From: Straminergon stramineum
Taxonomy: Eukaryota > Streptophyta > Bryopsida > Hypnales > Calliergonaceae
NCBI GenBank assembly: GCA_963920665.1
Contig: OY987263.1
Location: 42,009,218-42,073,217, forward strand
Length of the DNA stretch: 64,000 bases
Direction of reading: 5' to 3'
Positions 1 through 64,000 of the stretch are shown piece by piece. Under the pieces are notes generated by a model that saw only the letters and a program-made list of their open reading frames with translations, was not told where the DNA came from and ran no database searches. A program made the translations under genes and the position numbers. The stretch's first letter is position 1; each line of letters begins with the position of its first letter.

Positions 1-39
1 GAAGAATTGTGTGCCATAGGTTACAAAAAAAGCCCTTCT

Positions 40-480
40 AATAAATTTTGGCAACTCCTACCTCCTTACTCTCGATTTGAATTTGAGTCATGTAAATGAT
101 CTTTTGGAAATTTTGAGCCCAACTAATGAAATGAGGCTTAATGAGTCTAGCTTCTATTCCTATTTGAAATTTTCAGAAATTCCTAAAATTGAACATTTAA
201 TTGCATAATTCATTGAGCCAATAACCATGGTCTATTAATTTCTTTATAGATGGATACATGAATTTTTGTTTTTTTTGTAATATTCTTCACTATAATGTAC
301 ATGTATGGAAAAAAATATAAATTTTTGGGGCTAATTTTGAATTAGATATGAATTTTCTTCACATTTTCTTATAAAACTACAGTAATTTGAAAATCATCAT
401 TAATAAATTTGAAACTCTTATGACTTTCAAAAGATTTGTGATTTCATCTTTGAAAAATAAAATAAAATAATTCTCACTTA
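40..480 (+). repeat. Dispersed repeat, copy 1 (partner at 10340-10790)
   Basis: About 440 bp aligns by eye in the same order with 10340-10790. Shared blocks include a lead on CTCGATTTGAATTT, then CCCAACTAATGAAAT, TTGAGTCT, ACCATGKTCTA, ATGGAAAAA and TTGAAAAATRAAA. There is no coding potential. It is probably a dispersed non-autonomous element or fragment; no clear terminal repeats were seen. Confidence 0.55.
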
Positions 481-559
481 AACTTAGCTATAAAATCGAA
501 GAAACAAAGAGAAAACTTGAAACAAATTGCATAGTTACAAGAGCATCCATCCTTCCAAG

Positions 560-717
560 GTTAACCCCTTAAAGGACACAACCCCTATGACCTATGTAGT
601 TAGAAAAATTGCTCCGATTATTGGACTAATAGGTGCATTCTATTTTTCTACAATCACCAATGAATTCATCCATCAAACACGAAACGTCCGTGTCAACATT
701 TATTCATTTAAGGGTTA
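560..717. mobile_element. Possible short ACCCC-ended MITE
   Basis: The left end reads TTAACCCCTTAAAGGACA and the right end is an approximate reverse complement, TTTAAGGGTTAT. It resembles the ends of the TTAA-type elements at 16876 and 35105. The match is imperfect and short, so this is tentative. Confidence 0.3.
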
Positions 718-1387
718 TTGTAGCAACATCTAGAAGAGGTATTTTTTCTAGTCCTACCCCCTTAAAGTTCCATTGACAAAACTAATTCATGGGGCTATTA
801 ACAAACTCAAGAGATGAATGCAACCCAATTAGTTTCATAATTTTTCAAAATTCAAGTACTATTTTATAAATTTTAAAAGTCGAAAACATAGGGTAGCTTG
901 CATTTAATACTTGACTTGAATAGACACCATTGAATCAAGAAATGTCTCAACTTCTATTGGTGGCTTTAAAAAACTCCATGCTTTTTGAAAACTTGTGGAA
1001 GTTTTGAATTTTGGAGGTATTCATTTAAGGCTTTTTTTGGTGGTATATTAATACTTTAGTTGTATAAAATTAATTCAAATATAGAGATTTAAACAACTTC
1101 ATTTATTTATTTCTAGATCAATTAACCCCTTTTTATAAGTGGCAAAAAGTTGTCAAATCAAAAGAAAATTTTAGATTGATCGATGGAGTTAAATTGATCC
1201 ATAATGTCAAAATAATTATGAACTTTGCAAATTCAAGAAATTGATTATATAATATATAATAATGATGCACAAATCATTTAGAATGATTTGAAGTAAAATT
1301 TAATTAGTTTATTAAGTGTGTATTATTTCACAAAGAAAAAAACATAAATGTTTATATTTGCAAATATACAACAATAGTTCTTAGCAC

Positions 1388-2303
1388 TTTAACCCTAAAG
1401 GTTTTTTACTATGTTTTCACCAAAAATGCTCATAAACTGCCATTTTTAGTACAAGGATCACGTTTCTTTTTTTTAGAAAAGAATCATTCTTGGACACATG
1501 TAACCATAGGATCTTGTAGTTTTCTAGTTTGAAAAGATGTGGCGAAAAATTCAGATTTCCACCACGTAGATTGCAAGATCGTATTAGCATTCAAATTTGT
1601 AGAATTTCTTTTTTGGCCATGCAAAAAACTCTGCGGTTGCACTTTATAAGGTCACATTTGTATGAAAAAAATGTCCCAAATGGTGGTGCCTCTTTGGATT
1701 CATTCTTCAAGGCAAGTTGGCTACATGCTTGAAAAAATTCAAATCATTTGGAATTGTACAACATATAGGAAAAAAATAGTAAGTAGAAAGAAGTAGAGAA
1801 TGATTCAAATACTAATTGTTAAGAGTTTAATTATGGAATTGAAAAATGACAATCCCAATGGTTGTAATGTTGTAAGAAATCATCTACAACCAATTTTTCA
1901 ATCTTTTTCAAAAATATGGAAAATTGAGTTAAAATAAAGGACCTCAAATTGTATTTTAGAGTAGAAATTCCATAACTACCCTAAAACTCTAACTCCTCAT
2001 AACTTTCATATCATTAATTAAAATGGAATGATTCAAAGATTTCCACATATTTAAAAATCTAGAAATCCAATTTCGAATTTTTATTTCTTAAAAATGTTAT
2101 TTTAAAGAATTTTTTTGAGCTTCTTGGATTGCCTGCCAAACAATAAAAATTACCTATCATACAATAACTTTTTAATGATATAGTCAAAAGTTATGAAAAT
2201 TGTTGCACTTGAAAGCAAATAAAATGAAAATTTTGTTTGTAGTGAACTACCCAAAATTGCTATGTTGCCAAAAAATGCCATTTGGTCATTTAGGGGGTTA
2301 TCA
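1388..2303 (+). mobile_element. TTAA/ACCCCTAAAGG-ended non-autonomous element, copy A
   Basis: It starts with TTTAACCCTAAAGG and ends with the near reverse complement TTTAGGGGGTTAT. The interior aligns with the element at 16876-17795: shared blocks include CTGCCATTTTTAG, ACACATGTAACC, AGGATCTTGTA, ATTTGTATGAAAAAA and ACAACATATAGGAAAAAAA. No transposase frame is visible. TTAA target and CCC start recall piggyBac-type ends, but a PIF/Harbinger origin (TTA target) is equally possible. Confidence 0.6.
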
Positions 2304-4066
2304 TTCCTTCTATGAACTGAGTCATTCAAAATCATATTATAGACAAAAATCAATGTATATTTTTGGTTTTAGTATCAATTTTAGTATCAATTTTTATTTT
2401 TTAAGACAGATTAAAAATAAATAAATCTACAACAATAGCAAATGACAAGGGATAAAATTTAGAACCATAAAACTTAGTCATGGGAAAGTTAGTCGAATGA
2501 ACAACAAGTGCAATGATTTATAGGATTCAAAGTCGAAGTGTTTGCCAGATGATCCGATGTGCTAGCAAACTACAACGCCACTCACTTGATGAAATCTTTA
2601 TTATAGGTTTAGTGCATGAGAGGTTCATACTTAACAAGAATGTGCAATTTGAAGAGGTTCTTGTTGAAGCTTCTAACTGACCATGCTTCATTTAGAAAAA
2701 TTAGGATTTGGGATGTTTCATTGTTGTGCTTTGGATTTTAAACTATTAGTTTGTTAGATGCCTTTCATATGTGTTCATTTCTTTGATGGGATGTAAATTA
2801 AAACCTATTTATTTACCCCATAGTCCTCTACCAATCATTACCAATCAAAAAGGAGAATCCATGAACAATGTAAGATGAGTGGGACATTTTGTTAGAAGGT
2901 CTTTTTATAATTTCTTCACAATTGTTTCTAAAAATATATATTTCAAGTGAAATCCATGAAATGTTCAAAACATTTGTACTATTTACCTCTAAAGGACCAA
3001 GGCCATTTTTCTATCAAAAAACATTCAAAATTGCTACTTTTGTTGCATTCTCCCAAAGAAAATAGCAAAAGTATTTTTTTAGAATCTAACCATAGGATCT
3101 TGTGCTTCACTTGTCTCAAATTATGTAGTAAAACTTTCATGAAGTTTGATTGCATAAATTAGAAGATATTAGTATTTGAAGTTGAAAAAAATATATTTTT
3201 GAATGTTGACTTGTAATTTCCAAAACGAATTTGACTACCATTTGTAGAATTTATTGCACTACAAACTTTAAATTAAAATAAATTCATGTTGAAGAATTGA
3301 ATTGAAAATCTAGTTTACTAATATGTACATTTATATTTAAAGGTATAAAATAAAGAGAATATATCCTAAATGGCTAACTTATATTCACAAGTAATTCTGT
3401 TTTATTAGAAGTCAGTAGAATTACTTTCAAGCAAAATGGCTTGTTTGTAGAAGTTGCAAATAAGACATTTAACTTCCTTTGGTTATTCACATAATTTCAA
3501 GAGTGAAAATGTGGCTTAGGAATGGTAAAACATCAGGGCTTTTTCCTTCAATATTATCATTGCATGATTTCATGATTTCATGCATTTTGTATAAAATTTT
3601 GTTGATGATATATCTACATCAATGTATTGTATTAAAAATATTGTATGTGTGTAATATATTATAGAACTTTTTACTTTTGTTCATAAAAATTTGATGTTGA
3701 AATTCAAGATGATTATTTCTCTTTTGAATTAAATGAGCCTTCTCAAGTTTAGTTTATTTGCATCTTGAAAGCATTAAAAAAAAACTCCTAAAAATGAATA
3801 CTCGATTGAAGTTTGAAGTTGAGTTGTTTGTTTTTAAATATATAACATCTTAGAGATTTGGTTTACATTTGTGGTGAATTTTCACATTTTAAAGTGAACT
3901 TTGCATTTGATACAATATGTTTTTTTTTCACATTTTCTCCAGCACTTATAATAATTGAGAACAACCCAATGGATTGCTAGAGTTATAATTGAATAAACTT
4001 TTTTCAGATTCCACGTTTTTCTCCCTTGAATATAGTTGTTTCTTCCCATAAAAATTTAGTCCCAAT

Positions 4067-4194
4067 CAGGGCTTTTTTTTGGGCGAAATTTCCCCAGATC
4101 TGTTAGAATCTGACCACTCTGAATCTGTCCCTCCAAAATTTGGCCTGTGCAGTGAAGCCAACATAGGGGACACTAGTCCAAAAAATAAGCCCTG
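4067..4194. mobile_element. hAT-type MITE with perfect 8-bp target duplication
   Basis: The terminal inverted repeats are CAGGGCTTTTTTTTGG at the left and CCAAAAAATAAGCCCTG at the right. The 128-bp element is flanked by an exact 8-bp direct duplication, GTCCCAAT at 4059-4066 and 4195-4202. The CAGGG start and 8-bp duplication are diagnostic of the hAT superfamily. It is non-coding and must have been mobilised in trans. Confidence 0.85.
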
Positions 4195-4679
4195 GTCCCA
4201 ATAGTACCCCCAATGGAAAGTTTCATTAAAAGGGTGATATTCCATAAGCCATTTCCCATTCACTCCCTTCTTTAGCTCTCAAGTCTATTATGGTATAGAT
4301 TTCAGATTATACAATCTAAAATGTAGGAGTGCTAAGTTTGTGGAATATTGCCATTTTAACAAAATTTTGGTCTACCATAGGGTTTTATTATTGCATTACA
4401 ATGCTAGATGGCACTATTAAAAACATTGGCTAAAAAATGACAGCAAACCATGAAGTTTTTCACTAGAAAACTTCAAAATTAAAAAAAAAAATCTTGGATG
4501 AAATTGTTAGATTGTAGATGAAAACAAAATTATGGGTATGTGATATGTGCTAATGTGATCTTTTCTATCCAATATATAGATGAATGTTGAAATTTGGAGC
4601 ACCACTATAACATTTCACATTGCCACTTTGACACTTCATTAAAAAATGAAAAACAAAACAAAAAAGCACAGTAATTCCA

Positions 4680-4879
4680 AACTCACGGAAAGCGTTGACC
4701 ACACGGTCATAGGCTCTACCGTGTGAGCCAAACTGGGTGGGTTTGAATGGATTGGATTTTTTCCCAAAGATCCAAGGAGGGCTTTCTTTGGCTTCTTCTG
4801 TCACATGGGTCTCATTAAATGTTTTTGGATTTCCAGCAGCCACGGCACGAAGAGTAGTTGTGGTTGTCTCTTTCTTCAT
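4680..4879 (-). CDS. Weak candidate for a small hypothetical protein or first exon
   Basis: An ATG at 4879 opens a frame starting MKKETTTTTLRAVAAG and continuing with polar, proline- and lysine-rich sequence to about FREFG near 4680. After that it turns hydrophobic and AT-rich and is probably intron. The base composition is richer than its surroundings, which suggests coding, but I recognise no domain. A 19-bp string inside it (TTGACCACACGGTCATAGG on the plus strand, allowing one mismatch) recurs at about 10830. It may instead be part of a repeat. Confidence 0.2.
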
Positions 4880-5535
4880 TCAATGCAATCATCTGAGGTT
4901 TTATTAAGCCCTCTGTCTAAATTCAGCCCTTGATTTGCCGGCTCAAAGTCTTCGGAAGCCGCCTTTTCAAAGTGCACTTTTCTCACCGGCATTTGAACAT
5001 TCAAATGAGTGGGAAGCCAAAAGGCTGATGAACAGTTTTCACAAACTACTATACAAAAGTAACAAACCTCCCTGCAATCTTGGATGAGCCAACAGCGCGG
5101 CCATTTCAGTCGAATGTTGGTGGGAGTTTCACTAAATTACCGGTTGACTTTCTGTAGGATGAAACGTTATAAAAAAAACAATATCTTCCCGAACAAGGGG
5201 TCAAAGATTATTACATCAAGGTCTTCAGCTAGAAAATCTTTTTCTTTTTCATCGACAGGCCAAAAACAGAAACTAGGGAAATGGAAAAAAAAGATCAGGT
5301 CACGGTACTAGTGTACCCTGCCGCCTCTTGTTAACTGGAATGTCCACCATTTTGACATAAATGTCTGCTAACGTGTAAACGGGCCATCAAAGCTTTAGTT
5401 TGGTGAGCTTGGATTCTGCTTAGGATTGCGGTTACTACCCTCCTCGAGTCCTCGACTTTGCATAGGCACGAGAGCTCATGGTGGATTTGAGGGTTTCGAT
5501 CTTCGATCTAGTAGGAGATTTCAGCAACTGATGGG

Positions 5536-8009
5536 GTGCAAGAAACTCTAGATAGCTCTCGTAGTTGTTGTTCTGTTGAATTAGCGGAGGCAATTAATCA
5601 ATTGCAGTTGAGGCTCCAAGTATCATGCAAAATGATGATGAATGAAGGTCCGAAGTATGCAGATGGAGACCCGAATGGTGCTTGGATTGACCTGTTGGTA
5701 AGTGCACTGTCTCCGCTTGAAGCTTTGACAAATTCGTTTGAGCAAAATAAAGTGAGTGACTTGTTTTGTGATAATGGACGTCATTGTCGACTTTTAAGTT
5801 CTTCTATTGAAGCTGTTAGTACTAGTCAATCTAGCGGGGTTTTCCAAACTGTGAGCACAAGGTGTCGTAGGTTTGGAAGCTGCTTGAACTCAAATCAGAT
5901 GCAGCTGATTGCAAACTCCTTCACCATGCGGTTGTATTCCTTTTCCCTCGTGGTGAGATACACGACTCAAAATCCGTAGATTTCGTGCTGAGGAAGTTTT
6001 TTTAGATTTTAGATTTTTTGTAAATTGCACGGTAGAATGCTGAATTCCTATCAAGAGGGATCATTTCTTATATGAGGAATTTGATATTATCAAGAAACGT
6101 GATAACCTTTAGGTAAGAAGCTGAGAAACCAACAAGGGTCTACTACGAATAGATGAAGTCTTGGTGTCACTTGTCCTTGTCCTTTGAGGTTTTTGACGTG
6201 GGATTTGAGACGAACAGACTCTAAATTCACGTAAACCTCAAAAAAGAGGTTGGAGTTATACATTCCTCCCTCGACAGATTTGCCCATGAATGCATGCCCA
6301 CTGTACATGCCTTACCTTTTCTTCCAACAAGAAGTTTGCAAACTGTAACAATGGATCCCTTTGGATACATCTATCTGCGTTAGAATCCCCGTTAGTTTTA
6401 CAACCCCTCACGAGTACCTCAACTGCGTGACGAAAACCCTGAGAGATGAACAAGCATATTCAGAATTTACTGCTCAGTCTTCCGAAAGTTTTACTTGAGT
6501 CAGGACTTTTACAAAGTTCAAAGAGCTTCACTTTCTACATTGGACGCACTGACATTAACTATTTCTTTATTTTCTTGCAGTATTATTCATGCACAGAAAC
6601 TATGGAGCCAGGGCCGTTTCTAAAGTGTGAAACACTAGGCATCCAGTCCACTTTGACAAGATCTCAATCCCAAGTTCTTGAGTTTTTGAACGGTGCTTCA
6701 GTATTTGACTGCCCTTCCACCCCTTCCAGCTCTCCTCCAGCTCTCCTGAACAGCCAGGTACCATACCCACCAGTGATGCACCCCAACTTGGTGTGCACTC
6801 TCAAGTCCATTTTGTCTCCGAGTGCAACAGACGGGGACAGCCAGAGCTCCACTTCTGGCGATAGTAGCAGCAGGTGCACACAATCAGGCATCTCAGACAT
6901 GGCCGAGGGGCAAGAAGGATCGGAAATGAGAGCGGATTGCTCGACTAAGGCAAGCTCACCTGAAAGCACGTCGTGGCCACGGAACAGAAACTCGAAGCAG
7001 GTAACTGGGATACAGGTTCTCAAGATTTCCGGATAGCAGTAGTGTTGAGTTTATAACTCCGGAAATCTTGAACTTTCAAATTCATATTTTTTGATTGATC
7101 AAGGTCTCACACAAAAGGATTGAAATCTTCTTTCAATTGGACCATCCACCAAGAGAGTTGCCTCAAAACTCGGACTTGGTATGCTAACATAACAAGGTTG
7201 TGCTTTCCCAGTCATTGCAGCAAGAAGCCGTGATAGTGCCCCTCGACTGGATCCACAATAGGCGGCCATACCAGTGCGCATTCCAGGGGTGCCAGAGGAC
7301 GTTCAAGAACCCGCAGACCACGAGAATGCACCACAAAACGCATTTCAATGACGCCAGCTCTGCTGCTACAGCAACAAAACTGGAGCCTGCAACAGCAGAT
7401 ACAGTGCTGTTTGCCGGCTCGACCATCAAGGCCGGGCACAACAAGAAGATCCCGGCACGCTGCCCCACTTGCTGCAAGACGTTCGTGGGCTTGTACGAGC
7501 TTCGCAGGCACTTCGGACGCAAGCACTCGGAGGGCGAGAAGAGACACGCCTGCCGGAAATGTGCGAAGAGGTACGTGGTCGCAAATTTTTCTTCAGTTTG
7601 GCAAAGGTTTGTGTAAAATTTGTAGAATTTAAACTAGTCCTGTGTTGGTAATTGGAAACCTCATTACATTAGCTCCTTGAATGTAGATCCTTGTCTATCT
7701 TGCTCTTTGATGGCACGATGTTGGTGCATCCATCATTGCTTGTTTGTTTGACAATTGTAAAGTATTCTGCTTCTGGATTGATATTGAGATGAGCCTTGCT
7801 GGAAAAAGTTTTGTCCCTGCTAATTTTACTAATGAAAAATTGTGTTCAGGTTCCATATTGAGGTAGATGTGCGAGACCATGAGAAGTTGTGTGGGGAGCC
7901 CATTGTTTGCTCAGGCTGTGGCATGAAGTTCGCATTTAAATGTAACCTTGTTGCGCACAAGCGCAGTCGTCATCCGGTATGCCAAATTGATGTGGAGGAG
8001 AAGAAATAA
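5536..8009 (+). CDS. C2H2 zinc-finger transcription factor, STOP1/WIP-like
   Basis: Nuclear DNA-binding protein. The exons I can read are about 5536-5952, 6581-7000, 7212-7570 and 7850-8009, all with matching phases and GT-AG borders. The first is a Gln/Ser-rich region without a known fold; the second is Ser/Pro-rich. Zinc fingers begin in exon 3: YQCAFQGCQRTF with two histidines, then RCPTCCKTF with HFGRKH. Across the exon 3/4 junction lies CRKCAKRF with HEKLCG (a C2HC finger), then CSGCGMKF with HKRSRH. The order C-x2-C, HEK-CG, C-x2-CG, F-x2-K-x2-L matches the C-terminal fingers of plant STOP1 and WIP factors. The true start is unresolved: an in-frame stop lies at 5512 and the first in-frame ATG is at 5632, so an upstream exon is likely. 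Family-level call good, orthology uncertain. Confidence 0.7.
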
Positions 8010-9484
8010 AGATCCTTCCAATTCAAACATCAATAGTGTAACTTACAAGTGTTCTATTGAAAGCAGGGCAAGCTTACCATCTGCACATATCACCTCTTTC
8101 TAAGATCGGTAAGTTTCTTCGCCGCTACCAACGTCTCCTGATCCTTCTAATTTGTCTTGAAGCTGGAGGTTCCCTAGCTGAAGTGATTGCATACTTGGTA
8201 ACTCAGCTTGCTTGTGGAAAACAGAGTTCACTAATGCAGTGAAGAATGTACTTTTCTACAACTGGCTCCAATTTTGAGTTCTAATACTCATTCACTTCTT
8301 TACTCTCAATTGAGTATTTGACAATTGATATGGATCTGAAGTAATCAGTTCTGTTGCAGATCTGATTGCTTCCTTATGGGGTATACTAATTATATTTATT
8401 TGCTCTACTGACCCTGCAGATCAGATATCTGGGCTACAAAAATTTATAATAGATCTGTAATACCGACAGCCAGCCTCCCCAGAATGGTGTGTTAACAAAA
8501 ATATCAGAACGGAGTTTGTCTTAACCTCGATGGATCGCATTTCCATAAAAGTGGCAGCAAAGCATTAGATGTGGAGAGCATGGTTATATCTCATAATCCT
8601 GCCCGTTTTTTCTGAAGCATTCTAGCGTCCCTTTCATGATTAACCATGATTGAAAAAGATTTGACCATTGAGGATAAGTCTCGTAAACAAGGTAGTAGAG
8701 CCTTGCCTTGAAAATAACATCCGTTTGCTTCTCGCCAAAGGTTGGACATGTTGTCTCTCCTAACGAGGCTCTTTCTTTCCTGTTTCCTAGTTCATTTCCT
8801 GTACATTCTGTACATTCTAGAAGCTACGATGTAGCGCAGTTTAGCTTGTGATCCAAGAGTTGAATGTAGTGAGCACTTGAGTTCGTCCAAGACACATTCA
8901 AGGCACGCTTCGTTCAGTACTCCATCGACTATGCAATGGATTCTGGAGCAGTACCCGCACATCTGAAGAGATCAGTGCCAACAGTACTCGCTCTGGCAGA
9001 AACCCACATTCCATTCTGCTCGAGCTTGTTGTTCCCCGACACTCCAGATTGCAAACTCCCGAGATCAATCGTCTGTTGTTGATAATACATTTGAAGGAAA
9101 CTTCGTAGAATGATTTGGTCCCTGAGTCTCTTTCAGTTCCCAAGTGGTTGAGCAACGAATTATCAGGATTCAGAGTTTGAGATTTGTTGTCAGAAAATAA
9201 ATTTGTCATCATTCAAAACCAATATTCTGCATTCTGCAAGGATTGTGCAAGCTAGGGAACTAATGAGGGGAAGCGTACATTTTGGAGACTTGGGGTAGTG
9301 GATACCTGGATTTCATGTGTCTTTTTTCAACTTAAAAGCATTGTTAACAAGGCTAAACCATTCCCCTTCGAGATTGGGACTAATCCCTCCTTGGATCCTT
9401 AGGAATGAATTTAGTTTTAATTTGTAGAGAGTCATCAGCTAGCTAGGAAGTTGCAATGCTAGGGGCTCCTTATTGCTTTCTGGG

Positions 9485-9948
9485 GGTGCAAAAAGGTCCC
9501 CCCCTAGCATTGGTTAATAATGTTATGTTTGATATTAAAAGGCTTGCTTGCAAGTAGTACAATTGGCCTCAAATGCATTACCCTTAGATTGTCCACGGTT
9601 TGTCAAAAGTCGTGCGAAGGTAGTAAGATTGAAACTTATTGAGTTCATTTCGAACATAATAAAAAAGTACATTATTAATGAAATTAAATAGTGTTACTTA
9701 ACTATCCTATCATGTAACTTACTCTATTTCTCATTTGGTTGACAATTAGTGTTCATGATGGATACTAATTTAATTAGTGCGAAATAAACCATCTTGATTT
9801 TAAGTTTGTTTGTTGCCATTTAGTATTAGACTTAAGTTTGTAATTAGTATTATAAAATACTAAATTTCATTACGTACTTGTACATATCTTTTAGTTGCTA
9901 ACTTAACATTATTCACTAGATAGTATCATAGGGGGCCCTTTTGCATCC
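9485..9948. mobile_element. TIR element with GGTGCAAAAAGGTCCCCC ends
   Basis: The left end GGTGCAAAAAGGTCCCCCC is matched by the inverted right end GGGGGCCCTTTTGCATCC. The AT-rich interior has no frame. Just outside and overlapping the left end there is a hairpin, AATGCTAGGGG paired with CCCCTAGCATT (9453-9511). No clear target duplication was found. A related GC-rich string, GATGCAAAAGGGACC, occurs near 17859. Confidence 0.5.
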
Positions 9949-10339
9949 GTGAGAACAAGACTATTCAATATTGCAAAAATAATTATATAAAACAAGTTGA
10001 TTCAAAAGGGAGTTTTTTCAAAATTTCTATGTTTTTACTTTCTTTGTAAATGAATATAACTAAAATCCCTTTGTAGGTATTTAGGATTCTAGGCAATACT
10101 ACCTTTATTTCAAGGATCTAAGGAAGGGAGCCCAAAGAGCTACTTAACCCTAAAAAGCTAATGCAATCAAAATGTTGTTGATGAATGGTCTACCATGGCT
10201 TGAAAACAAAGTGATTTTCATCAAAAAAATTTATTTTTTTAGTATATATGCATCACTTGGTATTGGAGAGCCCCTCATTTGAAGAACTACAAAATTTTAT
10301 AGAGAAGATTCTAATCTACAAGCCACCAAAGATGCCTTT

Positions 10340-10790
10340 TTCATATATTTGGCAATGAATACCACCTTAGTTTGCTCTTGATTTGAATTTAGCTTTTAAA
10401 ATAATTTAAAAAATATTTGATCCCAACTAATGAAATATAGCTTATTGAGTCTTATTTCCACTCTAATTTGAATTTTTTGTAAAATTTTGTAATTTATAGC
10501 CATTTGAACTTTGAACCTACTACTGTTACCATGTTCTACTTAGTTTCTAATTCTAGAATGACAAGAAGTTTGCTTTACAACATGATGTTCTACACCATAA
10601 TATAAACCAATGGAAAAATTTTCAGATTTTTAGAGCTTATTTTATATTTGATACAATTTTTTTTCATTTTTTCTTCAAAATTCATAATAATTTCAAATTT
10701 TCCAGAAAAGAAATTGAAATTTGCATGGAGTGTAGACAACATCTGAATCAATCTCTGAAAAATGAAAAATAAAAAGTCCATTAATTTTCA
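10340..10790 (+). repeat. Dispersed repeat, copy 2
   Basis: Collinear with 40-480 at moderate divergence. It lies just downstream of the 3' end of the amidase gene. Non-coding. Confidence 0.55.
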
Positions 10791-10943
10791 ATGGCAAAAT
10801 GAAGCATTCAAGGTAGAGGACTTTGATGTTTGACCACACGGTCATAGGGTCCGGCGTTTCAGGGTTAACAATGCTATGTAAAGTACATTTTTCCTTATGA
10901 AGGCAAACCAATAACCAATATTTCCTACCAAGTGCCGTAACGA

Positions 10944-13900
10944 TCAGGCTGACGGATAGTGATCCCCAGGACCAAGGTCGTCAACAGGTGGACGCTGAAG
11001 ATGGTGATTTGTTACTGATTGATACACCATTGCTAAAGCCAGAACCTGGGGACATACCAAATCAGATTGTAAGGCTTTAAATAATTCTTTGCAATCTCTA
11101 CTTACGGAAAACAAAGAATAGAGTATTCAAAAATACTAAAAGATCCTAAAGTAAGTAAGGTCAAATTCTGCGCTGAGGAAATGTTCATACCGTTCCATCT
11201 TGATAGGGAGCACCATATATGCCGGTTTGGATGGTACTCCGACGTCGAGTACCATTTATCTCCTTGAGGCCGGTGGGTATCACTATGACTGGCAAGCCCA
11301 CAAGATTGCCTACACATACTTTCTCCCAATCTGTTGCGTTTCCAATAAACGCATCTATCTTCTGCTTTTGGATGATGTCGTTGACTTCATGAGCCAGAAT
11401 CCCACGAACTCTTTGTGCCTGTACAGCGGCAGCACATTTACTCAGTAATTTTGGAATGTGCCAAACCTTTGTAATACAGTACAGCACCATAGTACTCTTG
11501 TTCGGGGATCGGAATTGTTGGTTCCTTATCCTCTACGTGGTTAAGCAAAAGAAGAAGGTCGACTTGAAAGCTAGTAGTCAATTATAATAACATATTTCTA
11601 TTGTTAAAAAATGTACGGTAGGATTTCTTCATTCTCTTGGTACATTTTGATAATCTTCCTTGAGGCTTCCTATACGATTTATTTCAACCCCTACAGATGT
11701 GGGTGCGTCCAAATTCGGTCATTTCGGCACTTTGGGGTTCGCTTCAAAATTCAAGAAAACGGAGAAAACCAGAATTCCTAACCTGTATGTAGTCCACAGC
11801 AGAAATTAGGCGAGCTCGCCGAAGCTCAACAGGCCATGCCGTCTGATCCTCGAAGTTAGCATCTTGACCTGCTCGCTGCCAGTGGTCAAAGTGCGCCAGA
11901 GTCTCCACGTCCATTGTTACATTGAGTACAAATTGCGCTGAAGTCACAGTGTAATTCAGATTGAATGGGACCATGTTCACCTTTTTCTCTACAAGGGCGT
12001 TTACCACCTTGATATAGCACCAAATACCGAGTTAGCTCAGTTTCATGTAGGGTAGAGGGTACCAAAAATTGTTGGAGACTTGATCCCGTCTATTTCCCTG
12101 TTACCAGCAGTTAGCAACTCGTCTACAGTATTCATTAACTTGGTTGGCCTTCAAGTAGCAAGGTGCGTGTAAGCACGACATGGCTAATAAATAGTGTTAG
12201 GACCACTTATCTTTGAATGGAAATGGGGACATCAACTGTCACTTAAAGTGCTCTACAACCTCCCAGTTTGAATGATTGCAGAAGAAATGCATATACAGTG
12301 AAAAAAATTTGATCTCAACAGATTTTCCTCTGGAAAATTAGTATCCTGTGCCTCAGCACCAAAGAACGAGTGATACAAAGAACTGGTGAGATGAGCTGAA
12401 TTCACTGATTTGTGACAAACTGCAGTACTTGACAACCACAAACGCTTTCTATTTTCAAATTGCATCAGCTTTTCTTTAACATGAAAGACTTGGAATCCCC
12501 AAGAGAAACTTACCCCCATGTCTGCATCCGGAAGGTATCCCACTGTCAGCTTGGTGATGTCCACAGAGAATGGGTCTTTCAAATGAATATTCTCTGATGA
12601 CCAGTCTCCTGGATCCTTGCCCCTGATTACGTCGAGTACTACAGCGCAGTCGACTGCAGATCGACAAAGAGGACCAACTTTATCCTGCAAAATATTGGAT
12701 TAATGAGACTGTGATATCAGAAGGTTGATAGCTGTCTTACAGCGAGAACTTACAAAGGTTGATAAGCTACACAGATATTATTATCCTATTAGTGTGGGCG
12801 CAAAAGTTGAGTCACCTGCAAAATTAGTGTCACTACAGAATATTTTTTGGTGGAATTTAGTAAAATACAATAGCATTTGAGCCTCCCCTAATTTACAATA
12901 GTGTGATTTTGGTAAATTAGTGCACACGCACTTACAGGATAAATCCGTGTAGCAGGAACCGATGGAAACAGAAATCTTCATCTACATAGTTGAAGGCACT
13001 TACCAGGCTCTCGGCTAAGCTCATAGTCCAGGATCTTCCCACCATTCCGAAGGTAGGACGCAAGCCAGTTATGCCGGTACGAGAAGATGGATATGTGAGG
13101 GACCCGACCGTCTCCGTACCAATAGCAAACGGAACGTTACCTGCCACAATTACGGAATGGTCAAAGTTGAGCGCCATTAATTCCTCCCTCCACGAGTTTT
13201 CTATTTAAATCACCTAGGTCTAATGTTTTTGGCTGTGAAATCAATGAAGACGCAAGTACCTGCAGATGTACTGGCAGCTGGCCCAGCAGACGATCCAGTG
13301 GAGCCTTCAAAAATGTTCCATGGATTCTTTGTTTGGCCTCCAAACCAAATATCATCCCAGGCCAAAGCCCCCGTCGCAAGTTTAGCTATCAGCACTGCCC
13401 CAGCTGCCTTCAGTCTGCCATAATTTTCACAGTTCTAGCTTGAGCTCAGACGATGGCGGCACAGTGCAAATCTCAACGGATCCCGCAACAACAAAGTGTT
13501 ACCAATACGTGGCAAGTTCGCGAGCTCCCCAAAGTTATAAAAGATTAATACGTAAGAATGAATCCATAGAAAAATAATGCCAAGAGTGCGCAATCTGCAT
13601 ATCCTTTGAGAAATTCAGAAAATTCTATAAGAAAGTTCACATACACGGTGTTGGGTTTGCTTCTCCTCTAAGTCTTACTTCTGATAAACCCAAGATTCCT
13701 CGTTGATGACTTGATTTTTGAAAATGCTTGTGCCCCATGTAGTTCTATAGCCTGGGACGGCGAAGATATCCTTAAGCCCATATGGGATACCGTGTAATGG
13801 CCCTGCAGGGAAAGTTCAACACATACGTCTATCAGCGACAATTTTTTTCATAAATCTTCCAGCTCTGGATCAAAAACTGTCAGGAAGGGCACAACTATAT

Positions 13901-16471
13901 TTTATGTGGTTAAGGTAATCACCCAAGTAGACTCCCTTGGCAAGTAATTCATCAGCAGCAAAAGCTTGCTCCAGAGCCAACTTTTCGGTATACGTCACCA
14001 CTGCCTTCAGGACATGATCAACCCTGCAATTGAAACAAAGAAAATAAGGGTTTCAGGACTAATACAGCGATTCAATCCATTTGCTAAAAGTATAATCCAT
14101 AATGAAATCTGAGATTATTTTTGCACTCATGCAGTCAGCAGAAACTCTAACCACTTATTACACAAGCTATGGTTTTTATAAACACACAGCACCAAAAAAC
14201 AATCAAGCTCACTTCTTGAGCCGTGCTGTGTACAACTTCACAAGCTCCACCGATGTTACTTGCTTGGATCTTAACAAGGAACCCAATTGAAGTACCTGTA
14301 GTGGATACCAACAATTCATCATCAAATGCTATTATTAAGAGGTGAGGCATATTCTACTTAGAACATGAACTGTAAGGCTTGATGACAATTATATGCATTA
14401 AGAATCCATCAGTACCACAGTTACAGTAGCTTACACTCATGAAGGCAAGATCTTCATCACTCTTAGGACGCTGCACGTTACTCAGCATAGGGTATGTAAA
14501 CTTTACATCCGGTTCCGTAAACTCTTTTCTGTTTAGACCTGGATCGAACAGGAGTGGCATAGGATTTCTTAACCCTCCATCAGGATACCCGACAATGTTC
14601 CTATTGGCTTGAAGCCCAGGAATGTTCATCGTCAGGACACCGTTGGCTAACTCCTTGAGCTGCAAGGTCCGACGAAAAACTGTAAGAATCGAAGAAACCC
14701 TTGTACCGGTACTTCAAAAAAGATTGTAGAATATTTCTAACAGAAAGAATGCGACCTCATCACAAATAGCTTGAAGCACGCACCTCTTTTTGATCAAAAA
14801 TGTCGGCGTCAATGACTTTGCAGGTGACATGAATTGCTGTGGCATTTACTGAAACGTCAGATGCATGCATCGTCTCGGGATCTATACTGCCCAGCACATT
14901 GTCAACTACATGCAGAACCCCATTTTCAGCTAACAGGTCCGCTATCGACACTTTGGCATTGCCGATATACGTACTGGTTTTCGTCTTGTGTATCTGTAAC
15001 TCTCCACTTGAGTGTGCAATTTAGAAATGTGAAGACATTTCTGTTTAATTAACCCCTAAGTGCCCAAATGGCCAGAAGTGGCTGAATATTTGCAGGCAAC
15101 CATTCTACAGGAGTTAAAACGAGTCATTTATGAAGCTTCAAGGAAGATTTAAAAGATTATCAATAGAAAGAAGAAATCTTGTCTCACATTTGTGAACAAT
15201 AGAAGTATGTTTACAAGTTACTGTAATGACTATTAGTTGCAGGAGATAATCAAATGAGTTTCCCATGACCTAAGAACGATTTAGAGCCTATTACCTGTTC
15301 AACTGAGCTGCTGACAAATTGAAGAAGCTCTCCATCTCTCAGGTCTTTAATCCGGAACGATCCCTTGACCACTGCTCCAACAGATAGCATGATTACAGAA
15401 CTGATATTTAATGTGTTCATTCGCAATATTTATTGTGAAAGATCATCTGTATTTTTGGTAATTAACAAATCAATGCCCACTGTTTCTTAATCCACTTTAC
15501 ATGCCACAATTTAGAGATCTCCTCTGAAGATCTCCACCCTAAATGCTTACCGGAATTGAGAAGAATTGTTTCCAGATTGGTAGCGGAAAGAAGATCAGCA
15601 GTGGAAGTGCACGGCCGCGACTTATAGAAATCATGAACGCAAATCAACCGAGCGTCTTTGAAAGCTTCCTCCAGAGCTTTGTCACTTGGTGCAAAAACTG
15701 TGAATGTCCCTCCATTCCTTTTGAGCTTTGCCTTTCTCAGTGCCGCACTGAAAATGGACTGCACATAAGATAGAGGATACACAAACCACTGAGGACTTGA
15801 TCTAGTCTCCTGTGCTGGTCCCTATTACAAACAGCAACTAATTTATTCTTTCACTAGGTTGGATTTGGTGTAAGCATCACTACGCTAAAATATCTGAGGC
15901 CACTCACCTTCGAATGAAAATAGGGTTGTGAACTATCCTTATAGGGTTTAGACTCCCTTTTTGAATGATTGCAGAAGAAATCAAAAGACAGTGATACAGG
16001 TTTGGCTCCCAAAAATTTAATCTCCCCCAAATCACAATCCTACATATGTGAAAATGATTGAAGTGACGCAAATTAATCCTCTACCTTACTATGAGAGTCA
16101 GAAGGATTCCTAAATAACCAGCATATCTCAAAACTCCAGGAAAGATCAATTTTACCCGACTGGGATCGGGACACTGCAACTTTGCATCACTAGGAGAGTT
16201 CATGGCCAAAGATCTCAGTCTAGGTCAAATGGAAGCCAGGACACGGGACAGAACGAAGTTGCTACAAGATTCATGAAAGCTAGAGTACCAGCTCAGGTAT
16301 GGAGGCCGCAAGAGAGCCAACGCCCTCTAGACTAATGCTTCGTTGCACTGCTAGGCTGGAAGCACCTGTTACTGCAACAAAACCAGTGAGCACGAAGATG
16401 AGCGTCAGACTTGAGGTTCGACGAGACTCCATAGCAGCCTCAGATTTTCCGCCTCGATGTCGACTCATCAC
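10944..16471 (-). CDS. Secreted FAS1 (fasciclin)-amidase fusion protein
   Basis: Amidase-signature hydrolases cleave amide bonds with a Ser-cisSer-Lys triad; FAS1 domains mediate extracellular adhesion. About 14 exons are readable from 16471 down to the TGA at 10944-10946. Exon 1 encodes a hydrophobic signal-type segment. Joined exons then give a FAS1 domain: ASIPEL, SIFSAALRKAKL, FTVFAPSDKAL (15.7-15.5 kb), VKGSFRIKDLRDGELL (15.35 kb) and NGVLHVVDNVLGS (14.9 kb). A linker follows (14.66-14.44 kb), then the amidase: LGSLLRSKQVTSVELVKLY (14.25), PLHGIPYGLKDIFAVPGY (13.8), AGAVLIAKLATGALAWDD, GSTGSSAGPAASTSAG (13.3), PFAIGTETVGSL and RPTFGMVGR (13.1), GPLCRSAVDCAVVLDVIRG (12.6), then C-terminal exons at 12.0, 11.4 and 11.05 kb. 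FAS1 exons splice in phase into the amidase exons with no intervening stop. Introns carry two MITEs. Confidence 0.82.
11565..11741 (-). mobile_element. Intronic MITE, TAAGTGCCCAAA family, copy 1
   Basis: It lies in the amidase intron between exons at about 11.78 and 11.45 kb. Reverse-complemented, it starts AACCCCAAAGTGCCGAAAT and continues GTTGAAATAAATC, GCCTCAAGGAAGATTA, GTACCAA, GAAGAAATC and ATAATTGACTAC, collinear with the copies at 15050, 27775 and 44121. Confidence 0.65.
15050..15275 (+). mobile_element. Intronic MITE, TAAGTGCCCAAA family, copy 2
   Basis: It lies in the amidase intron at 14997-15297. It begins TTAACCCCTAAGTGCCCAAATGGCC and shares GAGTTAAAACGAGTCATTTATGAAGC, TTCAAGGAAGATT, AGAAGAAATC, AACAATAGAAGTATGTTT and ACTGTAATGACTATTAG with the other copies. 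Non-coding. Confidence 0.7.
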
Positions 16472-16875
16472 ATCCTGGGGCTTATTCTACTTTGTTGATA
16501 GAACATAAGAGTATAGCCACCCAATCCTAGTTTCAAGCTACCGCCTTCACAAAGACACTTCACGACTCTCTCCTCATCTTCTCTAATCTCTATACTCAAG
16601 TCGAGTCACTCTTCGTAGGCTACAGAAGCCACCCTGTCTGCCAACACCATCTCATCATACGAATTTTGCAATAAATTACGCCCCCGGTCGGTAAGATTGA
16701 CTTGGGAGACAACCCATCTTTGACTAACACTTGACCTGCGTCTGTCTACATAACATTGTATAACATTGTAAAACATTGTAACCAGACTGGTCTGGGAAGG
16801 TATTATGCTTTGCTAGATGCCTGGGAGGGACTTATCCATTAGTTTAAGGATTGGGGTTGGCTGAAGAGTGATTTA

Positions 16876-17795
16876 ACCCCTAAAGTTCCTTGACTATGTT
16901 TGCACCAAAAACGTTCAAAAACTGCCATTTTTAGCACAAAAACCAAATTTAAGAAAAAAAACATTTTTGAACACATGTAACCGTAGGATCTTGTACTAAG
17001 TTGTTTGAAAAGATTTGAAAAAAATTTCAGAAATTTCTACCGTGTGGATTGGAAGATAATAACATTTGAAGTGACAAAAATCAGTTTTTTTACCCTGCAA
17101 AAAAACGGGCAGCAACACTTCAGAAGGTCACATTTGTATGAAAAAATGTCCAGAATGGTGGTGCATCTTTGGATTCATTCTTAAAGGCAAGTTGGCTATG
17201 TTCTTGAAAATTTTCGAATCGTTTCGAATTGTACAACATATAGGAAAAAAATAGTAAGTAGAAAGAAGTAGAGAATAATTCAAAATACTAAATTGTCAAA
17301 ATTTTAATTATGGAATTGAAAAATGAGAATCCCAATGGTTGTAATGTTGTAATAAACAATCTACATCCTATGATTTTATTTTTTTCAAAAAATATGAAAA
17401 ATTGAGTTAAATAAAGGACTTCAAAGTTTATGTTAGAGTAGAGATTCCTTAACTGCCCGCAAACTAAAATTCCTCATAACTTTCATCACATTGATCAAAA
17501 TGGACTAATTCAAAGCTTTCCCCATATATATAAATCTAGAAAACCAATTTCAAATTTTTATTTTTGAAAAAAGTGATTTTTTCCGAGCTGCCCGAGTTGA
17601 GAAATAAACAACATTTTGCATCATAACTTTTTACTTGTATACTCAAATGAAATGAAATTTAGCATGCATGGAAGATATTCCTCGTCCACACTTTGTCAAA
17701 AAATTTCAGCCTAAATGAGTCAAATCTCCGCTCACATGTACCTACCCAAAAAAGTTATGTTGCCAAAAACACAAGGTTGGTCCTTTAGGGGTTAA
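16876..17795 (+). mobile_element. TTAA-flanked non-autonomous element, copy B
   Basis: The left end is TTAACCCCTAAAGTTCC and the right end GGTCCTTTAGGGGTTAA, a near-perfect inverted repeat with TTAA at both borders. The ~0.9-kb interior aligns along its length with 1388-2303. The right end also contains AAAAAGTTATGTTGCCAAAAAC, matched by CTATGTTGCCAAAAAATGCC in copy A. No transposase is present. Confidence 0.7.
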
Positions 17796-18398
17796 GACAA
17801 GTTTATTCACTGTATAAGACAAGTTTGTTGACTGCAGGGGCCTGTCCCCTTTTCAAGGATGCAAAAGGGACCCTGCCTCATTGGGAAACAATGTTAAGTT
17901 ACGCACACTGTCTTCAGGGCTGCAAGGTTACGGAGGAAGTGGTTACCATTCTAGATTCAATTCATAATTTCGAATTTCGAAAGCCTAACATTCCGGACTA
18001 TTCGAGAATAAAAAACATGTGGAAAAAAAACTTGCAATTATTGAGGCAGCTTAGGAGAATCACCGGGATCTGTGCAATCTCTTCCAGTCCTCCAAGCGAG
18101 ACATGACTTGCAAGGGCGCAACGAAATTAAAGCTTATGTTACGAAATTTCTGAATGCTTCATGACGTATCGCAGTGTGGTAAGTTACTGTGGTTTGCAGA
18201 AAGAGTCGACACCGTGTCTGCATCTTTTTTTTCTTTTTTCATTTTTGAAAGGGATTCACTGCAAATAGAATGTACAATTCATCGGGGGCAGCTACAGTCT
18301 GTCTGTTTCAAATGAATTTGCGTCACGGGCAACATGATTGGAGCGGAAACCGGGAGAAGGCGATTGGTGCTGGAGACAGTATTTGTAACAGGGTTTCA

Positions 18399-18450
18399 GG
18401 GTTTAGGGCTCAGTTTTCAGTTTTTTAGGGTTTAGGGTTTAGTCTACCCT
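18399..18450 (+). repeat. Interstitial telomere-type repeats (TTTAGGG)
   Basis: Several full or near TTTAGGG units occur in a short stretch (GGGTTTCAGGGTTTAGGG, then TTTTTTAGGGTTTAGGGTTTAG). This is the Arabidopsis-type plant telomere motif. It is too short to be a chromosome end; short telo-boxes are also common upstream of plant genes. Confidence 0.7.
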
Positions 18451-19459
18451 GTTTCTAAAACCGTCCTATATAGATGCTTGCCCCAAATATAAACCTTTAG
18501 GATATGGGGTCAGTGTTTCTTTTCGAGTGATATTTTTGTTTGACAATTTTACGCTTGTCCAGGCAAGTCCCTCCAGATTTTAGCCAACACATTCACTTGA
18601 AACTTATAGTACTATTCCAAAAGAATCCATTGATGGGAGTCTTCTGCACAATTTTTGAAGGTTAAGGTTCTCATAAGCTTAAGTAAATTTTAACTTTGTC
18701 GATTTAGAAGAGTTTTATCCTTTGAGATCTATATGCTTTTTTTGAAGAACTACAAATTTTGCTTATATATCTTTGTGCAATTATATAATACTAGCAACTT
18801 CAAATTGCAATGAATCCTTTAGCTCACATTGAGGAAGAATACTCACTCGTCATGCCCTAGGTTTTTATTAAGAACATTGGATGATATTTTTGTGGGATGA
18901 AAATGTAAGGAATTTTGTGACAAGAGTTGTGACGAAGGTCATGACTGTACAGTTAATATGATAGATTTATCTCAATTTTAACAAAGCTGGTTTAAAAGAA
19001 TAGATTTAAGCATTCTTTTGATTGATTGATGATTTATTAGGGCATATCATCTTTTGAAGCAATATGTTGATTTAGAGTATGGATTTCAATTCAAAAGCTC
19101 TTGGGATTAAAATATAACCCATGTGAATGGTGTAAAGAATATTCCAAGTATTAGAGTTTGCTCATACAAAGAATATATTCACACCAAATGAAAACACCTA
19201 AATATTAACTCAATATTTAAAATATAACCTACGTAAAGATAAATATTTGCCTCCAAAGTTAAGAAAGGGTATGTAAAGAACTAATATCATTTTCTCAATC
19301 TACCATTTAGGCCCTTCTTGTCTTCTTTTCAATATGTTTATGTAATTGATTTCTTGATTCCTACGAGTATTATTTTTAATGAACTAAGATAAATTAATTA
19401 TCACTCTACTCAAATGATCTTCAGAAGTGCATCTCTTTATTTTGAAATTTATATCATTA

Positions 19460-19664
19460 CACTAGTAGAAAACTGCATTGTAGTTAACAAAATTCTGCTA
19501 ATGCATTTTTGTGTTTTCTACCAAAAAACTAAGAATTTGCGTTGGCTACAACATAAGTTTTTGAAAAGTGCATTGCAGCCAATGCAAATTCTTAGTTTTT
19601 TGGTAGAAAACACAAAAATGCGTCAGCAGAATTTTGTTGACTACAACGTAGTTTTCTACCAATG
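19460..19664. mobile_element. CACTA-type fold-back MITE
   Basis: It starts CACTAGTAGAAAAC, and the two ~98-bp halves are reverse complements around position 19562: CATTTTTGTGTTTTCTACCA in the left arm and its complement in the right. The right end has decayed to TTTTCTACCAATG. CACTA starts followed by (C/G)TAGAAAA are typical of the CACTA (En/Spm) superfamily. The near-perfect hairpin could be transcribed into a small-RNA precursor. Confidence 0.75.
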
Positions 19665-21283
19665 GTATGTTCACTTGAATATGCCTTTTCTTCTAATTGC
19701 ACATTATTCTTTTCATCAAAGTTCAAAATCAATCCTCCGATTGGCCAAATAGCTCCTTCAATTGCTAAAGCCATAGTCCCAAAGGTTTTGCTTGCTGGTT
19801 TTAGAATCCCTACGTCTTGCAAAACTCAATGCCTACAGTTGCTGCATCAACTCTCTTACAACCACGTGAAATGGCAAAGAATAAAAAAAAACATATTTTA
19901 CTTCAATTTTTTGTATCTCTCTTGAGTTTGGTTTCATATAATCTTGCATCCACTTTCTTCCCTAGGCATACAAAAATATTATTTACATGATGTAGAGAAG
20001 TTCCTAAACCAAAGGGGGAGCTTAGCTTGTTGACTCATTAATGTCTTTTCTAAGCCCAAATTTCTAGAAGGTTGTACAATATATGTCTATGAGTCTAATA
20101 GGTTTTCGAATTGTTAGTTCTTTATGTCTACATTGAAATTTCTATTTTGGGTGAGATTTCTTTTTGTGGGGATAACTTTTTCAAAGATCGTAGGGCGTGC
20201 TCTAAGGAAGTGCTTACTTGTGAGCTTGGAGTGGGTAGAAAAAGTGACTAAAAGACAAGAACAATGCCATTGGTCATCAATAAGCGTGGAAGTAAGACAT
20301 TGAGTTCCACTCATATCTGTGTACTCCACATTGTAGAAGAAACATAAAAGTGCTTTCTATATTTTTGTATTGGTGAATGCACCCACCCATAAGATAGAAA
20401 CACCTAAGAGTGTCCCTATTTTCATTCAAGTATAATAGAGTTCCTTTGAAATGTCTCTAGGCTTTCATTAAAGTGTCCCTCTATAGTGTCATTCAATTGT
20501 CACCTCACTTAGAGCTGATTAGTTGACTATGGATTTTGTCAAATTTCAATTTCAAGTCCACCTATATGACAATTTGAATGGTCTAGGGAGCTGTCACTTT
20601 GAAAATTCATAGAAAATACATGCCATATCCAAAAATTCTAATTTTTTTTTTCAAAGGCATGATTTTCAAATTGCTAATACTACAAAAATATATTTTTCCC
20701 TCCACTTGCTGAATTGCTTATATTGTCGGTTTTGGGTGCTTCCACCGTACATATAAGAAGGCCCCAAGTGGCAATTATGAATGTACATCTTCTCTAAATC
20801 CAATTGCTCACGGTTGAGTTCCAGGTCAGCCTAAAGAAAAGAAATTTCAATGCCGCGAGCCCTGCTCTTTCTCTCTGTCTCCCCGTGTCCTGTGAATCAG
20901 ATGAAGAAGCAGGTGGAGCTCATCGGGGCATGCACAGGAAGGACCTGAGCTTCGTCCGACGGATTGCCCACCAGCATCAATTCGATCAAAATTTCAAGCC
21001 ACGATTCCTTTTTCTTCCTCCGCCACAAGTTTCTCTTCTCAACGAACGTCGGGCCTACAATTTTGGTGCAGAATTGAGTCGCTCCCCCTCCCCCGCGGTT
21101 TAAGTTATATTGGAGCTGAGAGATGGTGGAGCGTTCCGTTCCTGTATGGTTAGGGTTCGGGTGTTCGGAATATGTCACATTGCTTAGCGAGTCTGCGCTA
21201 ATGATTTGGTGTATTCACAAAGATTGAGAACTTATGAGAGGATTATGTGAGGGGATTTGACGAGGTTTTGAATTAAGAGCGCG

Positions 21284-24200
21284 ATGGAGGTTGGTGAGCA
21301 ACAAGAAGACGCAGCGGCGATAGCAGAGATGGAGGTCGCGAACCAGAAGCACGAGGACGTGACAGCGATAGAGTCTGATGAAGAGGAAGGCGTGGAGACA
21401 GGGGATCAGCAGCATGAAGACATGGCCGGGACCGACGAGTTGGAGGAAAAAGAGGACGCTGTGATGGAGTCTCTGCCTGCGGAGGTGGAGAGCGATAAGC
21501 TCCGACGAGAGCGTGAGAAAGCGCCTGATAATGCCGAGGAGCGATCAGTGCACGAAGATGCTGCAGGAGGTTTAGGGTTTCGGACTGAGAACACAGTACG
21601 GGTGTCTGACGGAGACGAAAGTAGGGAATTAGTAGTAGGCCTGGACGGTGCAGAGGAGCGGAATGGTACGGTGCACGAGGTGCTTGCGGAGGGAGACGCC
21701 GAGGGCGAAGCTGTTGTGGAGACGGAGGTAGAAATGGTGGATGCACCTGTAGCGATTGATGACGGCGAAGCCGAGGCTGAAGAGAAACGAGCTGGTACGA
21801 TGTCGATCATGCCCATTCTTCCTGCGCTTGACTCTTCCTATCTTAGAACTCGTCTCTTCGCTTTTCAATCAATTTAAGTTGTTCTCGAGCTTAGAAGTTT
21901 TCAATAGTGAGTTTCAGAGTAGGGAAGACCATTGGAGGGGCCAAAACTGCTGGATACTTAGATACCCCGGCTTCTCTCAATTAAAGGCCGATGAGTCTCC
22001 GTTGGTGGCAGCTTGAAGTCGAGTCTCCAACTAGAAAGCATGAGGATCAATTATCAGCGTTGCTATCCATCTCCTGGTTGGCAACTTCCAGCGGTGGAAG
22101 AGTCGTTCAGGAATGTAATTGGACGACATGGCAAATTTTGTCCAAAGATGAGAATCTCCAGCGGTGGAAGTGGCTATTCTGAATCCCACTAGTGTAAAGC
22201 AGTCTTTAGCTTGTCAGGGTGATGAGCCGGAAAGGACGTTTGAGTGAGGAGCGTTTTATTATCCCGAAAGCTATGCTGTTAGGGTACATTCTCACCAAGC
22301 GGATACCTTGACCTTGAGAGGGATAAATAACCCTCACCGTGATGGAGGTTTGAGTTTGGGAGGAGTGTTGGAGTAATTTATATCCCTCCATCTTATCGGA
22401 ATAATTTTATCCTTCTCACGATTAAGATATTCCCCCTTGGTGCGAATGTACCTTTGGTGGTACGAATCCATGAATACTCTCGTACTTGAAACTTTTTATG
22501 GTGTAATTCGCTTGCATTCTGGCTTCCTCGCGTTTACTCGAACTGATTTCCGAGATCTTCGCAGCTGTTGATTGATAAGCTTTATATTGAGAACAGTGAC
22601 ATTATGAGTTATGTTACTCGTAGTTGCATGGTTAGTGGTTCAGTACGATCTTAATTTGGTAAAGGGCGTCTCATGGTTTTCTGTCCTTTGATCTCGTAGG
22701 TGTTGAGAAAAATGCTACAAAAATAGTCCAAGCCTCGATGAAGAGGAATGCGTCAGCAGTTTCGGAGAATGCGGATGGTGCTGTGGGAGAGGTGGTTGTG
22801 AAAAGGCCTAAGAAGAAGACCAATGTCTGGAGTAAATCCACCACTCGGAAGACCAGCAGAAAGTCCAAACCTGTAAAGATACCGAGTGGAGAAAAAAAAG
22901 AGGAAAGTATTGAAGTGAATCCTGCCCAGCGCTACTCTCTGGAGGAGAGAAACGGCATCCAACTGTCAAAAGTACGTTTCTTACTCTTCAATTTTCTTTA
23001 TTCTTCTCAAAATATACCACCGAAACCTGGTATGGTTTCTGCCTTTGTATTCTGAGTTGTTTTGTGTTCGAAGCAGTACTGTATCTGTTTCATAATTTTT
23101 TGGGAGACGGGTTCTTGTCTCTTGAAGCTTAATTTCGAACATTCAACATACTGTTATAAATGCGTAGTTTTTGGCAAGGCCGCATCTTATTATCCAGAGT
23201 TTTGAGGAGTGAAGTATCATAATATTCATCTTCCTTATATCGTATCGCACTTGTGCAGGATCAGAAAGCGGAAAAAGTAGAGCTTTCTCTGGACAAAATG
23301 CAAGCCAGTAGTGAAAAGGGTTATCGGATGGTACGAGCAACGCGTGGTGTTACAGAGGGGGCCTGGTATTTTGAAATATTAGTGAAAGATCTTGGTACAA
23401 CTGGACACACTCGTCTAGGGTGGAGCACATGGAAGGGTGACTTGCAGGCGCCTGTGGGTTTTGATGCAAACAGCTATGCCTTCCGGTACACCTCGCCTTA
23501 TAGATGTGCTTGGTGATGAAGGTGCATTATGTATTTAAGTAGTTCTCTTGGTTGTTGAATTCTTGATTACAGCTAATGCCTACCTAGATCAAAGATAGAC
23601 TTACAATGGGTAAAGAGACGGTTATCTCCATAAATGTACAAACGTGTAGACGAAGAGAATATTTTACGAAGGACACATATCTCATTGATTGTTAAATTAT
23701 CTGGTTTAGAGTTTCCATGTCATCGTCCTGCAAGTCTATCTTTGGAAATGACATCAGTGATGTGCAGAGACGTCGATGGAAGCAAAGTGCATCAAGCCAT
23801 TCGAGAATCTTTTGGCGCTCCATATCTTGAGGGAGATGTCATTGGCTTCTACATAAGCCTACCTAATGGTGCCGAGTATGCACCTAAGTATGAATTGTAT
23901 GTCACTAAAACCACTGGCACTAGGCAAGTCTACCCAGTACCAGTTGAGAAGGAAGAAGGGCCTCCTAAGCGTGTCCCAGGTATAACATCCATGACTCAGT
24001 TCTCCGTGTTCTTATATCCAATGAATTTTTTTGATCAGTTGCTCTTGTCTGAGGATTCCTTTTTTCCCGTTCCTATCGCCAAAATCACACACTCAGCGTT
24101 TGCCAAAAGGCTAACTGTTGTAGCACTTTTACGAGAAGTAGACTAAGATGCTATTTCTGAGTAAGTTTCTTAACTAGGAGTTTGTCATGGTCACGATCTA

Positions 24201-24910
24201 TTTAGACCTGTTTAGAAAGGGAAATTAATTGAGGTCGTTTCAACGGTCGTTGTTCATGCGTTTCTTTCTCAATATATGCAGGAAGCGAAGTTTCTTTCTT
24301 CAAGAACGGCGTTTGTCAGGGCGTTGCATACACCGACATTTTTGCTGGTGAATACTTTCCCGCAGCCTCAATGTACACGCAACCCTCGCCTGAGAAAAAA
24401 TGCTCGGTGCGTTTCAATTTTGGGCCGCATTTCCAGTTCCCTGTCGACGACTGGGGTGATAGACCAGTCCCTTTGCCCATGTCTCAGGCCCCTCCCCCTG
24501 AAGGATTGGCAGCGGCGGATGTTGAAGAGCCTCCTCCAGCTGACACACCAAATAAGTCGGACACACCCAACAATGCTGGAGGCAAGCAAAGAATGGCAGC
24601 CGAAAGAGGAAACGGCACCGTAGAAAGCCGTGTTTCTGTTGGTAGTGGCGTACGGACTAAACGGGCAACAGATGATAAAGACCGGGGCAAACGCCCAGGA
24701 TTGCCAGGAAAGAAATTGTCCCTTCCAAAAGGCCCCAAAAAGATAAGTATGCTACCTCGAACGAACCCAGTTGCCAAGTCTCCTATGAGCGATGCCTCGC
24801 TGCACATTGAATTGAATCTCGAGGGCTGCAGTAACGACGGGAGTGGAGACTTCGAAGTTGGGCCCTCTTTGCACGACCAAGGCAACAGCTCGGACACACA
24901 AACAGATTAA
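21284..24910 (+). CDS. ASH2: ASH2/TRAUCO-like subunit of the COMPASS H3K4 methyltransferase complex
   Basis: Nuclear scaffold that, with RbBP5 and WDR5, stimulates SET1-type H3K4 methyltransferases. Exons: 21284-21794, 22700-22971, about 23260-23488, about 23769-23980 and about 24281-24910, all in matching phase. Exon 1 is a long Glu/Asp-rich region. Exon 2 is Lys-rich, with KRPKKK resembling a nuclear signal. The SPRY domain runs across exons 3-5: [74 protein letters not shown] and FPAASMY. A basic, low-complexity tail ends at SDTQTD. I see no PHD finger, in line with plant ASH2 homologues such as Arabidopsis TRAUCO. Intron 1 (905 bp) contains a possible LTR remnant. Confidence 0.9.
22300..22560 (+). 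mobile_element. Possible LTR-retrotransposon remnant in ASH2 intron 1
   Basis: TTTGGGAGGAG followed by TGTTGGAGTAATTTATA has the look of a polypurine tract plus a Copia LTR start. The block beginning CCTTGAGAGGGATAA also resembles 61640-61720. Only one boundary is visible and no coding part remains. Confidence 0.3.
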
Positions 24911-26452
24911 GGTAACCACACCTGATTGCAGAGCGCATTTCTATTATTTTTATGATCAAATGTCTCAATATTTCTTAGCAAATCAAAGAGGATTCCAGCA
25001 CACCAAATGAAAGGATGCATTATTTGGATACCACATGCAAACGGCGTACGGGTTTGCAGTTTTATTGGTAGATGATCGCCTCAAACTCGTGGTGTACATT
25101 GTTAAAATCCATATGACTCGTTGTGCGAGATTGTGCAAGATTTTGGAGTGTTGCATTTATTTAGCTGTCGCAATTAGGTTTGGTCACCGTAGTGATGACT
25201 GCAACCGATGGCGTCCGATTGTGTTTTCAGGAACGCCATTTTTCAAAATCCATTGAATGAGCATGCTGGGCGAAGCTCAGACGTGAGGTCAGACTCTGTA
25301 TGATACCATGAAGAGGGTGGATCCAACCGATATTGATGACTAGGGACGCCGAGTCATACCTTGCTCGGTGTCGGTGTTCTTGAATTTGACTTCATTGCGT
25401 CAGCACATTTTTGGGTTTAAATCTCGATAGGAGTCGTGAAATCAGGATTTACAAATTGAGGTCATTGTAAAGGATGTGTACCTGAGGAACTCGACCAACT
25501 TCTCAAATTCTCTTTTGGAGGGCATTCAAGCTCAAAATACAGCATTTGGTTGCGGTGAGGATCCAGGCTGTGTATCTGTTGATTCTATTCTTCTAATAAG
25601 GTTGGTGGTCGAAGGCAGTGTACATTACAAGGGAGCCGTCAGTTGAGTGATTTACATGGGATCAGTCATATTATGGACTGGTGTGCTACTCTAGATATTT
25701 TCATTTGCGTATTTCCGTTTGATTTTCACAACGTTTGACCCTACTCAACTTCGTGACTTCTCTACATGCTATCTAATCACGATATCCTATGTATCTCACT
25801 TCCAGAAGCAATACAGTGGCAGCGGCTTCTGGCAGCAGAAGCTTAATCTCAACGAAGGCGTGTAACTTACCAGAGTTTGCATGGGTTTATTGGTTGTGAC
25901 AATATCGGTCCAGTCATATATATGACATTTTCAATTTGTGATTCTATATCCGTTTGCATGGCAGTGTAAATATATATTGAATACCTGGGTTAGCCCTATA
26001 TACCAGTGGAGTTTTTTCATATATTTCACATTATTTTTGTTCAAGGTCCAGCTTGGATTTGCTTAGGATTAAGTGAAACAATACACTTTCCACGTTTGGT
26101 AATGACACTATTTCAACTCGCAAGTAAGTGTCTACTCATGGTTACTACTATTAGATTTAGTTGGCAATTGGAAGAGGGCTCTCATGTATCTTAGTTTGAG
26201 CTCTTCTGTCTTATATGATTAGCTGAGGTACCTATAAATTTTGCTAACTATAGATGTGTCCAAAATTGACTCTTGGTTTTCATGCTTAGAAGTTAGTAAA
26301 TATACATTGGATGTACAGGCGTTATTTTTCGATAAGATACTTATAGAGGTCAGGTTAACCAATGCTCAATGATGGCAGTGGACAAGAAAAGAATACCTCA
26401 AAAATGTGGATGACATTGATAAATTTTGCAAGCATGTACCATGCTCCCTTCC
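24911..26452. other. Intergenic region between the convergent ASH2 and LON1 3' ends
   Basis: Intermediate base composition with no frame that I can assign. It includes the 3' UTRs of both genes and probably unrecognised repeat remnants. Confidence 0.5.
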
Positions 26453-29400
26453 CTACGAATGTAAGACAGCGGATACACTATCATGCGATGCACTACCAGA
26501 CTCCACGGGAGCCAATTGCTTCTCTGTGTCTGGCTTGAAATCAAACGCAAGTGTGAAAATTTCACTATAATGATCTACAAAATGAACTTCTAGACCCTCC
26601 TTGACATGGGCCGGAAGCTCGAGAAAGTCTCGTTTATTAGCAGATGGGAAAATCACGATCTTCACCCCACTTCTTCTTGCTGCGACAGTCTTCTCCTTGA
26701 CCTGTTGGCATCCGGCACAAGAGACCAATTACAGTAAGTGTCATAATCAAGTCCAACAAACTTGTATTCAGCCCCAAGTGCCAAGCTCGATATAGATATT
26801 CCACTTTCGGAAGCTTAGAGTACCTTTGAAAATATTGATTTCTATGTTAAAAGGTGCAGGGCATGATTTCTTGGAAGTCATGCAAATATGGAAGTGCCCA
26901 AATGGCACTTGAAATAGATCATTTAAGAAGCGTCAAGATAACAGTTGAAAATTTTAAAAATCATGCCATACGTTTTAGAACAATAGAAACCAATGTTTCG
27001 AAAACTACTATGAGCTTCAAAAGCGGACGCTCTATATCGAGCTTGTACACTTCGGGGTTAAAACGATATAATAGCTGAAAAATGCATCACTGCCGACTGC
27101 TAGACAGGGCTAGAACAAAGCAGGTCATTGAGGGAAATGCAGGAAGGTCAAGTGGTAACTTACCCCTCCAATAGGTAGAACACGCCCAGTGAGGGTCACT
27201 TCGCCAGTCATTGCCACATCCTTGTTGACAGGCGCATTCATAGCCAGAGAGAGCATGGAAGTTATCATAGTGCATCCAGCACTCGGTCCATCCTTGGGAG
27301 TAGCCCCCGCCGGTACATGTAAGTGCATCCTTGAAGTAGCGAAAAAATTATTCTCGGGTTCTCTTTCCCTCAAAATTTTACGAGCATAGGTGTGGGCGAT
27401 AGTGGCGCTTTCCTTCATGACGTCTCCTAATTGCCCTGTAATTTGTAGCGAGCCTTTGCCGTCTCCTTGCTCTACCAGGCTTGTTTCTACATATAAAGTC
27501 GATCCTCCCATAGCTGTCCAAGCTAATCCCATCACAACACCCACTGGAGTGTGCTCATAGAGACGATCGCTTTGGAAAATTGGAGGGCCCACGTAGTCAG
27601 GAAGATTGGTCTCGTTAATTATCAACTTCTCCACTGGTTCCAATGGACCACCTTCCTTTTCGTCTTTAGGTTCCTGAAGGTTCCAGACATAACATGACAT
27701 TAGATGCTGACAACATTTTCTGCAAAACCTCATAGTCAGCACTCTTAACATTTAATCGCCAAGCTACCTTTCATCCCTAAGTGGTCAAATGGCCCTAAGC
27801 GGACGCTTCAAAATCTTTAGGAGTTGAAATACATCATTTAGGATGCCTCAAGTAACGTAGCAAAAAGTACCAGTAGAAAGAAGAGATGATACTCTAGATT
27901 TTTAAGTGACAGATATATGATCTTACAGTTGCTATAATAAACTGCTAGCTTCCCAAATGAATTTTCTATGTTTAGCTCGGGTAAATAGGGGTAAAGTTCT
28001 TCTTTTGTACGGAAAACCCATAGAATTACAAACATCAATATTATCAGCCGTTACCAAAAACAAAGTCATAAACCTTACGACTATCCAAGTAGAGACTCAC
28101 CTCAACTATTACTACTTCCGAGCTAGTCTTGCGTGCACCCTCCTCCTTTTCCATATCAGTAGCAGTTCCAGAAAGAACGGGCACTTCTTCAATGATGAGA
28201 GGTGTCTCCTTACCGGTACCTAAAGATTCTAGCTCTTTCCTAACCAACTTCAAAGCAACCTGCAAATCAAGTAAAAAGAAATCGTCCATTAACCACCAAT
28301 TAAAGATGTCACAACGAAATCAAAAACTGATGCTGCAGAGAAAAAAATACCGTAAATATCTTCCAGCAATCAACATCCTAACATTACGTCCGGTAACATG
28401 TCGAGCAAGATCGACTTCTTGCACTATGGATTCTCTCCATACTCTCAGCAGATTGAGTCACTTATAGAGGTTCGATGAAACCCGATAACTAGGAGCTCTA
28501 TTGTCAAATGGCAAGCGAGGGACAACCTCTGACGTACTACTAATATATGATCAACACGTGAGGATGTCCTTAAAGGTAAATATCATAACAAAGTGGTAGT
28601 AGTACCTTGCGGTATATCCTCTCTATGTGTTTCTGAAGATTTCGAACTCCAGCCTCTCGACAGTATGTCTCGATCAATGCATGCAACGCCGCATCACTCA
28701 AATCCACCTGATAGACGAATAAATCAAAGTTAACTTGCACGTCAAACTCCAACCAGGAAATTTACACAAATCATGACAATCACCTGCTAATAAGACGCAC
28801 AATACGGTATACAATAGGATTTGCAAAGGAAAATAATACCTGCTCAGCCTTGACCCCTGAGCCTTCACGTGCTGCTTTCTCTAAATATCCACGGGCAATG
28901 TGGGTTTTTTCATCTGTGATGTAGCCCACGAGGCGGATGACTTCCATACGGTCCAACAGAGGACCAGGGATATTCTCCACCAGATTGGCAGTACATACAA
29001 AAAGCACCTAAACCAAAAGGAAAAAGACAGAAGTCAATAATGAGTCCACGAAGCTCGAAGTGAAAATATCAAATTCTCTAAATGCATTGACAAACATTTC
29101 AAATTTATTTCAATACATTCCGCTACTTAAGTAAGAAAAACACCGCATTGCGGTCAATTACCTTAGATAAGTCAATTGGTACGTCAAGGTAATGATCCAA
29201 GAAGTTGGCATTCTGTTCAGGATCCAAAAGCTCTAGAAGTGCGCTTGCAGGGTCTCCAGAATGTCCACGCCCGAGCTAATATATACATACGAGAATGCCC
29301 CCCCCAGTAATCTCAAGTTAGCTTTATGACTTTCAGAAAACGAAATTATCAGAGAACAAGAGTGTGCTAACAATTAAGCATTCAGAAGGAAACCAACAGG

Positions 29401-32400
29401 TGATGACAAGCTTGAGGGTACGAAACTCCCGAACCTTATCGATTTCATCAATCAACACAAGCGGATTTGAAGTGCCAACAGCTTTCAGGCACTGCACGAT
29501 CTTCCCAGGCATAGCTCCAACATATGTTCGACGATGTCCCTGCACAGATAAAGTTTTTAATTACCATTTTGATACACATATATTCAACCCCCTCTAATTG
29601 CACACTCTGTAATTTCACATTCCTTGTATATCCCTGTATATGTTCTGTACAAATCTGATTGGACAACTTCCACATGCCAAGTTGTAAACACAAGCTTAGA
29701 ATCCATTTGTCCCCCGGTGCAGTGAGATTTGAGAGGGTTGAGTGCATGAACAGGTAATGGAGAATACCTAATGGAGAATTAGGAAATGAGAGAATAGACT
29801 AGTGTACAGTCTGTACCTTAATCTCGGCTACGTCACCCAAGCCACCGACAGAAAATCTGTAGAATTGGCGATTGAGAGCATGAGCTATGGATCGTCCAAT
29901 ACTGGTCTTGCCAACACCTGGTGGTCCTGCTAAACAAATGATCTTTCCTGCCAAAAACGAACATCCACATCTATACATATTCAGATACCTCAATTTCGTT
30001 TGAAGAGAACTAGGCGAGCACAGATTAGGTGGATATAAACAATATGGAAAGGGAAGCAATCAATTTAACAGAAAAGAAACAAACCCGAAGACTTATCGTA
30101 ACCGTTTATGCGCTTATATAGAGCGGGACGCACCTTGAGCTTTCCCTCGCAATCTGCCGACTGCTATGAATTCAAGAATGCGTTCCTTCACATCCTCCAG
30201 CCCATAATGTTCATCGTCCAAAACCTTCTGAGCTCGGTTTACATCGAAATTCTCCTCGCTGCATACAATGTAATTTATATTACAACACCTTTAAACGGCA
30301 CCAAGGAAACAAAATAACAATGAAGACAATAATAAAGTTCAGTGCTCAAAGCTGAAATTGTAACAACCATATGTACATGATTTAATAAATCCAACAAGAC
30401 TCACATCACGTCAACAAATAGAACACGTCAAATGAAAAAGGTCATACCCAACCACGATACCAAACAGAATGGCTAGGTTAATAAACTGAACTCAACAGAG
30501 TACATAGGAATCTATTCATGAGATAAACAACCTGAAATGACCCCATGGCAAAGACGTGAGCCAATCAAGGTAATTGCGAGTGACATTAAATTCGCTGGAA
30601 CTGGACTCCAGTCCTTGCAGTTTGTTCATCTCCTCCTCAATCACTTGCAGGACATTAGCAGGGCACTCTTTTCGACGGGGCTCCAATCTCTCCCGAAACT
30701 TGGCTGAATCTTCAAAAATCATATTAATACACCAAAAGAAAGCAACCAAGATGGTAGACGATAGACAAAAATACAGTGAGTCATGTCAGTAATCCTACAG
30801 AACAAGAAGGACGTTTTGAAACTCAAGAGATTACCTGGTACCAAAGGAAAGGCTATTCAATTACCGACCTCTAGTACGTATTGGAAACATCATGTGCACA
30901 AAGAACCTGACAATTAATATGTCTCTAGTGATGTAACTAACCAGTCAAAGCCGTTTTATCATCCGTCTCCAATCCTAGCTCCTGTTCCACCAGTGTAACA
31001 CGAGATTCAATATAGCAGTACACTTTGCACAGGAGAATAGCCGTCACCTACTAAAGAAAATTCATAATGAAGAAACAGATCAATAACGAAGCCCAACATA
31101 GATATGTCATAGTGTTCAGTGTGGGATAGCTAAATATCAACGTCACCTTCTTGATAGCTTTCAACTGCTCCATCAAGAAATATTTTCGCTGATCACCGGT
31201 CATTTTCTCCTCCACTCCTTTCGCAATGGATTGCTGCAACAAAGAAATTATGAAGATTCTTGAGAACTTTTCACACTCTTCTTGCGCTTAACTTTGAATA
31301 TTATCACATGCTAGGAGGGTAGCGGTTCAAGAACAATGGTGCATAGTGAGGCGACTTCATTTAGAACTTGGATCAAGCGACAATTTGACTATCCACCTGA
31401 AGTGCATACAAGTAGAAGCAAATCAAAGTCATCAAGACTGAAAACAGTGGCCAGGAATATTACATGTATTTTAATGAACACTGTAGTCATAATAATTACA
31501 CCAAAAATTGTAACTACTCCGGGTCTTACTAATTACGAAGAAGTTGCTTTCCACTACAAAACTCTCGAGAAGAAATATGTGGTCTGTGGAAGAAATATTT
31601 GTAATTTGAAGATTTTGTAACCCACAATATGTCTGGCTCCGTAATTTCAAACCAACAGTAATTACAATTGTCGGTGCACTGATAGCAATAATTCACACTG
31701 CAGTAAGATTCAAGAAAATTTACCTGAAGCTTGCTAAGTTCTAATTCTTTCTTCAGCAGTACAAGCGTCAGATGCAATCGTCTCAGAACCTGCGGACAGG
31801 AAGAAACATCGATGTAAAATTCCCACTACGGTGCAGAACCGATGCCATCAATCAGTATCCTAGCAGCGCAGCATGAACAACCAAGGTAAAGTACCTTGTT
31901 ACAAATACAAGGTCACTGGTGCCTCAGGAAACTATTGATATAGAATTCAAAGTAAATACAAATAAACACAGTTGCTGTCACAGATCAGCACCACAGCTCA
32001 TAAGTCTCTAAACGACACAAAGACCGATCCAGAAAATCCTAAGAAAATCATCATCATAAACACGAGAGAGTTCACAAGGCAGACATTCAAAAGAGATGCT
32101 CGACATTCAACTCAGCATCAAAACAACATCTAAAATGCAAACTAGTCAATCTAATGAAGACAGAGATACTCACATCAAGCTCTTCAAGAACCTCTTGCAA
32201 CAAAGGCTCGTCAGCTGTTGTAAGTGCAGCCCCAAAGTCGGCCAGTTTTGAGGCATTGAATTCGCCCATGTGCTGAGTGGGAAACCAGTTTTCTTTCATC
32301 ATCAGATACTAAAATAATACTTCCCCTTATTTTTGCAAGTAAGATTTATGTCTAGAAATATTTGGCCAATCCATTTAAATATCTTGAATAAAAGCACTCT

Positions 32401-35400
32401 CCCAGTTAAACCAGTGTTAAAAATACACTGGACATTTGCAAGCATACATTCGGCTCAGATCTGCGTGGAAATAGAGATCCCAAGCGAAGAAAAAGTATAG
32501 GATCAAGCGAACCTGCACAAACATCTGAATGTGTTCCTTGTACAGAGGGTTTAGCCTCATGAGGTCCTTCATCGTTGTCACAACTTCCAGAATCGTGGCT
32601 TTCAATTCATCTTGAGTTGAATCATACGGCTTGTCCTGTAATGCTATCCGTAGGTTAGAGTACAAGAACAACGAGCATAAGGACCGACTCAATGATAACA
32701 AGAAATATAAAATGCGTGTATCATCGATTCAAAACAAGGCAGCAACTGAGTCAACCCTAATTCTCTCAAACCTTCACACTGAATCAGTCCACAAATTTAG
32801 AAAGGATGTGAAGATTGAGGTCACATACCCTCAAGTGCTCAACGCCCACTGATAGCGGCTCAGTATCCAGCTTTCATCATGTCAAAAGCACATTCACAGC
32901 ACAGTCAATGCGAGAAAAGAAATAAGATGAATGATGAGCATAATAATTATACTAAAATCATACATGTAAAACTCTTGCAAGGGAGTAGAAACATACCATG
33001 CCTGTAATACGAAGACGGCGATGACCCATAAGAAGAACTTGAGTCGCACCTTCTCCATCAAGGGGTCTCATCACATTTGTAATCTGTCAGTCAAGAATAC
33101 AAGCATGATCAATAAAACTTGGTGCATCTCAGGTATGAGTATCTCAGGTATCACCACAGTAGTCCAACTTGATAAATTTGTTGTTTGAGCAATATCTTCA
33201 GAGAAAATGCTTACAGCACAACATTACACCAAAATCTATTGAATGAATCAGGTTAGTTCTGAAATTACGATTCTGCGATAGAAAACTGTTCTTAAGAGAC
33301 ATTGATGAACTACAGTTGATTCGCAAGTGAAAAAAGGACTGCAAAATTGTCCAGGTATTCAAGAAATAAACCAGTCAGACTAAACAGAGATCACACAATG
33401 CCAAGTTTCCACCTGTGCAAATGTGCCGTATTCATGAAGCCGATTGAAGAGCTCCTCTCCCCGAAGGTCTTCCATACCCTCTCCTCCCTCACCTGCGCTC
33501 AACGCCGGAGAACCATCTGTTCTAGGTTTCTGATCTTTGAGTAAGAATGAACCTACCCAGGGTGTTCCAGCAGATTTCAACTCCGCAAGCTTGTCGGCAA
33601 GCTTTTGATCCTGTAGAAAGCAATGTGTAATCCAACACAATGATCAAGGCTCTTATATTTCAGCTTTTCAAGTTCACAAACTAGACTTGGAAAAAAATCA
33701 GCAATTCGAATTACCAAGATTGGCAGTTTCTGAATACCTTGATAGACACGGGGACATAGAAGCCTGGAAAAAGAGGTCTTCTTGTCAATGGAACAGCAAT
33801 CACCTGCAGTTCTCCCAGTCATGAGAGCGATACACAAGCATGAATAGACTTTATAACCGAACAGAACTTGAGCCTTCAATCAAAAACCAATCTGCAAACA
33901 GCTTCAACACAGTAGCTTACAATAGCTCTAAATAAACCAACGTCTATAGCTATGAGAGCTAAGTGGAACAAACCGCCTACACTCCATCCATTAGATATAT
34001 TACTGCCGCAGTAGGGATTTCATAGCAAACAAGTTTCGAGATCCCAGGTCTACAAAAAAATTTAGGCTCTAAAATTGCTTGTCAGGTTGGTCCCACCCGT
34101 TTTAAAGAGATTAGTGGCACCATTCGAATATAAATTGAAATACAATAAGCCAAAAATGGGGACCTACATACCCTGTCAGGTCGAGGCCCTAGAGCAGGAA
34201 CGATTGCACCATGTTGAGATCTATTACTGGATTCCGCCGCACCGCTTCCCTCCTTCTCCTCATTTCCCTTTTTCGGATCATCTTCGGACTCTTTCAGCTT
34301 CTCACCTGCACAAACATAGGAGCAAACGAAAGAACCTTTACGATAAGAAAGTCCGCATTCGCAAAAGTAAGTACTCCAGCACAGCCGGACAAAGTAATTC
34401 AAAAATTTCAGCGAGTGCCCATCGAGCAAGCAATTCAAATTGAACGCCAGGGGGGGCAAGTGCTGATCAAATGACATGAAATGTAAACCTCTAGTAAATT
34501 CTCTACATAGAACATACCCTAGGAGTCACCTGAGAAACACTCTGAGCCTGATAATATCCTTCATGATCAATACTTAGAGTGAAGCCTACTTTAAAGATCT
34601 GGTCTTCCAAAGTAAAGCCTACCTAAATTTCCCGATATATCTGACAATATTATTTGACAAACCTCCAAACCGTGGTGACTACGAGAAATAATTGAACCGC
34701 GAAACCTCCAGATTCGAATCAAGACTTGCCCTTGACTGTCGTTTACATCCTGCTATCTTGCAAATTCTACCATATCCAAATAAGAAACTATACGTCCATT
34801 CCACACGATACTACACGAACCATACTATCCTCAGCAAAATGAGCACAATTTGAGCTATTACACAATCGACAAGGCACAATTTCCACTTTATCGGCTTGTG
34901 CATTAAATGCACTAAATCTGATGCAGCGCACGAGTTACTATAAAGACATGATCACAGGATCTACAAGCAGACCTCCGTCCTATAAGCAGGCAGACCCAAG
35001 CCAAACAGATGAGCGTCAATGTTGAAGTGCTGCATTACTCCATTCTTGGCTACATATCACAACATTCTGAGCGCATCACGATGACTCTGACGGACGAGGA
35101 CTTAACCCCTAAAAGACCAAATAATCCCAAATTGAGCCTTCCGTTATTATAGCAGTTTTGAGTAGGTTTTTAAAGGATTCTCTTTCGACCAATATGGACA
35201 ATATTCGATTCTTATTTAATGACCAACACATGCAGCGCTCTTCACCGGTTCCGCTAATGTACAATTTGGCCCCTTCTAAGTTATACTTTATAAAATATGA
35301 TCAATCGGATAGGTCGTCTTACAACCACGAATATTTGGTCTTTCAGGGGTTTACCACTAAACCCTGCATAAACCCTAATTTTCCAGACTAAGCATAAGTG

Positions 35401-36175
35401 CTTCTCCACATGAATTTCACTATATTGTCTATACAAATCTACGTGCTATAGTTCCAAATTTCTTAACCCTAACGCTACGTCATGCTCACCCATAAATATG
35501 CACAGACCTAACGCTGAGACCATCAGCTTTTGTATATCCAAGCTTCACGTCTATAATCTCCATAAACCCTGAATCAATTCACAACTCCGTGTTGCCGGAG
35601 TAGGTTGTAACGGACATCTTAACCCTAAACGTGATGGCTAAGCATTGAACAAATGACAATATCAAACGATCTCATTTGCAATTCCTTAAACCCTGGCACA
35701 AAATGCAGACGAAAACCTCAAACCGCTGGACTGAAACTCTTCCGGAGATATGAAAATCATAAACCCTTTCAACGAAGAAATGCAGGCTGAAGTCACCAAT
35801 TTCGCCTATTTATAGACAGAATTGTTCCCACGGTTACTTACCACTTGCTTCAGTCTTGCCGCTTTCTCCGAGAGCCTCATTCTCAAGGGCCTCCTCCTTC
35901 AAAGCTCCCTCTTCGAGTAGTGCACCTTCAGCAGTTTCCTTGCTATTCTTCCCCGATCCATCGCCGTGTCCATCACGTCCCGACCCGGAGGACAAGAAGC
36001 GCGACCACGAGGGACCGGCCCTGGCCCGCGACTGCGGCACCAGTGAGTCCCACAGCACCAACAGAGGCGCTCGATCCAGTCTTTCCGTCCCTGAAACGCC
36101 CCATTCCGGAAGCGGCGCAAATCTTCTCAGTCCATTCACTCGCCTTAGAGCGGCGGGTGCGATTGCTGCCAGCAT
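26453..36175 (-). CDS. LON1: Mitochondrial ATP-dependent Lon protease
   Basis: AAA+ serine protease that degrades oxidised and misfolded proteins in the mitochondrial matrix. About 21 exons. Exon 1 (36175-35842) starts [19 protein letters not shown], an Arg-rich mitochondrial targeting peptide. The LON substrate-binding domain starts at [19 protein letters not shown] (33.8 kb) and continues through [22 protein letters not shown] and [19 protein letters not shown]. Then come the helical part ([17 protein letters not shown]) and LPWGHF. The ATPase shows Walker [10 protein letters not shown] (29.9 kb), [13 protein letters not shown], Walker [24 protein letters not shown] and LLDRMEVI. The proteolytic domain has catalytic Ser in [10 protein letters not shown] (27.3 kb) and catalytic Lys in [14 protein letters not shown] (26.7 kb, split by the last intron). 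All catalytic residues are present, so the gene looks intact. Two MITEs sit in introns near the 3' end. Confidence 0.95.
26893..27062 (+). mobile_element. Intronic MITE, TAAGTGCCCAAA family, copy 3
   Basis: It lies in the last LON1 intron (between exons at 27166 and 26703). It contains GAAGTGCCCAAATGGC, TGAAATAGATCATTTAAGAAGC, GTCAAGATAA and AACAATAGAAACC, collinear with the family, and ends near CGGGGTTAA. It is more diverged than the other copies. Confidence 0.55.
27775..27965 (+). mobile_element. Intronic MITE, TAAGTGCCCAAA family, copy 4
   Basis: It lies in the LON1 intron at 27674-28100. It begins TCCCTAAGTGGTCAAATGGCC and continues GAGTTGAAATACATCATTTAGGATGCCTCAAG, broken here as GAGTTGAAATACATC and GATGCCTCAAG, then GTACCAGTAGAAAGAAGAG and GTTGCTATAATAAACTGCTAG. 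Same order as at 15050 and 44121. Confidence 0.65.
35105..35350. mobile_element. TIR MITE with TTA target duplication, upstream part of LON1 intron 1
   Basis: The left end ACCCCTAAAAGACCAAATA is matched by the inverted right end TATTTGGTCTTTCAGGGGT (one mismatch in 19). It is flanked by TTA at 35102-35104 and 35351-35353. The 246-bp element is non-coding. The end sequence is shared with the larger elements at 1388 and 16876, so they probably use the same transposase. Confidence 0.8.
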
Positions 36176-38025
36176 AGATCTCCTTCCCGAATTCCAACCA
36201 CACCCTTAACTACCGATCCCCCTTCTTCCCCACACCAAATCTTACCACAAATACACCTGAACCGATCCTCTCCGCACCTCAAATCAAAAATATGTAATCA
36301 AAGCTCTGTGATCAAAATGCCTCAATCACAAACATCGGGGCAATTCTCTAGGGCAAAAAAAAGTTCTCGGAAGACAAAACTCTCCCACAATCTCTGAACA
36401 CCAATCCTGAGCTCAAAATCACTCAAAATCACTCAAAATGTCGCAAACCATCTCCAGAAAAGCTCACAAACTGCTAGGAGGAACGCTCTGCAATGGACTG
36501 AAATGGCGATGGAAACAGAAGCGGTGGGAGCGGAGCGGAGAGAAATTTGTGACAGCAAAGTTGATGTGAAGGACGAGAACTCCGTGAAACAGGAACTCGG
36601 GGAATTGAAGACAGTAGTGTAGAAGGAACTGGAATGCTCTACTAATGTTCTATCCTCTGATCATCCATGGGATGAACAGATGATAATGGATGAAATTCAT
36701 TGGCCGTTTGATTTTTAAAAATATCTTATCAATGTCATATTTTTATAGTTTCTTTACTGCTTGAATACACTTTAAATTTTATTTTAAGCATCCCAAATCT
36801 GATTTTGGAAAAAAAATTGTTCATGATTTTTCTATTGAAGATTATTCGCAAGGGTGTCCATTGCAAATCTTGAAGTTTTAGTGTTCAAGGCTCGTAGTGA
36901 TGAGCCTCAAATATACATCTTTAGGGGAAAAGGTCATTGTAAATTCATTTTTAAAAATTGTAGAATAGATTTTGAGAAGTTGTAAATTGATTACAGTTAT
37001 GCATGTTATGTCCTTTAGCCTCATATTTTTGGCATGACCACAATTTTAGATTTAACATGTTCAAAGTGGATTGAATGACTTCAAATCAATTTCATAGTTT
37101 TACAACTTCTTGATCAAACTTTTAATTCATAAATAATGTTGTGTTTTCTTTTCCTATGGGATCCATAACACATCTAGTTTGAATTCAAAGATACACAATT
37201 TAAAAAACATTGATAAAACTAATCAAAACTTCAGCTTCAATTTTGAGCAAACTCCAAGAAGCTCAAAAAAGGCCTTGAACATTTAGAGGTTACCCCCTAA
37301 GTGGTCCACATTACAATTCACTTCTTGACATACAAGGTGTAGTTTTGAATACAAAAACTTGCATGAATGTCTTTCCTATTCTAATGACTTCAAGTATTTT
37401 TATGTAGCAAGGTAGGATAACCACTAAGCCTCTCTAAAATCTCTAAATTTATTGGACAATGTCATTTGTGACTTAGAAATACATATTCAAGGAATTAGAG
37501 GACAAATCCAACGAAAATGCACTTAAGGGAGCATGTTTTTGAAGCGAGCTCTTAGAGTTGATTGCATTTGCCTCACAAAGGTTAAACTCCTTGAAACACT
37601 TTTCACTAAATTCTTGTAAGAAGAAAAATGGAATCTACATCTAATCCAAGATGTTTTGTATTATTTTTTGGACCTCCGTGGAATTAGTTTTAGATTTTTG
37701 AAGTTGAAATGTACACCACTAGTATGTGGAAGAAAGCAAAATGTACCTCGACTATAGTGGTTGCTTTTAGACCCTGGGCACTTTTAGAGCACCCTACCTT
37801 ACCTTGTCTTCAAGAAAGCATTGAATGTAGATAATTCATCTGAATGTCTTCACTTCTTTTTGAGCATATACAAAGTAGGGATTGTCATACCTGCTTTTCT
37901 CCATTCTCAATCTTCAAAGAATGATGACATTGACAATGTGGAACCTTCTCTTCTTCAGATGAAAAATGGACGTGAAGAAGTTTCTCTATGATTCTCCATT
38001 CTCCGAAGGGGGTCACACCTTCTTC

Positions 38026-38354
38026 TACTATAAAAAAACTTTGTAAAAAAACTACAATCAAAATCAAGTGTAGTTCTTTTGACCATATTTTTGTACAGGC
38101 CCACTCCTTCGTTGTTATTTTCTTTTGCAATTTTTGACTATAATTTTTAAAAATTTTGGGTGTGTAACATACCATTGCAAGGATCTTGCAAATACATTTC
38201 CAATGGTATATTATACACCCCAAAATTCTAAAAATTGCAATGGAAAATTGCAAAAGAAAATAACATCCCACTACTAGCTCATGCACAAAAACATGGTCAA
38301 AAGAATCGCACTCAAATTTGAGTGCAATTTTTTTTACCATGTTTTGTTATAGTG
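38026..38354. mobile_element. CACTA-type fold-back MITE with TTC target duplication
   Basis: The left end TACTATAAAAAAAC and right end GTTTTGTTATAGTG are inverted; the right end gives the canonical CACTATAAC. The arms pair over most of the 329 bp, for example TTATTTTCTTTTGCAATTTT with its complement and ATACCATTG with CAATGGTAT. The flanks are TTC at 38023-38025 and 38355-38357, the 3-bp duplication expected for CACTA elements. Confidence 0.8.
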
Positions 38355-40036
38355 TTCATAGAGGCTATTGGCTCCTCTTTACTCCTATTGGCTCCTCTTT
38401 ACACTCAATCCATACCTTCTCCTTTTTCATAGAAATTTCATTCTCAAAGAAGGTGTGATAACCTTTCTTTAGTGAAGTCATATACTCACTCTTCATTTCT
38501 AATTCCAACAAGCCTTTTTCTTTTTGGCACCATAGAGCTACATTGCACCATTTCAAAAGAAATGTTTACTTTTCGCTAAATAAAAGTAATCTTTTCTTGC
38601 CAAAAATTTTCTATTTCTATTAAAAATGTAAATGAAGTTGCCAAATTTGGATGAAAAAATGCAGGAATGTGTTTGAAAAGTGTTTATGGATGAATGAATG
38701 AAAAGATGAAAAGATGGATGAATGTAGAAATATAGTGCTTCACCAAGTTTTTGAGTGATTGCCACCTTGGCACTTCCTCAAAAACTTTAATAAAAAGGGT
38801 TGATTCCAATCACCAAACCCCAAGAAATTCAAGGAAATTTTCCCGTTTGCTTGCACCTCAACAAATACCCTGAGGCGTCAATCTCTGACATAAGTTCATA
38901 AGTTACTCCGTGTGCTTCCCAGAACCAATAACAGACTGAGGTACAAGGAATGTGTCAAGGCCGGCATGGAAAGGGGACAGAGTCTAAAAGTTTTTTATTG
39001 CAGTACAAATCAAGAGTCGGCTTCTTCGGTACAAAGAATTCTGGTAACCAAATACGTCCTTTGGATCAGTTAGGGGTAATCTCATCTTCTAAATTGTCAA
39101 ATCCACTATTTTTTCTTTTTTTTTAAACACATGGACAAATTCCATTGCAGGGGAAACAGTATAGAGAACTAGAGGAGAACACCTTGGCGAAAAAATCCAC
39201 TATTTTTTCACTTAATACTATGGAAGTGATATGAAAGTGCCATTACACACCTTGGATTTTTTGGGTTTTCTTTTAAACAAATGAAATGGAATTTCATTGC
39301 AAAGGGTAAAATACAATACCCACGAGTCACAAGTGGCTTAGTACATACCTTGTTTCCACTAAGATAGATACATTCCAAGTTGAATTGTCTCTACAAGTGC
39401 CACTTCAACATTTCCTCATTGTGTATACATCTTGCAAATCAATATGTATGTGTTGTTGAAGAAACGATTTTAAAGCATCCACCAAAAAAACTTTGGTACT
39501 TCATACTTTTGCATATAGGGTCCAAATATTGCATTCTTTGGTGCGTTGGAACTTTCTTTCATTTGCCAATTAGAAAGAACAAAAATAGAAATAAAAATTT
39601 GGCAAATCTAATAATAATAATAGTAAGTGTGCACATTAGAAAAAGTAGCACTTTGGGGGTCCTTGCCTTACAAAAGAGGCAAAATAGTGGTGACTAGAGT
39701 TTCAAAATCCTAAACAAGGGCTTTCCCCCCCCCAAAAAAAATTGGATTCAACACTTTTTTCTTAAGTTGACTAAAAAGAAAAAATGTAACTATTGTGGAA
39801 ATGTAACTACAGAATATGACTTCATAGAGTCACTTGCAAAAATATGATTGGCAAAAATGACTAGACATTCCCTAGGCATATTCCTTGCCATTTCCTATGA
39901 GGCACTTTGGTGTTCTCGTAGGGTATATAATATGTTTGTCAAATCCAAGGCAAAATATAAGTGGCAGTCATATTTTCAATCATATCTTCTTTGAAGGTGT
40001 TGCCTGCCAAAAATATGATTGCAAATAGTCACTAGT

Positions 40037-40297
40037 CATCCCTAGACATATTTTTTACAATCATCAAACATACATTTTGTTGTAGTATGTATAATTCATT
40101 CCAATGACCCTTCTTTTTAAAAAAAATTCATCAAATTTCTAGAAGGTTATTCCAATGACAATCTATATAGAATACATCCCTAGTCGTATTTTTTACAATC
40201 ATAAAACATCCATTTTATTGTAATATGTACAATTCATTTCAATGACCCTTCTTCCTAAAAAACTTCATCAAATTTCTAGAAGTTTATTCCAATGACG
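40037..40297 (+). repeat. Tandem duplication, ~125-135-bp unit
   Basis: CATCCCTAGACATATTTTTTAC ... TTCTAGAAGGTTATTCCAATGAC is followed by CATCCCTAGTCGTATTTTTTAC ... TTCTAGAAGTTTATTCCAATGAC. Two units with roughly 10% difference. A weaker partial unit precedes them near 39855. Non-coding. Confidence 0.65.
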
Positions 40298-41479
40298 TTT
40301 GCATAGTGTACAATTCATTATTCATTTCAAACTTTTTGCAAATTAGATTTCTAATCAACCATTCAAGATTGACAACATCCAAATACTAAAGGATTAAGAA
40401 TAAAAATTTACTCATTTTCTTAAAATATTTCCAAAAAGGTTGGAACTTCTTGTGGAAGCAATTAGGACTTATGATGATTTAAAAATGATTCTTGACTTTC
40501 GAAAAACATTTATGTCATCCTCAAAAAAAACTATAGGCATACTTCAACATGCTAATATGACATTGAAAAGGACACTTCGGTTGACATATACTTTTGTTCA
40601 CCTAGGTATTAAGGGATTAAGGCGTGTTCCCACCTAGCATTTGGCAACTTTGGTTATTAACAAATACATCATAAAGTATAGAACCTACGGATTGTCAACA
40701 ATTATCTTGTGGTTATTGTTGTTTCATAGGTGTGCACGTTAATTTACAATTTATTACATCATTACGATGTACATGATTACTACATTGATTTGGGACTACT
40801 TTATAATCGGTATTAACTATATGGCTTCAGTTTGTTAATCAAATGAACAAAAAAGACATAAATTATACATGTAAAATAATTATCATTGTTGTGCATTTTA
40901 TGTGCATTTCAATACATGGAAAATCCATGACAATAATGTCATTGCTCTTTGTATTGTAATACCTCTTAATTAATGATGCAATCATTAAGATATAAACTGA
41001 AATTGATTTGTGTGTGTATTAACCAAGTGCTTGTATTTTGTAAATTAAAATATCCACTACTCTAGCTTGAAAATGAACTATAGAAACAAACTTGACCACA
41101 AAATCCATGATTATTAGAGGCCACACAACTCCACCTTGAATTGAATCCATTAGTAGGCCACCAAGAAACTTAATGACATAGAGAGAATCACTTCATGGAT
41201 TTTTGGTGGGAATGGTGGGTGGAGAGGCCCTTTTTATACTAAAGTCCATTGTCCATCATGAACACTCAAAGGATATGGGATAACTTGAAGATGAAAGCTT
41301 GATTGCTCATTGCCAATTGAAACATCGGAATTGTATTGAAAGTTGAAATTTAGACTACATTCAAGTATAGTAGATTATTTTTTTTCAAAAAGATTTAAAC
41401 AAAAAAAAGTTGAAAAATCAATCTAGTTTACATTTCCAAAGAGAATATCCTAGGAATCCCATATCCAAACAAAATTCAA

Positions 41480-42605
41480 AGAGAATGTTTGAAAATGTCA
41501 AAAAAATCATATGTTTTAACTCGTCTTTGAACTTTGTCCATAACTTTTGATTGAAGGCTTGAAATCTCAAATGGATTTTTGGAAATGAACGCTAGATTGA
41601 TTTACCAACTTCTCTTAGTTTAAAGTTTTTTGAAAAAAATTATTCTACTTAGCCTATATGAGGACTGAATTTCTACTTTCAATACAATTCCTGCTTTTCA
41701 ATTGATCTCATACTCTAATTGTGAAAGATAAAAAAAATGCAATGTTAGTGCAATAATTATGCATTGACATGATGTTGTATGATTATTGTACAAGCTTGAT
41801 ATGTCTCAAATACACACTAATGTAGAACGTAGTCAGTCATCCACCACTAAACCACTGAAATCAACCATTGAGATCATTCATTTTCAATCATGCATAGTTA
41901 TCGTGTAACTTTAACACTTCAAACTCAAATATGAATGACATATCTAAACCACACTATAATTACAAATGTCAATATCATGTTGAAACAATGTTTGCAAATG
42001 AATGTAACATAAAAGTAATGCCTAACAATAATTGTACGACTATTATTAACAATTCATGATAGAGGAACTTTGTAATGTAATACCTCTATATAATGACACC
42101 TAGGCTTGATTTTTCTCATAGAAAAACATTTATTGCATTGGTTTCATTAAAAATTTAGTCATCACAAGCTATCCAACATTTAGACTTAATTCTAAAAATA
42201 TAATATTAGAAACTTAATATTGAAAACTTAATATTGGATCATCCTAATGACCAACATATAGCCAAAGGTCACCCCACAAGTGAAAAATGATCAAAATTTG
42301 AAAATCTAAATGATTTTGAAAATAAATATATCACCTTATCGAATCTAAAGAAGATTGATTGTAAAGACCACTCATTGTGCAAAGGTAAAGATTGTGTTCA
42401 ATGAATAACTTCAAACTTCATTTGGGCATAATAGAATATCTTTTTCTAAAAAATTTTGAACCAAGACAAGTTAATAAATCACTTTAACTTTCATCTCCAA
42501 AAATTCGTTTAAGATTTCAAAATTCCAATCAAAAGTTATGAACAAAATTCAAAAAGAAGTTAAAAGGGACATTTTCTTTGACATTTTCAAACATTCAAAA
42601 AACAT
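41480..42605. repeat. Large inverted repeat, possible long-TIR element
   Basis: The arm at about 41480-41690 (GAATGTTTGAAAATGTCAAA, CATAACTTTTGATTG, CTTGAAATCT, TGATTTACCAACTT) pairs with the reverse complement of about 42400-42605. The spacer is about 700 bp, AT-rich and without frames. This arrangement suggests a decayed element with ~200-bp terminal inverted repeats. Confidence 0.5.
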
Positions 42606-43101
42606 ACACCATATATCTTCCCAAGCAAGAAATCACAAAGGTTATTATTTGTAAAAGAAGTTTTCTTACAAAATAGCCGTATTCCACTGCATTATGAAAC
42701 CAATAACCAAAATTCACCGAGGTATTACCTAGATTTCATGTAGATAATATCACCAAGTATCACCCAACTATCACTTGAGTACTGAATTAGTTGGATACTT
42801 CAAAATGAAAAAAGAATTGCTCTGGCCGAATTCCTTTAAAATTGGAAATAGGTTACCCACTCCTTGGTTATGCTTATGGGTTCCCTACCTTAAAGATGGC
42901 ATTGAAGTCCAAAATTGATTTCCCCCACAAGAAGCAAGAATACCTTGCATACGCTGCCCATTCTGAGTGTTTGTAGGATAATTCCCAGTTCAACCCAACC
43001 TCGGAAAATGGTGCTCCAACTCCAGGTGAAAAACGGCTGAATCCTTTGATGAAGGTTTCCTGAAATAATGGAGGTTATGATTCTCCTGTACCCATTAGGC
43101 A

Positions 43102-46100
43102 CTAACTCGAAAATTTGTCCGACAGCATCTTCTTTCCCCTGCAGTAATCACTGCCACATAGACAGTTGAATGCTGGAATGGGGTGCTCTTCGTCTTCAAA
43201 ATCGATGCCATAATCCCACGTGAGCTCCTCCTTAGGTTTCACTGGACGGTTAGTGAAAAAAGCCACGTGATAGTAATGACGATCAGGGCTCTCAATCTCG
43301 ACTGGCATGTCCATAAGATTTGCATCTTGACACCTGCAAAGTATACTTCATGAGCAATCGATACAGCCAATTATATTGTGAAAAATAGAGGGCAAAGAGG
43401 GGTTGCTTTGTGTTGATACAACAGGAGGGATGAGTCCATGGGAGGAAATATCTGGGTTCATAATACTATGAAGTACAGGATAACTTTAACACTCATTAAA
43501 TAACTAGAGGAAACAACAATGAACTTAGAGGTAACCTACCTATGGTTTAAAAATCTTGCAACATTGCCGAAATAGGTGGCATCCAATCCAAGGGCTTCCT
43601 CATCCTTCAAATTGGCTTCGGAGCCCCAATCAGCATCCAAAACGATAGGGTAAGTGTGATGTCCCTCTCCGTTCTTTAGAACATCATTGTTCCGCTCCCA
43701 CATTTCACTGTTCGTAAGAATTTCGCCCACATACTCAAAAACAAAAGCACCAGCTGGAAGATCCTCCAAGGACTTGATCCCCCATCCTTTGCCTTCAGGT
43801 GTCATGAACACCTGAACACATCCGATTCATTCCAAAATTAGGAAGTATGAACATGACAAAATAAGATCAAAATGAAATTTCTTCTGAAAATGAAACATTA
43901 TAAAAAGTTCAACTAACATTATTAAGATCTGAAAGTAACGGCACCCATTCAATAACCCTATTGACCCATAAGTTCTTCAACTAGAAATAAAGACCACTTA
44001 AAAACCACAGTAAGGAATAATGGTAAATAAAAAATACCTCTCCCTCAATAATATAGATAAAATATTTGTCATTAGAACAGTCAAAGCTGTGCAGATTCAG
44101 AAGTACATTCTTTAGGGGTTCAACCGTAAGTGCCCAAACTAAATATAGGAAATCCGCTTTGAAAGATAATAGTCAATTATAGTAACTCTTGAAACATATT
44201 CCTATCGTTCAAAACTGTCAAGAATGATTTCTTCTTTATATTGGTACATTTTTTAAGCCTTCTTTGAAGCTAACTAATTGATTTATTTCAACTTACACAG
44301 ATATACATTTGGATATTTGGGCACTTAATGATAAGGAATACTCGTAGTTACTGAATGAAAGTGACCCCAAAAAGCCAAAACTTCAAAGTTTCAGGGACTT
44401 TACAGTAGTCAGATGCTAAAAACTAAACAAAAAGGTGAATCGGAGAAGATACACTTGAGATAACCTTTAACCCCCAAAGAATCAAATCAGGTTTGGGACA
44501 AAACAAAAATGTTTTATAAAATAAGTTAGAGAACTTTTTTGGAGTCTGTATCAGAGAAGATAGACCATGTATCAAAGAAGATAGACCAAGTATCAAATAG
44601 AAGAAAGAACTTATACGATCAAATTTTTTTAAATGGTTTAAGAGTTGTTTGAAATGAACTTTGAACATTGAATTTCAAAAATTCATCAAAAATACAATTT
44701 CAACTCTTAGCATTTGAAAATTTCTATGATTGGCCAAAATTGTAGTTTCAATCAATTTGTGAAAAAAGGCACAAACTTTAATGATGAAAACACTAGAAAT
44801 TTCTCCAAATAGTAAAATTTTCAACACTTTATGTTATTTCTTCTTGTGAGAAACTTTTGGCTATAACAATCTTAGTTTTGAATACTTTTGAATATAAAAA
44901 TAGAAAGACAACCTAATCTAATTTGCATGGAAAAACTTATATTTCCAAACATATATATTGAGCTCGAAACACTACTCATAGTTGGGAGATGACCATAAAA
45001 TGGATGATTTGGCATATAAGAGTAAAGTCCAATTCTAGCTTTCATGTTGTGAATTCTTTTGACCTCTTGTACATGGAAGTGTATTTAATATGCAACAAAG
45101 TACATCTCACAACTTTAAATTAAATAACCCATGAATATTAGAGATATAGAAAAAAAATATGAAGGTTGCAAGTTGCATTAATAACAAAGTGAAATATATG
45201 CCATTAGATTAGTTGCATCCTTGCAAATTCAAAAGTACATTCAATTTGAAGTTCATGCCCTATTTGGTTCAAATCTTTGCCTTTTGGTCACAATATAGAC
45301 TAGAAAAGACTCCAATACCTTTGAAATTGAGTGTACTTTTGAATTTGCAAGGTTGCAATTAATCTAATGGCATATATTTCACTTTGTTTTCGATGAAACT
45401 TTCAAACTTAAATGAACTCATAATCAACTTGCAACCTCAACTTTGCTATGCATGAACCTCAAAGACACCCTCCTACCAATGTAGGGTAATGACATGCAAA
45501 TCAAAGCCTTTCAATGTGACAATTCCCAAGGGAAAACATCAAGGTGCAAGGAATATGTTTTGATACCTCCAATCTACGAGTAATGCCACGTTGGACCACT
45601 CGATTGCCACATTGCTTGCTACATCCACACTTGGACGAGCATTCCTTCACGAAGTCTCGTACGAGATGCCCTTTACAGTCTGCCGGGTCCTCCTCGTTCT
45701 TGTGCCGCTCGATAGGGCAATGGAAGCCGGATTCACAATGGTGCATCTTCTCGGTGATGGAACCGTTCTTGATCTTCAGAAACTGCACGAGTTACCAGAG
45801 AGTAAGATCTGGTCTTGTGTAGTCATGCAAAAATATCAACAAATTGGCTAAGATTTTACGAGATTTCTCTGGACATTCTATATTCCATGGTTTGCAACTA
45901 TGTCCATTATTGCAACATGTACTCGACTTCAGAGCTCACTTTTTGCTATCAAATTGTCATTTATTAAGTAGTGATTTTTCTCTGAAAAGTGTGTAATTGA
46001 AGGAGGCTCTGACCTACATATGAGCTTAGTACCTTTTCAATGTACCGCTGATGTAAGCAGCCATCAGTGGTGTATCCAAATTCTCCTCCTGTTTCTCGTA

Positions 46101-47495
46101 CACAAGCGCATAGGTGGGGCGCAGATAAACAGTCCTTATAGCAGCTGGGACAGCAATCGTCGTCCCCTATCCGCGAAATAGCAAGGTTGATAAAGGCTTT
46201 TTCATACGGTCTGCTCCTTTCAATGTAGAAGAAAGAGGAAGGGAGAGCCTTAGAATTAGATTGGTTTACAATGGGGATGGGAATCGATTCAAATCCTCGA
46301 GATAAATCCTTGATATCGTGCTTAAATTGTCCTTGCACATCACGATCAACATCATAGAACCCTCTATGCGCCAATTCACCTGCCTCTCCAATTAATTCCT
46401 TGAGTTCACGATTGCATTCTTCCTCCTGGCGTAGCCTCTTCAACTTCTTGAAACCTTGAGAACTAGAAATCTCTCTCCTCGACGTAGTAGGAGCACTCTG
46501 GGAATCGAGTTCCTCTTTGGGTTGCTTCAGTTTCTTATGGGCAATGCTATCATCTGGTCTTCTTCTTGCTCCACTGGCCTCCGAATGATCGATCAGCTTA
46601 ACTCCACGACCATCAGTTCGAGGAGTGAGTCCCCCTCTTGAGTGCAACAAAGTGGGACTCTTCTGTACTGATGTCGCTTGCTTCAGTTTCCCATCTCTTT
46701 GCATCTGCTTTCTAGCAATATCTTCTTCTTGTTTGACGTTCTCGGTTGCCATCACCTTCAAGGCAGTTGCGCTCCTCTCGTCATAACCGTGTACCCTCGC
46801 AACCCTCGGAGGAGAGGACTGGAAGTTGTCTTCAAGTTTCTTTGGCCTATCTGGAGTGCCGTTATCAGGCGCTGCGCGTGTTCGCTTTGCCTCCTATCTC
46901 ACAGAATTCCAACGAGAGAAGCTTAGCTTGTAGAAATGCTTTAAAAAATTTCCACTCGCAAACAATGCCATTCAAATGCGAGCATGCGCAAGCAGCACCA
47001 AAGGAGAGAATACAAGGCCATGACCGTAAGCTACTAGAAACAGGCATCTAACAACACCAAATGAGAAAAGAAGGACCAGCTCCACAACACTCACAAGCCT
47101 CGCTTGAAGATTGCATACTTCATCTGCTAGCATTCGATAACCGTCCATCTCGACATGATCCCACATGTCCTCGGACTCGAATACCTAACGAAAATCAGGT
47201 CCCCATTAGTCTGAAACACGAATAGATTCATCTTCCGCATTCGGATATCTCTTCAAGGAGTGATCAATATTCAGCGATGGTTACGAGATGTAAGATTCAA
47301 ATTAGAAGTACTTCGGAGCACAATGCTGAGAGGGTTCTTGCTATTGCTAGTAGCTCTTACCTTGTAGAGTTTTTTCAGAGTTTTGATGACCAAAACACGG
47401 TCAAGACCAACATCCAACATGGCGCTCACTGCCCTCTCTGTCCTCACACCACCATCTCTTGGAGCAATGTCAGCGCCACCTGCTTCGTCGGCCAT
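43102..47495 (-). CDS. SUVR4-like histone H3 lysine methyltransferase (WIYLD + pre-SET/SET/post-SET)
   Basis: Plant SUVR proteins methylate H3K9 in the nucleus, chiefly at transposons. Exon 1 (47495-47362) and exon 2 (about 47188-47099) form a WIYLD domain: AVSAMLDVGLDRVLVIKTLKKLYK plus ESEDMWDHVEMDGYRMLADE (each quoted in part). Exon 3 (about 46897-46030) is a long polar region ending in pre-SET cysteines: CCPSCYKDC, CACVRETGGEFGY. The exon at 45.8-45.58 kb carries ECSSKCGCSKQCGNRVVQRG. The SET domain is in 43811-43545 (GWGIKSLEDLPAGAFVFEYVG, ATYFGNVARFLNHR, the N-H pair) and about 43336-43102 (LTWDYGIDF). Post-SET is CLCGSDYCRGK. All zinc- and SAM-binding signatures are visible, so it looks functional. 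A 1.8-kb intron (45.57-43.81 kb) holds two repeat elements. Confidence 0.9.
44121..44325 (-). mobile_element. Intronic MITE, TAAGTGCCCAAA family, copy 5
   Basis: It lies in the large SUVR intron. The left end TAAGTGCCCAAACTAAATA and right end ATATTTGGGCACTTA form an inverted repeat, the clearest ends in the family. The interior shares ATAATAGTCAATTATAGTAAC, GATTTCTTC, TTGGTACATTTT and GATTTATTTCAAC with copy 1 in the same orientation. Confidence 0.75.
45164..45447. mobile_element. Fold-back element in the SUVR intron
   Basis: GGTTGCAAGTTG and ACAAAGTGAAATATATGCCATTAGATTA, continuing TTGCAAATTCAAAAGTAC, form an arm of about 90 bp (45164-45252) that pairs with 45318-45447. The right arm has an extra ~29 bp. 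The loop is ~65 bp. Non-coding; likely a MITE of unknown superfamily. Confidence 0.65.
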
Positions 47496-49149
47496 CGCTG
47501 ACGGGTCCAGAAGATGAAAGGACTTATGTCCTAAGTATGCCGAACGTCAAGAATTATCCCCCTCCATTATTCTTTACGTTGCTTTGACCCCGAACATTAA
47601 AGGGTATTGATCGTCAACGCTCCACGTAAACCAACAGAGCATTGTCATCAAGTCACAGACATTGATTTTTAACCTCAGCAGCACGTCGGTGCTGCCTTGG
47701 AAATCCCAACCAGGGAAATATATCTCAAATATCTCAACTCCCGACCCAGGGCAGCAAGTTGCAATGAAACAGCCTCGCAAACTTCAGAATCTCCAACCCA
47801 GAAGAACAAAAAGCATCCTCCAAATGTCTCTGGTGTAGCAATTCCAGTGTGCAATCAACTACAGTGTTGCCAGCAAAATTGAAATAAAGAAAGAATCCAC
47901 AGCAATAAAATTGCAAGTCCAGTTCCACAACACCACACACGCTTCGAAGAGACGCCAAGGTCGACGAAACTCTGCAAATACGGAAGAGAATTGATCGCAC
48001 ACTTAGAAATTGAGAGAGCCACTAAAAACGAATAAAAAATAGAAAGACAGTGAAGCTCCTCCTGTAACGAATCAAGAACCTGACCTCACTCACTGCACTT
48101 TCCACTACCACGAAAGAGCAAAATTACGATCCAGAAAATTCTCACATTTTGAAAACAAAGGACTAAAATGGCCTAAAATTCATGATTCTTCGAGAAACCT
48201 ACACTGGCATGATGCAAAGATTACCGACAGAACAACAAATGCAGATTGAACCAAGCAAAATTCAACATGACCTCCGAGAAATGCAGCCCGTGATAGATCT
48301 CGTCAAAGCCAGAGGAAAGCATATTGCAACGACAGAAAATCCGAAACCAAGAAATCCTAAACGATGCTATTCACTTTCGTTTGGAAAGAACACCAAGTTC
48401 TCTCCGCCTCAAAAGTAACAAAGACGATCGGAGAACACTCATCCGATGACTTCCCTCTCACAATTTTAACAAACAGGCTCGCTTTCCAAATTCAAGAAGC
48501 TACACAACCTCCCGACACAATCCGTCATTTCTTAATCTTGAGCGCCCGTAACCCGGGAAGAGCGCCATACCGGTATCAAGAACTGACTTCCAATGCACCT
48601 TCCCCTTCAACACTCCCTCCTCCGATTCAACATAAACCTGTGTCCCGGCGCCAAAAACACGAGCCAACACATGAAACTCCACAGGGCATGCAAAGCTGGC
48701 AAACCGAAATCCGACGAAAGTGACGAAACTATTCCAAAATTTGAACGCCAACAAGAACAGCCTCCCGCGTTCGCAAGAAGCCCCGTTGCCGAAGAAATTT
48801 TGGAGCAAATTGGAGACGTTGAGTGGAAAAACACTACTCACGAGGCGTCGCGGAGTGGGACAGGAGGTACGCCGGCGCCATGAAGGATTGTCAGGTACGG
48901 GGCTCTGGTCCTAAGGAATAGCGACGCCCTAAGAAAATTCCCAGCTATGGAGCTCCCTGGCTTGCCTCCCTCGTCGGCAGCTTGTCACTTCGTAATGAGT
49001 GTCCTCAGCACGATGACGATGACCACGTAACTTCAAGAGTACACTTGAGTTGGAATTTTATTTATATTTTAAATTACTTGTTGGAGGTTTCATTGCAAAA
49101 ATATTCAGATGTCGTTAGGGTTTAGCACAAACAAATGAATGAAAAATCA

Positions 49150-49480
49150 TCCATACCTTAAGTTAGGTTGTTTGTTTTTGTTTGTTACAATGAGATCTAC
49201 AAAATCGTCCATCCCCAGTTGCGTTCTTGGAATTGTCAAAAAGCTCTCTATGAGAAGGGGTGCACAAACTTGTTTCATGACATTCTGACTCCAAAATCGT
49301 CCATTCCACGGTTGCATTCTTGGTACTTTTTGGAAGCTCCCTAGAAGGTGGGATGCATGGACTTGTTTCATGGCGTTCTGACTCATGTTAGAAGAGATAT
49401 TGAATTTCAAAGTTTTTATGAATTAGAAAATTACCTTTACTTTTGTTTTGATTGTCACAACAATACGAGACACACTAGTA
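49150..49480 (+). repeat. Direct repeat flanking the methylase/transposase locus, left copy
   Basis: It starts CATACCTTAAGTTAGGTTGTTTG and matches 61912-62190 in the same orientation (shared TTGTTAC..TGAGAT, TCTTGG..TTG..AAAGC, GGGGTG.ACAA, ATTGAATTTCAAAG, CACACTAGT). Within it, 49200-49290 and 49292-49382 are a local duplication of a ~92-bp unit containing AATCGTCCATTCC and TTGTTTCATG. Confidence 0.6.
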
Positions 49481-49794
49481 CGGATGAAAACTTTGTGGAT
49501 GAAATTGTGATACAATCTACATTTAATAGAAGAGATACCAAAAAAAATTTGAAGGTATTGTCTATTACATATATTTACACAATTTTAGATTGGAAGATGA
49601 GTTGGTGTGATAATCCAAAAGTACTATGTCTTCTATATTTGGCATGATAAATAGAGTCTCTCACACCAATTCTTTGTTTACATACCGTCTCATTCATCCA
49701 AGCAATTCTTGAATCCTTAGAAGATGACCTTTTGCATGACTAATTTCATGAAATTGAGGTAAATAATATATTTACAAATACCATAAGAAAAATG

Positions 49795-49795
<1 letters not shown>

Positions 49796-49827
<32 letters not shown>

Positions 49828-49831
49828 AAAT
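49796..49831 (+). repeat. (AAAT)n microsatellite
   Basis: Perfect run of about eight ATAA/AAAT tetranucleotide units. Confidence 0.9.
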
Positions 49832-50854
49832 AGGTATTAAAGGATTAAAGGATTAACCTTGAGAGGGACCAAATTACTCCATGTTGAACAAGAAGGGATG
49901 CTAGTATATAAGCCTATGAGTGTGTGAGCTTGTGAGCCTCCATTTTTTTTCTTTCAATTTAGGATTTTTAAATTTTGCAGGACCTACGATCGTGGGATTA
50001 GATGTTAGTCTCTAGAGCTCAAATGAACAACAAAAAAATATGCCACTTTTCTATTTTGTACCAAAAAATTGAACAAGTATATATCCAAAAATTGAGATAT
50101 AATCAAAGTAGATAGTATTTGTAAGCAAACACATAATGAAAATAGGTGTAATGGTTTAGGGTGTCTCACTACAAAGCACAAAAATGTAAAATTGCAATAT
50201 GTCATAACACCATCATAGAGGAGACATTTGTAAAGTCTAAAATAGAAAGAGAAAAAATATAGAGCATAAAAAACTAAAATTGAACATAAATTTGGTGATA
50301 GGCAACAATTCTAAATATTATATGCACAAAATGCTCTTGAATGATTGAGTGATAAATATAGTCTTAATCATTGGCCTTTATGTGAATTTAAAGGATGAAA
50401 ATGGTCCACCTCTTTTCTTTTCTTTTTATAACTATGCTTTTAAATAAGAACAAAAATATCTTAGACATTGAATATTTAAAATAAACATAGTAGTCATATA
50501 TTATACACCAAATAAATGTATTATCCCCAAATGACATAACCAAACATTTTTCTAGTTGTTGCCCCTCTTTTTTGAAATGTCTTTTTTGAACTTTTTTTCT
50601 AAAAATAAATATCATTTCTACAATACAGACTAAATAATGGATTCAATGATAAGAGTTTCATTGTTGAACTTTGCTTTGTGGAATTTTATAAAGTTCAATG
50701 GTGGAGTACAATTCAAGGCTTAAGAATTATTGTTCTTTTTGGCATAAGGTAAAGTTTTAGGCCATTAAATTAGATTTCTGCCACATCATATATAGGTAGA
50801 TTCAATTTGAAAATCAAGACAATAGAAATCAAATATCAAATCATAAAAACAAAC

Positions 50855-53800
50855 TCAAATATCATCTAACTCAGATGCACTGAGTTCAAAATAAGAACAT
50901 ACTCTAAGATCATAAAATTTATAAGGTGATAGAGAAATTGAAGATGAATCAAATGAAGCATTAGCATAAGCTAATGCTAAATCTTCAGCATAAACAAGGA
51001 GGCCACAAGGACTAGTAGAGGGACTTTTAAAAAATCCAGGGTGTTGATAAAAAGGCAAAGTTTGCCTTGGCAATGAATTCATCCAACTACAAACAACAAA
51101 CCATATATAAGAATATGTAATAAAAAATTAATATACAAAAGCAAAAAAATTATAACTAAAATTGTTTAAAAGGAAAAATATAAATAAAACTTACTCACAT
51201 AAGTCAAGTAGTGCGACATCTTCAATTAGAGAATCATCATCAATCTCCATACTATCACATGTAGCAATTGAATCAAGAATCTTGGAGATAGTTGTAGGTG
51301 TTATTAATGGCTTTAGTACCTCATCAAAGAATTTGGCATCACGTTTTAATGCTAGGATATGACGATTAGATGAATGAGTTGTTCTTATTGAAGAATCTGA
51401 ATGAGACACAATTTTAAAATTATGAAAACATCCAAATGGAAGTGTAGATAAAAAAATGAAATTAATAATAGACAAAAGTAATTCAATATTGTAGGTTACA
51501 ATACCTGTAGAGGCAACCATGTCTGCCACAATACCACCTACACGGCTCAAGCAATGAATGAAAAGCTTCATCAGAACCTCTGACCTCTCCTTAGCACCCC
51601 TCCATAGCTTGCCATCTTCCTTTCTACATAACTGAGTTGTTGTAGTAATAGTATTGAAAAGAATGTCGTCTGTGCTTAAATCAACCTCGGGAATCGAAGG
51701 ATCAATAGTAATTACAAGCTCTTGAGGTTGCCTTGTAATGGGAGAGGTAAATGATCGAACCAACAATAAAGCCTTGAACTTCAGAGTCTAGAATTCAAAT
51801 TAGAAAGTACACATAAAATCAAAGGAAATTTTATAAGTACTGAATCAATGCCATAAATGAAAGCTTGAAATGAATACTTACATTTTTAGATGGGTTGATA
51901 AGATTTGTCAAATCGAAAAAGTTAATGATAGTTCACTCATCCTTGATCTTGAACTTGTAATTCTTGAAGTATCCTGCCACTTCTCTCTTTACTATAGAAC
52001 TGTCAAGATAAAATAGAAGGAATGCTCCATCATCATGAAGATAGGTAAGAGAGAATGCCATCATTACTTAAAGAAAACTTGGAATTGTGGCATTCCAATG
52101 TAGAATTTGAGATGGTGAATTTAGCTAAGACCCCTTGGAATTTGAAGACCATCTACGGATTCTGCAATAATAAGGTCCACAATAGGTCTCTTTTGCACTT
52201 TGCCATCAAAAAAGAACTCTCTTCTTTGACCAACCTACAAAGACAAATTCTAAGAATATTAGTTTGTGATTGGAAATGTCAAAGTCACAAAACATCATGA
52301 ATTAGAAGCGATGAATTTTACAAAATATGTAACTAAAATTTGATAACAATAAAACATGAAATTAAAAAAAGAAAAATAATTAACTCACCTTTGATAGAAA
52401 AGCCACAATCTCATCAGATGGTGCACCAAATGTACCATTCTTCTTCTTCTCCTCAATGATTTTAACAAAAGAATCATTCAAGATTAAATCCAAAGATGTA
52501 TACTTTGTAGGCAAAGAAGCCAAAGTACTCATCATACCTTTAAGCTTGGGAGGTAGTTCAAAGATAGGAGAGGAGGTTGGCATCAGAACCTTGAGAGTAG
52601 AAGATGTCCTTTGCCATTTTGAAGTAGGGAATATCACCTCAACATTTGAAGAAGAAGGCTTAGTGACAACAAGTTTTTGGAGACTGTCTTGAACTGGCAC
52701 ATCTTCATCAGAATTGTCAAGTTCAACCACTAACTTCTTTGCATTAATCTTTGTCTTCTTAGGCTTTTTGGTTGCATCCTTATCTACCATTTTAGGAGCA
52801 ACTACAATTGTACCTTTGAGGGAGGGTTCAATGGAATCTCAAAGGGCAATGTCAAAAGTGGGAGGTCTTTTGAGGGGACAATCTAAATACCACCCACACT
52901 TTTTCCAATGTATAGGATTCCAAGATTTCATGATTCCTTCTATGAACATGCACTTTTCACTTTCTTTGTTCAAATAATTTGCAAAGAAAGTGGGAGATTT
53001 GGAAATGACTTTAGCAAGGAAAAGAAAATATTTGAAGTACCTATAAAGCACCTTTTGCATAGTTGGTTTGAAGTTGAATTGCTTCTCAATCTTGTGGTTC
53101 TTATGGATCCCTTTATCCACAACAAACTCATGAAAGAATGCAATATCCCACAACAATATGTGCATCATCTCCACATAATCAAAAATAGTGGGCAAGGGAT
53201 CCATACCATATGGAAGATAGTTAATAGACACCTAAATCAACAATTATAGCATCGAAAAGCTTCTCTCTCTCAATAGCCAACTGCCACATACAAAAGTTCA
53301 ATTAGAAGAACGTTATAATAGAATGAAAAGGTTTATAGAAATAATAGTAAAACAATAACAAAGAAAGAGAAGTATTTACCTGAGCCCACCATGTAGCTTT
53401 ATGAAGTCACTTAGAAAAATCAATATCATTAAATTTCGGTTTAGGGAATTTAAGAGCCTCATGAAGAGTAGGAGATTTGTTCCACCTCTCTAACCATTTG
53501 ATCTTCATAGAAGTTTCCATTGCTGAAGTTGCCAACATCCAAAGTTTTTCTTGAGTCATCTTTGGACTTTCATCATGAGTTTCATAGTGATGCTTCACTT
53601 CCTCCAAGAAGGCTGTTATGTGCTTAGGATCTACAATTGGGAGTTGTTTCTTCAATTTTGAATGAGAAGCTACCTTGACCTTGTCAACAACTTTGAATAC
53701 CCATTCATCAACAGCACTTAAAGTCCAGTCAGTTGGATTGGAATACTTCTCATAAAACTTTCTTTGAGCAACAACAACAGTAGCGCCCAACTCTTGCTAC

Positions 53801-56615
53801 ACCAAAAAAATGATATATAAGAATAAACATAATTGAACATGATGGCAACAATTATGTATAGTAAAAAAAGACAATATGAATTGAATTGAAGAACAAAAAC
53901 AAAAAAATGACTTCAAAATTGAAAGAAAATAGAAAATAAAACTTTAGAAATGGACCTAGTATAAGACTCCATTTAGAGCCTCAATGGTTAATGTGAACCA
54001 AGTCCTTTGTTTTGACTTTTGCTTGGCTTCAGCTGTAACAAGATCCTTGTTGGAGACAAGTTTTTCAAAATATGAGAGTGGTTGCCCAATAATACCTTGA
54101 ATGCGATAAAGTTTGTAAACAAGATTTATGAAAACATGGGATCTATGGTTCTTCCTAGTAAAACAAAATTTTTTGTGTTAGAATATGCAAAGCAAACATC
54201 CAACCAACAAAAAATTAGAATAATGACAATTGCAATGGTCCAAAGCAAACAAGCCTTTGAGACTAAGAAATCAAAGGAAAAAAAATTGATAAAGGAACAT
54301 AAGGGCTTACCAATTGACTTCATGTAATGCTCCTAGCATAGTTGCAATGTCTCCTTAACCTCCAAAATAATACTTTCAACAACATAATGTCATGTAAAAT
54401 CATCCACATGATCTCGGTTGATAATAGGCAATTATGTTTGTAGACGGTAATTGCCATCCCAAACCATAAACATCTTACCAGACAACACTTCAAGATCTTC
54501 CTCATTTTGCAATTGTTTTTCAAATGCATCATTTGCACGCATACAATCGACACTCCATGATTTAACATTATCATCCATGACATGTATTGTTTTCCCCTCA
54601 TTGTCTACCAAGGCCACATAAAAAATTCCATTTCCTTCTGTATAACCACAAGTAACAAAGTGTGCAACTAGGTTCATCACATCATTCTTCAAGAAAGGCC
54701 TCACAACTGGCAAAGAAATCATACGACATAAAGGAATGTTGATTTTGGATTTTGCCCTTAGTTGATACCTCAACCGCTCAAGACGAGAAGAAGTGTTTGT
54801 AGTCTCTTTCTTTAAAAATCCATGCAGTTGTAACTCAAGTTGATCTTCAGAAAGAGGCCAAAGTGCAACGTCTACTCTCTATGCTTGTAGATCTTCTTGT
54901 GTCAACATCTTTGAAATGATATCAAAATCAATGTTAGAAGCAATTGTAATTTATATCAATATGTCATATAATATGGTAATGAATATAGCAACAACTTTCT
55001 CTAAGGAAGCCCAAAAATTTCAACATTGGACAAACTTTTTAGCATATATGGGTAGCCATTGTGAGTCTCCAAAATTGTGGCCATTAATGGCTATGGTTAA
55101 TGATGGCCCAAAATTTCAGCATAAGATAGAACTCTTAACATATGTAGAGAAGAAATGTAAGTCTCCCAAACCATGGCTGTTAATGGCTATGTTTAATGAT
55201 GATCCAAAATTTCAACTTAAGATAGAGCTCCTAACAAATGTAGAGATGAAATGTAAGTCTCCAAAATTGCAACCGTTAATGGTTGTGCTCCAAGGTGGCT
55301 TAAAAATTTTAGAATTTGACGAGTTTGTCAATTTTGTGGGTAAAAAATCTAAGGCTTGAAAACTGTAGCTGTTAACGGCTGCGCTCTAGGGTGACCGAAA
55401 AATTTCAAGATTTGACGAGTTTGTCAGTTTCGTGGGTAAAAAATCTAAGGCCTGAAAACCATTGCCATTAACAATTGCATTCTAGGACAGCTGAAAAATT
55501 TCAAGATTTGACAAATTTCAAAGTATTTGTTGACCTACAGCGGAATCTCCAAAAGTATTGCCGTTAATGGCCCGTCCACTGGGAAGGCCCAAAAAACTAA
55601 AGGATTTTATTGAATCACGGCTATGTTGAAAGAAAACTAGAATCCAGAAAAGTATTGCTATTAACGGTTGGCCATTGAGAAGGTAGAAACTAAAAGACTC
55701 ACCTGAATTTGCCTCAGTCCGCACACTTGTTGTCCCCTCATTTGCCTTGCGAATTGCTTCTCTATGCTCATTTTGCTACCACTCGGATTCCACCATAGCC
55801 TCCCCTTCTTCCATCATGGTAGCTTCTTCTTCTTCCTCCTCTTCTTCTTTTTCCATGTGTTGTTGCTTGGGCACCTTTGAAGACAATGACAAAAGATGCT
55901 ACAAGGATTAGGTTTAGGTCGGTGTCCAAAAAAACAAAACAAGGAAGTGATTGGTAGATTTACCTCAAGAGGATCTTTTAAATAACTTCTTCAATTTTTG
56001 AAATCCAAGGCCAAATTTTTTTGCCTATAGATTATGCGCATCAAATTCACTCCAATTTTTTCAAGAATTTTTTGACTCTCAAGCAATGTTACAAAAATCA
56101 ATAAAAACGACAGAAAGTAAAAGGGCTGGATTTTGTCTAAAAATCTGCGAAATCTGATGATTTCAGGAAAGATTCCAAGATGCTGAATTCGTTTTTAGGC
56201 CGTAAAAGACTCAATATGTGTCCGTTTTTTACGTGCTATATACTATTGGAATTGTGCTTTTGATGTAAACAATATGATGAAAAATTGAAAAACTTGCATC
56301 TCATAAAATATTTCTCATACATTCACAAGTTAATATCACTTGGGATCATTATTTTCTTACTATCCTATTTGTACTTCCGGGCTCTACCTCCAACTCCAAT
56401 GATGGTGGTGGTGCTTCTAGCTTGTATTCTTCTTCTTCTTCTTCTTCGACTTCTTCTTCTTCCTCTCCGTTAATGTATTGATCCCAATTACTACAACTAC
56501 AATCAATACTTCGTTGAACTTGGTCTAAAATGAGTTCAACCTCCACGTTATCCTTTCCAATTATTTCACGTGAAACAACACCTCTGTAAGTTAAACTTCT
56601 CGTTGTGCCTGACAT
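50855..56615 (-). pseudogene. Decayed TE-type gene: ParB/Srx-like motif plus N4/N6-type DNA methyltransferase domain
   Basis: Exons run 56615 to 50855. Exon 1 starts MSGTTRSLTYRGVVSRE and has an acidic poly-Glu tract. The exon at ~55.87-55.70 kb is Glu-rich, with a TAG at 55776-55778. The exon at ~54.9-54.3 kb carries GYTEGNGIFYVALVDNEG and KMFMVWDGNYRLQT; VWDGN(H)RL resembles the DG-x-HR motif of ParB/sulfiredoxin folds. The exons at 54.15-53.95, 53.79-53.4 and 53.27-52.39 kb form a long linker ending in Lys/Ser/Pro-rich sequence. The C-terminal exons (52.27-51.2 kb) resemble a class-beta MTase: an expected DPPWG site reads QIPRG (52130), then YLDSSIVKREVAGYFKNY, then KLWRGAKERSEVLMKL, then the SAM-site-like GGIVADMVAST with RHILALKRD. 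The last exon is 51087-50855. Frameshifts and in-frame stops (e.g. 51933, 53407) show it is dead; the catalytic motif is lost. Family match rests on recalled plant TE proteins. Confidence 0.65.
55014..55700. repeat. ~100-bp tandem array inside the methylase pseudogene
   Basis: About six or seven diverged units, each with a CCRTTAAYGGC-type core (e.g. GCCATTAATGGCTATGGTTAA, GCTGTTAACGGCTGCG, GCCGTTAATGGCCCG) followed by AAAATTTCAA(G/C)AT and TTTGACGAGTTTGTCA. It is most likely intronic between the exons at 55.70 and 54.9 kb. A plus-strand frame (54916-55359) is open only because the unit length suits it. Confidence 0.7.
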
Positions 56616-57451
56616 ATCAGCTTCAATGACTCAAGGTAATCATCTAATCATTCTAGCCTTTAACAATTGCCCTCTACTTCAATAACGAAAGCTACTTTTT
56701 CTCCTCTTCTTTTTCCTACCCTAAACTAGAGTGGCCAACACTAACAATGGACAAAAAAAGTTTTCTTGCATCTGAAATAATGAACCAGCGAGGCATTATA
56801 ATGGCAACATCCTCCATGATACATCACATAGTCTTTCAAACATGCATTTCTGTATACTACTTCATTCCATTCAATATGCTTTTATAATGTATGAAACTTT
56901 GACAACTCCTCTCTAGTAGGTTAATGTTTCATTTTAGTACTAAGTAACAACTACTTCTGTCTATTATTAATATGTTTATCAACCACAAGATTTTTAATCG
57001 ATCTCTACATATATAATTATAAATGCAAGCATGTCATGGTATTCCTACAATACAATGCATGATGATCCATCATCTCTTGTTAGGGCCAGTTGTAACAATG
57101 CCAATAGGATCTGACACAGTTTCATACATCCTTTGTATTATAATTCATTTATTACTCGTGATGTGCTTATTGATGCCATGCAGTATACCGCCTTACCCAC
57201 CTCCATTTTAGACGTTCATCATAAATCCTCTTCTATATCTAATCTTGATATGATAAGTAATAATCAACATTCCCATCATCAATACTGTTTCAAATTTTAC
57301 TACATCCACAAAATTTTGTTTGTTTGTTTGGAACATCCCTATAGGTCTTTCCTTCTTTATATTTACACCCCTTGCACTTGCAAACATCATTGTTTGGTTC
57401 TCATTGCTTATGAGTGTTGTTGCTTGTCTACGATTTCCTCCAATACTTCAC
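56616..57451. promoter_or_regulatory. Shared intergenic region between divergent TE genes
   Basis: About 840 bp separates the ATG at 56615 (minus strand) and the ATG at 57452 (plus strand). No frame is supported. Head-to-head starts imply a bidirectional promoter in the ancestral element; I see no specific site to point to. Confidence 0.4.
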
Positions 57452-60400
57452 TATGGCTAGTATCATTGCCAAAGGTCATGAGGTCCCATTTGTTTTATTT
57501 TTAGGTAGTCAAGGTTTTGTGCATGTGCCCACCCATCTCCTTCATGTTCGCTTTGGATTCTCCCCTTCTTCTATTGTTGTAGAGGAAGAAATCCAAGGTG
57601 ACTTTGGTGTTGTTAAAGAATCTATCTTGCAATCAAGATGTAGTGATCATGAAGGGTTCTATTGGATTCTTCCTTTAGGACGCTATAGAGTTTATGGTCT
57701 CTCGCAGGAGCTCTTGCCATCTTCGACTAAAATACTAACACTTGTTTTTCAAAAGTCCAATGCTGAAAGTTCATTATTACGTCAAGTCAAAGTGGAGTCT
57801 CTAGGCAGTGGATGTTCCAAGAACAAAATTTTGTTCCATATCAACAATGTTAAACATGAGTCCCTAGAACTAGTAATAGACTTATCCAGTGATTTTGAAG
57901 GTGAGACACCTATTATAGTTTCTCAACCTTCTTCTTCAAATGTTGCTTTGCCATCCATGGTAGAGTCATCCCCTCCTACTACCTTTTGTACTAGCCTTCG
58001 TAGTCCTACATCTTCTGGGTTTTCTCGTCCTCCTCTCCCTCCCAATCATCACGATTCCCTAAGTGTATTGCAATGCCTTTGCAAATTGTCTTTAGTACCT
58101 GGATCACAGAATGAACTTGCCCAAATTGATTTCAATGCCATTCAATATTAGAATGTTCAGTTCCTTCCAACTAGATTCGATGGTGATGTTCTCTTTGAGT
58201 TGCCACCATGTCATGGATCTACAAGTGGGGCTAGAGGCATGGAGGGCATGGATAAACGGTATGACGGTCACGCGTGGTGTCGCACCATGACATCCAACAT
58301 CCATAATGACCTAGGTTTAAAGTTTAGAAAGTTGAATTGTGTTGGCCATTTGATATGTGAGAATACAAAATGTGACTACCGCACACGAGCTTTGAAAAGT
58401 AATGAAATGGAGTGGATTGTGACCACAAAACATTCTTTTAGCATAGGATACATTCCACCACTAGACTCTACTATGCTTTGTAAATTTTGTAGACAATCCC
58501 CTATTTGCCTCAATCTATGTAACTCGCGCATTTATTATGTACTCAGAGCAAGAGATTTGTCACGTGCATGCATCCATTTGGGTGTCCATTTGCAGACAGC
58601 TATTGTAGAGAGTTTCTAGAAGCAATCACTGGATTGATCACTCACAAAGTGGCTAGAACTCCAACTGCTAAAACTTCCGCCATTGCCATGGCAGCAAGCA
58701 AGGAGTTCCTCGACACGTTCCTTATTCACAATGGATTAGGATCAAAGGAGATGCTCCACAATGATGCATTAGAGAATGTCATGGATAAGTTCTAGCTCCT
58801 TAGCTCATCCAATGTGTGCAACATGATATCCTCTTTTCGAAGCAACAACAACAATGGTGGCGAGATTGATTGTATTCTTGACATAAAGGGATGTGCCAAA
58901 ATCGAGTACATCCATAACAATGTTTTTCCTAGACAAGGGCAAGAGAAGGGGTATTTGTTAAAGATGCTTGTGGATGGACCTGGAAGTGGAGTCGATCTCG
59001 TATGACGGATGCAACTTAGCGGTGACCTTGAGAACTGCTTTGTCATGTTTGATCATGTGAAGAGGGTGAAATTGTGGACAACTATTGCTTGTCACGTCTA
59101 TGACTCCACTTATTGCAAAGTCATGACCATTGCCATATGTGATATGTAGACTGAGGGCACCGAAGGCCAAATCATTTTCTGGTATTGTCTTAATAAGGTC
59201 ATGGTGCAAAATGGGGTGTCAAATCCAACCTTCAAGGGATTTATGTGTGATAGTGCCCAAGCCAACTTTAATGCAGTTCTCATTGTGTATGGATCATGGG
59301 ATTCATCCATTCCAATGGTGGATTGAGTAAGGACTTGCTTGCTCCATTGGGCAACAAGCATACCCAAGCATACAGAGAAGCTAATCACCAAAGAATTCCA
59401 GAACCAACATATCTAACTTTGCAGACAATACAAAGATGTAACATCAATATTCGAGGCGGACAAGATGTACCTAGAAATTAGAGCTTGGTGGTACTCTTCC
59501 AAAGCTGCATCAGAACCAACAATTCGTGAACTTAAGGATTGGCTTGCATTTTGGCAGTTTCGATATCATTAGTGGGGTGGATTTATGGAAACGGTATGGG
59601 CTTTACTCTCATTTCTTTTTTTTTTCTATTTCTTATTCTCTACTACAAACCATTCAAATAATAATTTCATTCATCATCTTTACAAAAATTGACAACAAAG
59701 GAACTAGCAAACATCCCAACATGCAACCTCACAGAAACTGTGCACAACAATGGATGCAGACTTCCGGTAAACATGACTATGACCTATTTGTTGCCACGTA
59801 CAATGATTGGGTTTGAGCCTTCATACAAATGATGAACTACAGGGCTTATCTGTGCAGCGGACCTTCTGGGAAAGGCCCCTCTAGAGGAGATTTGAAACTC
59901 AAGAAAGCTATGGCATCTAGAGATGGAAAGAAAATTGTAGATGCACTCAGTGAGATGCTTGGAGCAAAAGACATTTGTACTTGAATTCCGCACTTGGAGG
60001 GGGAAGAGATATTTAGCTCTAGTAAAAGAAAATTGGATCTTCTAATTGGTTCCGAGGATGATTCTCATCGCCCCAACAAGGTTAACCTCTCTAACCCTGG
60101 GGTTCAAACTAGATCAGTCATTTCTAAAGTGCAACTTGAGACTATGGGTGAAGAGTTTAACATGGTCATGCCTCATACCTGATCTGTAGTGGAAACTGAT
60201 TGCAGTACATCGAAGTGGCATATAGCACGAATCTCACACAAGTCAAGGAAACAACATCATGCCATTCAAAAGTATACGCAAGCCAAATACAAGCTTTTGA
60301 TTATCAAGCATGGTAAATCCATTGTTGCCCCTACTTACAAAAGGCAAAAGCTTGAATATAAGGGCACGGCAATTCAGACAGAGGATTTTTGGTTTTGTGT

Positions 60401-61067
60401 AGACCAAATTGCACGATGTGTCATGGGACCTAAATGATCCCATGTTCTTACTCGACCTGAGATCCCTAAGGTCTAGCCTATTCTTATTGATACCAATCTT
60501 ACTCATACCGAAATCATAGAGCTTGAAAAAGATGGGTTTCGTTTGTAGTCCAGTGTACCAATGTCACCTTGATGTCTATTTACCTCGTCAAAGATATTTG
60601 AGCCTATATTGTGGACTCATCCTCGACCAACACATGCCGAAAGAATTCTCTCCATTTAGAATGGCAAGCAAATTCATCAGAGTACTAAAACACCCACTAA
60701 AAATCACCGCAATCAGTGGGAAAGTGCAAGGAATGTTACAGCAAGTATTATTGGGGTGAACTTCCTTCCTTATCCTGGACTTAGTGCTAATATTACACTT
60801 CTATCTGGAATTGATCCTTATGAGAAGGTTTATAACATTACACTTTGCAATTTTCCATCTTGTACTTGTCTCCATTATGGAAGTATGAATGGGACCTCCA
60901 TTGGAAAGTGTGGCATGTACATAAATAGGAAACACCTTTATTACATCTTTCGTTACTTCTGCAAATTGGATTATAAGACAAATATGTTCATCCACACTCC
61001 TACCTTTAGCTTGAATGAAGTTAAGCAAGTACTTGTTGCTGCCAGAATCATGAAGACATACAAGTGA
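57452..61067 (+). pseudogene. Decayed Mutator-like transposase: zinc region, DDE-like core, SWIM-like finger
   Basis: ATG at 57452 opens MASIIAKGHEVPFVLFLG. One continuous frame runs to 58619 (one stop at 58149), shifts near 58590, then runs to 61067 with one short intron (about 59597-59660). A Cys/His-rich region has CVGHLICENTKCDYRTR, CKFCRQSPICLNLC and ACIHLGVH. The DDE-like core shows VDL.RRMQ-type sequence, CFVMFDHVKRVKLWTT, CHVYDSTYCKVMTIAICDM, FKGFMCDSAQANFNAV and EIRAWWYSS. A C-terminal SWIM-like finger reads NFPSCTCLHYG ... NRKHLYYI, where the expected Cys before KH is Arg. Zinc ribbon + DDE + SWIM is the order of MULE transposases. At least 15 in-frame stops (7 TAG, 7 TGA, 1 TAA) and one frameshift make it non-functional. 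Confidence 0.7.
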
Positions 61068-61911
61068 GCAAGTTAGTTGATAGATATTAACATGATATGA
61101 AGTAGATATGTTGTACTAGTGTATAATCTTCAAAATTTCCAAATTTCCATAGTAAAATATTATATTCGTATTCCTATATGTATCCTTTGTTCCATTGATA
61201 GGATATTTTATTATGTATTCAATATTCTACATCTTATTATATTTACCTTGGATTCATTTTCATCTCATATTTACAATTGCCTCTCAATTCTTTGTTCATT
61301 CACTTTATCAATCCACTATGAGGTGGCCTTTTATAAATTTGGAAAAATGCAATAGCACCAACTTCCCAAGCTTTTAAATCTTAAATCCACGGTCATGGTT
61401 TCCGTGGTAATAGGTCATATTTTTCTAAATATAATAAATTTTGTTGAAAAAACATCTGTCTCTTACCTTTTTTACCAAAAAAAATTTAGAAATTACATCA
61501 TGTTTTAAATTTCTAGGCTCTAGGCTCACATAATTCCTACTCACCGCTCATAGGCTCATACTCACATGCTCACATGCTAGTGTCATTGGTTGAACAAGTG
61601 GTTCAATTGATAATACTACAAAGAGAACATTCATACTAACCTTGAGAGGAATAGAATAAACCCTCTGACATTGGAGGGTTGAGATTGGAGGAGAATATTG
61701 TAGGCTTATTTTTTACTCTCAAAGGTTAAAATTATATGTCCTTTGTGTAAAAATACACTAGATTAGAAAAGATACATTCCTAACATTTTGACCATTCTAG
61801 GTACGTAGGAATTTTTTCTTTACAATCATGCAATCAATTTAGAACTAGACTTCATTCTTGAATAATTGAGCTTTGGGTCACAATGGGATGAATAATAATT
61901 TGTTAGAAATC

Positions 61912-62190
61912 CATACCTTAAGTTAGGTTGTTTGTTTTGTTTTGTTTTGTTTGTTTGTTACGTTGAGATTTCTAGAATTGCATGTCTTTAGTCATTTTTT
62001 GGGTATTGTTGGAAAGCCCTCAACAAAGAGGGGTGAACAAGCTTTGTTTTGTGAAGTTTGGCCCTATAGTGTAAAAGTTATTCAATTTCAAAGCTATTTT
62101 AGAATGAAAAAATGAAAAAATGACTTCTACTTTGATTTTGATAGTGGAAATGGCATAGGGCACACTAGTTATAACTTCAACCACTATCAT
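61912..62190 (+). repeat. Direct repeat flanking the methylase/transposase locus, right copy
   Basis: Starts CCTTAAGTTAGGTTGTTTG, same orientation as 49150-49480, with an expanded GTTTT/GTTT tract. It lacks the internal duplication seen in the left copy. Confidence 0.6.
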
Positions 62191-62667
62191 CTTCTAATAT
62201 ATTTGTCTACATGTGGAAAAAAAATTGCAATTTTACTATGAGAGTGCATCAAATATTTTTCCAATGATCTCATTAGCCTTATAGTTTGAATTTCTATTAT
62301 AAATCATATCACTTAACTTCTATATTTCATTAATTTGACAAGCCTACAAATTATAGAAGACAACCTTGTACCAATTTTCTACAAAGTAGGAGACTTTACA
62401 ATGTAAAATACCTCAAGCAATAAGTTTTTGTCACACAAAGTGCCTCTCTTTGTGTGACTAAGAAATAAGGCATCTCATACCTTTGCTCATATTTGGTGAT
62501 CCTTATTAAGTAAATGCCTTCAAAAAGATTTATTATCTTATACAAAATTGGGGATATTTTAATTATTTAAGGTTTTGAAATCCCATAGGGTTGAATGAAG
62601 TCAATTTGGTACTTATTAATTAGAAATGCAGATTTTAAATACTTTAAAAGTTTCAACTTATTTGTTA

Positions 62668-62851
62668 CACTAGAAGAAATTCTCATTCATCGACCTGATG
62701 TGTTTTTTCTAGAAAACACAAAATTGCGTTGGAAAAAACGCAATTTTGTAGGTTTTCAGTCAAAAAATTGCAAAATTGCGTTTTTTCCAACGCAATTTTG
62801 TGTTTTCTAGAAAAAACACATCAAGTTGATGCACGAGAATTTCTTCTAGTG
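62668..62851. mobile_element. CACTA-type fold-back MITE with TTA target duplication
   Basis: The left end CACTAGAAGAAATTCTC and right end GAGAATTTCTTCTAGTG are perfect inverted repeats. The arms pair almost completely (TGTGTTTTTTCTAGAAAACAC with its complement, AAAATTGCGTT repeatedly). TTA lies at 62665-62667 and 62852-62854. The 184-bp hairpin is well preserved, so insertion is relatively recent. Confidence 0.88.
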
Positions 62852-64000
62852 TTAAAGTCTAGTTTCTTTCAAAGAATTTTTTTACAAATAGATATAATAG
62901 CAAAAATATATGTAACTTTTGGATTTATAACAATTGGATGTTTTATATTTTCTTAAGAACATTGGATAGATACTTAAGAAAATCCACTAAGCTACTCAAC
63001 ACATGTCATAAGAAATTACCCAAAGAGTCTACATACTATAATGACCAAAAGGACCTCAACAAATTATCAAACACGTGCATTAAGTCTTATTGTTTAGAAT
63101 AAAAGAGGTGAAAAAGAACTCCAATGCTATTTTGGATTGGCATAAATTAAAAGTCTATTCATTTTGTATCCCACGTAAAGCCCAATATGAACAACCATCA
63201 GTGAGCCAAAAACTACCTAGGCCTTTATTAGAAAGGAGACCCTATATAATTACCAAGAAATAGAACAAGAAATGTATTTCATGGAAATGAAGTTGTTGGC
63301 GGTAAATCAAGATAAACTATGGTTGTGATAGGCATATATGTTAGTATAATTGAAAATTTTTCTAGTGTTTAGTTTCTAAGTTAGGATACATAAATATTTC
63401 TATTTTCTGGTAGTTTCAATAAATGTGGCATTTAATTTTGTAGAATAGGTTGGTTATTTGCTAGTTTTCTTTATGCAATAAGATTAATTAGAGTATTGTT
63501 TGGCAATGTTATTGATATTATTTACTATTTGATTCATTGCAAATTTGGTTAATTTAGTGTGTCATGCAAATATTTGGAAGAATAAAATACTTGTCATGCC
63601 TCTAGCTCCTACAAAGTTATGTGTTACATCCCATATTTGTAGTATTTGGTACAAGTGTTTGGTATTTATTTATTTTGGTTTCTATTAATGATGGGGAGAA
63701 GCAATCATTGCAATATGAAAATTCTATAAATTGTAATGTGTAATGTGTTATTGGTTATTTGCAATTTGCCTTGTGCAAGATGGTTGAATTGTATTAGTGT
63801 AAGCACCTTGTGAATTTGTAGATTCCTATTGAATTTTAAATCGTCAATTAATTATTTCAGGCACTAGATTGAGCGAGGTCTAGGAGTGTGTTTTTTAAAT
63901 TTGTCCAATTGCAAAGTATTAGTGGCGAGTTGATCTGGCAAATCAATCCACCAAAATGCAAATAAGGATGTCTAAGAAAGATTGTGGAGTAGCCCCTTAG

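What the first reader, a model, noticed from the sequence alone, without database searches (positions are those of the whole stretch)
49150..62190. Putative mobile element pairing a ParB-like/DNA methyltransferase gene with a divergent Mutator-like transposase gene
Two TE-type genes start head-to-head about 840 bp apart. Leftward (56615 to 50855) is a ParB-motif plus N4/N6-type methyltransferase; rightward (57452 to 61067) is a zinc + DDE-like + SWIM protein. Diverged direct repeats lie outside both. A eukaryotic DNA transposon carrying its own DNA methyltransferase would be an unusual selfish strategy, such as self-marking or evading host silencing. It would parallel bacterial phages and ICEs that carry ParB-methylase fusions. 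Co-residence in one element is inferred, not shown.
Basis: partly seen in the sequence, partly recalled or inferred. Interest (0 to 1): 0.88.

Follow-up and report, generated by a model that had tools for sequence, protein, structure and literature searches.

The report
Decayed transposon with ParB–methyltransferase-like gene
A worn-out stretch of mobile DNA in what is probably a plant genome holds a transposase-like gene back to back with a gene for a bacterial-style ParB fold joined to a DNA-methylase-like fold; algal transposons are reported to carry the same partnership, but here the usual methylase active-site motif is altered or displaced and an array of palindromes that the protein might bind lies beside it.

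Summary
The observation largely holds. Two decayed genes lie head to head (proposed starts 56615 and 57453), flanked by real diverged direct repeats. The leftward gene's central exon belongs to a conserved family (80 relatives, best E 3e-86) whose predicted fold resembles ParB/sulfiredoxin proteins. Its later exons (49 relatives) align weakly, but above shuffles, with beta-class amino-methyltransferases. In the 14 of 49 relatives showing motif IV, none has [DNST]PP[YFWH] at the strand end; ten residues on, 10 of 14 have [DN]PP[STF], twice DPPF, so ordinary catalysis is doubtful, not excluded. The rightward gene (13 stops) looks Mutator-like by eye only. Both lie in a CpG/CHG-depleted block starting at 49027, as expected of a methylated transposon. 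[quoted passage not shown] New here: a probable plant host, another transposase type, the altered motif, and a seven-unit 96-bp array whose best-conserved part is a 12-bp palindrome. One element or two neighbours stays open: the host genome could not be searched and no termini were found.

The parts
49148..49480 (+). left copy of the flanking direct repeat (contains an internal ~96-bp duplication, 49197-49291 / 49289-49384)
61908..62169 (+). right copy of the flanking direct repeat, same orientation
49012..49062 (.). sharp change from host-gene to CpG/CHG-depleted DNA (best point 49027); candidate left edge of the mobile block
50855..54908 (-). leftward ParB-MTase-like gene (decayed), from the ATG opening the ParB exon to the final stop
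   Evidence: relatives
54306..54908 (-). ParB/sulfiredoxin-fold exon, family box MFMVWDGNHRLQAW; decayed in this copy
51843..52234 (-). MTase-like exon with motif IV position and following strands; contains stops and a frame change
51505..51787 (-). MTase-like exon with motif X/I block (commonest family form GIVADMTASTG)
51191..51396 (-). MTase-like exon, motif II/III block, aligned with phage and E. coli beta-class MTases
   Evidence: splice sites read by eye
52383..53796 (-). middle exons of the leftward gene, no known domain
   Evidence: no Pfam match
55703..56615 (-). proposed 5' exons 1-2 (hypothetical, acidic and low-complexity, no relatives shown)
55080..55668 (.). array of seven ~96-bp units, each with an imperfect 12-bp palindrome (GCYRTTAAYRGC with up to 2 mismatches; starts 55080, 55176, 55272, 55368, 55464, 55560, 55657)
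56562..56577 (.). 15/16 match to the bacterial parS site, upstream side of the leftward gene (inside hypothetical exon 1)
57453..61067 (+). rightward decayed transposase-like gene: zinc-knuckle-like N part, DDE-like core, SWIM-like C end (by eye)
   Evidence: no transposase match in Pfam

Best explanation
This is an old, inactivated copy of a DNA transposon of about 13 kb in a probable land-plant genome. It once encoded a Mutator-like transposase (rightward gene) and, on the other strand, an accessory protein that joins a ParB-type fold to a methyltransferase-type fold. Shown: the two genes, their layout and decay, family conservation of the ParB and MTase exons, a ParB-like predicted fold, the flanking direct repeats, the palindrome array, and the depletion of methylatable cytosines across the block. 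Inferred: that both genes belong to one element; that the accessory protein binds element DNA, with the seven-palindrome array in front of the ParB exon as the best candidate site; that it helped the element recognise or regulate itself or resist host silencing. Because motif IV is altered at its usual place, with a DPP-like motif displaced by ten residues, I give about even odds that the MTase-like part still transfers methyl groups to amino groups or now only binds S-adenosylmethionine or DNA. (I wrote 60:40 for loss of ordinary catalysis before the recount.) This copy itself was probably cytosine-methylated by the host and decayed by deamination.
Against: No inverted termini with target duplication around both genes or either gene. 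The repeats are direct, which is not how a cut-and-paste element normally ends. The depleted block runs past the right repeat to the window end, so the right edge is not marked. No Pfam profile recognises the transposase or the MTase. The motif IV-VIII block scores below zero (-1.7 bits for the consensus, -3.0 for the window read). The MTase structure model was poor (mean pLDDT 54.0). Foldseek gave no ParB match better than E 0.28, and only one of five ParB models was good. A profile comparison of the ParB exon with the N parts of four phage fusions found nothing. A first permutation control for the MTase went against it but was faulty (see Tried and rejected). Linkage to the transposase was not tested in any other genome.
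Confidence: 0.57

Rival explanations
1. Two unrelated old transposons landed side by side: a Mutator-like element (rightward gene) and a different element, of unknown transposase, to which the ParB-MTase-like gene belongs.
For: No termini shared by both genes were found; flanking repeats are direct, not inverted; the depleted block continues to the right end of the window and a CACTA-type miniature element sits at 62668-62851, so the region holds several mobile elements. The published ParB-MTase gene rides Sola1, and giant EnSpm elements with accessory genes are reported in red algae, so the accessory gene need not go with a Mutator-like transposase.
Against: Same layout (accessory gene opposite the transposase) as the published Ectocarpus case; similar CG/CHG depletion of both genes and of the spacer; related repeats just outside both genes.
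Confidence: 0.32
2. The leftward gene is a decayed copy of an expanded plant gene family (host or long domesticated), and only the rightward gene is a transposon.
For: Several exons with splice-site-like borders; strong conservation of the ParB exon; an altered but shared motif IV would fit a repurposed protein.
Against: It lies in the methylation-scarred block, not in the host-gene compartment; many distinct relatives, three of whose clusters lie on 20 or more contigs, fit a mobile family; the published analogues are transposon-borne.
Confidence: 0.1

Closest known systems
ParB-methyltransferase accessory gene of Sola1-1_Ec32 (Ectocarpus) and the green and red algal cases cited with it
   Same: One protein with a ParB-like domain and an N4/N6-type MTase-like domain, 1104 aa there and about 1050-1200 aa in my read-through, encoded opposite a transposase-like gene.
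   Different: Host is a probable land plant; the transposase-like gene looks Mutator-like, not Sola1; motif IV is altered at its usual place; a palindrome array precedes the ParB exon. I had no algal sequence to compare directly, so shared ancestry is untested.
Phage ParB-MTase fusion proteins (by my reading of L003, L004, L005, L012; e.g. Streptococcus phage Javan113, Ruminococcus phage NatCom_28274)
   Same: ParB-like part before the MTase part; motif order IV to VIII, then X, I, II, III.
   Different: Those four have DPPY and D[PF]FxGSGS; here [DE][YF]P[DN]G at the strand end in most relatives and DMTASTG or similar, and a middle region that fusions of 415-444 aa have no room for.
DNMT-carrying retrotransposons of Symbiodinium and Klebsormidium
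   Same: Transposons carrying a DNA-methylation enzyme (PMC5890265, passages read).
   Different: Those are C5-cytosine DNMTs in retrotransposons, described as host-derived and able to methylate CGs de novo.
Mutator-like elements (MULEs)
   Same: By eye: zinc-binding N part, DDE-like core, SWIM-like C end; several MULEs carry extra ORFs (PMC6446971, passages read).
   Different: No profile match; no 8-11-bp target duplication or inverted termini found, though some MULEs lack inverted termini.

Membership tests
ParB/sulfiredoxin superfamily | ParB/Srx fold | tested here: met
ParB/sulfiredoxin superfamily | conserved nucleotide-binding box of the GxHR type | tested here: met
   WDGNHR in 56 of the 65 relatives where the site is visible, of 80; equating it with the ParB/Srx box is recalled
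ParB/sulfiredoxin superfamily | Pfam ParB profile match | tested here: not met
   no ParB family among the 12 families listed for the 40 members scanned, best incidental E 0.0029
beta-class N4/N6 amino DNA methyltransferase | similarity to known members in the order IV-VIII, then X, I, II, III | tested here: inconclusive
   X-I-II-III block met; the IV-VIII block scores below zero
beta-class N4/N6 amino DNA methyltransferase | catalytic motif IV [DNS]PP[YFW] directly after the strand | tested here: not met
   0 of 14 relatives that show the site, of 49; 10 of the 14 have [DN]PP[STF] ten residues on, DPPF in 2; of 13 yardsticks 12 have [DS]PPY and one DILY
Mutator-like transposon | MULE transposase profile | tested here: inconclusive
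   no match, but the copy carries 13 stops and relatives could not be searched in a plant collection
Mutator-like transposon | terminal inverted repeats and 8-11-bp target duplication | tested here: inconclusive
   none found with 14-bp termini (first 8 exact, 2 mismatches or fewer) and 7-11-bp duplications within the window; some MULEs lack inverted termini
transposons with ParB-MTase accessory gene | accessory gene on the strand opposite the transposase within one element | tested here: inconclusive
   layout present; single-element status not shown

The most novel reading that the evidence does not exclude
A land-plant transposon lineage carries its own centromere-like recognition system: a ParB-fold protein that loads on an array of palindromes (ancestral form perhaps GCCGTTAACGGC), and possibly on a parS-like site, between its own ParB exon and the transposase gene. 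Its MTase domain has lost ordinary amino-methyl transfer and serves as a SAM- or DNA-sensing part, letting the element bind, count or shield its own copies against host cytosine methylation.
Probability: 0.11. Interest if true: 0.88.

Novelty: new variant of a known kind. Interest (0 to 1): 0.6.

Why it matters
It would extend transposon-borne ParB-methyltransferase proteins, in print for algae, to a probable land plant, where host DNA-methylation silencing is well studied and can be tested. A family-wide alteration of the catalytic motif would bear directly on the self-methylation idea, and the palindrome array offers a concrete DNA target for binding tests.

Tried and rejected
Full-length search of the leftward gene (residues 153-1126 of the read-through) found no protein with E<=0.01 among 7740 candidates; the length rule (0.55-1.75 times the query) probably explains it, since single exons did find relatives. 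Relatives of the ParB exon in viral contigs and prokaryote genomes, and of a rightward-gene piece in both: none confirmed. MTase read against plasmids by tblastn: 2 weak Streptomyces places, E 1 and 4. Sequence search of solved structures with the ParB exon and its profile: best E 0.16 and 0.74, unrelated proteins. Rfam, PHROGs, NCBIfam and PADLOC were not searched.

Motif IV: the first count used a pattern that demanded a G after the four residues, which could have hidden canonical motifs. Without it 15 sites match, the extra one (P0124, EFLF) outside the family context, and still none is canonical at the strand end. The recount also brought out the [DN]PP[STF] motif ten residues on (10 of 14; DPPF in P0115 and P0119), which argues against plain loss of catalysis.

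MTase controls: a first permutation control went against the reading: 12 of 200 permuted profiles scored above the real one, some at 136, because match columns were chosen by gap fraction; the reversed template there gave 14.7. I replaced it with fixed match columns, where 0 of 200 reached the real score. The control was changed after seeing the result.

Terminal inverted repeats with target duplication: 0 for both genes, 0 for the rightward gene, 0 for the leftward gene (shuffle means 0, 0 and 0.05). A 16-bp inverted pair (49090-49105 / 62252-62267, E 0.04) has no matching flanks by eye and is probably chance.

Array: the palindrome pattern count over the whole window (13) is not above shuffles (mean 15.9); what stands out is that 7 of the 13 sit in one array. 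The units were anchored on matches to that pattern, which favours its conservation somewhat; Tandem Repeats Finder found the 96-bp period on its own in two stretches, 55060-55282 and 55302-55512. Single-strand folding of the array is unremarkable (z -1.44). A coding repeat (96 = 32 codons) was considered; stops in the leftward frame between the repeats and a CAG|GTGAGT donor just before the array argue against it. parS: at up to 3 mismatches one match is ordinary (mean 0.71); at 1 mismatch 0.0017 is expected per 64 kb, but the core is CACGTG, the plant G-box (recalled), found 8 times, and I looked for parS after seeing the array.

Literature searches for ParB with methyltransferase, methylase, Mutator-like, EnSpm or plant and transposon terms listed PMC12477816 and no plant case that I recognised in the titles and abstracts shown (searches showed 20 of 62 and 15 of 39), within an open-licence library only. 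PMC12477816: outline, passages and one part of the reference list seen. Its two cited sources (Iyer 2011; Petroll 2025) were not held: not read. PMC5890265 and PMC6446971: passages only. PMC8885841 and the parS papers: search listing only.
Full report
What is there. The window holds host genes such as a Lon protease C domain (27128-27751, E 1.5e-59) and pre-SET and SET domains on the minus strand (E 1.5e-8 and 4.9e-7); the broken-up coding pieces indicate introns, so I take it to be eukaryotic. Depletion of both CG and CHG sites in some blocks fits a plant with CHG methylation; I could not name the host. Between 49.1 and 62.2 kb two genes lie head to head. The leftward one reads from a proposed ATG at 56615 to a stop at 50857-50855, the rightward one from an ATG at 57453 to a stop at 61065-61067. 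Both are broken: 13 stop codons plus frame changes in the frames I read for the rightward gene; 8 stop codons in my read-through of the leftward gene and a ninth at 54881.

The leftward gene: methyltransferase part. Exons at 52067-51505 have 49 relatives among 78 candidates, the best at 2.5e-53. Neither the reads nor a consensus nor the six relatives scanned matched Pfam's methylases. I collected 13 beta-class MTases: E. coli YhdJ and 12 phage genes, four of which I read as ParB-MTase fusions. The plant profile aligns with them over motifs X, I, II and III in register (score 34.0, P 3e-4, 0 of 200 permuted profiles as high; 24% probability). The window read alone scores 10.5 bits and the consensus 12.8, with 0 of 2000 shuffles each as high. 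The motif IV-VIII block adds nothing (-3.0 and -1.7 bits). The structure model was too poor to use (pLDDT 54.0). In the 14 of 49 relatives where the motif IV site is visible it reads EYPD (7), DYPD (3), EYPN (2), EYLD (1) or DFPD (1), each followed by G; none has [DNST]PP[YFWH] there, while 12 of the 13 yardsticks have [DS]PPY and one has DILY. Ten residues on, 10 of the 14 have [DN]PP[STF], twice DPPF. The window copy reads ESVDG. A motif shared across distinct relatives suggests constraint. I read the domain as MTase-derived, with ordinary N4/N6 catalysis doubtful but possible if the displaced DPP motif serves.

ParB and MTase exons together. In the window they lie on the same strand about 2.1 kb apart. 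Elsewhere P0008 (ParB exon) and P0114 (MTase exon) are each a single-member cluster on an ENA contig of 6164 bases, probably the same contig; I did not see it. One other shared length, 1244, joins clusters from different sources and may be chance.

The rightward gene. Read by eye, it has a cysteine/histidine-rich N part, a core with FDHVKR, FKGFMCDSAQANFNAV and CLLHW, and a C-terminal SWIM-like cysteine stretch. This resembles Mutator-like transposases, but no transposase profile recognised it, and I had no protein search left for relatives. The label is a judgement, partly from memory of plant families.

Decay and edges. CG observed/expected is 0.31 and 0.37 and CHG 0.47 and 0.51 in the two genes, against 0.70 and 1.00 at 20-35 kb. 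In the ParB exon, of 83 positions conserved at 80% or more, 73 are kept, 6 differ by one C-to-T or G-to-A step, 3 by another single step and 1 by more. Within 46-53 kb, a span chosen after seeing the profile, the change from 0.91 to 0.27 in combined CG+CHG lies at 49027 (support 49012-49062), with a log-likelihood gain of 40.0 against at most 16.2 in 200 block shuffles. That is about 120 bp outside the left direct repeat. On the right the depleted state runs to the window end. The direct repeats are real but 62-67% identical. No inverted termini with target duplications were found.

A palindrome array. Between the proposed second exon and the ParB exon lie seven units at spacings 96, 96, 96, 96, 96, 97, each centred on a 12-bp near-palindrome, GCYRTTAAYRGC with up to two mismatches. 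Within the units the 12-mer is the best-conserved stretch (0.82 against 0.67 overall, 0 of 85 windows better), shows no transversion, and is the most self-complementary (8.6 of 12 against a mean of 3.2); the units were anchored on that pattern, which helps it somewhat. Its variation is what deamination of an ancestral GCCGTTAACGGC would mostly give (inference). A 15/16 match to bacterial parS lies at 56562-56577; 0.0017 such matches are expected per 64 kb, but the CACGTG core is a common plant promoter motif and the test was made after the fact.

How it most likely works. I take this to be a dead copy of a two-gene DNA transposon whose accessory protein bound element DNA, most likely the array in front of the ParB exon, and helped regulate or protect the element. 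The host methylated this copy and it decayed. Same-element status, DNA binding and any enzymatic activity are inferred.

What is known. Dinatale et al. 2025 (PMC12477816; [quoted passage not shown] The present case is a variant of that kind; I had no algal sequence to test kinship. DNMT-carrying retrotransposons (PMC5890265; passages) are a more distant parallel. I saw no report for land plants in seven searches of an open-licence library.

Limits.

Noticed in passing
62668-62851: A 184-bp foldback miniature element with CACTAGAAGAAATTCT at both ends and flanks that share the 3 bases TTA: a CACTA (EnSpm)-type MITE.
   Followed up: partly
19465-19659: A 195-bp inverted repeat directly preceded by CACTA, without a clean match at its other end; perhaps another CACTA-type MITE. 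Further large foldbacks at 38027-38353, 41314-41704 and 45162-45409.
   Followed up: partly
about 43540-46893, minus strand (further open frames up to 48910 unverified): A pre-SET/SET histone-methyltransferase-like gene (Pfam E 1.5e-8 and 4.9e-7) has its 5' side towards the change point at 49027, so the mobile block may abut the upstream side of a possible silencing-related host gene.
   Followed up: partly
whole window: CG/CHG depletion alternates in blocks (1-4, 37-43 and 49-64 kb strongly depleted; 21-37 and 46-49 kb not; 5-19 kb mostly not), which outlines likely transposon versus gene compartments from sequence alone.
   Followed up: partly
1388-2103 and 16872-17580: A direct repeat of about 720 bp at 81% identity, unexamined.
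   Followed up: no
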